Origin: Oscillospiraceae bacterium
GTDB taxonomy: Bacteria > Bacillota > Clostridia > Oscillospirales > Acutalibacteraceae
DNA length: 42,022 nt
Assembly (NCBI GenBank): GCA_910574995.1
Contig: CAJTCS010000015.1
Span: forward strand, 1-42,022
Reading direction: 5' to 3'
Shown here: positions 1-42,022 of the stretch, piece by piece
Layout: the number at the start of each line of letters is the position of its first letter
Position numbering within the stretch: position 1 is the stretch's first letter
Program-made: the position numbers and the translations under genes
Notes under the pieces: generated by a model
Seen by the model: the letters and a program-made list of their open reading frames with translations, nothing else
Told to the model about the DNA's origin: nothing
The model's database searches: none

Positions 1-1
1 A

Positions 2-508
2 AAAGGGACGGTTTACTTCTTTACGGGGCTGGCAGGGGCTGGGAAAACCACCATTGGCGGCATGTTTTATGAAAGGCTGAAAGCCGTCAAGCCGGAGGCG
101 GTGTTGAAGGACGGGGATAGCCTGCGGGCCGCTTCGGGGCACAGGGACTATTCCACGGAATCCCGGAAGAACGGTGCATGGGGGCTGTTCCGAAGCTGCC
201 TGGAACTGGTGGATGAGGGCAAAGACGTGGTGGTCTGCAGCATTTCCATGTACGAGGAGGTGCGGGCCTGGAACCGGGCGCACATCGAGAAGTATAAGGA
301 AATCTATGTAAAGGTAAGCATGGAAACCCTGCGCAAGCGGGATCAGAAGGGCTTATATACCACAGGTGTGAAACAGGTTGTAGGGGTAGATTTGCCCTGG
401 GATGAGCCGGACAGCCCCGACGTGGTCATCGAAAACGACCGGGGCGAAGCCCCAGAGGCTATTGTGGACAGGCTTTTCAGGGAATTTTCTTTGGAGGACA
501 ACGTATGA
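2..508 (+). CDS. CysC-like (adenylylsulfate kinase family) kinase, 5' partial
   Basis: The reading frame is open from base 2, so the gene begins upstream of the window; about 168 residues are visible. A P-loop (GLAGAGKTT) lies at the left edge, followed by a DGD-x2-R segment and the family signature RDQKGLY ahead of GVDLPWDEP, all typical of the APS kinase fold. APS kinases move the ATP gamma-phosphate to a 3'-OH. No sulfate-assimilation gene is visible. The gene overlaps the next one, a cytidylyltransferase, by ATGA, so a glycan role is more likely. One characterised precedent is the Campylobacter Cj1415 type, a cytidine diphosphoramidate kinase of this fold. The family call is firm; the substrate is unknown. 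Confidence 0.8.
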   Translation, partial: KGTVYFFTGLAGAGKTTIGGMFYERLKAVKPEAVLKDGDSLRAASGHRDYSTESRKNGAWGLFRSCLELVDEGKDVVVCSISMYEEVRAWNRAHIEKYKEIYVKVSMETLRKRDQKGLYTTGVKQVVGVDLPWDEPDSPDVVIENDRGEAPEAIVDRLFREFSLEDNV

Positions 509-1221
509 ATATCGCACTGGTCATCGCGGGCGGCAAGGGCCAGCGGATGCGGCAGGAAATCCCCAAGCAGTTTTTAAACGTGAACGATAAGCCCATCATC
601 ATCTACACCCTGGAGCATTTCCAGAAGCACCCGGAAATTGACGCTATAGAAGTGGTGTGCCTAGAGGGCTGGCACGACATATTGTGGGCTTATGCCAAGC
701 AGTTTGGCATAGACAAGCTGAAGTGGGTGACCCTGGGGGGGGATACGGCCCAGGAATCCATCCGCAACGGTGTGCTGGAATTGCGGGAGTCCTGCGGGCC
801 AGAGGATATAGTGGTAATCCATGACGGAATCCGGCCTTTGGTAGAGGATTTTGTGCTTTCCGATGTGCTGATACAGTGCAAGAAGTATGGGAATGCAGTA
901 ACGGCCATGCCGTATAACGAACAAATTTTTGTTACAGAGGACGGGGAAACCACTACCCAATATGTGCCCCGGGACACGCTGCGGCGGGTGTCCACGCCCC
1001 AGGCGTATAAATATGCAAAGCTGTTGTGGGCATATGAAAAAGCCTTTGCGGAAAATATCGGCATCCAGGCATCCACTTATGCAAACACCCTGATGGTAGA
1101 GCTGGGGGAAAAGCTCCACTTTGCGGCGGGGTCGGATAAGAACATCAAGCTGACAACAAAAGATGATTTGGAGCTTTTCAAGGCATACATGAAGATGGGA
1201 AAAGATGCGTGGATGAAGTAG
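505..1221 (+). CDS. IspD/TarI-family CTP:alditol- or sugar-phosphate cytidylyltransferase
   Basis: This 238 aa single-domain protein starts with the nucleotide-binding signature VIAGGKGQRM and the lysine in PKQFL, as in IspD, TarI and Bcs1. Later motifs VIHDGIRPLV and RVSTPQAYKY match the same family. These enzymes form CDP-activated alditols or methylerythritol from CTP. The ATGA overlap with the kinase and the location in a glycan locus suggest a CDP-linked precursor for the polymer rather than isoprenoid synthesis. No TarJ-type reductase is visible. A run of eight Gs (735-742) lies in the gene, but the frame is intact. The substrate cannot be read from the sequence. Confidence 0.82.
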   Translation: MNIALVIAGGKGQRMRQEIPKQFLNVNDKPIIIYTLEHFQKHPEIDAIEVVCLEGWHDILWAYAKQFGIDKLKWVTLGGDTAQESIRNGVLELRESCGPEDIVVIHDGIRPLVEDFVLSDVLIQCKKYGNAVTAMPYNEQIFVTEDGETTTQYVPRDTLRRVSTPQAYKYAKLLWAYEKAFAENIGIQASTYANTLMVELGEKLHFAAGSDKNIKLTTKDDLELFKAYMKMGKDAWMK

Positions 1222-1230
1222 GAGAGCAAT

Positions 1231-2295
1231 ATGCATATCACAGGAAACGCAAGGTATTTAAACTGTATAGAAAAGCTATACAGTTGCTTTCCATATTGGG
1301 AGGGGTTGGAGGGGAAACGGATTTTTCTTTCTGGTGCTTCCGGCATGATTAGCAGCTTTCTAGTGGATGCCATTATGCTGCGGAACCGGGGGCTGCCCCT
1401 TGAAAAGCGCACACTTATCCTGGGTTTTGTGCGTAATTTAGAGAAAGCAAAGGCACGGTTTACACCTTGGCTGGGGGAAAGGGAACTTATCCTCACCCAG
1501 CATGACATCTGTAACGTACTGCCACCGCTGGCAGAGGTGGACTATTGGATACACGCAGCCAGCACCACCCATCCGATGGCTTATTCCTTGGAACCTGTAA
1601 ACACTATTTTTTCCAACGTGCTGGGTACAAAGAATATTTTAGATAAAACTGCAGAATCTCGTGGGCGTTTTCTGCTGCTTTCCAGTGTGGAGGTTTATGG
1701 AGAAAACCGTGATGGCACCGAATTTTTTGCTGAAAAGGATTGCGGATATATCGACTGCAACACCCTGCGGGCCGGGTACCCAGAGGCGAAGCGGGTCAGC
1801 GAGGCCATGTGCCAGGCATATAGTGCGCAATTTGGCGTGGATTCGGTTATCCTTCGCCTGCCCCGCTGTTATGGTCCCACTATGCAGATGACAGACTCCA
1901 AAGCTGTAGCACAGTTTATCAAGAAGGCTGTGGCGGGCGAAGATATTGTGCTGAAAAGTGAAGGGAACCAGTTCTATTCTTATGCGCATGTAGCAGACGC
2001 GGTATGCGGTTTGCTATGGGTTCTGCTGGCAGGAAAATCCGGGGAAGCGTACAACTTGGCAGATGAAACGTCAGATATTGCTTTAAAGGAATTGGCGAAA
2101 CTTGCAGCGGATTGTGTGGGGAAAAATGTTGTTTTTGACTTGCCAGATGAGGCGGAAAAGCGCGGGTTCTCTAAAGTGCAAAAAGCGGTATTGGACGGGG
2201 GGAAGCTGAAAAACCTGGGGTGGCGGCCCGCCTGTTCCATACAGGACGGGATACCGAAAACCATTAAAATTTTGCGGGAATGTGCTTATGAATGA
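1231..2295 (+). CDS. NAD-dependent epimerase/dehydratase (extended SDR)
   Basis: The 354 aa product has the Rossmann motif GASGMI near residues 35-40, an SSVEVYGE segment supplying the catalytic Ser, and GYPEAKR giving the Tyr-x3-Lys pair. Length and motifs fit extended SDRs such as UDP-glucuronate decarboxylase or UDP-/CDP-sugar epimerases. GGAGAG stands just before the ATG. It follows the cytidylyltransferase by 9 bp and overlaps the aminotransferase downstream, so it belongs to the same operon. It may act on a CDP-linked or other nucleotide sugar; the substrate is unresolved. Confidence 0.85.
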   Translation: MHITGNARYLNCIEKLYSCFPYWEGLEGKRIFLSGASGMISSFLVDAIMLRNRGLPLEKRTLILGFVRNLEKAKARFTPWLGERELILTQHDICNVLPPLAEVDYWIHAASTTHPMAYSLEPVNTIFSNVLGTKNILDKTAESRGRFLLLSSVEVYGENRDGTEFFAEKDCGYIDCNTLRAGYPEAKRVSEAMCQAYSAQFGVDSVILRLPRCYGPTMQMTDSKAVAQFIKKAVAGEDIVLKSEGNQFYSYAHVADAVCGLLWVLLAGKSGEAYNLADETSDIALKELAKLAADCVGKNVVFDLPDEAEKRGFSKVQKAVLDGGKLKNLGWRPACSIQDGIPKTIKILRECAYE

Positions 2296-3394
2296 GATTA
2301 ACGTAGCCCGCTCCTCCATGCCATCTTTCGAGGAATATTGCGGGGAAATCCAGGAATTGTGGGACAGCCGGTGGCTGACCAACATGGGGATAAAGCATGA
2401 AGAACTGCGTATAAAATTGCAGGGGTATCTGGACGCGAAACACCTGCATTTACTTACAAATGGCCATATGGCCATAGAGCTTTCCCTGCAGGCCCTGGGC
2501 CTTTCTGGAGAAGTTATCACCACGCCTTTCACCTTTGCCTCCACCACCCAGGCTATTGTTAGGAACGGCTTAACGCCTGTGTTTTGCGACATTGACCCGG
2601 TAACATTCTGCATGGATCCGGAGAAAATAGAGCCGCTTATCACAGAGAAAACCAGCGCCATTTTACCCGTCCACGTGTATGGGAATGTGTGCGATGTGGA
2701 AGCCATTGAAAGGATAGCAAATAAATATAATCTTGCAGTAATATACGACACGGCCCACGCCTTTGGGGTGAAATATGAAGGTAAAGGAATCGCAAATTTT
2801 GGGGACGCGAGCTGCTTCAGCTTCCACGCCACCAAGGTTTTTCATACTGTTGAGGGCGGCTGCGCCTGTTTCCGAAGCGAGGGGGTTGGGAAGCGGCTTG
2901 CGAGGCTTAAAAACTTTGGCCTATCAGGGCAGGAGGATGTTAGCGAGATTGGCACAAACGCCAAGCTAGACGAGTTCCGGGCAGCCATGGGGTTGTGTAA
3001 CCTGCGGCGAGTGGATGGGGAAATCATGAAACGCGGGAGGGCTGTAGAGCGGTATCGAGAACGGTTGGGAGGCGTTCCAGGCTTGCAGATAAATCCTGTG
3101 CAGAAAAATGTGCAGCAGAATTTTGCCTACTTCCCGGTCGTTTTCCATGAGAAAGCCTTTGGCGCGGACAGGAATGCTGTACTGCATAAACTTGCGGAAA
3201 ACGGCGTATATGCCCGTAAGTATTTCTACCCGCTGACAAGCGAGTTTGCCTGTTATGGCGGAAAATTTGAGCCAGAGGAAACACCTGTTGCAAAGGAAAT
3301 CAGCCAGAGGGTTTTAACGCTTCCGCTGTATGCGGAGCTGGATTTAGAGGCCGTTGACCGCATTTGCAATATCATTTTAAGCTATAAAAAGTGA
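2288..3394 (+). CDS. DegT/DnrJ/EryC1/StrS PLP-dependent sugar aminotransferase
   Basis: The 368 aa product has the fold-type I DegT layout: YDTAHAFGVK, then SFHATKVFHTVEGG, in which the Lys is the Schiff-base residue. I chose ATG at 2288 over the in-frame GTG at 2282. It overlaps the epimerase by 8 bp. RmlA and RmlB follow immediately and RmlC/RmlD are absent, so the likely substrate is dTDP-4-keto-6-deoxyglucose or its 3-keto isomer, giving a dTDP-amino-dideoxyhexose as with VioA, FdtB or QdtB. The family is certain; the regiochemistry is inferred. Confidence 0.88.
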   Translation: MNEINVARSSMPSFEEYCGEIQELWDSRWLTNMGIKHEELRIKLQGYLDAKHLHLLTNGHMAIELSLQALGLSGEVITTPFTFASTTQAIVRNGLTPVFCDIDPVTFCMDPEKIEPLITEKTSAILPVHVYGNVCDVEAIERIANKYNLAVIYDTAHAFGVKYEGKGIANFGDASCFSFHATKVFHTVEGGCACFRSEGVGKRLARLKNFGLSGQEDVSEIGTNAKLDEFRAAMGLCNLRRVDGEIMKRGRAVERYRERLGGVPGLQINPVQKNVQQNFAYFPVVFHEKAFGADRNAVLHKLAENGVYARKYFYPLTSEFACYGGKFEPEETPVAKEISQRVLTLPLYAELDLEAVDRICNIILSYKK

Positions 3395-3404
3395 GGTGGA
3401 AACC

Positions 3405-4289
3405 ATGAAAGGGATCATCCTTGCCGGAGGCTCGGGCACACGGCTGTACCCGCTGACTAAAATTATATCCAAACAGCTTTTGCCCGTGTATGACAAGCCT
3501 ATGATTTTCTATCCCCTGTCCACCTTGATGCTGGCGGGTATCCGGGACGTCTTGTTGATTTCCACGCCCCAGGATCTTCCCAAATTCCAAGAATTGCTGG
3601 GGGACGGCGGGCAGTTTGGTATCCGCTTAAGCTATGTGGAACAGCCAAAGCCAGAGGGGATTGCCCAAGCTTTTCTCATCGGCGAAGCGTTTTTAGACGG
3701 CGAACCTTGCGCCATGGTTTTGGGGGATAACATCTTTTACGGCGGGTGGTTTGGACAGAATCTGCAGGAAGCGGTGAAGAATGCGCATGCAGGCTTTGCC
3801 ACCATTTTTGGATACTATGTCCGGGACCCCCAGCGGTTTGGGATTGTGGAACTTGACTCTCGCCACAATGTGGTTTCTGTGGAGGAAAAGCCGGAAAAAC
3901 CCAAGTCCAATTACTGCATAACGGGGTTATATTTTTATAGCGCAGGAGTTTCAGAACTGGCAAAAAAGCTGGCCCCGTCAGCCCGGGGAGAGCTGGAAAT
4001 TACGGACTTAAACCGGCTGTATTTGCAGGAAAATAGGCTGAAGGCCCAGGTGCTGGGAAGGGGGTTTGCCTGGATGGATACAGGCACAGTGGACAGTTTG
4101 ATGGAAGCGGCCACCTTTGTAGAGACAGTGCAGAACCGCCAGGGGGTGGTGATTTCCGCACCAGAGGAAATTGCCTATTACGTTGGATGGATAGACCGGG
4201 CAAAGCTGTTGGAAAATGCCAAATTATACGGAAAGTCATCTTACGGAGAGCATTTGCGGCTGGTGGCGGAGGATAGGTTTTTGCGGTGA
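3405..4289 (+). CDS. rmlA: Glucose-1-phosphate thymidylyltransferase RmlA
   Basis: The 294 aa protein opens MKGIILAGGSGTRLYPLT and continues with SKQLLPVYDKPMI, the classic RmlA nucleotide-binding region; VLGDNIFYG and WMDTGT are further family motifs. It makes dTDP-glucose from dTTP and glucose-1-phosphate. GAGGTGG ten bases upstream supports the ATG at 3405; an in-frame GTG at 3396 lies inside that ribosome binding site and is rejected. It sits directly between the aminotransferase and RmlB. Length matches the family. Confidence 0.96.
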   Translation: MKGIILAGGSGTRLYPLTKIISKQLLPVYDKPMIFYPLSTLMLAGIRDVLLISTPQDLPKFQELLGDGGQFGIRLSYVEQPKPEGIAQAFLIGEAFLDGEPCAMVLGDNIFYGGWFGQNLQEAVKNAHAGFATIFGYYVRDPQRFGIVELDSRHNVVSVEEKPEKPKSNYCITGLYFYSAGVSELAKKLAPSARGELEITDLNRLYLQENRLKAQVLGRGFAWMDTGTVDSLMEAATFVETVQNRQGVVISAPEEIAYYVGWIDRAKLLENAKLYGKSSYGEHLRLVAEDRFLR

Positions 4290-4314
4290 TTTTAAGAGGA
4301 AAGAGGCGGCGGGC

Positions 4315-5334
4315 ATGACAGTTTTGGTGACAGGAGGGGCTGGGTTTATCGGCTCCAATTTTATATTCTACTGGATGGAAAACCACCCTGAGGACAAAGT
4401 TGTTTGCCTGGATAAATTGACTTATGCGGGGAATTTGTCCACTTTGAAAGCAGTGATGGATAAGCCTAATTTCCAATTTGCAAAGGGTGATATCTGCGAC
4501 AAAGAGCGAGTGTTTGATTTGTTCCGGGCGGAGCATCCGGAGGTTGTGGTGAACTTCGCGGCGGAGACCCACGTAGACCGCTCCATTGACGGGCCCAGCG
4601 TGTTTTTGCAGACGAATCTTTTTGGCACTGCCACGCTTTTGGAGGCTTGCCGGGAGTTTGGGGTGGGGCGTTACCACCAGGTTTCCACCGATGAAGTTTA
4701 CGGGGACCTGCCTTTAGAGAGGCCTGATTTGTTCTTCACGGAAGAGACCCCGCTGTACACCAGCTCGCCTTACAGCGCCAGCAAGGCTGGGGCGGACTTG
4801 ATGGTGCAGGCGTACCACAAAACCTTTGGGGTACAGGCCACCATTTCCCGTTGCTCCAACAATTATGGCCCGTATCAGTTCCCAGAGAAATTGATCCCGC
4901 TGATGGTTCTGAACGCCTTGCAGGATAAGCCCCTGCCTGTGTATGGGGAAGGTATAAACATACGGGATTGGCTGTATGTAAAAGACCATTGCCGGGCCAT
5001 TGAACTGATCTTACAAAAAGGAAAGCCGGGGGAAATCTACAACGTGGGAGGGCACAACGAGCGGCGGAACATCGATGTGGTGCGGCTGGTTTGCACGGAA
5101 CTGAGGAAGCCGGAAAGCCTGATAACTTATGTAGCCGACCGCAAGGGCCACGACAGGCGGTATGCCATCGACCCGGAGAAGATCCATAAGGAACTGGGCT
5201 GGCTGCCGGAGACAAACTTTGAGGACGGCATGAAGCGGACAATCCGGTGGTATGCAGAGAACCGGGAGTGGTGGGAAGGCATCGTTTCCGGTGAGTATCA
5301 GGAGTATTACAAAAAGATGTACGGAAGCAGGTGA
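4315..5334 (+). CDS. rmlB: dTDP-glucose 4,6-dehydratase RmlB
   Basis: The 339 aa product starts MTVLVTGGAGFIGSNF (NAD-binding Rossmann) and carries VSTDEVYG (catalytic Thr-Asp-Glu) and YSASKAGAD (Tyr-x3-Lys), plus the SRCSNNYGPYQFPEKLIP segment that is diagnostic of RmlB. It converts dTDP-glucose to dTDP-4-keto-6-deoxyglucose. The ATG at 4315 has the purine-rich AAGAGGAAAGAGG upstream; an earlier in-frame ATG would overlap rmlA by 74 bp and is rejected. With no RmlC/D nearby, its product probably feeds the aminotransferase at 2288-3394. Confidence 0.97.
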   Translation: MTVLVTGGAGFIGSNFIFYWMENHPEDKVVCLDKLTYAGNLSTLKAVMDKPNFQFAKGDICDKERVFDLFRAEHPEVVVNFAAETHVDRSIDGPSVFLQTNLFGTATLLEACREFGVGRYHQVSTDEVYGDLPLERPDLFFTEETPLYTSSPYSASKAGADLMVQAYHKTFGVQATISRCSNNYGPYQFPEKLIPLMVLNALQDKPLPVYGEGINIRDWLYVKDHCRAIELILQKGKPGEIYNVGGHNERRNIDVVRLVCTELRKPESLITYVADRKGHDRRYAIDPEKIHKELGWLPETNFEDGMKRTIRWYAENREWWEGIVSGEYQEYYKKMYGSR

Positions 5335-5339
5335 ACTGC

Positions 5340-6749
5340 ATGTGGGATTTTGGCAAATTTTCAAATCGTCTCGCTTCCATAGACGAGACTGGGACAAAGG
5401 TAAGTTATGGGCAATTAGATGAAGAAAACAAACGGTTTGAACAGGCTCTGGGAGGCAGGGGCCTGGTGTTTATCCTGTGCTCCAATACGATAGGCAGCCT
5501 TATTGGATACACAGGTTGCTTGAATGGGGGTTCTGTACCCCTATTATTGGCGCAAAACCTGGATAAGGATTTGCTGGCAAGCCTCATAAATCTTTACCTG
5601 CCTGATTACCTGTGGGTACCCGAAGATATGCGGATCGCATATCCGGCATTGCCCGTCAAATACGAAGCGTTTGGGTATCTCTTGCTTGAAACAGGCCATA
5701 GAAAAGCCTACCCGATGCACAAAGAGCTGTGCTTGCTGCTTACGACTTCCGGTTCAACAGGCAGCCCAAAATTTGTACGGCAAAGCTATGAAAACGTCTT
5801 GTCTAACGCCGTTTCAATCGTAGAATACCTGCAGCTGGACGAAACAGAACGCCCGATTTCCACCCTGCCCATGCATTACACATACGGGCTTTCTATTATA
5901 AACAGCCATTTGCTTGTAGGTGCCACCCTGCTTTTTACGAATAAAGGCATTATGCAAAAGGAGTTTTGGGAGTTTTTTAAACAACAGGGGGCAACTTCTT
6001 TTGGCGGCGTTCCCTATACATATGAAATGCTGAACCGGCTGCGCTTTTTTCAGATGGATTTGCCGTCGCTTCGATATTCCACGCAGGCCGGGGGAAAGCT
6101 GACGCCAGAGCTGCATAAAAAGTTTGCAGAAAACGCCCAGGAGAAAGGGACGAAGTTTATTGTTATGTATGGGCAGTGCGAGGCCACAGCGCGCATGGGT
6201 TATCTTCCCGCAGAAAAAGCCCTTGAGAAGTATGGCTCCATGGGCATAGCGATTCCCGGCGGCAAATTTCATTTGATCGATGCAGAGGGGGAAACCATAT
6301 CCGAACCTTATGTGACAGGCGAGTTGGTCTATGATGGACCTAACGTTACCATGGGGTATGCGGAGTGCGGGGCAGACCTGATAAAAGGCGATGAACGAGG
6401 GAAAACTCTGCAAACTGGAGATATGGCACAGTTTGATGAGGACGGCTATTACTATATTGTCGGCCGAAAAAAACGGTTCTTAAAATTATACGGGAACCGG
6501 GTAAACCTGGATGAGATCGATCGTTTGATAAAAGCCGAATTTCACAATATAGACTGTGCCAGCGCCGGGGTGGACGATCATATGTATGTATTTGTCACAG
6601 ACCAAGAGGTCGCGGGGAAGGTAAAGCCTTTCCTGGCTGCCAAAACCGGGATAAATGCCGCAGCGTTCAAAACAATCGTTATTGATGAAATCCCTAAGAA
6701 CGACGCGGGGAAAACTTTATATAAAGAGCTTACAAAATATTACCTTTGA
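5340..6749 (+). CDS. AMP-forming acyl/aminoacyl-adenylating ligase (ANL superfamily)
   Basis: The 469 aa protein shows the ordered ANL core motifs: LLLTTSGSTGSPK (A3, phosphate loop), MYGQCEATARMGYLP (A5), LQTGDMAQFDEDGYYYIVGR (A7/A8 hinge) and NDAGKTLYKEL with the C-terminal catalytic Lys (A10). Such enzymes activate a carboxylate as acyl-AMP and pass it to CoA or a carrier protein. ATG 5340 has AGGTGA seven bases upstream; GTG 5331 is the alternative. It leads the acyl-handling block that holds two LuxE/LuxC sets and an ACP, so it may load that ACP. The substrate acid is unknown. Confidence 0.86.
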   Translation: MWDFGKFSNRLASIDETGTKVSYGQLDEENKRFEQALGGRGLVFILCSNTIGSLIGYTGCLNGGSVPLLLAQNLDKDLLASLINLYLPDYLWVPEDMRIAYPALPVKYEAFGYLLLETGHRKAYPMHKELCLLLTTSGSTGSPKFVRQSYENVLSNAVSIVEYLQLDETERPISTLPMHYTYGLSIINSHLLVGATLLFTNKGIMQKEFWEFFKQQGATSFGGVPYTYEMLNRLRFFQMDLPSLRYSTQAGGKLTPELHKKFAENAQEKGTKFIVMYGQCEATARMGYLPAEKALEKYGSMGIAIPGGKFHLIDAEGETISEPYVTGELVYDGPNVTMGYAECGADLIKGDERGKTLQTGDMAQFDEDGYYYIVGRKKRFLKLYGNRVNLDEIDRLIKAEFHNIDCASAGVDDHMYVFVTDQEVAGKVKPFLAAKTGINAAAFKTIVIDEIPKNDAGKTLYKELTKYYL

Positions 6750-6798
6750 TTTTTTCTGTAAGCCAGGAAGCTAAATTTGGATGTAGGAGATGGATTCC

Positions 6799-9120
6799 AT
6801 GGGCTTTCAGAATTTTTTACAAATCTCGCCCTATTCGTTGGATAAGGCGGAAAAAGGGAAGATGCTTACTGAAAGGTTGATAGAGCTTACGGAGCTTCAT
6901 CGGCAAACCTGCCCGGCATATAGAGAAATGCTGGACCTACTATCTTATGAGAGGGGGAAGGTCCATTGCTATCAGGAGCTTCCCTTCCTTCCCGTGCGGC
7001 TGTTCAAGGAATTATCTCTAAAAAGCGTGGCGCAGGATGAGGTCGTGAAAACGATGACATCCTCTGGGACGTCCGGGCAAAAGGTTTCGCAGATTTTCCT
7101 GGACCGCACGACTGCTTCCAACCAGCAGAGGGCCATGGTTAAGATCGTAAATGATTTTACCGGTGCCGCGCGGATGCCAATGGTCATCATAGACTGCCCC
7201 TCAGTAGTAAAAGACAGGAAAATGTTTTCAGCGAGGGGCGCGGGGATTCTGGGGTTTTCCATTTTCGGGTCGAAGAAAATATATGCCCTGAACGATGACA
7301 TGCAGCTTGACATAGCGGGTTTGGAAGCCTTTTTAAACCAATATAAGGAGCAAAAAATCCTTCTTTTCGGGTTCACCTTCATGGTGTGGCAGTACTTTTA
7401 TAAAGAGCTTGCGCGCCTGAAAAGAGAGGGAAAAACCTTCGACTTATCAAAAGCTGTCCTGATACATGGGGGCGGTTGGAAAAAGCTGCTCGGTGAAGCC
7501 GTTAGCCCGGAGGAGTTCCGTAAAGCGTTGAAAGATGTGTGTGGGATCAGCCGGGTATACGATTATTATGGTATGGTAGAACAGACTGGCTGCATTTACA
7601 TGGAATGCGAATATGGGCATTTGCATGCCAGCGTTTTTTCGGATATCGTTGCCAGGAGGCCAGAGGACTTTTCTGTGTGTGAGGTTGGGGAAGGGGGGAT
7701 TTTGCAGGTTGTATCGACTCTTCCGGAATCCTATCCTGGGCACAGCCTGCTTACAGAGGACGTTGGGGTAATTCTTGGGGAAGATGACTGTCCGTGCGGG
7801 AGGAAGGGTAAGTATTTTAAAGTTTACGGCCGCCTGAAGAATGCCGAACTCCGTGGCTGCAGCGATACCTTTGTGGCAGGCTGGGGAGAAATGGGAACCC
7901 ACAGGGAGGATAAAGAGGTTTTCAACCGGATATCGTTCCTGGTTGGTGGCAATGGCGCTTTGCTTGCTCTTCCCGGTGTTGTGCCATTGCTTCCCTTTTC
8001 GGAAAATGTATTGGACTTCCTGCAAGACCTCTCCAGGAGATTGTTGCAGGACCATGAAGCTAAAGCCTACTCCGATATTATGGCGCTAGCTTTTTGGATT
8101 CGAAAGTCTTCCACCCTATCCTTACAAGAGCGTTTTACAGTACAAGGGCGAAAACAGGTTGGGCGTGGCGTGGCTTTCCATATCGCGCCATCCAACGTCC
8201 CGGTCAATTACGCCTATTCCCTTTTTACAGGGCTGCTTTGCGGCAACGCGAATGTTGTGCGGGTGCCCTCCAAGGATTTCCCACAAATACAAATCATTAA
8301 CCGGGCAATCTGTGCGGTGCTGGAAAAGCACCCAGAGTTGAAACCCTATATACTGCTGCTGCGGTATGAACGCAGCAGGGAAGTAAATGACGCTTTATCC
8401 TCTTTATGCGATGTGCGCATCGTCTGGGGCGGGGATTCTACCATCGCGGAGCTGAGGAAATCTCCATTGCCTCCACGTGCCGCAGAGGTCACCTTTGCAG
8501 ACAGGTATTCCCTGGCAGTGATCGATTCCGACGAGTATATAAGGCGCATAAAATCCGATAACAAAGCGGCCAGCCGCATTGCTTCGGATTTCTACAACGA
8601 TACATATTTGTCCGACCAGAACGCCTGTACCAGCCCGCGGGCGGTGGTCTGGTTAGGGCAAGCCAGAGAAGAAGCCAAAGAGGCTTTTTGGGGGGATTTG
8701 TTTTCTCTTGCGAAACAAAAGTACCCTTTCCAACCTGTACAGGCAGTTGACAAGCTTTCGATGGGGTATCTGGCCTCTGCTGCGGGTTTGGGGAAAATGA
8801 AGCAAATCCCCCAGGGCAATAACCGCCTGATAAGGCTGCAAATTACCGAGATGTCCCCGAAGCTTATGGACTATAGGGGAAACTCTGGCTACTTCTATGA
8901 GTTTGACTGTGATGACATCCTGGCGCTGCAAGATTTCTGTAGTGACACGCGCTGCCAGACGATTGGCCTGTTGGGGGAGAAAAGTTTGGTGGAGCCGTTG
9001 CTTCGGGTAGGAATCCGCGGGGTCGACCGCGTTGTCCCTATAGGGCATACCATGGATTTCGACTTGATATGGGATGGGTATAACCTGGTGGAAAGGCTTA
9101 CCAGGACGATCCAGATGTAA
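6799..9120 (+). CDS. LuxE-LuxC fusion: acyl-protein synthetase plus acyl reductase
   Basis: This 773 aa protein joins two enzymes that are normally separate. Residues 1 to about 355 are LuxE-like (adenylation-type SSGTSGQ near residue 87, YGMVEQTGCIY, SYPGHSLLTED). From about 390 it is LuxC-like (GVAFHIAPSNVPVNY near 455, DFYNDTYLSDQNACTSP with the nucleophilic Cys at about residue 610). LuxE activates an acid and passes it to LuxC, which reduces it to an aldehyde with NAD(P)H. No luciferase genes are present, so bioluminescence is not implied. ATG 6799 sits 8 bases after AGGAGA; ATG 6790 overlaps that site. A split paralogous pair lies at 12164-14417. Confidence 0.88.
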   Translation: MGFQNFLQISPYSLDKAEKGKMLTERLIELTELHRQTCPAYREMLDLLSYERGKVHCYQELPFLPVRLFKELSLKSVAQDEVVKTMTSSGTSGQKVSQIFLDRTTASNQQRAMVKIVNDFTGAARMPMVIIDCPSVVKDRKMFSARGAGILGFSIFGSKKIYALNDDMQLDIAGLEAFLNQYKEQKILLFGFTFMVWQYFYKELARLKREGKTFDLSKAVLIHGGGWKKLLGEAVSPEEFRKALKDVCGISRVYDYYGMVEQTGCIYMECEYGHLHASVFSDIVARRPEDFSVCEVGEGGILQVVSTLPESYPGHSLLTEDVGVILGEDDCPCGRKGKYFKVYGRLKNAELRGCSDTFVAGWGEMGTHREDKEVFNRISFLVGGNGALLALPGVVPLLPFSENVLDFLQDLSRRLLQDHEAKAYSDIMALAFWIRKSSTLSLQERFTVQGRKQVGRGVAFHIAPSNVPVNYAYSLFTGLLCGNANVVRVPSKDFPQIQIINRAICAVLEKHPELKPYILLLRYERSREVNDALSSLCDVRIVWGGDSTIAELRKSPLPPRAAEVTFADRYSLAVIDSDEYIRRIKSDNKAASRIASDFYNDTYLSDQNACTSPRAVVWLGQAREEAKEAFWGDLFSLAKQKYPFQPVQAVDKLSMGYLASAAGLGKMKQIPQGNNRLIRLQITEMSPKLMDYRGNSGYFYEFDCDDILALQDFCSDTRCQTIGLLGEKSLVEPLLRVGIRGVDRVVPIGHTMDFDLIWDGYNLVERLTRTIQM

Positions 9121-9135
9121 GAGAGGTTGTTGTCG

Positions 9136-9795
9136 GTGAAATTGTTTATTTACGGCGCGGGCGGCGCAGGGCTTGAAACCTACGACCTTGTGAGCAGAAA
9201 CAGAAAGATAAAAACCCGCTATACAGGCGTTTATTTCGTTGACGATTTTGCGCCGGAAGGAGAATATTACGGCACCAGAAGACTCCATTTCACTTCATGC
9301 AAGGAGTATATGGGGGAGGATGGCGCTGCGTTCATCATTGCGGCAGGTGAGCCTGCGGTGCGCAGGCTGCTGTATGAAAAAGTCAAGTCTGCGGGCTATC
9401 CCTTGGCAACGCTGATTGACGAGACTGCGATCATTTCAGATACGGCGGCGATAGGAAAAGGGTGTATCATCCAGGCATATGCCGTTGTTTCTTCGGAAGC
9501 AACCATAAACGAAAATTGCTTTTTAATGCTGCAAACTATTATTGGCCATCATGCGGTTATGGAAAGCCATTGTGTAGTTTCGCCAAAGGCAACGGTTGGC
9601 GGGCACAGCCGGGTTGGGACAGAGGCTTTTTTAGGTCTGGGTTCCTCCATGATGCAAGGGGTCAATATTGGCAGCAAGGCCATAGTAGGATTAGGTTCCA
9701 TGGTGTTCAAAAATGTGGAGGACGGCGCTACTGTAATCGGGAACCCCGCCAGGGTGACAAAGGGAAATAGTGAGCATAAAGTTTTTGGTAGATAA
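9136..9795 (+). CDS. PglD/NeuD-like sugar O-/N-acyltransferase (left-handed beta-helix)
   Basis: About 219 aa. The N-terminal part has a PglD_N-like nucleotide fold (KLFIYGAGGAGLETYDLV), followed by hexapeptide repeats (DTAAIGKGCIIQAYAVV onward) of the left-handed beta-helix acyltransferases. GTG 9136, nine bases after GAGAGG, is the preferred start; TTG 9127 is the alternative. PglD and NeuD acetylate amino-sugars or sialic acid with acetyl-CoA. Placed between the LuxEC fusion and a FabZ-like gene, it may use an ACP- or CoA-bound acyl group. The donor and acceptor are inferred only. Confidence 0.82.
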   Translation: MKLFIYGAGGAGLETYDLVSRNRKIKTRYTGVYFVDDFAPEGEYYGTRRLHFTSCKEYMGEDGAAFIIAAGEPAVRRLLYEKVKSAGYPLATLIDETAIISDTAAIGKGCIIQAYAVVSSEATINENCFLMLQTIIGHHAVMESHCVVSPKATVGGHSRVGTEAFLGLGSSMMQGVNIGSKAIVGLGSMVFKNVEDGATVIGNPARVTKGNSEHKVFGR

Positions 9796-9807
9796 TGGGG
9801 AGGAAAT

Positions 9808-10299
9808 ATGGAAAATAACGGAAAAAAAGTGCTATCATTTGACGCTTATGAACTGCAAAAGTATGAACCGAACCGGTATCCCTTTTTGTTCATCGACAGG
9901 GTGACGGAATGTGTGCCGGGCGAGTATGCCAAAGGGTATAAGAACCTGACAAACAACGAATGGTTTTTCCCCCATCATTACGAGGGGCATCCCTTTATGC
10001 CGGCGGCTATACAGACCGAGGCCTTGAGCCAGATGATAACAGTTGCGTTCACAACATTGCCAGAAGTGGAACAGGTGGACGTAGTCGGCTCCCGGTGGAG
10101 CGCGAAATTCCACAGGGAAATCCGCCCAGGGGACAGGCTGGATATCGAAGCCTTTGTAAAATCCTACTCTAGAGGCGTGGGAAAAGGGTATGCCAAGAGC
10201 TATGTGGACGGGGAGTTGGCCTGCGAAGTGGAAGTGACTATGGTCATACCCTGCGTGTTCAACAAGTATAAGCCCCAAACAAAGGCCGAGGGAAAGTAA
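9808..10299 (+). CDS. FabZ/FabA-like hot-dog dehydratase
   Basis: The 163 aa product has NRYPFLFIDRV followed by FFPHHYEGHPFMPAAIQTEA. This matches the FabZ pattern in which the His of the GHFP-like segment and a Glu about 14 residues later are catalytic. FabZ dehydrates 3-hydroxyacyl-ACP to enoyl-ACP. A good GGGGAGGAAAT precedes the ATG and the SDR begins 1 bp after it. A housekeeping fab operon would be expected to hold accA-D, fabD and fabF, none of which is here, so this is probably a dedicated copy for the acyl branch of the glycan locus. Confidence 0.8.
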   Translation: MENNGKKVLSFDAYELQKYEPNRYPFLFIDRVTECVPGEYAKGYKNLTNNEWFFPHHYEGHPFMPAAIQTEALSQMITVAFTTLPEVEQVDVVGSRWSAKFHREIRPGDRLDIEAFVKSYSRGVGKGYAKSYVDGELACEVEVTMVIPCVFNKYKPQTKAEGK

Positions 10300-10300
10300 T

Positions 10301-11170
10301 ATGCTGACAGGGAAAAACGCTATCATAACAGGTTCAAACAGAGGCATAGGCCTGGCTGCTGTGGAAGTTTTTGCAGAGCAGGGCGCCGTCGTTTGGGCGT
10401 GCGCGCGTACGCGGTCTGAAGAATTTGAAAGCCGATTGAAGGAAATAGCAGACAAAAACGCTGTTGCCATCACTCCGGTTTACTTTGACGTTTCCGATAA
10501 AGCCGCGGCCAAAGAGGCCGTCCAAAAAATTGGCAGGGCTGCGGGGACGATTGACGTCCTGGTCAACAATGCTGGGATTTCTGTTGAGAAGCTTTTCAGT
10601 ATGACCTCGATAGAAACTATACAGAAAACCATAGAGGTCAACTTCTTATCCCAGGTGTACTTGGCACAGCTCGTATCCCGCTATATGATGAAGGCTAAGG
10701 CCGGCAGCATTGTAAATGTCGCGTCCGTTGCGGGGATAGAAAGCGAGGAGGGGGGCGTCGCCTATGGAAGCAGCAAGGCGGCCGTCATCTTTGCCACAAA
10801 GACCATGGCCCTGGAGCTGGGGCCTTATGGGATAAGGGTAAATTCGGTCTCGCCCGGCTTTATTGATACGGACATGTGGGCAGGGCGCAAGGATGAAATA
10901 CGAGAAAAAATTTTGAGCGAAACCCCGCTTCGCAGGCAAGGGGCGCCCCGGGAAGCAGCCAATGCCATATTGTTCCTGGCCTCAGAACTTTCATCCTATA
11001 TTACACGGCAAAACATTGTGGTAGACGGCGGCAGGCGGGGGGGGGGGGAGACATACAGTGCCATATGTCTAAACCGATTTCCGGCTATTATGATACTTTG
11101 GGATGCTTTGAAACAGAAGGATTACGATGATGATATTAAAGAATGGAAGAAAAATTATAAACGGATGTGA
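10301..11170 (+). CDS. FabG-like short-chain dehydrogenase with a 12-G tract near its 3' end
   Basis: Classical SDR: TGSNRGIG cofactor motif, NNAG, Ser then VAYGSSKAA (Tyr155, Lys159), and PGFIDTDM. FabG proteins usually stop shortly after VDGG. Here VDGG is followed by a run of 12 Gs (11037-11048) and then 43 residues with no resemblance to SDRs, running 44 bp into neuB. One G fewer would stop the frame at 11070-11072. One G more would stop it at 11128-11130, overlapping the neuB ATG by ATGA. The listed end is therefore for the sequenced G12 state and may be one phase of a switch or a homopolymer error. It presumably reduces a 3-ketoacyl- or sugar-linked carbonyl. Confidence 0.85.
   Translation: MLTGKNAIITGSNRGIGLAAVEVFAEQGAVVWACARTRSEEFESRLKEIADKNAVAITPVYFDVSDKAAAKEAVQKIGRAAGTIDVLVNNAGISVEKLFSMTSIETIQKTIEVNFLSQVYLAQLVSRYMMKAKAGSIVNVASVAGIESEEGGVAYGSSKAAVIFATKTMALELGPYGIRVNSVSPGFIDTDMWAGRKDEIREKILSETPLRRQGAPREAANAILFLASELSSYITRQNIVVDGGRRGGGETYSAICLNRFPAIMILWDALKQKDYDDDIKEWKKNYKRM
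11037..11048 (+). repeat. Homopolymeric G12 tract, possible phase-variable slippage site
   Basis: Twelve consecutive G residues lie inside the SDR coding sequence right after the conserved VDGG. Each of the three possible tract lengths modulo 3 gives a different C-terminus (stops at 11072, 11130 and 11170), and they differ in how they overlap neuB. Poly-G tracts drive phase variation in Campylobacter glycan loci. Whether it happens here, or whether the length is a sequencing artefact, cannot be told from one sequence. Confidence 0.7.
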
Positions 11171-12167
11171 GCCGTACATAGTTGCGGAATTGAATTCTAG
11201 CCACAATGGCAAAATCGCTATCGCAAAAGAAATGATCGATGCGGCGAAAGCCTGTGGGTGTGACGCGGTGAAATTCCAGTCTTGGTCGGCGGAATCCCTG
11301 TATTGCCGGGATTATTATGACCAGAACCCCATTTCCAAAAGGATGGTCAGCCGGTTTTCGCTAAAGCCAGAGGAATTGTTAGAATTGGCCCAATACAGCA
11401 AGAGTATTGGCATTGATTTTTCCTCTACCCCTTACTCCAATCCAGAAGTGGACTTCCTGGTAGACCAGTGCCAGGCGCCTTTTATCAAGGTGGCTTCCAT
11501 GGATATCAATAACCTGCCTTATTTACGGTACATTGCGAAAAAGGGGGTGCCTATCCTTTTGTCGACCGGCATGGCGGATATAGAGGAAATCAAAGAGGCT
11601 GTCCAAGAAATTGAAAATGCAGGCAATCGGAACGTCTGTATACTGCATTGCGTGTCCTTATACCCGGTAGAGCCACAGGACGTGAACCTGCGCAATATGG
11701 CCATGCTGAAAGAAACATTCCCTGATTATGCGGTAGGGTATTCGGACCATACTGTGGGGAGCCAAACGGCATGTGCCGCTGTTGCCCTTGGCGCGGCGGT
11801 AATAGAAAAACACTTTACCCTTGACAATAAAAAAATCGGCTGGGATAACCAGATGGCTACAGAGCCTGCCGATATGGAAGAGCTGGTAACGGGTTGCCAC
11901 ATGGTGCATAGTGCGTTAGGGCATTATGAAAGGGTCCTTTCCCCCGGCGAACTAGGGCAGCGCATAAAAATGCGTAGAAGCCTTGTGGCTGCTGTGGATA
12001 TGGAAAAGGGCCATGTGATAACTGAAAAAGAGCTTACCGCAAAGCGTCCAGGAGATGGGATTCCAGTAGGCCAATATAAACGCATAGCTGGACGGGTACT
12101 TATAAAGGACTTGCAGAAGGATCAGAAAATTCTAGAGGAATACTTGCAAGAAAGAGGATCTGAATGA
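11127..12167 (+). CDS. NeuB/SpsE-family PEP-dependent nonulosonate synthase
   Basis: About 346 aa with an N-terminal TIM barrel (VAELNSSHNG, DAVKFQ, STGMADIEE, YSDHT, EKHFT) and a C-terminal antifreeze/SAF domain (residues about 290-346, RPGDGIP). The His residues in SDHT and KHFT match the metal ligands of NeuB. The family condenses PEP with an open-chain aldose aldehyde. The usual GPDH-type segment after KHFT reads IGWDNQMATEP here, a divergent version. No NeuA, NeuC or Pse/Leg gene is visible. AGAAGGA serves ATG 11127 or 11130. ATGA overlap joins it to the following luxE-like gene. The true co-substrate is unknown. Confidence 0.88.
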   Translation: MMILKNGRKIINGCEPYIVAELNSSHNGKIAIAKEMIDAAKACGCDAVKFQSWSAESLYCRDYYDQNPISKRMVSRFSLKPEELLELAQYSKSIGIDFSSTPYSNPEVDFLVDQCQAPFIKVASMDINNLPYLRYIAKKGVPILLSTGMADIEEIKEAVQEIENAGNRNVCILHCVSLYPVEPQDVNLRNMAMLKETFPDYAVGYSDHTVGSQTACAAVALGAAVIEKHFTLDNKKIGWDNQMATEPADMEELVTGCHMVHSALGHYERVLSPGELGQRIKMRRSLVAAVDMEKGHVITEKELTAKRPGDGIPVGQYKRIAGRVLIKDLQKDQKILEEYLQERGSE

Positions 12168-13240
12168 TAGAAGATTTTCATAAGCTGCCGCCTTATTCTT
12201 TGGCTAAGCCTGAAAAAAGGCAACTTTTGCTAAAAGAACTGAACGAGTTGACGGAGATGCACCGGGAAAGGTGCGCTGGGTATGCGCGATTTCTGGACGC
12301 AATCGGTTATAGCCAGGGGCAGGCGCAAAAACTGGAAGATGTACCGTTTGTACCTATACGGATTTTCAAAGAACTGGACTTGAAAAGCATCCCGGATGAG
12401 CAGGTGTTCAAGACCATGATGTCATCGGGGACAAGTGGCCAGGCACAGTCGAAAATATATCTTGATAAGAGGACGGCCATCTTGCAGCAGAAGGTTTTAC
12501 TCCGGCTTTTAGGGGATTATGTGGGGCCAAAGCGGTTGCCTATGCTGGTGGTGGATTGCCCTGCAACCATACGGGACAGGCGGTTGTTTACGACCCGAGG
12601 CGCCACCATTATGGGCCTGGATTTTATGGCAAAAAAGATGGTGTTTGTGCTGAACGACGACATGTCTTTGAACTTGGAAGCACTGATGGGATTTTTGGAA
12701 ACCTACGGGAAGGACAATTTCCTGATTTTCGGATTCACCTTTATGATATGGCAGCACCTTTTTGATGTAATTGAGAAAAAGAACTTGCAGGTTGATCTAT
12801 CTAATGGTTATTTATTAACAGCCGGAGGATGGAAGAAGCTGACAAACGCGGCTGTATCCAATTTGGATTTCAAGAAAAGAGGGGAGAATGTCTGCGGCAT
12901 CAGGCATTATGTAGACCATTACGGCATGGCAGAGCAGACCGGATGCATCTATGCGGAATGTGCATACGGCCATCTCCATGCCAGCATCTATTCCGATGTT
13001 ATCGTAAGGAGATACCAAGATTTTTCACCCTGTGGGTTTGGCGAGCCTGGCTTTATCCAGGTTTTGTCCAGCCTGCCCCATTCCTATCCCGGGCACTCCA
13101 TATTGACAGAGGATAAGGGCATTATCCTTGGTGAGGATGACTGCCCCTGTGCGAGGAAAGGAAAATATATACAAGTGCTGGGAAGGATGGAAAATGCTGA
13201 GATAAGGGGGTGCAGCGACACCTATGCAGCCAGCTTTTGA
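12164..13240 (+). CDS. LuxE-like acyl-protein synthetase (stand-alone copy)
   Basis: This 358 aa protein matches the N-terminal half of the 6799-9120 fusion along its whole length. It has MSSGTSGQ near residue 87, YGMAEQTGCIYAE, SYPGHSILTED and GEDDCPCARKGKY, and ends shortly after RGCSDTY where the fusion continues. LuxE forms an acyl-AMP and transfers the acyl group to a Cys before handing it to LuxC. It starts by ATGA overlap with neuB and overlaps the luxC gene by 17 bp, so translation is coupled. The substrate is unknown. Confidence 0.87.
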   Translation: MIEDFHKLPPYSLAKPEKRQLLLKELNELTEMHRERCAGYARFLDAIGYSQGQAQKLEDVPFVPIRIFKELDLKSIPDEQVFKTMMSSGTSGQAQSKIYLDKRTAILQQKVLLRLLGDYVGPKRLPMLVVDCPATIRDRRLFTTRGATIMGLDFMAKKMVFVLNDDMSLNLEALMGFLETYGKDNFLIFGFTFMIWQHLFDVIEKKNLQVDLSNGYLLTAGGWKKLTNAAVSNLDFKKRGENVCGIRHYVDHYGMAEQTGCIYAECAYGHLHASIYSDVIVRRYQDFSPCGFGEPGFIQVLSSLPHSYPGHSILTEDKGIILGEDDCPCARKGKYIQVLGRMENAEIRGCSDTYAASF

Positions 13241-14417
13241 CAGGATAAAATACCTTGTGGGTAGTCGGAAGATACTCGAGCAGATGGAAACTGTGCCAGC
13301 CCTTCCTTTGTTTTCAGATAAAGTGTTGGGCTTCCTCGATTGTTTTTCCAAAAAGCTGATGGAAAACCGCGAGGCACGGCAATATCCGGATGTGATTGCC
13401 TACGCCTTCTGGATAAGGAAAGCGCATATGGAGCAGGCCAGGATGGCCTATCAGGCAGGGACGCAACGGGTTGGAAGAGGGGTTGCGTTTCAAATAGCCC
13501 CGTCAAACATCCCGGTCCAATTTGCGGTTTCCATGACCTATGCCCTTATAGCGGGCAATGCGTCGATTGTAAGGATATCTGATAAGGAATTTGAACAGGT
13601 AGATATCATTTGCCAAACCTTGCAGGCGGTCATGCTGGATGCATACCCTTGTCTGGCCCCTTATATTTGTATCATCCGGTATGCGCACGATGACACCATA
13701 ACCCAATTGCTTTCAGATATGTGCGGGGTGCGGATGATATGGGGCGGCAACCGCACCATTTCGGCTATACGCAAGACACAAGTAAGGCCGCGGTGTTTGG
13801 ATTTAGGGTTTGCAGACCGGTACTCCATCGCTGTAGTTGACTCAGATGATTATCTAAAACAAGACAGAGATGCGATTGCCCGTGACTTTTACAATGACAC
13901 GTACTTTTCGGACCAGAACGCGTGCAGTTCCCCAAGGCTGATTGTCTGGACAGGGCATGGCATACCGAAGGCAAAAGAAGTGTTTTGGGGCGCGTTGGCA
14001 GACGTGGTGTCTGAGAAGTATAAGATGGATCCTATATGCGCATCTGAAAAGCTACTGAAAGTTGCAGTATGCGCCTCTAGATATCCGGGCGTGAAAGCCA
14101 TAAAAAAGGACAACCTGCTCGTAAGGATAGAGCTGCCTGCCTTGTATGAGGATATCATGGGCTTCAGAGGGAACTGCGGTTTCTTTTTTGAGTACAGCGC
14201 GGACAAGCTGCAAGAAATTGTCCCCATACTGACGGAAGATTGCCAGACTATCGCGTATATAGGCGGGATAGAAGAGGAGCTTCGAAAGGTCATTGCAGAC
14301 AACGGTGTAAAAGGCGTTGACAGGATCGTGCGGGTAGGGCACGCCGCTGACATTTCCTTTGTGTGGGATGGGCTGGACTTGCCCAACGTCTTATCCCGGC
14401 AAATAGGCAATTCATAA
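13224..14417 (+). CDS. LuxC-like acyl reductase (stand-alone copy)
   Basis: The 397 aa product matches the C-terminal half of the fusion. It carries GVAFQIAPSNIPVQF, IWGGNRTI and DFYNDTYFSDQNACSSP, the last containing the predicted catalytic Cys (about residue 234). LuxC belongs to the aldehyde-dehydrogenase superfamily and reduces an acyl-enzyme to a free aldehyde with NADPH. Translation starts within the 3' end of luxE. An acyl carrier protein gene follows by 31 bp, suggesting ACP-bound substrates. Confidence 0.88.
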   Translation: MQPAFDRIKYLVGSRKILEQMETVPALPLFSDKVLGFLDCFSKKLMENREARQYPDVIAYAFWIRKAHMEQARMAYQAGTQRVGRGVAFQIAPSNIPVQFAVSMTYALIAGNASIVRISDKEFEQVDIICQTLQAVMLDAYPCLAPYICIIRYAHDDTITQLLSDMCGVRMIWGGNRTISAIRKTQVRPRCLDLGFADRYSIAVVDSDDYLKQDRDAIARDFYNDTYFSDQNACSSPRLIVWTGHGIPKAKEVFWGALADVVSEKYKMDPICASEKLLKVAVCASRYPGVKAIKKDNLLVRIELPALYEDIMGFRGNCGFFFEYSADKLQEIVPILTEDCQTIAYIGGIEEELRKVIADNGVKGVDRIVRVGHAADISFVWDGLDLPNVLSRQIGNS

Positions 14418-14448
14418 AAACATATTTCAAATATAGGAGGCTATTAAA

Positions 14449-14688
14449 ATGACAAACCAGGAAAAATATACAAACGCGTTCGTAGAGGCTTTGGAAATAA
14501 GCGGTAACCAGGTGGAAGGGCTGGAATACCAGGCAATCCCCGAATGGGATTCTGTAGGGCATATGTCCCTTATCGCAGCAATTGAAGAAGCTTTTGATAT
14601 TATGATGGACACAGACGATATTATTGATTTTAGTTCTTATAAGAAAGGGCAGGAAATTTTGAAAAAGAATTATGGTGTCGAGCTGTAA
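14449..14688 (+). CDS. Acyl carrier protein
   Basis: This small acidic protein of 79 aa has the 4'-phosphopantetheine attachment motif WDSVGHMS (Ser at about residue 35), followed by the acidic helix AAIEEAFDI typical of ACPs. It has a near-perfect AGGAGG ribosome binding site. It closes the lux/fab-like block, so it is the probable carrier on which the activated acid is reduced, dehydrated or transferred. It is separate from housekeeping fatty acid genes, none of which is seen here. Confidence 0.9.
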   Translation: MTNQEKYTNAFVEALEISGNQVEGLEYQAIPEWDSVGHMSLIAAIEEAFDIMMDTDDIIDFSSYKKGQEILKKNYGVEL

Positions 14689-14755
14689 GATGAATTTCAT
14701 GGAAACTTTAATCATTAGTATAAAATAGACGCATTTTGAGATTACTGCATAGATA

Positions 14756-14774
14756 AAATCCTAATATAGGATTT
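14756..14774. other. Short inverted repeat in AT-rich gap
   Basis: AAATCCTA, a 3-base loop and TAGGATTT form a perfect 8-bp stem in the 142-bp gap between the ACP gene and the next radical SAM gene. No clear U-run follows, so it is a weak terminator candidate. The gap is visibly more AT-rich than the genes to its left and could mark the end of one transcription unit. Confidence 0.3.
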
Positions 14775-14830
14775 GAATTTAATACATATGAGATTAGGCA
14801 ATAATTAAGAAAGCGGAGGCGGTTTTGAGA

Positions 14831-15991
14831 ATGGAGAGAAACGTAATATTCGGGTTGGGAATGGTGGGAAAGCAGGCGCTTAGAGAACTCGGTAAAGAAA
14901 ATGTTGCATATTTTATCAGTAACTCCTCTGATAAATGGGGAAAGATGTTTGCTGATATTCCAGTAATATCACTGGAAATTTATATAAGCTTGAATCAAAC
15001 GTATCATGTGGTGATTGCGAGCAATTACGTAGACAGTATGATTTTGCAGCTAAAAGAACTTGGTATTACAAACTATTCTATTTTTAAAGACCCATCTACC
15101 CGCCGTGTATATGAAACAGACGAATTAATTTTTAATCAATATGAGACGAAACCGGAAGCCAGTTCAGAATTAGAGTGGAATAGTTCTAGAACATTGCAAT
15201 ACAGAATAGAAAATGTCCGTGCTGCGGTAAAACTGATACAAGCGGAAGATCTGCCATTATTTACATCTGTTGAAGTAGAAACTATTAATCGCTGCAATGG
15301 TATTTGTTCTTTTTGCCCTATTAATTCAAAAGTTGATCCGAGAGAAAAGAAAATTATGTCAAAAGAGATGTTTAAATCTATAGTGGATCAACTAGCTGCT
15401 TTACATTATAGTGGAAGGTTTTCGGCATTTTCCAATAATGAGCCATTATTGGACGATAGGATTGTAGAGTTTCACCAATACGCCAGAAAGCAACTTCCAC
15501 AAGCAAAATTCCATTTATACACAAATGGAACACTTTTGACTTTGGATAAATTCAGAGCCTTAGTTGAGGTATTGGATGAGTTGATTATTGACAACTATCA
15601 GCAAGACCTTAAATTGATTGATCCGTGTAAAGAAATTGAAAAATATTGTGAGATCCATAAAGATCTGAAAAAGAAAGTTACAATATTACTTAGAAAACCA
15701 CATGAGATCTTGACTTCCAGAGGTGGAAATGCTCCCAATAGGACACAGATTAAAGATTATTCTGAAGAACCATGTGTGTTACCTTTCCGACAACTTGTTA
15801 TCCGCCCAGACGGGAAAATATCGCTTTGTTGTAATGATGCGCTGGGAGAGCATACGTTAGGCGACTTGACGAAAGAGTCTATTTGTGATGTCTGGTTTGG
15901 TGAGACATATAAAAAAGTGCGGGAAAGCCTTAGGCAAGGTAGAAAGTATTTTGGAAAATGCAAATACTGTGACACCTTCAACGTGTACTAA
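14831..15991 (+). CDS. Radical SAM/SPASM protein with N-terminal Rossmann-like module
   Basis: The 386 aa protein begins with a nucleotide-fold-like module (NVIFGLGMVGKQALREL, residues 4-20, to about 100). The radical SAM core has NRCNGICSFCPI (Cx3Cx2C binding the 4Fe-4S cluster and SAM). A C-terminal SPASM-like region follows: PCVLPFRQLVIRPDGKISLC, then CxxC-type pairs ending CKYCDTF. The ATG at 14831 lies after GCGGAGGCGG; TTG 14825 is an alternative. The gene is more AT-rich than the lux/acp block. Related proteins modify sugars or peptides; the substrate is not recognised. Confidence 0.82.
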   Translation: MERNVIFGLGMVGKQALRELGKENVAYFISNSSDKWGKMFADIPVISLEIYISLNQTYHVVIASNYVDSMILQLKELGITNYSIFKDPSTRRVYETDELIFNQYETKPEASSELEWNSSRTLQYRIENVRAAVKLIQAEDLPLFTSVEVETINRCNGICSFCPINSKVDPREKKIMSKEMFKSIVDQLAALHYSGRFSAFSNNEPLLDDRIVEFHQYARKQLPQAKFHLYTNGTLLTLDKFRALVEVLDELIIDNYQQDLKLIDPCKEIEKYCEIHKDLKKKVTILLRKPHEILTSRGGNAPNRTQIKDYSEEPCVLPFRQLVIRPDGKISLCCNDALGEHTLGDLTKESICDVWFGETYKKVRESLRQGRKYFGKCKYCDTFNVY

Positions 15992-16050
15992 TAATAGAAT
16001 CATTTTTAAACAACTTATTATAGTTTACAATAAAAAGGTAATGCGTTTAT

Positions 16051-17004
16051 ATGGAGAAACAGATAGATATCAGCGTAATTATATTAAGCTACTATCATGA
16101 AAAATATATTACACAAACGATAGACAGCATACTTGCCCAAGAGACGGATTTGCAGTATGAAATAATAATAGGCGATGATGCTTCTGGAGACAGGACACCG
16201 GAGATTATCCAGGAGTATGCAGAGCGATTCCCAGACGTTATTAAGCCAATTCTGCGTCCCCAAAATGTGGGGGCCACTTACAACGGCTGGGACTTATACT
16301 GTCGGGCAACAGGGAAGTATATTGCCGTTTTGGAAGGCGATGATTTCTGGATGGACAGGCACAAACTGCAAAAGCAGTTTGATTTCCTGGAAAGCCATTC
16401 GGGGTATGCGGGCTGCTGCAGCAAATGTTTAATTGTGGATGAACAAGGCCGTGCCGACTATGAACGGAGCTGCCACATTGCTTGGAATAAAAAGGTGTTC
16501 ACATTGGACGATTTGATAGATAGCTGGCAACTACCTGGACAAACCGGTACTATGATGTATAAAAACATTTTTAGGGATATGAAGCCGGAGGAATATGACA
16601 TTCTTTATCGGGCGCATTCAGTCGTAGGTGATAAAACAGTAGTTCTTTTATTGCTGTCCCAAGGACCTTTTTTCTGTAGCAATGAGGTTCTTTCCGCTTA
16701 CCGCTTTATTGATAAGAAGGGGAACAATAATTGGTTTTCCCTCCACCACTCAAACCCTTACCGCAATTATGATATGTTCATGTATCCATGTAAGCTGGAA
16801 AGCTGGGCGAGGAAGAATTTGAAATTGCCACGCGGCATGCATTTGGGGAAGAGGAACTCTTATCGTTTTGCGCGGTTTGTAGAAGAGTGCGTAAAGAAGC
16901 CGGAACGCAAAAAAATCCAATATCTGTTTGAGATGATTGCCCACAGCCACCAGCAGCTGCAATACGCTTGGTATGTGCTGAAAGCGCTGATAGAAATGGA
17001 GTGA
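16051..17004 (+). CDS. Family 2 glycosyltransferase
   Basis: 317 aa GT-A protein: SVIILSYYHEKYITQTIDSI at the N-terminus, IIGDDASGDRTPEII, NVGATYNGW, then VLEGDDFW in place of the DxD metal site. It moves a sugar from a nucleotide donor onto the growing glycan at the cytoplasmic face of the membrane. No membrane segments are evident. The ribosome binding site is weak (AAAAAGGT). The sequence does not tell which of the nucleotide sugars made in this locus it uses. Confidence 0.88.
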   Translation: MEKQIDISVIILSYYHEKYITQTIDSILAQETDLQYEIIIGDDASGDRTPEIIQEYAERFPDVIKPILRPQNVGATYNGWDLYCRATGKYIAVLEGDDFWMDRHKLQKQFDFLESHSGYAGCCSKCLIVDEQGRADYERSCHIAWNKKVFTLDDLIDSWQLPGQTGTMMYKNIFRDMKPEEYDILYRAHSVVGDKTVVLLLLSQGPFFCSNEVLSAYRFIDKKGNNNWFSLHHSNPYRNYDMFMYPCKLESWARKNLKLPRGMHLGKRNSYRFARFVEECVKKPERKKIQYLFEMIAHSHQQLQYAWYVLKALIEME

Positions 17005-17008
17005 CAGC

Positions 17009-17560
17009 ATGAAGAAAATGAATATGGCGGCTCTGTTTTTTGGCGCAATGGCGGGTGCTGTAGCGAGTGGGGTGCTGGTAAAAAAACTATGGATGGAGAA
17101 ATACCGCAAGCAAAAGGCAGAGTTGGCAGCGGCTGGCTACGAGCGGGAATTGCTGCATATCTTGCTGAAATTGAAACAGAACGACGTGGAACTCAGCGAA
17201 TACTTTACAAAACACAATTTTCGGTCCACGGCTGTCCTGGGCATGGGGCGCGAAGGCCGGTACCTGTTGGACGAGTTGGCGAAGGAGCAGGAAATTACCA
17301 CGGCTTATGGTGTGGAAGCAGACTATCTGGGTTCTGTACATGAGACGCTGATTGTCTACCGTTTGGGCGAGGATAAGCTGCCCCCGGCAGATTGCCTGGT
17401 GGTGTGCGACCTAGTCCGAACAGGGGAAAAGGCGGATATGGCGGAAGAAGAATTTTCCGGAAAAATTGTCCTGTTGGAAGATGTTTTAGAATGGCTACTT
17501 GACAGGCACAACATCAAGAAATGGCGCGGGCAGTCGACGTCCCGCAGACCCGCTAAATAA
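17009..17560 (+). CDS. Membrane-anchored protein with Rossmann-like domain, unknown function
   Basis: The 183 aa product starts with a hydrophobic helix (AALFFGAMAGAVASGVLV, residues about 7-24) without a cleavage site, then a charged coiled stretch. A nucleotide-fold-like segment follows: STAVLGMGREGRYLLDEL, then CLVVCDLVRTG and GKIVLLEDVLEWL. It lies 4 bp after the GT2 gene and 25 bp before a radical SAM gene. The Rossmann-like piece resembles those attached to several neighbouring enzymes. I do not recognise a named family. Confidence 0.65.
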   Translation: MKKMNMAALFFGAMAGAVASGVLVKKLWMEKYRKQKAELAAAGYERELLHILLKLKQNDVELSEYFTKHNFRSTAVLGMGREGRYLLDELAKEQEITTAYGVEADYLGSVHETLIVYRLGEDKLPPADCLVVCDLVRTGEKADMAEEEFSGKIVLLEDVLEWLLDRHNIKKWRGQSTSRRPAK

Positions 17561-17585
17561 GTAGAATTAGATGGAGGACAACGAG

Positions 17586-18968
17586 ATGAAATTTTGCAAC
17601 AGGCCTTTCGACAGCGTTTATTTAGCCCCGGACGGGGAGGTGTGGCCCTGTAGCTGGATGCACTGTATTATAGGAAATGTATATGAAAATAATTTAGATG
17701 AAATTTGGAAAAGTACAGAGGCACAGAAGGCGCGCGATAGTATCCGGGATGGGTCTTTTGCGTTCTGCCGGAAAATGTCCTGCCCGTTTTTAGAGCGCGA
17801 TGACTTGCCGGATTTGCCAGAGAATGAATTCAAACAAAGCGCAGTTGCCAGTGAAACGCCTCTATTTATGAATATTGCGAATGACCGCATCTGTAATATT
17901 GCTTGCACCACTTGCCGGACTTCTATCTATTGCCCGGAAAAGGGCGAACGTGAAAAAATTGATAATGCGTTAGAGCGTCTTATCCCGTTTGCTAATAAAG
18001 CCAAAAGCATAAGCTTAAATGGACAAGGTGAATTTTTGGCAAATCCTAGCTTCATCAAGTTTTTGCAAGTTTTGCGTCCTGAACGCAAAGAGGAGTTTCA
18101 ACTAAGCGTTGAAACTAATGGGATATTGTTTGATAAAGCGCATTGGGAAAAATTTTCTCATCTAAGTAAATATAATATTCAAGTGAATGTTACAGTAAAT
18201 AGCTTAAAACGAGAAATTTACCGCTATTTAAGCGGTGGGTTTGATCATATGGACAAGGTCAAGAGCAATTTAAGATTTTTGAGCGAATTGCGTAGAGAGG
18301 ATAAGATAAACCAGCTTTCCGTAGTTATGGTGGTTCAAGAAAGCAACTTCTGGGAAATACCAGAATATGTTCAAACACTTGCGAATTCTGGCGAGTTTGC
18401 AGTGGATCAGATAACACTTCGCCCTGTCTATAGATGGTTTGGGATGGAAGATGAAACGTACTGGTTTAAAAACATCCTCAATCCATTGCATCCCTATCAT
18501 AAGGAGTATCTTAAAATTTTAGCCGATGACTGCTGGAAAGACCCAAAGGTGTATGACTGGGGCTGCCACAACATACGGGAGGCTATGCCACACCCGCTGA
18601 AGCAGGAGGAGGTTTACCGGAAGATCCTCTCAAAAGTGTATAACAATGAGGAACGCCTTTCTCCTACGGAATACTTGAAGAAATGCGTGGACAGGCTGGG
18701 GGCAAGGCGGATTGGCTTTTATGGAAAGAACGAGTTTTCGTTAGAGTTTGCGAAGCTATTGAAAGAAACGGGAGTGGAGGTTTTCCAGCTTACGTGGGTG
18801 CCGGAGGATTGCGAAGAGGACTTCCCAAAAGTGGCTAAACAGGAGTTCAAACCGGATATGGCGGACGCTATGTTGATTATCGACTTCTTCAAAGGCGGAT
18901 ACTGGTTTAAGGATTTGAAAGCTTTGGGATTTACAGGGCCTGTGCTGACAGTAGAAGAATTTGTATGA
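17586..18968 (+). CDS. Radical SAM protein with N-terminal SPASM-like segment and C-terminal Rossmann-like domain
   Basis: About 460 aa. The order of parts is unusual. A SPASM-like stretch comes first (CNRPFDSVYLAPDGEVWPCS, then an IIGNVYENNLDEIW segment), then the radical SAM motif DRICNIACTTCRT (Cx3Cx2C, near residue 103), then a radical SAM barrel. The C-terminus, from about 375, is a nucleotide-fold-like domain (ARRIGFYGKNEFSLEFAKLL). ATG 17586 is 7 bases after GGAGGA; ATG 17571 overlaps that site. The context suggests glycan or sugar modification. The substrate is unknown. Confidence 0.8.
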   Translation: MKFCNRPFDSVYLAPDGEVWPCSWMHCIIGNVYENNLDEIWKSTEAQKARDSIRDGSFAFCRKMSCPFLERDDLPDLPENEFKQSAVASETPLFMNIANDRICNIACTTCRTSIYCPEKGEREKIDNALERLIPFANKAKSISLNGQGEFLANPSFIKFLQVLRPERKEEFQLSVETNGILFDKAHWEKFSHLSKYNIQVNVTVNSLKREIYRYLSGGFDHMDKVKSNLRFLSELRREDKINQLSVVMVVQESNFWEIPEYVQTLANSGEFAVDQITLRPVYRWFGMEDETYWFKNILNPLHPYHKEYLKILADDCWKDPKVYDWGCHNIREAMPHPLKQEEVYRKILSKVYNNEERLSPTEYLKKCVDRLGARRIGFYGKNEFSLEFAKLLKETGVEVFQLTWVPEDCEEDFPKVAKQEFKPDMADAMLIIDFFKGGYWFKDLKALGFTGPVLTVEEFV

Positions 18969-19077
18969 GGTATAACATTTTAAATCTTTAGAAGAAATCT
19001 GGTATACATAAAGAGTCAATTGGCAAAATGTCCAGTTTTTTTGTTTGCCATGGGAGTTTATCACTAGGAGAGAAATA

Positions 19078-20202
19078 ATGCACCAGCCTGAATTAAGCGG
19101 ATCCTTTTTCGGTAATATGGGAGAAAACAAAAATGACTTTCCTTATGTAACGAATGAAACCCAAGATTTTATCGGGGGCCTAATTCAAAAATATCAGCCC
19201 CAAAAAATAGTGGAGATAGGAGCCATAAGGAATGGGAAACCCGGCAGTTTATATAGCTTGGTTACGACGGAGCTGAAGGCAGACAATAGGGTATACACTA
19301 TTGAATCTGACGGCTGTAGCACCCACTTCTTTTCTGACAAATCCCTCTCGGAACAATTGGATGAAATTGGTAATCAAATTGATTTCCTTATACTAAATCC
19401 CTTTCGTATCTTCCCGGCAGAAATTTTGGATTTCCTTATAGCATTTCCATATTTAAAGGAAAATGCTATAGTACTATTATGCGATACATTGTTTGAATAT
19501 GAGGGAAGTAATAATCAGTTTTCCTCCAGTGTTCTATATGAGATTATATCGGCCAAAAAATTTAATAGGAATTCTGTTGTTATATCAGATTTAAAACAAC
19601 GAATCGAAAATTCTTTGAAGATGTTGTCATATCCCCTATGTAACTCCAATGCCGTAAGGGTACATTCTGCATCGGATATTGTTTTAGGGTTCCAATTATG
19701 CCCAGATACTTACAAATATATTAAGGACTTATTTGTGTCTTTGACAACCCCCTGGGGCTATCTTCCCAATAGAGATTATCTCGCCCAATATGAAACTTTT
19801 ATTGAGATGCACTACGATGGCCTATCTTTGCATTTATTTAAAAAAGCAAAAATGTGTGCGCGGTTACGTCTTGACCCGAGAGCTAAAATGCTGCAAGATT
19901 TTTCTTGCTCGTTATTTTCAAAATTTAAGTATATCTTAATATATGGAAAGAAAGAACGTGGGAAAACTCTTTTAGAACTTTGCCAAGATTTTGAAATTGA
20001 GATTCAAGGATTTGTAATTTCAGATGGCAGGGAATCCTCGAAAGAGTTTGAACATATACCGGTTTATTCCTATTCAAAAATCCCGTTTTGTGCAAAGGAA
20101 ACACTTATATTGAATACAACTGGATCTCTGGCGGTTAAAACACTTTTAAGCAATTCAAAATATTATTGGATTGATTTTTCGACTGCAGACGTATTCCCTT
20201 AA
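19078..20202 (+). CDS. Class I methyltransferase-like protein with C-terminal Rossmann-like module
   Basis: 374 aa. The N-terminal half shows a SAM-binding-like motif, KIVEIGAIRNGKPGSLYSLV, then DNRVYTIESDG and DFLILNPFRI, as in class I methyltransferases of the Methyltransf_24 type. From about residue 285 there is a second nucleotide-fold-like module (YILIYGKKERGKTLLELC). ATG 19078 follows TAGGAGAG; an earlier in-frame ATG at 19045 lacks a site. The gene is AT-rich compared with rml and gmd. The methyltransferase call is moderate because motif I is not canonical. Confidence 0.55.
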   Translation: MHQPELSGSFFGNMGENKNDFPYVTNETQDFIGGLIQKYQPQKIVEIGAIRNGKPGSLYSLVTTELKADNRVYTIESDGCSTHFFSDKSLSEQLDEIGNQIDFLILNPFRIFPAEILDFLIAFPYLKENAIVLLCDTLFEYEGSNNQFSSSVLYEIISAKKFNRNSVVISDLKQRIENSLKMLSYPLCNSNAVRVHSASDIVLGFQLCPDTYKYIKDLFVSLTTPWGYLPNRDYLAQYETFIEMHYDGLSLHLFKKAKMCARLRLDPRAKMLQDFSCSLFSKFKYILIYGKKERGKTLLELCQDFEIEIQGFVISDGRESSKEFEHIPVYSYSKIPFCAKETLILNTTGSLAVKTLLSNSKYYWIDFSTADVFP

Positions 20203-20264
20203 TGCTTTTTGTTAGATATTATAGTACTGCTTTTATCATATTTTTTGGATGGAGTGTTTATGTT

Positions 20265-21143
20265 TTGAAAATGCAAATGATAAACGGGGGATTAGCCAAC
20301 CAAATTCAACAGTTTGTTTTTGCAAGATACATTGAGAGGCATTTTCCAAAGGAAAAGGTTATCTTCGACGATTCCATGATATATGCACATCCTATCCATA
20401 ATGGATTTGAGTTGGAGTCAGTTTTTGGGCTTAAGTTAAATCTTTTAAGTCACTTGCTCGATGGTCAGGCCTATCAAAAAGTAATCCAATTGGAGGCAAA
20501 GGGTATCTGGCTGCCAGAAATATTATTAACAATTGGAATTCCAATAGTGTTAATAAATGACTATTTTAGCCATAGACCACATTTTTCTGGAGAGACAACA
20601 GTAATACGTGGATTTGAAGAAGAAGTTATAAAATTGCCTTATACAAATTTATATTATCTGGGCGTATGGTCCGATAGAAGGTGGTTTTCTGCTTATGAAA
20701 GGGAAAATTTGGCTGAATTGGAATTCCCGGAACTAACGGATAAAAAGAACCTGGAATATGCAGAAAATATTTGTAAGGGAATGTCAGTTGGAATTCATGT
20801 CCGCCGGGGAGACTATCTTTCACTAGGATGGTCAGTTCCTAAAGATGTTTACAAGAAAACTTGTATGTTTGTGTTGGAAAAGTATAGCGACGCTAGCTTC
20901 TTTATATTTTCTGACGACCTGGAATGGTGTAGAAGCCATGCGGAAGAATTGGGATTTGAACTGACAAATCGTGTAAAATATGTTTCAGGTAATACACATG
21001 GGAAAAATTATGTTGATATGCAGTTGCTAAGCATGTGCAAAGGAATTATCAGGCCAGCGCAAAGTACTTTTTCTCAAGTTGCCGGGTGGCTGGATAAAAA
21101 TCTTGAATTTGAAATACCACTAGGTAAAAGATATATTCCATAG
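20265..21143 (+). CDS. GT11 fucosyltransferase (alpha-1,2-fucosyltransferase family)
   Basis: About 292 aa. MQMINGGLANQIQQFVFAR matches the GT11 N-terminus, IHVRRGDYL is the conserved motif I that binds GDP-fucose, and later FFIFSDDLEW and YVDMQLLSMC also match. TTG 20265 has GGATGGAG ten bases upstream and gives the usual family N-terminus. ATG 20202 would add a hydrophobic leader and overlap the previous stop by one base. The genes for a GDP-deoxyhexose follow directly (21192-25692), which supports a GDP-L-fucose or GDP-colitose donor. It is AT-rich relative to those genes. Confidence 0.88.
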   Translation: MKMQMINGGLANQIQQFVFARYIERHFPKEKVIFDDSMIYAHPIHNGFELESVFGLKLNLLSHLLDGQAYQKVIQLEAKGIWLPEILLTIGIPIVLINDYFSHRPHFSGETTVIRGFEEEVIKLPYTNLYYLGVWSDRRWFSAYERENLAELEFPELTDKKNLEYAENICKGMSVGIHVRRGDYLSLGWSVPKDVYKKTCMFVLEKYSDASFFIFSDDLEWCRSHAEELGFELTNRVKYVSGNTHGKNYVDMQLLSMCKGIIRPAQSTFSQVAGWLDKNLEFEIPLGKRYIP

Positions 21144-21191
21144 CAAATGCTTTTTTTTGAAAGAGATGGATGAATTATAGCGAGGTGCATA

Positions 21192-22247
21192 ATGATGAAA
21201 ACTGCACTGATAACCGGCATCACGGGCCAAGACGGTTCTTACTTAGCAGAATTCCTGCTGGAGAAGGGCTACAGCGTCCACGGTATCATCCGGCGCTCGT
21301 CTGTGGCCAACACGGACCGTATTGGCCATTTAATTAATCAAAACGCTATTACCCTGCATGATGGGGACTTGACCGATTCCTCCTCCCTTATCCGCATTAT
21401 CGGCCAGGTGCGGCCGGATGAGGTCTACAATTTAGCGGCCCAGAGCCATGTGCAGGTTTCTTTTGACGTGCCGGAGTACTCAGGGGACGTAGATGCCTTA
21501 GGCGTTCTGCGGATCCTGGAAGCGGTGCGGATTTTGGGCCTCACAAACAAAACGCGGGTTTACCAGGCTTCCACGTCAGAGCTTTACGGCAAGGTGGAGG
21601 AAGTACCCCAAAAGGAGACTACGCCATTCCACCCTTACAGTCCTTATGCTGTGGCCAAGCAGTATGGTTTCTGGATGGTAAAGGAATACAGGGAAGCCTA
21701 CGGCATGTTCGCGGTGAATGGCATACTTTTTAACCACGAGTCAGAGCGCCGGGGCGAGAACTTCGTTACACGGAAGATTACGCTGGCAGCGGGCAGAATT
21801 GCCGAAGGATTACAGGAATATTTAGAGCTGGGCAACCTGGATTCCCTGCGGGACTGGGGTTATGCCAAGGATTATGTGGAATGCATGTGGCTGATGATGC
21901 AGCAGGACAAGCCGGAGGATTTTGTCATTGCAACTGGCATACAGCATACGGTGCGGGATTTCACGGAGAAAGCCTTTGCCGCCAATGGAATTTCTGTCCG
22001 CTGGGAGGGCGTCGGCCTTGACGAAAAAGGCTATGACGCCGGTTCAGGGAAGTTGCTGGTGAAAGTCAACCCGGCCTGGTTCAGGCCCACAGATGTGGAC
22101 AACCTGCTGGGAGATCCCACCAAAGCGAAGACTGTTTTGGGTTGGAATCCGCAAAAGACCAGCTATGAAGAGCTGGTGCGGATTATGGCGGCGCATGACA
22201 GGGAATTGGCAAAACAGGAAAAAAGGGGGCGTCTTCGTGCCTGGTAA
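21192..22247 (+). CDS. gmd: GDP-mannose 4,6-dehydratase Gmd
   Basis: 351 aa, the usual length. It has [20 protein letters not shown] (NADP site), [19 protein letters not shown] (Tyr-x3-Lys) and [16 protein letters not shown], which together are diagnostic of Gmd. It converts GDP-D-mannose to GDP-4-keto-6-deoxymannose. Double ATG at 21192/21195 follows GCGAGGTGC. ManC at the end of this sub-operon supplies GDP-mannose. The intermediate can go to Fcl for L-fucose or, through the 3-dehydrase next door, to a 3,6-dideoxy sugar. Confidence 0.97.
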
Positions 22248-23436
22248 AATTGGAGTGGGGTATGCTTCTGTAACGGAAGCAGAAAAGAAATATGTGCTGG
22301 ATGCGTTGGACAACCAGCGGCTTTCCCAGGGGAAATATGTGGTGGCTTTCGAGAAAAAGTTTGCCAACATGCATGGCCATACGTATGGGATTATGTGTAA
22401 CAGCGGCACTGGGGCCCTCCACTTGGCGTTGGAGGCGCTGCGCGAAGTAGACGGCTGGACGGATGAAACAGAAGTTTTAGTGCCTGCCATCACTTTCATC
22501 GCCACCAGCAACGCTGTGATGCACGCGGGGATGAAGCCTGTCTTTGTGGATGTTGACCCGGTTACATATAATATGGATCCGGATGAAATTGAAAAACATA
22601 TTACGCCCCGGACAAAGTGCATTATGCCGGTGCACTGTTTTGGTATGCCCTGTGATATGAAGCGTATCGTAGAGATCGCCCAGAAACATGGTTTGCGTAT
22701 TGTGGAGGACTGTGCGGAGGCTCATTTCGCAAAAGTGGACGGGCAGCCGGTGGGCAGTTTTTCTGACGTCATGGCCTGCAGTACCTATGTGGCCCACACC
22801 ATTACCACCGGCGTGGGCGGGGTCATGTGCACCAGCGACAGTGGGTTAATGGAAATCATGCGCAGCCTGGTGGCCCATGGGCGGGCCTGTACCTGCGAAC
22901 GGTGCCTTGCCAGCGATGGGGAAACTGTGTGCCCCAAGCGTATGCAAACGGAGATCGACCGCCGGTTCATGTTTGTGCGGCTGGGATACAGTTACCGCGT
23001 TGGGGAGATCGAAGGCGCGTTGGGGCTGGGCCAGTTGGAGCGTGTAGATGAAATTATGGGTGCGCGCCGCCGGAACGCGCAGTTCTTGATAGACGGACTG
23101 GCCCCGTTCGAGGACAAAATACAACTGCCGCGGCATCCGGACAATGTGGAGCACACCTATATGATGTTTCCCATCCTGCCCCGTAAGGGGAGCGGTATTG
23201 ACCGGGATGATTTTGTGCGGTATTTGGAAAAGCACAATATTGAAACCCGGCCCATGCTCTGCCTGTTGAACCAGCCTGTCTATAAAGAGATTTTCGGGGA
23301 TATGGAGAAGGATTATCCTGTGGCACAGTATATAAACCAGAACGGGTTCTATATTGGGTGCCACCATGGGCTGACAGAGGATGAACTGGGGTATGAAATA
23401 AACACAATACAAGCCTATATGGAGCGGGGAAAATGA
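22237..23436 (+). CDS. PLP-dependent sugar 3-dehydrase, His-type (ColD / RfbH-E1-like)
   Basis: 400 aa DegT-fold protein in which the Schiff-base Lys is replaced. The segment reads [15 protein letters not shown], with His where aminotransferases have Lys, as in ColD and the E1/RfbH 3-dehydrases. It also has cysteines placed like those of the E1 2Fe-2S site: one in VEDCAEAH and, 58 residues later, CTCERC with a further Cys in ETVCPKR. GTG 22237 with AGGGGG upstream overlaps gmd by 11 bp. It probably removes the C3 hydroxyl of GDP-4-keto-6-deoxymannose. Aminotransferase activity (perosamine) is unlikely without the Lys. Confidence 0.78.
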
Positions 23437-24377
23437 TGGAAAAGGATGCAAAAATCTACGTGGCGGGGCATCGGGGTATGGTGGGGTCTGCTATTACCCG
23501 TGAACTGCTGCGGGAAGGATATACCAATATCGTTGCCCGTACGCATGCAGAGTTGAATTTGTGCAGGCAGGTAGAGGTGGAGAACTTTTTTGCAGCTGAA
23601 AAGCCAGAATATGTATTTTTGGCGGCTGCTAAGGTGGGCGGGATTTCGGCAAATATCGAAGCCCAGGCAGACTTCATGTACGATAATGTCATGATGGAAA
23701 TGAATGTCATTCATGCTGCCTGGAAGAACGGTTGCAAAAAACTGGAATTTATCGGGTCATCCTGTATTTATCCTAGAATGGCACCACAGCCAATGAAAGA
23801 AACTTGCCTTTTGACATCTGAATTGGAGAAAACTAACGAAGCATATGCGTTGGCCAAAATCTCCGGATTGAAATATTGCGAGTACCTTAACCGGCAATAT
23901 GGAACAGATTATATATCCGTTATGCCCTCCAATCTTTTTGGCCCTAATGACAATTACCATCCTACCCATAGCCATGTTCTTCCATCGCTGATCCGACGCT
24001 TCCATGAAGCTAAGGTAGAAAACGCCCCCAGTGTGACCTGCTGGGGGGATGGAAGTGCCCTACGGGAGTTTTTATATGTAGATGATCTTGCCAGCTTGTG
24101 TGTTTTTCTGATGAATTACTATAGTGGCGATGAAACAGTAAATGCGGGGATGGGAAAAGATATCACTATAAAAGACTTGACAAAGTTAGTGGGCCAAATA
24201 GTTGGTTATTCTGGTGAAATACGCTGGGATACTTCAAAACCTAATGGGATGCCGCGTAAGCTGTTGGATGTTTCCAAAGCTGCCGCCCTGGGATGGACGT
24301 ATAAAACGGAGCTGGAAGAGGGGATACGCCTGACCTATGCGGATTTCCTCCACAACCCTGTACGGGCCGAAAGGTAA
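23433..24377 (+). CDS. GDP-L-fucose synthase / GDP-colitose synthase (Fcl/ColC family)
   Basis: 314 aa with IYVAGHRGMVGSAI (NADP site), FIGSSCIYPRMAPQPMKE, YALAKISGLKYCE (Tyr-x3-Lys) and SVMPSNLFGPNDNYHP, the GDP-fucose synthase signature. The enzyme epimerises C3/C5 and reduces C4 to give GDP-L-fucose. The homologue ColC epimerises C5 and reduces C4 of the 3-deoxy intermediate to give GDP-L-colitose. The 3-dehydrase gene overlapping its start by ATGA leaves both options open. The name wcaG/fcl would fit by sequence. Confidence 0.92.
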   Translation: MMEKDAKIYVAGHRGMVGSAITRELLREGYTNIVARTHAELNLCRQVEVENFFAAEKPEYVFLAAAKVGGISANIEAQADFMYDNVMMEMNVIHAAWKNGCKKLEFIGSSCIYPRMAPQPMKETCLLTSELEKTNEAYALAKISGLKYCEYLNRQYGTDYISVMPSNLFGPNDNYHPTHSHVLPSLIRRFHEAKVENAPSVTCWGDGSALREFLYVDDLASLCVFLMNYYSGDETVNAGMGKDITIKDLTKLVGQIVGYSGEIRWDTSKPNGMPRKLLDVSKAAALGWTYKTELEEGIRLTYADFLHNPVRAER

Positions 24378-24381
24378 AAGC

Positions 24382-25692
24382 ATGAATATTATTCTATTGT
24401 CCGGCGGTTCAGGAAAGCGGTTGTGGCCCCTGTCCAACGAGGTACGCTCTAAGCAGTTTATCAAGCTTTTTAAAACAGAGGACGGTGGGCATGAGTCCAT
24501 GGTACAGCGGGTGTACAGGCAGGTCTGCCATGCAGACCCGGAGGCAAAGGTCACCATCGCCACATCAAAAGCCCAGGTGTCGGCCATCCGTAACCAGTTG
24601 GAGGAAAATGTATCCATTTCTGTGGAACCCAGCCGCAGGGATACCTTTCCCGCTATTGCTCTGGCCTGCGCATATCTGTACGACGTTCAGGGCGTTTCAC
24701 CGAAAGACCCTGTGGTGGTATGCCCGGTTGATCCCTATGTGGACGACGCGTACTTTCATTCGCTGAAAAAGCTGAGTAGACTTGCCGAAATAGGAGAGGC
24801 AAATTTGTTTTTGATGGGCATGCAGCCCACGTACCCCAGCGAAAAATATGGGTATATCCTGCCAGAAAACTCCACGGAAGTCAGCCGGGTGTTGACTTTC
24901 AAAGAGAAGCCGGATGTTGAAACCGCACAGCGTTATATAGAAAAGGGGGGCCTGTGGAATGGGGGCGTGTTTGCCTTTAGGCTGCAGTATGTGCTGGATA
25001 AGGCTCATGGGTTGGTAAATTTTACAGACTATCAAGACCTCTATACAAAATACGAACGGCTTCCGAAGATTAGTTTTGACTATGCTGTCGTGGAGCAAGA
25101 ATCAGACGTCCAGGTTTTGCGGTTTGCAGGTAAATGGAAAGATATTGGCACCTGGAATACTATTACGGAGGCTATGGATGAACACAGCTTAGGCGAAGCC
25201 ATACTGCATGAAAGCTGTGAAAACGTACATATCCTTAACGAACTGAACGTACCTGTCTTGGCATTGGGCCTGCATGACATGGTGGTTTCCGCTAGCCCGC
25301 AGGGAATATTAGTTTCAGACAAAAGGCAGTCCAGCTACATAAAACCGCTGGTGGACAGCTTGGAACAGCAGGTGATGTTTGCGGAAAAGTCCTGGGGCAG
25401 CTACCAGGTGCTGGACGTGGAGGACAACAGCCTGACGATCAAAGTGACGCTGAAACCAGGGCACAGCATGAACTACCACAGCCACCAATTCCGGGATGAG
25501 GTGTGGATAGTAATTGCCGGTGAAGGCAGGGTAACCTTGGACGGCAAAGAAAGGACTGTACAGGCTGGGGATATCGTTTCCATGAAAGCCGGGTGTTGGC
25601 ATACCATATTGGCGCGAACACAAATCATTCTGTTAGAAGAGCAGATAGGTGGAGAAATCTATACAGAGGATAAGGTTATTTTTGAAAAATGA
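24382..25692 (+). CDS. manC: Mannose-1-phosphate guanylyltransferase ManC with C-terminal cupin
   Basis: 436 aa. The N-terminal nucleotidyltransferase part has LSGGSGKRLWPLSNEVRSKQ and VEPSRRDTFPAIALAC. The C-terminal part, from about residue 345, is a cupin of the type II phosphomannose-isomerase kind (KPGHSMNYHSHQFRDEVWIV). It makes GDP-mannose from GTP and mannose-1-phosphate for Gmd. ATG 24382 follows AAAGG four bases after fcl; an earlier in-frame start overlapping fcl is rejected. Mannose-6-phosphate isomerase could be supplied by the cupin or elsewhere. Confidence 0.94.
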   Translation: MNIILLSGGSGKRLWPLSNEVRSKQFIKLFKTEDGGHESMVQRVYRQVCHADPEAKVTIATSKAQVSAIRNQLEENVSISVEPSRRDTFPAIALACAYLYDVQGVSPKDPVVVCPVDPYVDDAYFHSLKKLSRLAEIGEANLFLMGMQPTYPSEKYGYILPENSTEVSRVLTFKEKPDVETAQRYIEKGGLWNGGVFAFRLQYVLDKAHGLVNFTDYQDLYTKYERLPKISFDYAVVEQESDVQVLRFAGKWKDIGTWNTITEAMDEHSLGEAILHESCENVHILNELNVPVLALGLHDMVVSASPQGILVSDKRQSSYIKPLVDSLEQQVMFAEKSWGSYQVLDVEDNSLTIKVTLKPGHSMNYHSHQFRDEVWIVIAGEGRVTLDGKERTVQAGDIVSMKAGCWHTILARTQIILLEEQIGGEIYTEDKVIFEK

Positions 25693-25736
25693 AGATCATG
25701 CGGGAATTATGTTATGTTCAGAGAGGAAACTCGTAA

Positions 25737-26868
25737 ATGAAAAAGATAATACTGTATGGCTGTGGGCCGGCAAGTGTCGAAATACGCCGGAATATAGAGT
25801 TTTTTATAGGTAAAACATATGAAATAATAGGTTGTGTTGATGGGAAGTATGACCATGACGCTTTGGACAATAAAAATTATTTTCGACTGGATGAGTTGTG
25901 TGATCTAAAATATGATTTTATATTGTTATGCTCAAAACGGGAGTCAACATTAGAAAAAATGTTAAATTGGCTCATCGAGAGGGGCGTGGATAGAAAGAAG
26001 ATCCTAGTACCATTGCTTTTTATGGACAAAAGCAATGAAAGGTCACGTTTTGATTTAATTAGTGAGATAAGCAATTGCTATTCTGGTGAGCCTAATTTAA
26101 TTTTCGGAATGTCATATTCTTATACTGACTTGATACAAAAGAATTTAAAAATTCCTTTCTATAGGTGCTGCTGTCATGGCATGGATTTATATTATAGTTT
26201 TGCAGTATATAAATACATGTTTGCTAAGAAATTGGTAGAAAAAGTTAACATAGTTGTCTTTAATGTTTGCGTATGACCATTTTCACTATGATATGTCCCG
26301 TTCTCTTCTTCAGTACAAATCCGGAAACATTTTTTCCTTATGGGGCTTAGATGACTGGCATAATTCTGAGTTTTGCAAGGATGCTTGGGAATATATCGAA
26401 AATTATCGGCTTTTTGCGAAACGTATAAGTGAGTTTTATCATTTAAAACAATTTGATTACCAAAATAGTGGGCATTACGATTCTGCGCCAGATGGTGAAG
26501 GCAACCTAATGAATATATGGTTTCGAAAACATGAGGAAACTGTTCTGGAAAATATAGATATATACAAAAGATTTATTAAACAAATAAAGGCAGATGGGGC
26601 TACCCCTATAATTGTGATCCCTCCATATTACTTATCTGGTATAAATGAACTATCGAAAAAAGCTTTTAAAGAAAAAAGAGAGGAGTTCTATCAGATAGTG
26701 AGTAGTCTAGAAATTGAAACCGGGAAGGTTTCCATTTTTGACTATTCAAATTTATTTGAGAATCGCCGAGAATATTTTGCAGACTTAATTCACCTGAATT
26801 CAGCAGGTGCAAAGCTTTTCACAGAAATAATAAATACAGAAGTTATTGGTCCTCTAAGCAGAAAATGA
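25737..26868 (+). pseudogene. Frameshifted SGNH-type protein with N-terminal Rossmann-like module
   Basis: Two reading frames join into one protein of about 376 aa. The first frame (25737-26276) has KIILYGCGPASVEIRRNIEF and then NLIFGMSYSYTDLIQ, a block-I-like SGNH segment. It stops just where the second frame (to 26868) continues with FAYDHFHYDMSRS and ends with the SGNH block V, DLIHLNSAGAKLF. The switch must fall between 26254 and 26275 and corresponds to one extra base. SGNH proteins include glycan O-acyl hydrolases and transferases. It could be a real inactivation or a sequencing error. The gene is AT-rich. Confidence 0.7.
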
Positions 26869-27083
26869 AAAAGCAAACTTGGTATATAAAGAGGTTCGCC
26901 GATAATTTGTCTGACCTGCTTCAAGAAGATGGCGGAAGGATAAGAGAATTGCCTGTAAAAATTAGAAAATGCCTGGGCCACTCCCAGGTAAGCAGCAAGG
27001 CAAACATCTATGCCCACGTCATGGAAGAAGCGGACCAATGCAATGCCGATATCCTAGCTGATGTGTTCCTCAAGAAAGCATAA
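26865..27083 (+). pseudogene. Tyrosine recombinase (phage/ICE integrase) C-terminal remnant
   Basis: A 72-codon frame starts by ATGA overlap with the gene before. From about residue 33 it matches integrase C-termini: CLGHSQVSSKANIYAHVMEE, containing the GHS box and the nucleophilic Tyr in IYAHV. The first 30 residues look unrelated. The rest of the catalytic domain (both Arg residues) is missing, so it cannot be active. It marks an old integration or deletion joint between the glycan locus and the defence DNA to the right. Confidence 0.72.
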
Positions 27084-27150
27084 GAAAAAAGGGAGTTGAC
27101 AAAAAGTTGGAAAGCAAGGGGTAGCTTACGCCTTTTTTGTATAAAAATAG

Positions 27151-27184
27151 AAAACCTAGGAAACCATTTGTTTCCTAGGTTTTT
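27151..27184. terminator. Bidirectional intrinsic terminator
   Basis: A perfect 14-bp inverted repeat, AAAACCTAGGAAAC and GTTTCCTAGGTTTT, with a 5-base loop and T-rich flanks on both sides. It lies between the integrase remnant on the + strand and the end of the Shedu gene on the - strand, and can serve both. In the rest of the 233-bp gap (27084-27316) I see a GGGG/CCCC repeat near 27227 but no gene. Confidence 0.75.
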
Positions 27185-27316
27185 CATGGCAAAGGTGGCT
27201 CGATTTGATACAAATACACACCTTTTTGCATAGGGGGTCAATTCCCCAAAGGGGGTGTGCAAAACCTATCGCGATGTGGAGAGCATAGTTGGTATATGAG
27301 GCTTTACTTTTGCCGT

Positions 27317-28342
27317 TTATGCTTGTTCCAATAACAATAATTGATTTTCAATTCGATGTAATAATTCGTCAAATCCAACAATTCTCACCGAACGAAGTTC
27401 ATTTCGATAAGAGTCAAAGGCTTTGCGTTCTTGTGGATCGAGCGCCCCGACATTTCCGATGAGTAGAATACACTCGATGTTATTTGCTTCAAATCGTTCG
27501 CCTGACAGCAGAAGGTTGGCATATGATTGATATAATGTTTGCCTTTGTAAAAGTAGCTGATTTATGCCACCACTCAGTTCATCGCTTAGAGAATACGTTT
27601 GCCGGTAGTTTCTACCCAACAAGGGTTTCACGGGACTTTTAATCTCAATGATTGCTATGTTATCGGTAATATCATTTTTGTAAATTAAATCTGTATATTG
27701 CCCTCCTTGATTATCCAGTCCTTTTCCTCCTACATACCGTCGATTTTCAAAAAACATAACTGGCGCATGAAATAATTGGGCCAATATCCACGCATTCTTT
27801 GCGAAGAATTGCTGCCAAAAAGCAGTTTCCCCATCATTATCCATGTTAGCGGCCATTTCTTCTTTAACTCTGCGTAAATTCTCAATATTTAAAGCTACAT
27901 TCAACGCATTAAGATCAATTTGTGCCATTGCTTCATATAAATCCTCTTTGCTCTCAAGGAGATGGCGGATACGCTCAATGCGCTCGTCTTTTTCTATATA
28001 GGTTACTTCCTCATAAGGATTTGTCATTTTCCCGCTTAAAAGCCGATAGTAATCAAAGAGACCTTTACCCAAGGCATATGTTTCTTCAGTATCAAAAGCG
28101 ATTTCAACCATTTCATTGGATTTGATACTCCTTCTGCTAAACTTCTCAGGCTCACTAAATGAAGGTCCATCTTTTACAGTCTTTTTGATGATTAGAGTCC
28201 CTTTCAAATTCTTTTTCAAATTTCCGTGATTATCAACCTGCTTTACTGCAAATGTAGTTTCTGTCCGTTCTGTTTGGCTTAGCTTAATTGGAGTCACTAT
28301 GGATGTTTTATAGCTTTCAGGTGTAACTGTCACTTCACTCAT
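27317..28342 (-). CDS. Shedu-type antiphage nuclease (DUF4263)
   Basis: 341 aa. The C-terminal half carries the DUF4263 PD-(D/E)XK nuclease pattern: FFENRRYVGGKGLDNQGG, then TDLIY, then IAIIEIKSPVKPLLG with the Glu-x-Lys pair, followed by LSDELSGGINQLLLQR. The N-terminal 150 residues form a separate, probably regulatory region. Shedu is a single-gene antiphage defence. It is alone on the - strand between mobile debris, as defence genes often are. The start at 28342 has no strong ribosome binding site. The end at LLHRIENQLLLLEQA fits the family. Confidence 0.88.
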   Translation of the reverse strand: MSEVTVTPESYKTSIVTPIKLSQTERTETTFAVKQVDNHGNLKKNLKGTLIIKKTVKDGPSFSEPEKFSRRSIKSNEMVEIAFDTEETYALGKGLFDYYRLLSGKMTNPYEEVTYIEKDERIERIRHLLESKEDLYEAMAQIDLNALNVALNIENLRRVKEEMAANMDNDGETAFWQQFFAKNAWILAQLFHAPVMFFENRRYVGGKGLDNQGGQYTDLIYKNDITDNIAIIEIKSPVKPLLGRNYRQTYSLSDELSGGINQLLLQRQTLYQSYANLLLSGERFEANNIECILLIGNVGALDPQERKAFDSYRNELRSVRIVGFDELLHRIENQLLLLEQA

Positions 28343-28367
28343 ATGTGAACAGTGTCATACAAAGGAT

Positions 28368-28766
28368 TTGTTTTTCCCCATTTATCCTGTGTATTACTCA
28401 ACTGAAAAATATAACGCCACAATTTTTGCACGAAATACTGCTGTAGTGAAAGCAAGTTTGTACTTTCCAAAACCGATACAGGATATGATTATGTCAGGAG
28501 CCCCAACATCGCTATGGGAAAGAGAACGCATTACTTTAATTAAAAAGATGTGTCATGAACATGACCAGGAGTGGAGAATGATTTTTTCAGGCCCATCTGG
28601 TGGACGTCCTTATATTTGCTGGCGTCCAAGCAGTGTGACATTAGGTATAAAAATGTCACAGGTGAAGAAGAATTTAGTCTTTACATTGGCGAAGGTTGCT
28701 GGGATTCCGCACATCTATGAATGCTATACAGAAAACGGTGAATTAAAAAGGAAAATGCTTGAATGA
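28368..28766 (+). pseudogene. DUF2971 protein, 5'-truncated remnant
   Basis: The frame encodes 132 residues that look like the C-terminal half of DUF2971: MCHEHDQEWRMIFSGP and RPYICWRPSSVTLGIKMS. DUF2971 proteins are usually about twice this length. No convincing start or ribosome binding site exists: the frame begins at a TTG 25 bp from the divergent Shedu start, and an in-frame stop lies at 28311. The 5' half was probably lost at the Shedu junction. It overlaps the next gene by ATGA, so the two once formed an operon. Function is unknown, though the family is common near defence genes. Confidence 0.6.
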
Positions 28767-29632
28767 GAGTATTGGCAGTTGAGTTGCGGCAGATGTTCCA
28801 GAAAAGCCCAAAAGGGATTCTGGCTGTTTTAGTGTTGGACATATTGGAAATTGCATTTTTATCGTCAAATCCGCTTGTAATCGGGTTGTGCATTGATAGT
28901 TTCTTTGAACAAGACCATTTGTGGCTTTGTGTGCTGATAATTTTGCAGGTGGCATTCATTTTAGTTCGTGTTACAAATAAGGTCCTTGATACTCGCGTCT
29001 ATGAGAAAATCATAGAGGACAAAAGCAATACATACTACGAAAAGGCTCTGCGCACAAATACCAGCAACTCGAAAATCACTTCCAGACTTGATTTAGTTAT
29101 ACAAGTATCAAGTTTTTTTGATGGCTGCTTAGTCCAACTAATTGACATAGCTGTCGGAACTCTGTTCTCGTTAGGGTATTTGTTCTGCATGACCGAATGG
29201 CCATTATCCTTGACTGTGCTTTTAACATCTATTTTAGTGCTTGTTTGCACCCAGCGATTTCGTCGGCAAATTATCAGAAATAATAAGCAGTTACAAGATA
29301 TGGACGAGGAAAAGGCAGACGTTATTTCAAGTAGGAAAAAAGTGCGTTATAGGATGTTTGCAAAAAGAAATCGGAATTTGCAAGTGCTACACTCCGATTT
29401 AGAGGCTAAATCATACCTCATAATTGATGTAATGCAAGCTGGCCTTCTGATTTTTGCAATCATGTATTTGTTTTATGTTGGAAGTTACAGTAGTGGACAG
29501 GTATTTTCAATTGTTACTTATGTTATTATGCTCAATGAAAACATTTGTGCATTCAATGAAATTATAATAGAAATTGCGGGTTTAATAGATTCTGTTATCC
29601 GACTAAATCCCGAAACTGATGGGCAGTCATGA
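28763..29632 (+). CDS. ABC-transporter six-transmembrane-type membrane protein
   Basis: 289 aa with about six predicted membrane helices (for example GILAVLVLDILEIAFL, LCVLIILQVAFILV, LIDIAVGTLFSLGYLF, LTVLLTSILVLVCT, MQAGLLIFAIMYLFYV). Layout resembles the stand-alone ABC_membrane_3 family. There is no ATPase domain and no ATPase gene beside it. It overlaps the DUF2971 remnant by ATGA, and a hairpin follows at 29639. Transport substrate and partner are not visible. The gene looks intact, although its upstream partner is truncated. Confidence 0.65.
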   Translation: MRVLAVELRQMFQKSPKGILAVLVLDILEIAFLSSNPLVIGLCIDSFFEQDHLWLCVLIILQVAFILVRVTNKVLDTRVYEKIIEDKSNTYYEKALRTNTSNSKITSRLDLVIQVSSFFDGCLVQLIDIAVGTLFSLGYLFCMTEWPLSLTVLLTSILVLVCTQRFRRQIIRNNKQLQDMDEEKADVISSRKKVRYRMFAKRNRNLQVLHSDLEAKSYLIIDVMQAGLLIFAIMYLFYVGSYSSGQVFSIVTYVIMLNENICAFNEIIIEIAGLIDSVIRLNPETDGQS

Positions 29633-29638
29633 TTTTAT

Positions 29639-29684
29639 GGCAAAAGGTCCCGCCAAGCGATATTGTTTAGCGGAACCTTTTGCC
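29639..29684 (+). terminator. Hairpin, probable terminator
   Basis: GGCAAAAGGTCCCGC and GCGGAACCTTTTGCC pair over 14 of 15 positions around a 16-base loop, directly after the membrane-protein gene and just past the end of the minus-strand recombinase remnant. There is no long U-run, so it may be a weak or bidirectional terminator. Confidence 0.5.
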
Positions 29685-29689
29685 GTAAA

Positions 29690-30502
29690 TTAACCATCAA
29701 GTGATACTCCGTTCTGGAAAGTAAACACCAGGCGCCCATCGTGGTAGGCCGTGGCTTTCTCAATCACCGCCAGCCAAAGGCCCTCGTCAAATTCGGTGAT
29801 GGCCTCGGTGTATTTGGAAAGTTCAAACATAAACCCGCCGATGGAATCCGCCTGGGCCAGCCGCTGGGCCTTTTCTTTCTGGAGTGCGTCCAGCTTGACC
29901 TTCGCCGCATCGTACCGGGCTACATAGCCATTATAGCGTTCGGTGTACTCCTCTTGGCTCTGGGCGCCTCGGGCGTTCTCTTGGATGCACCGCTGGGTCA
30001 GCTCAGTCACCACCGCGATCTCCCGGAGCAGTTCGTCCAGTTCCGCATCAAGGGCGGAGCAGTTGGTGAGGTGGTCCTGCATGACGCGGCAGTCCGCCAG
30101 CAAAGCCTCCTTGCCATCCAGCAGTTGATTGAACGCCGCCAAGAACCGGGCTTTGATGTCCTCCTCCCTCAGATGGGGCGTCTGGCATTTCCGCTCCCCG
30201 GCGAACTTCTCATTGCACTGCCAGACAACGCAGCGGTACTTGCTGTTGGAATGCCAGACCTTGGGACCGTAAAAGCTGTCGCAGTCGCCGCAGACGATGC
30301 GGGAGGCGAAAATGCTGCCGCCGCTGTAGCGGTGGCCCAGTCTCTTCCGCCGAGCGAACTCGGCCTGGACAACATCGAACTCATGGGGCTGGATAATGGG
30401 CTGGTGGCTTTTCTCGATATAATACTGTTGGACCTCGCCCTCGTTGACCTTCCGCTTTTTACTGAGGAAATCAACGGTATAGCATTTCCCGCAGAGACAC
30501 AT
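29690..30502 (-). pseudogene. Large serine recombinase, C-terminal fragment
   Basis: About 270 codons. They begin inside the recombinase domain (KCYTVDFLSKKRKVNEGEV), followed by the zinc beta-ribbon (IVCGDCDSFYGPKVW, YRCVVWQCNEKF, KCQTPHL), then a coiled coil and the C-terminal tail. The N-terminal resolvase catalytic domain with its serine is absent. It is fused at the DNA level to the start of a small mobile-element gene (30471-30569), apparently by an internal deletion. It would be inactive for recombination. It shows that a conjugative or mobilizable element once stood here. Confidence 0.8.
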
Positions 30503-30569
30503 TCCGGCACTGCACGATGCCGCCCTCCGGCGGTTCCTTGGAAACGCTGATGTTGAGATTGTGTTTCAT
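30471..30569 (-). pseudogene. Truncated small conjugative-element protein
   Basis: A 32-codon frame, starting MKHNLNISVSKEPPEGG and ending VSLREMLYR, with AAAGGA ten bases upstream. It resembles the N-terminus of a roughly 60 aa protein that I recall lying between a sigma-like gene and a serine recombinase in Clostridia elements. It stops exactly where the recombinase fragment sequence takes over in another frame. I read this as a deletion joint, not as a natural gene end. The family recollection is from memory and is the weak point. Confidence 0.45.
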
Positions 30570-30643
30570 GCTTGCTTGTCCTTTCCGAAAGGCGATTTGT
30601 TTTGTGCTGCCTTCCGGTGTACCCAGAAAGGAAGAGGGTTTTG

Positions 30644-31042
30644 TCAGGGTGCTGGACGGTAATTTTTCAAAAACTTTTTCTTGGCGGCTTCGATGGATTC
30701 GGCCACCGACTGGAATTTGGTGTTCTCCAACGCGGCGATCTCCCGCAGGGTTTTGCCATCCGCATACAGTCGCAGGCGGCGCTGCTGAGTCTCGGTGAGC
30801 TGGCTGAAAGCGGCTTTGATGCGTTCTGCCCGTTCTGCGGAATCGCCCTCGATGGGATATTCATCGCACTCGCCGTACTCAAGCCCCTCGTAGTCGATGG
30901 CATTAAGAGAATAGCAGTGGTAGCGGTTGCGCTCCTCCAGCGCGTGTTCGGCCTTGCGGCTGGCGGTAATCACGGCACCGATCTCATCGGAGACATCGAC
31001 TTCCGTAACCTCGCCGGTGGCAAACTTGTACTTGATTATCAT
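30644..31042 (-). CDS. Conjugative-element sigma-70-like / HTH protein
   Basis: 132 aa from ATG 31042 (MIIKYKFATGEVTEVDV). The central part has RYHCYSLNAIDYEGLEY. The C-terminus is a sigma region 4-like HTH (SQLTETQQRRLRLYADGKTL, REIAALENTKFQSVAESIE). Small sigma-like proteins of this type precede the recombinase genes of Tn1549-like elements in Clostridia. A longer frame to 31135 adds an unrelated leader and is not preferred. It looks intact but is stranded beside a broken recombinase. It may regulate the lost element. Confidence 0.75.
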   Translation of the reverse strand: MIIKYKFATGEVTEVDVSDEIGAVITASRKAEHALEERNRYHCYSLNAIDYEGLEYGECDEYPIEGDSAERAERIKAAFSQLTETQQRRLRLYADGKTLREIAALENTKFQSVAESIEAAKKKFLKNYRPAP

Positions 31043-31324
31043 GAAGAAACCCCCATTCTGGTTGGAATGGAGGTGCTCATGAACAGCGAAGAGGCAGTAA
31101 GGTACCAACCGCAGTTCAGATGGAGATAACTCCATTCCGAAGTGCAGCTCTCTTGCTCATCAGATCGCTGTGTCGATATTCAGTTAACTGCCACAGGGTG
31201 TGAGCCACCGTGATCAAATGGTGCGCCAAATAGCAGTGCGAAAGGGCAGTTTTGCGATTGCGACTAAAATTCTGCGAAAGCGAACACAAAATTGATGAAG
31301 CGGGTAGAAATCTTCGTAATTATG

Positions 31325-31333
31325 TGTTATACT
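31325..31333 (+). promoter_or_regulatory. Extended -10 promoter candidate for the defence operon
   Basis: TGTTATACT is an extended -10 (TGn-TATACT), overlapping a second TATAAT at 31333-31338. No good -35 is seen. It lies about 150 bp before the first gene of the defence operon, in a 345-bp gap (31136-31480) that has no gene. The gap also contains a GCCG...CGGC stem just downstream. Confidence 0.4.
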
Positions 31334-31438
31334 ATAATTTGAGCCGCAGGCGCGACGGCTTGTCCTCTCATAGAAGCTGCTGGTTTATCAACTTCCGCCA
31401 ATATTATATAAAATCAAGTCGGTAGGCACTGGCACCCT

Positions 31439-31467
31439 TTGGTATGCTTCGGTACTCTTGGGTACAG
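31439..31467 (+). repeat. Three imperfect ~10-bp tandem repeats before the first defence gene
   Basis: TTGGTATGC, TTCGGTACTC and TTGGGTACAG follow one another directly upstream of the ribosome binding site and ATG at 31481. They could be operator copies, for example for the XRE regulator of the operon, or chance GGTA-rich sequence. Confidence 0.3.
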
Positions 31468-31480
31468 AAAGGAATGCGGT

Positions 31481-32530
31481 ATGAATTTTCAAGAGTTTGT
31501 TAATTTGACGCGCCCTGTGATCGGCGGTAAAAGCAGTTCTCATAAGTTCGTCCGCACTCTGTTTGATGCGATACTTTCCGATGATGGCAGGGACATTTTG
31601 GATGATTACAGCGAAAACACTTATAAGGCTTACGCTAATGGCAGAACCCAAATCACGAATATAGCCAAGGCAATAAGCCCCCATATAGATCCGGTGGAGT
31701 TTGCTACATTCATTTACCAAGCTGGGGAGTCTGCTCAGCTTGAACTATGCGAGAGGTTTATCTCTTATTTGCCAAGCATCGATGCCCGAAATGTGGGAGA
31801 AGAACTTGCAGATTTATTTGCCGATATTATTCGAGAGGCGGCGGGGACAAAAAGAAAAAGCGCCCCAAAGGACGCTAAAACCGGTACAAATGAGTCAGCC
31901 TATGATGCTTCTTTTGGTGCCTCGGTTAACCCATCAACGCTCTCTGCGGAAGATCTATCACGTTTAAAAGAGTTTCGAGAAGAAAGCCGGGATATTCTCA
32001 AGTATATAATCAAGAATGATCCTTCGGCGGGGCCAACTGAAATTACACTGTCTGATGAAATCAGCGGTCTTATTAAGAAATGGCAGTTCTCGGTAAGAGA
32101 GATTGAGAACAGCACATTCCGAAAGCTGGTTCTGGATATCCTGAACCAGCTGAGGGAGTACACTTATTACATTTCCGAGGTTTTCCTGCGGTATATTCCG
32201 GGGCGGGATATACTCTGGTTCCGTAATGAATCAAGGGAAGAAGGAAACCGCCTGAGAAATGAGCTTCAGCCGAAATCTTATGAGTTGCGCTGTGAGATTG
32301 CCCGACTTTATGAGATGCTGTATTCTATCCCAGAAGATACAGCACAGGACAAATCAGAAACTATCGAGGCGGAGGTCGTGGATGACGAAGAGCCATCAGG
32401 TGCCGCTGCGGAAGACAAGAAAATTACTGTTATTCAGCAGCAGACTAATGTCATCCAGAACGGAGAGAACAATTTTAATCTGACGAATAACGGCACGATG
32501 AATTTTGACCTTAAAGGCGGTGGAGTATGA
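31481..32530 (+). CDS. Protein A of a putative three-gene defence module; C-terminal Asn-rich beta motif
   Basis: 349 aa, not assigned to a named family. Residues 1 to about 115 form one alpha-helical domain (MNFQEFVNLTRPVIGG onward). A polar linker (about 120-165) leads to a second helical domain (about 165-290) with KYIIKNDPSAGPTEITLSDE and DILNQLREYTYYISEVFLRY. An acidic linker (EAEVVDDEEPSG) then leads to an Asn/Gln-rich end, TNVIQNGENNFNLTNNGTMN. The ATG at 31481 follows GAAAGGA; an upstream frame extension is rejected. It overlaps protein B by ATGA. The end motif recurs at the N-terminus of B. Confidence 0.7.
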   Translation: MNFQEFVNLTRPVIGGKSSSHKFVRTLFDAILSDDGRDILDDYSENTYKAYANGRTQITNIAKAISPHIDPVEFATFIYQAGESAQLELCERFISYLPSIDARNVGEELADLFADIIREAAGTKRKSAPKDAKTGTNESAYDASFGASVNPSTLSAEDLSRLKEFREESRDILKYIIKNDPSAGPTEITLSDEISGLIKKWQFSVREIENSTFRKLVLDILNQLREYTYYISEVFLRYIPGRDILWFRNESREEGNRLRNELQPKSYELRCEIARLYEMLYSIPEDTAQDKSETIEAEVVDDEEPSGAAAEDKKITVIQQQTNVIQNGENNFNLTNNGTMNFDLKGGGV

Positions 32531-33174
32531 GCAACGATCTTTCTGTAAAGAAAAGCACTCTTCCAGCTACTCCCTCCATGCAGCAAGCGGGGACAAATAA
32601 TTTTAATGTCACGAACCAGGAAGGCGGCATCGTTAATTTCAATATCACCTATCAGCAAGGGGGTCCCGCCAACAGTGCTGAGATGATGATGGTGATCCAG
32701 TCCTTTAGCACGGAATACTATCAGCTTATCGTTACCTGTGAAGAGGATGTTTTTTCCAATAACATGGTGACGATTCCGGCAAGCCGGGCGCTGACGAAAT
32801 ATAATGTCCCGGCAGAGATTTTTGAAAGATGCTCGACTCTGTCAGATGCGGGCATTAAGGAATTGAAGCGTATTCCCGCTATCATCTGCCGCGAGAATAC
32901 AGAGCTAAAGGGTGTAACAGACCCAACCCAATGGGCGATGTACGCTTACATAAAAAAGGTGCGTGTGGCAGGGAAAAATATACAGATCGTCTTTAACCCC
33001 ATCGCTCCTATTCAGCAGCAAAAACTGTGCGATAAGCGCAACGCAGTATTTTTTGATTTGAATATGGACTGTGCGATCACCGACCTCAATCACAGTGCCT
33101 GGTCGGTGCATAAGACAAATTTGTTTGAGGCTTTTGACGAGACAGGCATTCCAGGAATGCCGAGACCGATGTGA
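32527..33174 (+). CDS. Protein B of a putative three-gene defence module; N-terminal Asn-rich beta motif
   Basis: 215 aa, family not named. After a short polar leader, residues 22-42 read NNFNVTNQEGGIVNFNI, matching the C-terminal tail of protein A. The remainder is a mixed alpha/beta domain. It includes KELKRIPAIICRENTELKG, AMYAYIKKVRVAGKNIQIVF and PIQQQKLCDKRNAVFFDL, which resemble a small domain seen in various defence-associated proteins. It is translation-coupled to A by ATGA, and the AAA_13 gene starts 12 bp downstream behind GAGGAGG. No catalytic motif was identified. Confidence 0.7.
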   Translation: MSNDLSVKKSTLPATPSMQQAGTNNFNVTNQEGGIVNFNITYQQGGPANSAEMMMVIQSFSTEYYQLIVTCEEDVFSNNMVTIPASRALTKYNVPAEIFERCSTLSDAGIKELKRIPAIICRENTELKGVTDPTQWAMYAYIKKVRVAGKNIQIVFNPIAPIQQQKLCDKRNAVFFDLNMDCAITDLNHSAWSVHKTNLFEAFDETGIPGMPRPM

Positions 33175-33186
33175 GGAGGTGTCCTA

Positions 33187-35469
33187 ATGACAACGAAAAT
33201 TCCATCTGAAATCGTCCGCATTGACTTGACAGATGCAAGCTATAAGGACGCCCACACTTATATTGAACCCACCTATGTAAATTTCTTCTTCGGGAATAAT
33301 GGCACCGGGAAGTCCACTATTGCAAGAGCTATAAAAAGCGGCGCAGGCATAAGCTATGCGTCCGGCAGAACCTCCGCCGACTATTTACCGTTGGTGTATG
33401 ATCAAGAGTTCATTGATGAAAATTTCCGAAGCTACCGTAACATGAAGGGTGTTTTTACCCTCAATGCGAGAAATGCGGCTATACAGCAGCAGATTGAAGA
33501 AAAAACAGAAGAACGGGCAACCATTCAAAAGGCACTGACCGAAGTGACTGAGAAAAGAGACAAAACGGCTGCGGCGCGCTCAAAATTGCAGCGGGATTTT
33601 TATAAGGATTGCTGGGATCGAGAAAAAGCACTTCGAGAGGAGTTCGCCAAAACACAGAGCGGAAAAGGAAAGTCGGAGCCATTCACCAGAGAAATCCTTA
33701 AGCATACCCCGCGGGATGTAGACATTGAAGAACTGCGCAGACTTTATGATTCTGCGTATTCGGACACGGCCAAACGCTATCCTCGTTTTGCAACTATCGC
33801 TGACACATCTGTATTGGACACTCTTGAGGGGCGCGATATTCTGACCACTGCAATCGTGAACAGCGCCGACACGGAACTAGCAGGATTTCTCCGTGGAATT
33901 GGGGCGACAGAATGGATGCGCCAGGGCCACGAGGAATACTCCCGTCAAGCGGGAGAAAAATGTCCTTACTGCGGGCAGGTGCTTCCTACCGATTTTGAAC
34001 AGATATTCATTGACAGCTTCGACACCCGGTACCAGGATAACCTCCGTCGGCTGGATGCATTCCTTGCTCTGTATAAACAGACAGCCAACGATCTGTTTGT
34101 GCCGCTTCAAAATCTGCCGAGCGAAGTATATCCGCAAATCGACACAAAGCCTTACACGGACAAGCTGGCGGTTCTTAAGGCTGCGATCCAGTCCAACATT
34201 GAGGCAATCAAAGCAAAGACTGAAAATCCGGCATCAACAGCAGCTCTTTCTGACATTTCTCCTATATTGGATGAACTGGCTGATATAATCAAAAATTTTA
34301 ATGCGCTGATTGATGCCAATAATGCTGTTGTCGATGCCGGCCCCAAGAAACGAAACGAATGTACCGACCTTGTATTTTCACTTTTAGCTTTCCACCTCAA
34401 AGATGTAATTGCCGCTTACCAGCAAAGTGATACGGAAATGCAAAAGGAACTTGATGGACTGGAAGCGGAAATAAAAAAGCACACTGAGGCTTTGGAGAAC
34501 ATCAAAGCTACCCTGATATCCCTGCGCAAAAACACAGTAGAGACAGAAACTGCCAAAGACAGCATCAACAATATGCTCCGTGATACTGGTATGCAGGGCT
34601 TTAGCCTTCAGCCCAAACGTGGCGTTGATTATGTCTATGAGGTGCGCCGCCCGGATGGAACGATTGCCGATAATTTGAGCGAGGGTGAAAAGAACTTTAT
34701 AGCGTTTCTGTACTTCTACCACTTGGTATATGGCAGCGACTCGGCTGATGGAGACACCAGGGAGAAGATCGTTGTAATCGATGACCCGGTTTCCAGCATG
34801 GACAGCGGTTCGCTGTTCATTGTGAGTACGCTTGTCCGTCAGATGATTGAGGTTTGCCGGAACAACGCTGATAATCGTAATAGGACAGCCAACGGTAATT
34901 TTATCAAGCAGATTTTTATCCTGACTCACAATGCCTATTTCCATCGGGAAATCTCATACAGTTATGTTTCAAGATACGAGTATGCGTCATTCTATCTGAT
35001 TCGTAAGCTGAACATGAAATCAACTATCAAGCTGTGTGATGATGTTAATCCCAATATCCCCACAGAGAGGATAAATGTAAATCCCGTAAAGAACTCCTAT
35101 GCGGCATTGTGGGATGAGTACAGAGAGGTCAAATCCGCTGTTCCCCTTATGAATGTTATCCGCCGGATTTTGGAGCATTACTTCCTGCAGCTCTGTGGGT
35201 ATGAAGGTGCTACCCTTCGTCATGTTATTCTCGTCCAAGGGAAAGCAGATGGTCGTTTCAAAGATGCGGACGGCAACGATGATGAAGAGAAGTTCCAGCT
35301 GGCGTCAGCGATGCTTGCCTACATTAACGCAAATTCTATCGGAATGAATGATGGCATGGATTTTGTAGATGAGTCTTTAAATGCCGAGGAGTGCAGACAA
35401 ATATTTGAAATGATATTTGATTGCATGAACCAAAGGCAGCACTACGATATGATGATCAGAAACCAATAG
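33187..35469 (+). CDS. AAA_13-family ABC-type ATPase (PrrC/RloC-like)
   Basis: 760 aa. Walker A FFFGNNGTGKS (about residues 33-43), long coiled coils, a Rad50-hook-like KCPYCGQ (about 258-264), ABC signature NLSEGEK (about 496-502), Walker B KIVVIDDPVSSMD (about 525-537) and LTHN (about 579). The C-terminal 100 residues include IRRILEHYFLQL (Arg-x3-Glu) and a late His in RQHYDMM, loosely like the Arg/Glu/His set of PrrC and RloC anticodon nucleases. PrrC and RloC sense DNA-restriction stress and cut tRNA; whether this one does is unproven. It sits in one operon with A, B and a restriction-modification set. Confidence 0.85.
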   Translation: MTTKIPSEIVRIDLTDASYKDAHTYIEPTYVNFFFGNNGTGKSTIARAIKSGAGISYASGRTSADYLPLVYDQEFIDENFRSYRNMKGVFTLNARNAAIQQQIEEKTEERATIQKALTEVTEKRDKTAAARSKLQRDFYKDCWDREKALREEFAKTQSGKGKSEPFTREILKHTPRDVDIEELRRLYDSAYSDTAKRYPRFATIADTSVLDTLEGRDILTTAIVNSADTELAGFLRGIGATEWMRQGHEEYSRQAGEKCPYCGQVLPTDFEQIFIDSFDTRYQDNLRRLDAFLALYKQTANDLFVPLQNLPSEVYPQIDTKPYTDKLAVLKAAIQSNIEAIKAKTENPASTAALSDISPILDELADIIKNFNALIDANNAVVDAGPKKRNECTDLVFSLLAFHLKDVIAAYQQSDTEMQKELDGLEAEIKKHTEALENIKATLISLRKNTVETETAKDSINNMLRDTGMQGFSLQPKRGVDYVYEVRRPDGTIADNLSEGEKNFIAFLYFYHLVYGSDSADGDTREKIVVIDDPVSSMDSGSLFIVSTLVRQMIEVCRNNADNRNRTANGNFIKQIFILTHNAYFHREISYSYVSRYEYASFYLIRKLNMKSTIKLCDDVNPNIPTERINVNPVKNSYAALWDEYREVKSAVPLMNVIRRILEHYFLQLCGYEGATLRHVILVQGKADGRFKDADGNDDEEKFQLASAMLAYINANSIGMNDGMDFVDESLNAEECRQIFEMIFDCMNQRQHYDMMIRNQ

Positions 35470-35481
35470 GAGGATTTGGGG

Positions 35482-35685
35482 ATGCGTATCAGTTACAACA
35501 AATTGTGGAAGATGCTGATCGACAAAAACATGAAAAAGAGCGATCTGAAGGAACAGGCGGGCATCAGTTCCGCATCGGTTGCCAAACTTGGCAAAGGTGA
35601 TAATATTACCACCGATGTTCTCCTGCGAATCTGCGAGACGCTGAATTGTCATTTGGAAGACATAATGGAAACAGTGGAAGAATGA
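35482..35685 (+). CDS. XRE/Cro-type HTH regulator (restriction-modification control protein)
   Basis: 67 aa single HTH_3 domain: YNKLWKMLIDKNMKKSDLKE, then GISSASVAKLGKGDNITTDV and CETLNCHLEDIMETVEE, typical of small Cro/CI-like regulators. TAGGAGGA precedes ATG 35482. It lies 12 bp after the ATPase gene and 32 bp before the C5 methyltransferase. A controller (C) protein role for the restriction-modification genes is likely from position alone. It may also control the whole operon. Confidence 0.85.
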   Translation: MRISYNKLWKMLIDKNMKKSDLKEQAGISSASVAKLGKGDNITTDVLLRICETLNCHLEDIMETVEE

Positions 35686-35717
35686 GCATTTCAAAGAAAG
35701 AAACGCGAGGTATCGGA

Positions 35718-36896
35718 ATGAAGTCAATTGAACTATTCAGCGGAACCGGCGGTCTTGCCTTGGGCCTACAACAAGCCGGGTTTGACCACGTGGCACTGTT
35801 CGAGTGGGATAAAGATTCCTGTGACAACCTTAAATATAATATAGCCGGTGGGTATCCCGGAGTAAAAGGTTGGACCGTGTTCCAGACGGATGTACGCACA
35901 GTCAAATACGATGGATACACAGGAAGAATCCAGCTTGTCGCCGGAGGTCCGCCGTGCCAGCCGTTTTCTCTTGGAGGCAAGCATCAGGCCTATAACGACA
36001 AACGTGATATGTTCCCTGAAGCGGTTCGTGCAGTCCGAGAAACCAGACCGCAGGCGTTCGTTTTTGAAAATGTGAAAGGGTTGCTCCGCAAGTCGTTCAG
36101 TTCTTATTTCAACTATGTACTGCTTCAGCTACAACATCCCGAAGTAATAAAGAAGAATCACATGACCTGGGAGGAGCATCTGGCTCTACTGGAACGTCAT
36201 CACACCTCCGGGGGTGATGCCGGATTGTCCTATAATGTAGTGTTCCGTCTGCTGAATGCCGCTGACTATGGCGTGCCGCAGTCCCGCCACCGCGTCATCA
36301 TCGTGGGTTTTAGAAGCGACCTCAACGCAAGTTGGAGTTTCCCGCTTGCGACACATAGCCAGGACGCGCTCCTTTATGCGAAATGGATCTCTGGCGATTA
36401 TTGGGAAGAACACCGTATGAAAAAGCCTGCGGAAACTCCGCTTTCGGCTCAACAACTGCGAGCCATCCGGCGATCAGTCGAAGAAACAGAAACACCACTT
36501 CTAAGGTGGCATACTGTGCGGGACGCTATTGGTGATTTGCCCGACCCGGCAAATCTGAAAGCAGCGGCAAGGTATAATAACCACGAGTTCAGAGATGGTG
36601 CGCGCGTTTATGCAGGTCACTCCGGCAGTAAACTGGATGAGCCATCCAAGACCATCAAGGCTGGTGCGCATGGTGTTCCTGGCGGTGAAAACATGGTGGT
36701 TCTGGATGACGGTAGCGTCCGATATTACACTGTCCGTGAAAGCGCACGTATCCAGACATTCCCGGATGACTATCTGTTCAGCGCGTCTTGGACGGAAAGC
36801 ATGAGGCAAATTGGCAATGCTGTGCCGGTAAAGCTCGCGAAGGCTGTAGGCGACTCCGTTATCACACAAATGGGAAGGATGATGAGCAATGGCTAA
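35718..36896 (+). CDS. DNA (cytosine-5) methyltransferase of a type II system
   Basis: 392 aa with all C5 methyltransferase blocks in order: ELFSGTGGLALGLQQAG (I), GGPPCQPFS (IV, catalytic Cys), FENVKG (VI), QSRHRVIIVGF (VIII), a variable target-recognition region, RIQTFPDDY and QIGNAVPVKLA (IX/X). The ATG at 35718 is chosen because the N-terminal motif follows directly; an upstream extension of 24 codons overlaps the regulator. Its partner downstream is Eco29kI-like, so the target is probably CCGCGG (inferred). It protects host DNA. The end overlaps the nuclease start by 8 bp. Confidence 0.93.
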   Translation: MKSIELFSGTGGLALGLQQAGFDHVALFEWDKDSCDNLKYNIAGGYPGVKGWTVFQTDVRTVKYDGYTGRIQLVAGGPPCQPFSLGGKHQAYNDKRDMFPEAVRAVRETRPQAFVFENVKGLLRKSFSSYFNYVLLQLQHPEVIKKNHMTWEEHLALLERHHTSGGDAGLSYNVVFRLLNAADYGVPQSRHRVIIVGFRSDLNASWSFPLATHSQDALLYAKWISGDYWEEHRMKKPAETPLSAQQLRAIRRSVEETETPLLRWHTVRDAIGDLPDPANLKAAARYNNHEFRDGARVYAGHSGSKLDEPSKTIKAGAHGVPGGENMVVLDDGSVRYYTVRESARIQTFPDDYLFSASWTESMRQIGNAVPVKLAKAVGDSVITQMGRMMSNG

Positions 36897-37518
36897 TAGA
36901 AACGATTACCCGATTTATCCGCCGTTCAATCCTCTTGATAAGCGCCATCTTGGAGAAAGCGCCGCGAACGCGCTTCTTGAATCCGAAGTGTTCCCGTTGC
37001 CGCCGGAGCCTTTCATTGGTGCCGGTGTGTACGCTCTCTACTACACTGGGGACTTCCCGGCATATGAGGTTCTCGCGGAGGTAAATCGTAACGATCAGTA
37101 TGCCTGCCCTATTTATGTAGGCAAGGCTGTCCCCGATGGGGCGAGAAAAGGCGGTCAGGGTGATGATGTCGATCCGGGCACCGCGCTGTATAAAAGACTT
37201 AACGATCACGCGAAATCGGTGACCGCAGCCATGAACTTGAATATCGAGGATTTCCATTGCCGTTTTCTGTCCGTTGACGATATTTGGATTCCCCTCACAG
37301 AGTCGTTGATGATAGAACGCTTCAAGCCCGTCTGGAATGTTGTGCTGGACGGTTTCGGCAACCATGATCCAGGTAAAGGTCGGCATAGCGGAAAAATGCC
37401 GATGTGGGATTGCCTCCATCCAGGCAGAGCGTGGGCGCAGCATTTGCAGCCGTGCGCTTTCACGGCTGAGGAACTGGAACAAAGAGTCCGTGATTACTTA
37501 AGTGACGCACTACTATAA
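36889..37518 (+). CDS. Eco29kI-family GIY-YIG type II restriction endonuclease
   Basis: 209 aa. It has GAGVYALYYTG and CPIYVGKA, the GIY-YIG core, followed by LYKRLNDHAKSV, LTESLMIERFKPVWN with the Glu of the metal site, and GFGNHDPGKGRHSG, which matches the Eco29kI family. Eco29kI cuts CCGCGG; the same target is inferred here. The nuclease gene follows and overlaps the methyltransferase gene, the order expected when the methyltransferase must act first. Confidence 0.88.
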   Translation: MANRNDYPIYPPFNPLDKRHLGESAANALLESEVFPLPPEPFIGAGVYALYYTGDFPAYEVLAEVNRNDQYACPIYVGKAVPDGARKGGQGDDVDPGTALYKRLNDHAKSVTAAMNLNIEDFHCRFLSVDDIWIPLTESLMIERFKPVWNVVLDGFGNHDPGKGRHSGKMPMWDCLHPGRAWAQHLQPCAFTAEELEQRVRDYLSDALL

Positions 37519-37638
37519 TTGGCAATAGCGATGGTATTTCCATTTTATGTTGCTTTTTAAGTGAAAACTGTGGGATATAGATAAAGAAAACTACAACCCA
37601 TATCCCTCGGATGTTGAGAAGATAAGTGGAGGCATACA

Positions 37639-38052
37639 ATGAGCGATTCTGTTGATAAAAACAAGCGTTCAGAGGTTATGAGAGCCGTAAAGTCCAAGGG
37701 TAACAAATCGACAGAATTGAAACTCATTAACCTTTTTAAAGAAAACGGAATAAAGGGATGGCGGCGCGGGTATCCCGTTAAAGGTCATCCCGATTTTGTG
37801 TTCTTAAACAAGAGAATAGCTGTTTTTGTCGATGGCTGTTTATGGCACGGGCATTCATGTAGGCATTGGCCCAAATCAAACGCGGAGTTTTGGAGAAATA
37901 AGATTGAAGGCAATATGCGTCATGACCAGCGGGTCAACGAAATATTCGAGAGCCGAGGATGGACAGTATTGCGTATCTGGGAGTGTGAACTTTTAAAGAA
38001 AAACCTTCCAGCCACGTTGGATCGGATCAACAAATCTTTAGGACTTAGCTAA
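37639..38052 (+). CDS. vsr: Very short patch repair endonuclease Vsr
   Basis: 137 aa, normal length for Vsr. It has KRSEVMRAVKSKGNKSTEL, HPDFVFLNKRIAVFVDGCLW with the catalytic Asp, HGHSCRHWP with zinc-binding and catalytic His/Cys, and TVLRIWECEL. Vsr nicks beside T:G mismatches made when 5-methylcytosine deaminates. It stands 120 bp after the restriction gene with its own GTGGAGG site. It therefore probably repairs mutations at the methyltransferase target. Confidence 0.93.
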   Translation: MSDSVDKNKRSEVMRAVKSKGNKSTELKLINLFKENGIKGWRRGYPVKGHPDFVFLNKRIAVFVDGCLWHGHSCRHWPKSNAEFWRNKIEGNMRHDQRVNEIFESRGWTVLRIWECELLKKNLPATLDRINKSLGLS

Positions 38053-38159
38053 TGAAATGAGGACTGAGGAGTATTAGAATATCGGATTCAACGGATAAGG
38101 ATAGACAACGCATTGGCCCCGTTGATATGGCGATTTAAGTTGATACAAGGAGGTACCGC

Positions 38160-40256
38160 ATGGCTATTCCCAATATAAAAGAACAGGACATCATTGAGGC
38201 CCTAAAGTATATCGATGAGAACGGAGTGCCTTTCCATAATCAGAGCACAAAATATGAACTTGTATCTGGAGAGGGGAAAAAGTATCCGCCAAAGTACGTG
38301 GTAGCTGTGGCCGCACATATAGCAAACGTGGCGGAAATTACGACAGAGGGCTTTAATGCGGTCGAAGCTAAAAACTTTCTTGAAGCTCAAGGCTTCAACA
38401 TTGAAATAAAACAGCAGGAAAAATTCCAGCTTTCTGTTACAGCCGCCAGCGTAGAATCCACGGACGAGCGTTTCACAATGGACAATTTGAGCCTTGGGGA
38501 TAACTATAAACCACTCGATGTCTATTTCAAGAAAGCTGATGGCACGGTGGTCAAACGCTCCTATAGTAAGGGTGAACGGCGAAATACCAATCAGACTATG
38601 CCGCGTATCGCCTGTCAGGTTTTTGAAAAGCAGATTTCCGCTTTGTCTGTTGAGGACAAGGAGAACTTCCCCATCTGTAAGTATAACCCTAACAGTGAGT
38701 TGATCTGTGGGATTTATTCCAGTGTAGATGAATATAGGAAGCACCGCAACACCATCGAGTATTTGACTTATGGCTACGACAACGGCAGGCAATTTGTCAT
38801 TTATTGCTGGAATATCTTTTCTACAATTATTTTTGTGCAGGAATGCTTGAAGCGGTTCGGTGAGCCAGGAGATCAATTTGTCCTTACATATCGGGAAAAG
38901 GATGAAAAAGAGACGGAGGCCGCTAAGACCGAGGCGGCTGTCCAAGAGGAACTCGTCCAGCAGTTTAAGGGCTACAGAAATCCTTTCTCCGCTATGTTGA
39001 TCGAATCGAAGAATTTGATTTTTCGAGGCGCACCGGGTACGGGCAAGTCGTACCTTGCCAAGGAAATAGCCACAGACATCATCAGCAATGGATACTTCGA
39101 CGATTACACTCTCCTTACGGATGAGCAGAAGAAACAGGTGGAATTTGTACAGTTCCATCCGAGTTACGATTATTCTGATTTTGTCGAGGGACTACGGCCG
39201 AGAGTAAATGATGACGGGACAATGGGCTTTGAACTGCAGGACGGTATCTTCAAGAAGTTTGTGGCCCACGCTCGAAAGAATTACGAGGATTCCCAGAAAT
39301 CGAAAGAAACCATTGAAAAGGAAATCTCTGTTCAAGAATCCATGACGGAGTTCTTTTCGAACATAGAACTTGGAGTAGATATTTTTAAGACAATAAATGG
39401 CAATGAATTTTCGATTACAAGTGTGGATGACCAGCACATTTACATCTCTATTCCAGGGAACGCCTCTGTTAAAAAACTCACTTTAAACCTTGATGAAATA
39501 AGGCGGATGCTCGAATCAGGAGAAAAGTTTGACAAGATAAAGGACATTACCACATTCTTTGGAAAGACCTTTGCTACACAGGCTTATTCCTATGACTTTG
39601 CCATTTACAAGGAAATAGTGAAACGAAAGAAGAAAATGTCGAAGTCGGTTGCCAAGGTCGAAGAACTAAAAAAGTACATCTTTATCATTGACGAGATCAA
39701 CCGTGGCGAGATTTCAAAAATATTCGGAGAGTTGTTCTTTGCCATTGATCCGGGATACAGAGGCAGGGCTGGCGAAATATCCACACAGTATGCGAATCTG
39801 CATTCTGATCCCGATGAAAAATTCTTCATTCCAGAGAATGTCTATATTATCGGTACGATGAATGACATTGACCGTTCTGTCGACAGCTTTGATTTTGCAA
39901 TGCGCAGGCGCTTCCGTTTTGTAGAACTGAGAGCAGACGAGCGTCTGGAAATGCTGGCAGCTCTTGAGGACGAGGAACTGGAAGCAGAAGCCATCAGGCG
40001 GATGACTGCGCTTAATAAAGAAATTGCCAGTGTTGAGGATTTGAACGAAAACTATCAGATTGGTGCGTCCTACTTCCTGAAACTGAAAACACTTAATTTT
40101 GACCAGCTATGGACGGATTATTTAAAGCCGCTCTTGCAGGAATACATCCAAGGTATGTATGATGAAGCGGGACTGATGAGTCGATTTGCAAAGGCGTATG
40201 GCTATAAGGAGACTCTCGAAGGTGATGTGAATGAAACTGCTCAAAATCAAGGATAA
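38160..40256 (+). CDS. mcrB: McrB-type AAA+ GTPase subunit of a type IV restriction system
   Basis: 698 aa. The N-terminal domain (about 1-90: DIIEALKYIDENGVPFHNQS, KYPPKYVVAVAAHIA) resembles the ScoMcrA-type N-terminal head. A middle region (about 95-250) of unknown specificity follows. The AAA+ motor has FRGAPGTGKSYLAKE (about 287-300), QFHPSYDYSDFVEGL, FIIDEINRGEISKIFGELFF (about 505-525) and GTMNDIDRSVDSFDFAMRRR. McrB reads modified DNA and drives the McrC nuclease. AGGAGGT precedes the ATG. The recognition domain is not the DUF3578 type of E. coli McrB, so the modification recognised may differ. Confidence 0.9.
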   Translation: MAIPNIKEQDIIEALKYIDENGVPFHNQSTKYELVSGEGKKYPPKYVVAVAAHIANVAEITTEGFNAVEAKNFLEAQGFNIEIKQQEKFQLSVTAASVESTDERFTMDNLSLGDNYKPLDVYFKKADGTVVKRSYSKGERRNTNQTMPRIACQVFEKQISALSVEDKENFPICKYNPNSELICGIYSSVDEYRKHRNTIEYLTYGYDNGRQFVIYCWNIFSTIIFVQECLKRFGEPGDQFVLTYREKDEKETEAAKTEAAVQEELVQQFKGYRNPFSAMLIESKNLIFRGAPGTGKSYLAKEIATDIISNGYFDDYTLLTDEQKKQVEFVQFHPSYDYSDFVEGLRPRVNDDGTMGFELQDGIFKKFVAHARKNYEDSQKSKETIEKEISVQESMTEFFSNIELGVDIFKTINGNEFSITSVDDQHIYISIPGNASVKKLTLNLDEIRRMLESGEKFDKIKDITTFFGKTFATQAYSYDFAIYKEIVKRKKKMSKSVAKVEELKKYIFIIDEINRGEISKIFGELFFAIDPGYRGRAGEISTQYANLHSDPDEKFFIPENVYIIGTMNDIDRSVDSFDFAMRRRFRFVELRADERLEMLAALEDEELEAEAIRRMTALNKEIASVEDLNENYQIGASYFLKLKTLNFDQLWTDYLKPLLQEYIQGMYDEAGLMSRFAKAYGYKETLEGDVNETAQNQG

Positions 40257-41550
40257 TTCACAACTGAAAAAAGAAACTTTTTCTGGCATTGGAGTCTTGA
40301 CGGGCAAAATCGCCGACAAAACCCTTGAGCAGCTGGAACGGGAAGGAGTGTTCGTATTCCCCGAAATCGTTAAGGATGCCGAGGATATCACGCAAGACCA
40401 GATGATTCTCCAGGGAATCAACGACACCTACCGTTCCGGCAATGTTATGGGCTTCTTGGGGTGCGGCGATGAGAGGCTAATTATCGAATCCCGGTTCTGC
40501 GGAGAAGGCAATGATTACTTTTTCCAGTATCTTCTCGACAGAGTGCTGGATTTTCCCAACATCGTGGACTTAGAGTCCGATGCCAATCATGACAACAGGT
40601 TATTTAACTTTCTGCTGTTTCTGTTCCCGTATTACTTGAAGTCCGCCATGCGGAAAGGTCTCTTTAAGAAATACATCCACCATAGATATAACGATGGAAA
40701 TATAAAGGGAACTATTGATATCGCAAGGCACATAAAAAAGAACACTCCCTTTACTGGGAATGTCGCCTACAGTCAAAGAGAATTTTCATATGATAACAGC
40801 CTGATGGAATTGGTGCGGCATACCATAGAGTTCATTAACGGGAAACCTTATGGGAACAATTTGCTTATCAAAGTAAAGGACGAGGTAAAACTCGTTATAA
40901 ATGCAACGCCAAGTTATGAGGCATACGCCAGGCAAAAAATCGTTGATGAAAATAAAAAGAATACGGTTCGCCATGCATATTTCCGAGAATACCTTGCCCT
41001 TCAGCGATTGTGCCTTTTGATTCTCCGACACCAGAAACATCAGATTGGTTATGGATCACGGCAGATTTATGGCATTCTGTTTGACGGCGCATGGCTATGG
41101 GAAGAGTATGTTTGTTCGCTTATTGGGGACGCTTTCTACCACCCGATGAATAAGGGCGGCAAAGGTGCACAGCGGCTCTTTGGCGGGAATATTGGTTTAA
41201 TCTATCCGGACTTTATTAGTCGAAATAATGAACTGAGAATCATTGCCGATGCTAAGTACAAGCCGATTGACAATATCGGCAATCGGGACTATCTGCAGGT
41301 ACTTGCGTATATGTTCAGATTTGATGCTAAAACGGGTTATTATCTTTATCCTGAAGTAGAAGAAACTGACGATTTAAAACTGTGGATGAACCGTGGCTCA
41401 ACCTACGAAGAAAATGTCTCGCCGAGAGATGATATCAGCGTTACCAAACATGGTTTGAAAATCCCTACTGATGCCGCTGACTATGACGAATTTGTAGTAA
41501 AAATGAGAACTTGTGAGCAAGAATTCAAGCAGGTATTTGCAGCCAGCTGA
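40231..41550 (+). CDS. mcrC: McrC-type nuclease subunit of the McrBC system
   Basis: 439 aa. The N-terminal part contacts McrB. The C-terminal PD-(D/E)XK nuclease shows GLIYPDFISRNNELRIIADA (Asp, then Asp-Ala-Lys in the following KYKP). QREFSYDNSLMELVRHTIEF is typical of McrC. It overlaps mcrB by 26 bp with GAAGGTGA before the ATG, so the two are co-translated. It completes the type IV system that cuts modified DNA. Confidence 0.9.
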   Translation: MKLLKIKDNSQLKKETFSGIGVLTGKIADKTLEQLEREGVFVFPEIVKDAEDITQDQMILQGINDTYRSGNVMGFLGCGDERLIIESRFCGEGNDYFFQYLLDRVLDFPNIVDLESDANHDNRLFNFLLFLFPYYLKSAMRKGLFKKYIHHRYNDGNIKGTIDIARHIKKNTPFTGNVAYSQREFSYDNSLMELVRHTIEFINGKPYGNNLLIKVKDEVKLVINATPSYEAYARQKIVDENKKNTVRHAYFREYLALQRLCLLILRHQKHQIGYGSRQIYGILFDGAWLWEEYVCSLIGDAFYHPMNKGGKGAQRLFGGNIGLIYPDFISRNNELRIIADAKYKPIDNIGNRDYLQVLAYMFRFDAKTGYYLYPEVEETDDLKLWMNRGSTYEENVSPRDDISVTKHGLKIPTDAADYDEFVVKMRTCEQEFKQVFAAS

Positions 41551-41557
41551 ATTGAAG

Positions 41558-41659
41558 GTGGAACAGATAGATAATAAGAATTTTTACTACTTATGGAATC
41601 TTGACGATGTTGCCGAGTTCCTCAAGGGCGAGTATGAAACTCGCGGGTTGGTTTGGTAA
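41558..41659 (+). other. Short open frame, possible tail of a lost gene
   Basis: From GTG 41558 a frame encodes about 33 residues including NFYYLWNLDDVAEFLKGEYE and stops at 41659. Its composition looks protein-like, but there is no ribosome binding site, and the frame continues open backwards into mcrC. It may be the 3' end of a mobile-element gene left behind when the defence genes were inserted. Function is not recognised. Confidence 0.3.
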
Positions 41660-41701
41660 AGGGCTAACTAACTTTCAAAAACCGTGAAAAAAACGTGCGC
41701 A

Positions 41702-41750
41702 TGGCCTCCGGTTTCCTTGGGTAGCACCGGAGGCCACATTTTAATTTTTC
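41702..41750 (+). terminator. Intrinsic terminator at the end of the defence operon
   Basis: TGGCCTCCGGT and ACCGGAGGCCA form a perfect 11-bp stem with a 13-base loop, followed by the T-rich CATTTTAATTTTTC. It lies about 150 bp after mcrC and would end the whole defence transcript. Confidence 0.85.
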
Positions 41751-41825
41751 TCCAACCTTTTAATTTTCACTCCCGTGGGACAGGGGAGGGTGCAAATTGC
41801 AAATCTTTCCTGATGGTGTAGTGAC

Positions 41826-41991
41826 CCCGCAAAACGAAAAAAGCGGGACGCCGGAGGCCCTCTGCACCCCCTGCGCCCCGCTATCCCCTTGTTTTCAAGG
41901 CTCTTTCATAGGCAAAGTCAAAACCTCCGGCAAAGCCGGAGGCATGAATAGCCCTAGAAGGGCATAATACGGACAAAACCCCTAAAGGGGT
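41826..41991. other. Cluster of short stem-loops in non-coding DNA
   Basis: Four hairpins follow one another: CCCGC/GCGGG (41826-41847), CCTCCGGC-AAA-GCCGGAGG (41924-41942), GCCCT-AGA-AGGGC (41951-41963) and ACCCC/GGGGT (41978-41991). No gene is seen from 41660 to the window end at 42022. Such tight hairpin series occur in transfer origins, replication origins, small RNAs and element ends. Which applies here cannot be decided. Confidence 0.5.
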
Positions 41992-42022
41992 CCCGAAAAG
42001 GTCTGCCAACTGCATTGCTGTT

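Follow-up and report, generated by a model that had tools for sequence, protein, structure and literature searches.

A NeuB variant encoded among LuxE and LuxC genes in an Oscillospiraceae bacterium: a putative route to short acyl groups on surface glycans

Analysis of a 42,022-nucleotide stretch of DNA from an Oscillospiraceae bacterium (the window), together with comparison across many genomes, suggests that Lux-type enzymes, familiar chiefly from bacterial bioluminescence, act with a variant of the NeuB family of sialic acid synthases in assembling a short surface-directed carbon chain of a kind not yet described. We regard it as moderately probable that a short aldehyde is produced by LuxE and LuxC and lengthened by NeuB with PEP, and that the product ends up as the acyl substituent of a dTDP-4-amino sugar. 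The delivery of an aldehyde to NeuB is well motivated by gene position and residues. Such NeuB-Lux chemistry was not found in the open-licence literature searched by term, where absence is weak evidence. Flagellar glycan islands that contain Lux modules are already in print, as the original prediction correctly noted and the available portions of three papers confirm (PMC7874193, PMC4875605, PMC7575072).

Organization of the gene cluster

The window is a whole contig, and extending past its ends added only 23 bases. The ligase, LuxE-LuxC fusion, acyltransferase, FabZ, FabG, NeuB, second LuxE, second LuxC and ACP of the original prediction were all recovered on a single strand (Table 1). Intergenic spacing ranges from -44 to +40 bases across positions 1231-14688 (rmlB taken from 4309), and the operon probably starts upstream of the ligase, with the RmlA/RmlB/DegT genes (1231-5334). 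The DegT-family protein, whose best structural match we take to be DesI, is the likely maker of an amino-sugar acceptor, judging from its sequence.

Table 1. Genes of the cluster, with the evidence for each assignment
Product	Coordinates	Strand	Evidence
DegT-family aminotransferase, nearest DesI (dTDP-4-keto-6-deoxyglucose aminotransferase)	2282..3394	+	TIGR04427 DesI 279.8 bits, below cut-off 650; best PDB match 2po3
RmlA, glucose-1-phosphate thymidylyltransferase	3396..4289	+	TIGR01207 445.7 bits, above cut-off
RmlB, dTDP-glucose 4,6-dehydratase	4216..5334	+	TIGR01181 491.5 bits, above cut-off; real start probably ~4309
AMP-forming acyl ligase (LIG)	5331..6749	+	PF00501 144.3 bits; 4-base overlap with rmlB
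LuxE-LuxC fusion (first acid reductase)	6790..9120	+	PF04443 180.9 bits and PF05893 98.4 bits; acyl-Cys motifs present
NeuD/PglB/VioB-family hexapeptide N-acyltransferase	9127..9795	+	TIGR03570 173.3 bits, cut-off 160.8
FabZ-like dehydratase	9808..10299	+	PF07977 68 bits; NCBIfam FabZ 103.4, under cut-off 113
FabG-like short-chain reductase	10301..11170	+	PF13561 214.6 bits; apparent C-terminal extension, 44-base overlap with neuB
NeuB-family putative PEP:aldehyde condensing enzyme with SAF domain	11127..12167	+	PF03102 263.1 bits; member of Lux-linked clade
Second LuxE	12164..13240	+	PF04443 159.1 bits
Second LuxC, subfamily found after NeuB or transketolase	13224..14417	+	PF05893 99.2 bits; tree
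Acyl carrier protein (ACP)	14449..14688	+	54-row alignment, invariant Ser35; ACP-like model

The labelled order PglD-FabZ-FabG-NeuB-LuxE-LuxC-ACP is repeated at three other loci (L003, L006 and L007, the first with one additional unlabelled frame between FabG and NeuB), and the arrangement is therefore not due to chance. FabZ at these loci is 89%, 82% and 68% identical to the window copy, respectively. The PDB relatives of the acyltransferase include VioB and a pilin glycosylation protein.

The ACP matches Pfam PP-binding weakly (16.8 bits, under the 20.8 cut-off). In an alignment of 54 sequences (the window protein and 53 of 60 listed ACP references) Ser35 is invariant, within a DSVGHM motif, and in the AlphaFold2 model (pLDDT 96.7) it lies at the start of a helix; the top Foldseek matches of this model are ACPs, none reaching E 0.001. 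Among 83 Lux loci, most of them from the best 80 of 133 by LuxC, an ACP is present at 65 and a relative of the ligase at 75, and the upstream neighbour of the ligase gene is an ACP gene in 45 cases. These counts exclude L001, L002, L081, L082, L112 and L148, which belong to the window's own genome, and L149-L159, which are short versions of stretches fetched whole; the representative of one group found there, given the working label GNATu2, had no Pfam match.

A NeuB clade linked to Lux genes

In a 59-row tree the window NeuB groups with 16 other sequences in a single clade (support 100/99), whose members of named origin come from at least three phyla (Bacillota, Spirochaetota and Pseudomonadota). 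Left out of this tree were 1xuu, which has a long branch, L168, and L170, a second copy of the gene from G395; NeuB frames of up to 250 aa were dropped, including the L016 and L076 fragments, which no tree contains. All 17 clade members reside at loci with LuxC. Since most of these loci were retrieved by LuxC (best 80 of 133), the presence of Lux follows from the selection itself for most of the clade, and those independent of Lux retrieval are G036 and G1041 only.

Searches starting from NeuB matched two of 398 genomes of the family (the window's own and G036) and 12 of 391 genomes of the class, with clade-level scores for the window's own genome and G1041 only (602 and 559 bits). The clade NeuB genes of G036 and G1041, found via NeuB and not via Lux, both lie inside Lux modules; at the other 10 NeuB loci of the class-wide search no Lux gene was present in the fetched stretches. 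The prediction that lux and neuB genes would co-occur across genomes held for all 17 clade members, including both found through NeuB, while the distribution proved patchy in genus and family: none of the five other same-genus genomes listed had a clade NeuB. A phylum-wide search with the single sequence matched 103 of 398 genomes, at no more than 44% identity apart from the window's own, and plasmid records gave no match at E 1e-60. Five more NeuB genes at Lux loci are ordinary and fall outside the clade. The window's genome also contains a second, weaker NeuB-family match on another contig (C14; 36.2 bits, over the Pfam cut-off).

The window NeuB has the fold of the NeuB, PseI and LegI synthases (TM 0.82-0.87 to 1xuu and 8h2c; model pLDDT 91.4, nearest structure 1xuu). 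The aligned positions to which we assign, presumably correctly, the catalytic, PEP-binding and metal-binding roles are kept in all 15 clade members compared, except S154 (14). On the acceptor side, by contrast, the same 15 sequences differ from other NeuB proteins at N27, S29, W57 (14), M133, N248 and K288 (14). E25, Q55, Y186, D247 and R314, which we take to be sugar contacts in the N. meningitidis enzyme, are kept. The residue beside the acceptor Asp is W at all six complete loci with two Lux pairs and M or L at all ten with one (counted without L005, whose 3-kb contig shows NeuB and LuxC but no LuxE); this correlation may reflect a single event in the tree.

The retained fold and catalytic residues, together with a NeuD-family acyltransferase in the operon two genes upstream, could also fit a conventional nonulosonic acid pathway of legionaminic or pseudaminic type, with the Lux and ACP genes making only an unusual N-acyl group. 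Aeromonas group II islands have lux genes among pseudaminic genes (available portion of PMC7874193), and the NeuB that is sister to the clade (G1088) adjoins NeuA, so a sugar acceptor is likely ancestral and could persist. We nevertheless consider this explanation distinctly improbable, given the changed acceptor pocket and the scores of the window NeuB, which lie under both the NeuB (318 against 399.65 bits) and the PseI (258.4 against 340.25 bits) cut-offs of NCBIfam. A NeuA or NeuC gene in the same locus, named in the original prediction as evidence against it, was not found: the CMP-nonulosonate synthetase family (PF02348) had no match in the window's genome (99.98% complete), and the sole Epimerase_2 match there is on contig C5, which leaves the locus without a NeuC/LegG-type 2-epimerase. 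A NeuA-like gene occurs in the fetched stretch of only one of the 17 clade loci, where it is nearer that locus's other, ordinary NeuB, as against all ten of the other loci from the class-wide search, whose NeuB is of the ordinary or sister type. All 16 other genomes with a clade NeuB carry PF02348 genes somewhere, outside the fetched stretches except at L048. The window NeuB differs from NeuB, PseI and LegI in its separate clade, altered pocket, Lux partner and lack of a NeuA partner. Annotation by homology would likely name these proteins sialic acid synthases; they probably make no sialic acid, which matters for the prediction of sialylation in bacteria.

A putative route to a short acyl group

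The reactions on actual substrates, the order of the steps, the starting acid and the product set out here are those that we infer. The ligase and ACP would activate and carry a small acid. LuxE would adenylate the carboxylic acid and pass the acyl group via its own Cys to that of LuxC, which would reduce it to an aldehyde. The NeuB variant would then join PEP to this aldehyde instead of ManNAc, yielding a 4-hydroxy-2-oxo acid three carbons longer, which FabG and FabZ would reduce and dehydrate; the second LuxE/LuxC pair may supply NeuB's aldehyde or reduce the carboxyl group for a second round. Finally, the NeuD/PglD/VioB-family enzyme would move the finished acid from the ACP to a dTDP-4-amino-4,6-dideoxyhexose, made by the products of the RmlA, RmlB and DesI-like DegT genes immediately upstream. 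Overall, a short hydroxylated acyl group would be placed on an amino sugar.

This route is best read, by analogy, as an extension of the tetronate-type pathway of Vibrio cholerae O1. That putative pathway, reportedly described by Morona et al. in 1995, places its acyl group on perosamine and, to our knowledge, lacks NeuB, FabZ and a second Lux pair. In the window a dTDP-4-amino sugar is the probable acceptor, and the route gains a carbon-carbon step. A Pfam scan of 39 window proteins showed no iron alcohol dehydrogenase (presumably the type of RfbM in the tetronate-type pathway), for which FabG may substitute. The other components expected of such a pathway are present: a dedicated ACP with an AMP ligase, LuxE and LuxC acyl-Cys motifs, and a hexapeptide acyltransferase with amino-sugar nucleotide genes (the DesI-like DegT scoring under its model cut-off). 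According to the available portions of the literature, the V. cholerae pathway likewise handles a small acid with a carrier protein, together with an AMP ligase and a protein of LuxE type, and so delivers a short hydroxy-acyl group to a surface polysaccharide; RfbL activates 2,4-dihydroxybutanoate, putatively for CoA or the carrier RfbK, while a LuxE domain is found in RfbN (PMC12208996, PMC4772473).

The Lux families themselves are well conserved in their active sites. At loci taken mostly from the best 80 of 133 by LuxC, the LuxE motif RGC[ST] is present in 88 of 90 frames, and the LuxC motif C[ST]SP in 80 of 91, with CTAP in eight more; the Cys of each motif is presumably the one that carries the acyl group. 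Full-length LuxE was found in six of 150 genomes of the family: the window's own, G036, G011 (one of two) and G051 are represented in the 83-locus set, and G053 and G112 are not. The LuxC-LuxE fatty acid reductase complex (PDB 7xc6, presumably from Photobacterium) shares both families and their catalytic Cys motifs with the window proteins, but is remote in sequence (E 2.3e-5 and 6.1e-12), and the setting in the window is a glycan locus. Bioluminescence was set aside, as the LuxE and LuxC proteins score under long-chain cut-offs and the Pfam scan of 39 window proteins showed no luciferase family.

A fatty product has been proposed for the enterobacterial, Aeromonas and Dickeya islands (available portions of PMC4875605, PMC7874193, PMC7575072), in the form of a liposugar; applied to the window, the glycan would receive a fatty aldehyde or a fatty acyl chain from LuxE/LuxC, and NeuB would be unrelated. 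The top Pfam model of the FabG-like protein, a broad SDR model named enoyl-ACP reductase, is in keeping with this. We find it highly improbable: LuxE scores 62 (fusion) and 54.7 bits (second copy) against the long-chain equivalog cut-off of 550, and LuxC 45.3 and 34.6 bits against 750; no beta-ketoacyl synthase, the ketosynthase expected of a type II fatty acid synthase cluster, is present among the 39 window proteins scanned with Pfam; a FabH-like gene occurs at only five of the 83 Lux loci (most from the best 80 of 133); and the NeuB clade is seen only with Lux. The short-chain route favoured here would give LuxE, LuxC and ACP genes, labelled no more specifically than as fatty acid genes in papers on flagellar glycans, a concrete role, and it predicts acyl groups of defined, searchable mass at the surface.

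The operon slot shared with transketolase

Across the 83 Lux loci (mostly the best 80 of 133 by LuxC), a split transketolase often stands where the operon would otherwise have NeuB. When labelled neighbours up to 400 bases away are counted in this set, the transketolase N subunit is preceded by FabG in 25 of 31 cases, and NeuB by FabG in nine and by an ALS-like gene in six of 20; either enzyme is usually followed by ACP, LIG or LuxE/LuxC. Transketolase, like NeuB, attacks an aldehyde. In the LuxC tree, the copies directly 3' of NeuB or transketolase fall mostly in one 18-row clade (SH-aLRT 99), those after transketolase at L028 and L047 lying outside it.

This bears on a reversed order of steps, in which NeuB would join PEP to the aldehyde of a triose or an ordinary small sugar, after which the Lux pairs would reduce the carboxyl group of the product to give a 3-deoxy aldose or dialdehyde. 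The NeuB product is an acid, activatable by LuxE, and the second LuxE and LuxC genes lie directly 3' of neuB with overlaps of -4 and -17 bases. The products of transketolase are ketones, not acids, so the presence of the same LuxC subfamily after transketolase fits the supply of an acceptor better, and we judge the reversed order rather unlikely.

The island described in PMC7575072, as far as the available portion extends, resembles the window in its LuxE, LuxC, ligase, ACP, FabG, acyltransferase, VioA-type aminotransferase and carbon-carbon enzyme, but has a split transketolase where the window has NeuB, and its authors suggest a liposugar, not this chemistry. The Aeromonas group II and enterobacterial flagellar glycosylation islands also combine ACP, FabG, AMP ligase, LuxE and LuxC (available portions of PMC7874193 and PMC4875605). 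In Aeromonas, however, the lux genes stand among genes for pseudaminic acid, with PseI as the NeuB protein and the NeuA-type PseF also encoded. Because of this arrangement and the five ordinary NeuB genes at Lux loci, co-location alone proves nothing. Moreover, clade NeuB, transketolase and ALS-like genes are all absent nearby in 17 of 56 well-flanked Lux loci (most from the best 80 of 133), which means that feeding a carbon-carbon step is not a constant role of Lux.

More tentatively, and with some doubt, Lux loci may represent a modular, aldehyde-based assembly line of carbon chains for surface glycans, with interchangeable carbon-carbon enzymes. Activation by ligase and ACP and reduction by LuxE/LuxC would be followed by extension, by the NeuB variant with PEP (three carbons), a split transketolase (two) or an acetolactate-synthase type enzyme (two), with tailoring by FabG and FabZ between rounds. 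If true, this would rank as a third principle, next to Claisen extension of the polyketide type and the usual editing of sugar nucleotides. The interchange of NeuB and transketolase, the upstream dTDP-amino-sugar genes and the V. cholerae O1 tetronate precedent go beyond the original prediction. In G1041 (L164), the NeuB variant, transketolase and ALS-type enzyme are all three encoded in a single gene run.

The operon, its contig and its host

The complete contig (C15) comprises 42,022 bases of a host genome of 3.45 Mb in 54 contigs. Five flagellin matches and no LpxC match were found in this genome, so the host is probably a flagellated bacterium devoid of ordinary LPS. Pfam and NCBIfam scans confirmed in the window every gene that the original prediction had named in the Lux/NeuB block. 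Its nine genes form an unbroken run with the upstream rmlA, rmlB and DesI-like degT genes, with gaps or overlaps between neighbours of -44 to +40 bases. The ACP is weak in Pfam, and is backed by a 54-row alignment in which Ser35 is invariant; its predicted model is ACP-like. The only two LuxE matches of the whole genome lie inside the window, as does the single strong NeuB match; a weaker one (36.2 bits, over the Pfam cut-off) is located on contig C14. FabG carries a C-terminal tail of about 40 residues, and its gene overlaps neuB by 44 bases. This tail, possibly the result of a lost stop codon, is missing in four loci of other genomes (L003, L005, L006 and L009) and shorter in a fifth (L007).

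The second DegT protein of the contig has a His at the expected PLP Lys site, where the first DegT reads SFHATKVFHTVEGG; we take this replacement to be the ColD/RfbH motif. Taken with the Gmd, Fcl-like and GMP/PMI-like genes, the His-bearing DegT points to a 3-deoxy GDP-sugar, for instance colitose.

Positions of features on the contig
Feature	Position	Strand	Remark
APS-kinase-like gene and IspD/ribitol-5-phosphate-type cytidylyltransferase	62-1221		contig edge
Lux/NeuB block	5331-14688	+	nine genes
FabG	10301-11170	+	within the block
Radical SAM/SPASM protein, two copies	14825-15991 and 17571-18968		in glycan locus
Second DegT protein	22093-23436		best NCBIfam model RfbH, 259.3 bits, under cut-off 423
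Defence-like genes: Shedu SduA, AAA_13 ATPase, C5 methylase with Eco29kI-type nuclease, Vsr, AAA_5, McrBC	27317-28342 and 33187-41550	- and +, respectively	beside glycan locus
Recombinase fragment with zinc ribbon	29690-30502	-	between glycan and defence regions

A NeuB clade linked to Lux genes

A phylogeny of 59 NeuB sequences groups the window protein with 16 others on one side of a branch (support 100/99). Where their origin is named, these members belong to Bacillota, Spirochaetota and Pseudomonadota. Since most of them had been fetched through LuxC, a reverse search was started from a NeuB profile. Within the host's family, two of 398 genomes matched at E 1e-90 (the host's own and G036), and none of the five other listed genomes of its genus did. 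Within the class, 12 of 391 genomes matched: the host (602 bits) and genome G1041 (559 bits), both at clade level, followed by G1088 (394 bits) and the remainder (305-320 bits). The NeuB genes of G036 and G1041 each reside inside a Lux module with transketolase, to which G1041 adds an acetolactate-synthase-like (ALS-like) gene; the fetched 6 to 20 kb stretches around the other 10 NeuB loci of the class search yielded no Lux match at E 1e-5. Five further NeuB genes present at Lux loci lie outside the clade. The Lux link therefore belongs to this clade, and not to NeuB at large.

Ordinary NeuB products require CMP activation. The NeuA family PF02348, which also includes KdsB, has no match in the host genome; in genomes with control NeuB genes, a match lies no more than about 3.5 kb from NeuB in all nine cases. 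A NeuA-like profile, built from these nine matches plus another five at Lux loci, detected a NeuA-like gene in 10/10 control stretches versus 1/17 clade loci (Fisher p 1.3e-6, uncorrected for kinship, with some clade contigs being short). The single clade case, L048, has this gene 11 kb away, closer to the second, ordinary NeuB of the locus. As the sister NeuB of the clade (in G1088) adjoins NeuA, the change of clade coincides with the loss of a NeuA partner and the gain of a Lux partner. PF02348 matches occur somewhere in all 16 other clade-NeuB genomes scanned; thus, the host's own genome excepted, NeuA-type enzymes are missing from the neighbourhood and not from the cell.

Fifteen clade members were compared with 34 other NeuB genes, using the residue numbering of Neisseria meningitidis SiaC. 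E25, K53, Q55, T110, K129, S132, Y186, S213, H215, E234, H236, D247 and R314 are kept in all 15, and S154 in 14. Also present in all 15, and specific to the clade, are N27, S29, S56, Y112, M133, N248 and M250 (in other NeuB usually G, N, T, F, G, H and A, respectively); W57, A251 (usually F and S in other NeuB) and K288 occur in 14, and the loop after position 57 is shortened. We assume that the clade-specific positions line the acceptor side. No such distinction between the clade and other NeuB is seen at positions 134 and 184. At position 246, next to the acceptor Asp, there is W in the six complete loci with two LuxE/LuxC pairs, and M or L in the ten loci with one. The window protein is modelled with a NeuB/SAF fold (TM 0.87 to 1xuu). 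The conserved residues, the altered acceptor-side residues and this fold indicate that PEP chemistry has probably been kept and the acceptor changed.

Lux modules and a shared operon slot

When genome contigs were scanned with both LuxC sequences of the window, 133 relatives came up, and the best 80 of these, representing 78 loci, were kept; with the window and four further stretches these make up a set of 83 Lux loci, a sample skewed toward close relatives of the window LuxC. An AMP-forming acyl ligase (LIG) is encoded in 75 of them and an ACP in 65; 59 have FabG or FabZ. Across the 78 scanned loci, the LuxE motif RGC[ST] is kept in 88/90 frames, the LuxC motif C[ST]SP in 80/91 (with CTAP in 8 more) and the ACP motif DSVGH in 54/60; the Cys of both Lux motifs is presumably the acylated residue. 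Full-length LuxE is patchy in the host's family (6/150 genomes).

From every main group of neighbours lacking a label, one representative was searched for family matches. These included a split transketolase (PF00456; PF02779/PF02780), an ALS-like ThDP enzyme, a type II thioesterase, and lactate/malate dehydrogenase-like, FabH-like, metallo-beta-lactamase-fold and FkbM proteins; one representative had no family match. The dehydrogenase-like gene is found at 9/83 Lux loci and the thioesterase at 16/83 (e.g. L021, L050, L048 and L036 for one or the other), which may point to alpha-hydroxy acids as substrates and to a LuxD-like step of release.

Transketolase, ALS-like or clade NeuB genes are present in 39 of the 56 well-flanked Lux loci, i.e. 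those with at least 4.4 kb ahead of the first Lux gene; the 17 loci lacking such a carbon-carbon enzyme may produce simple tetronate-like groups. Labelled neighbours no more than 400 bases away were then counted, ordinary NeuB at Lux loci included. The transketolase N subunit is preceded by FabG in 25/31 cases, and the C subunit is followed by ACP (13), LuxE (7) or LIG (5) in 25/35. Upstream of NeuB (n=20) there is FabG (9) or ALS-like (6), and downstream (n=17) LuxE (6), ACP (5), LIG (3) or LuxC (1). Transketolase and NeuB both use an aldehyde acceptor, and an aldehyde is the product of LuxE and LuxC. Three loci have clade NeuB together with transketolase and seven have it together with ALS-like genes, one locus belonging to both sets. 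In L164 (of G1041), a single gene run at about 4.7-15 kb encodes ACP, FabG, split transketolase, ALS-like, clade NeuB, ligase, type II thioesterase and a LuxE-LuxC fusion, with all three carbon-carbon enzymes side by side.

A carbon-carbon enzyme accompanies 14 of the 15 loci with two Lux pairs, the exception (L004) starting inside its first luxC. When at least 2.6 kb of upstream sequence was available (n=65), the proportions were 13/13 for two-pair loci versus 34/52 for the others (Fisher p 0.013, uncorrected for kinship). The 98 LuxC parts, placed in a quick tree, include an 18-row clade (SH-aLRT 99) that is separate from the LuxC copies after LIG. It holds 7/7 copies directly after NeuB, 7/9 directly after transketolase (L028 and L047 lie outside), three unplaced copies and one with LIG downstream.

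Proposed pathway and known systems

The block would constitute a tetronate-type pathway with an added PEP extension step, in which Lux would act upstream of the NeuB condensation. LuxC placement favours this order, because the second LuxC type follows NeuB and transketolase alike, and transketolase yields no acid. Judging from the encoded RmlA, RmlB, DesI-like DegT and NeuD/PglB/VioB-family acyltransferase, the natural end point of the window pathway would be an N-acylated dTDP-4-amino-4,6-dideoxyhexose.

Among the matches listed from the open-licence literature, the excerpts contain no case of NeuB coupled to Lux chemistry in this way. The closest understood relative is the tetronate pathway of Vibrio cholerae O1, in which RfbL is reported to activate 2,4-dihydroxybutanoate, putatively for CoA or the carrier RfbK, and RfbN has a LuxE domain (PMC12208996, PMC4772473). 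Deletion of wbeL (RfbL) is described as abolishing the O1 antigen (PMC3441752). In Dickeya zeae, the flagellar cluster is reported to carry the form with transketolase, next to vioA and a gene for an acetyltransferase (PMC7575072). Aeromonas piscicola AH-3 is reported to have a glycan with an unexplained 102-Da moiety, and a flagellar island encoding ACP, FabG, ligase, LuxE and LuxC (PMC7874193). The mass of a dihydroxybutanoyl (tetronyl) group, C4H6O3, is calculated as 102.032, and the AH-3 moiety may therefore be a tetronate-type acyl group.
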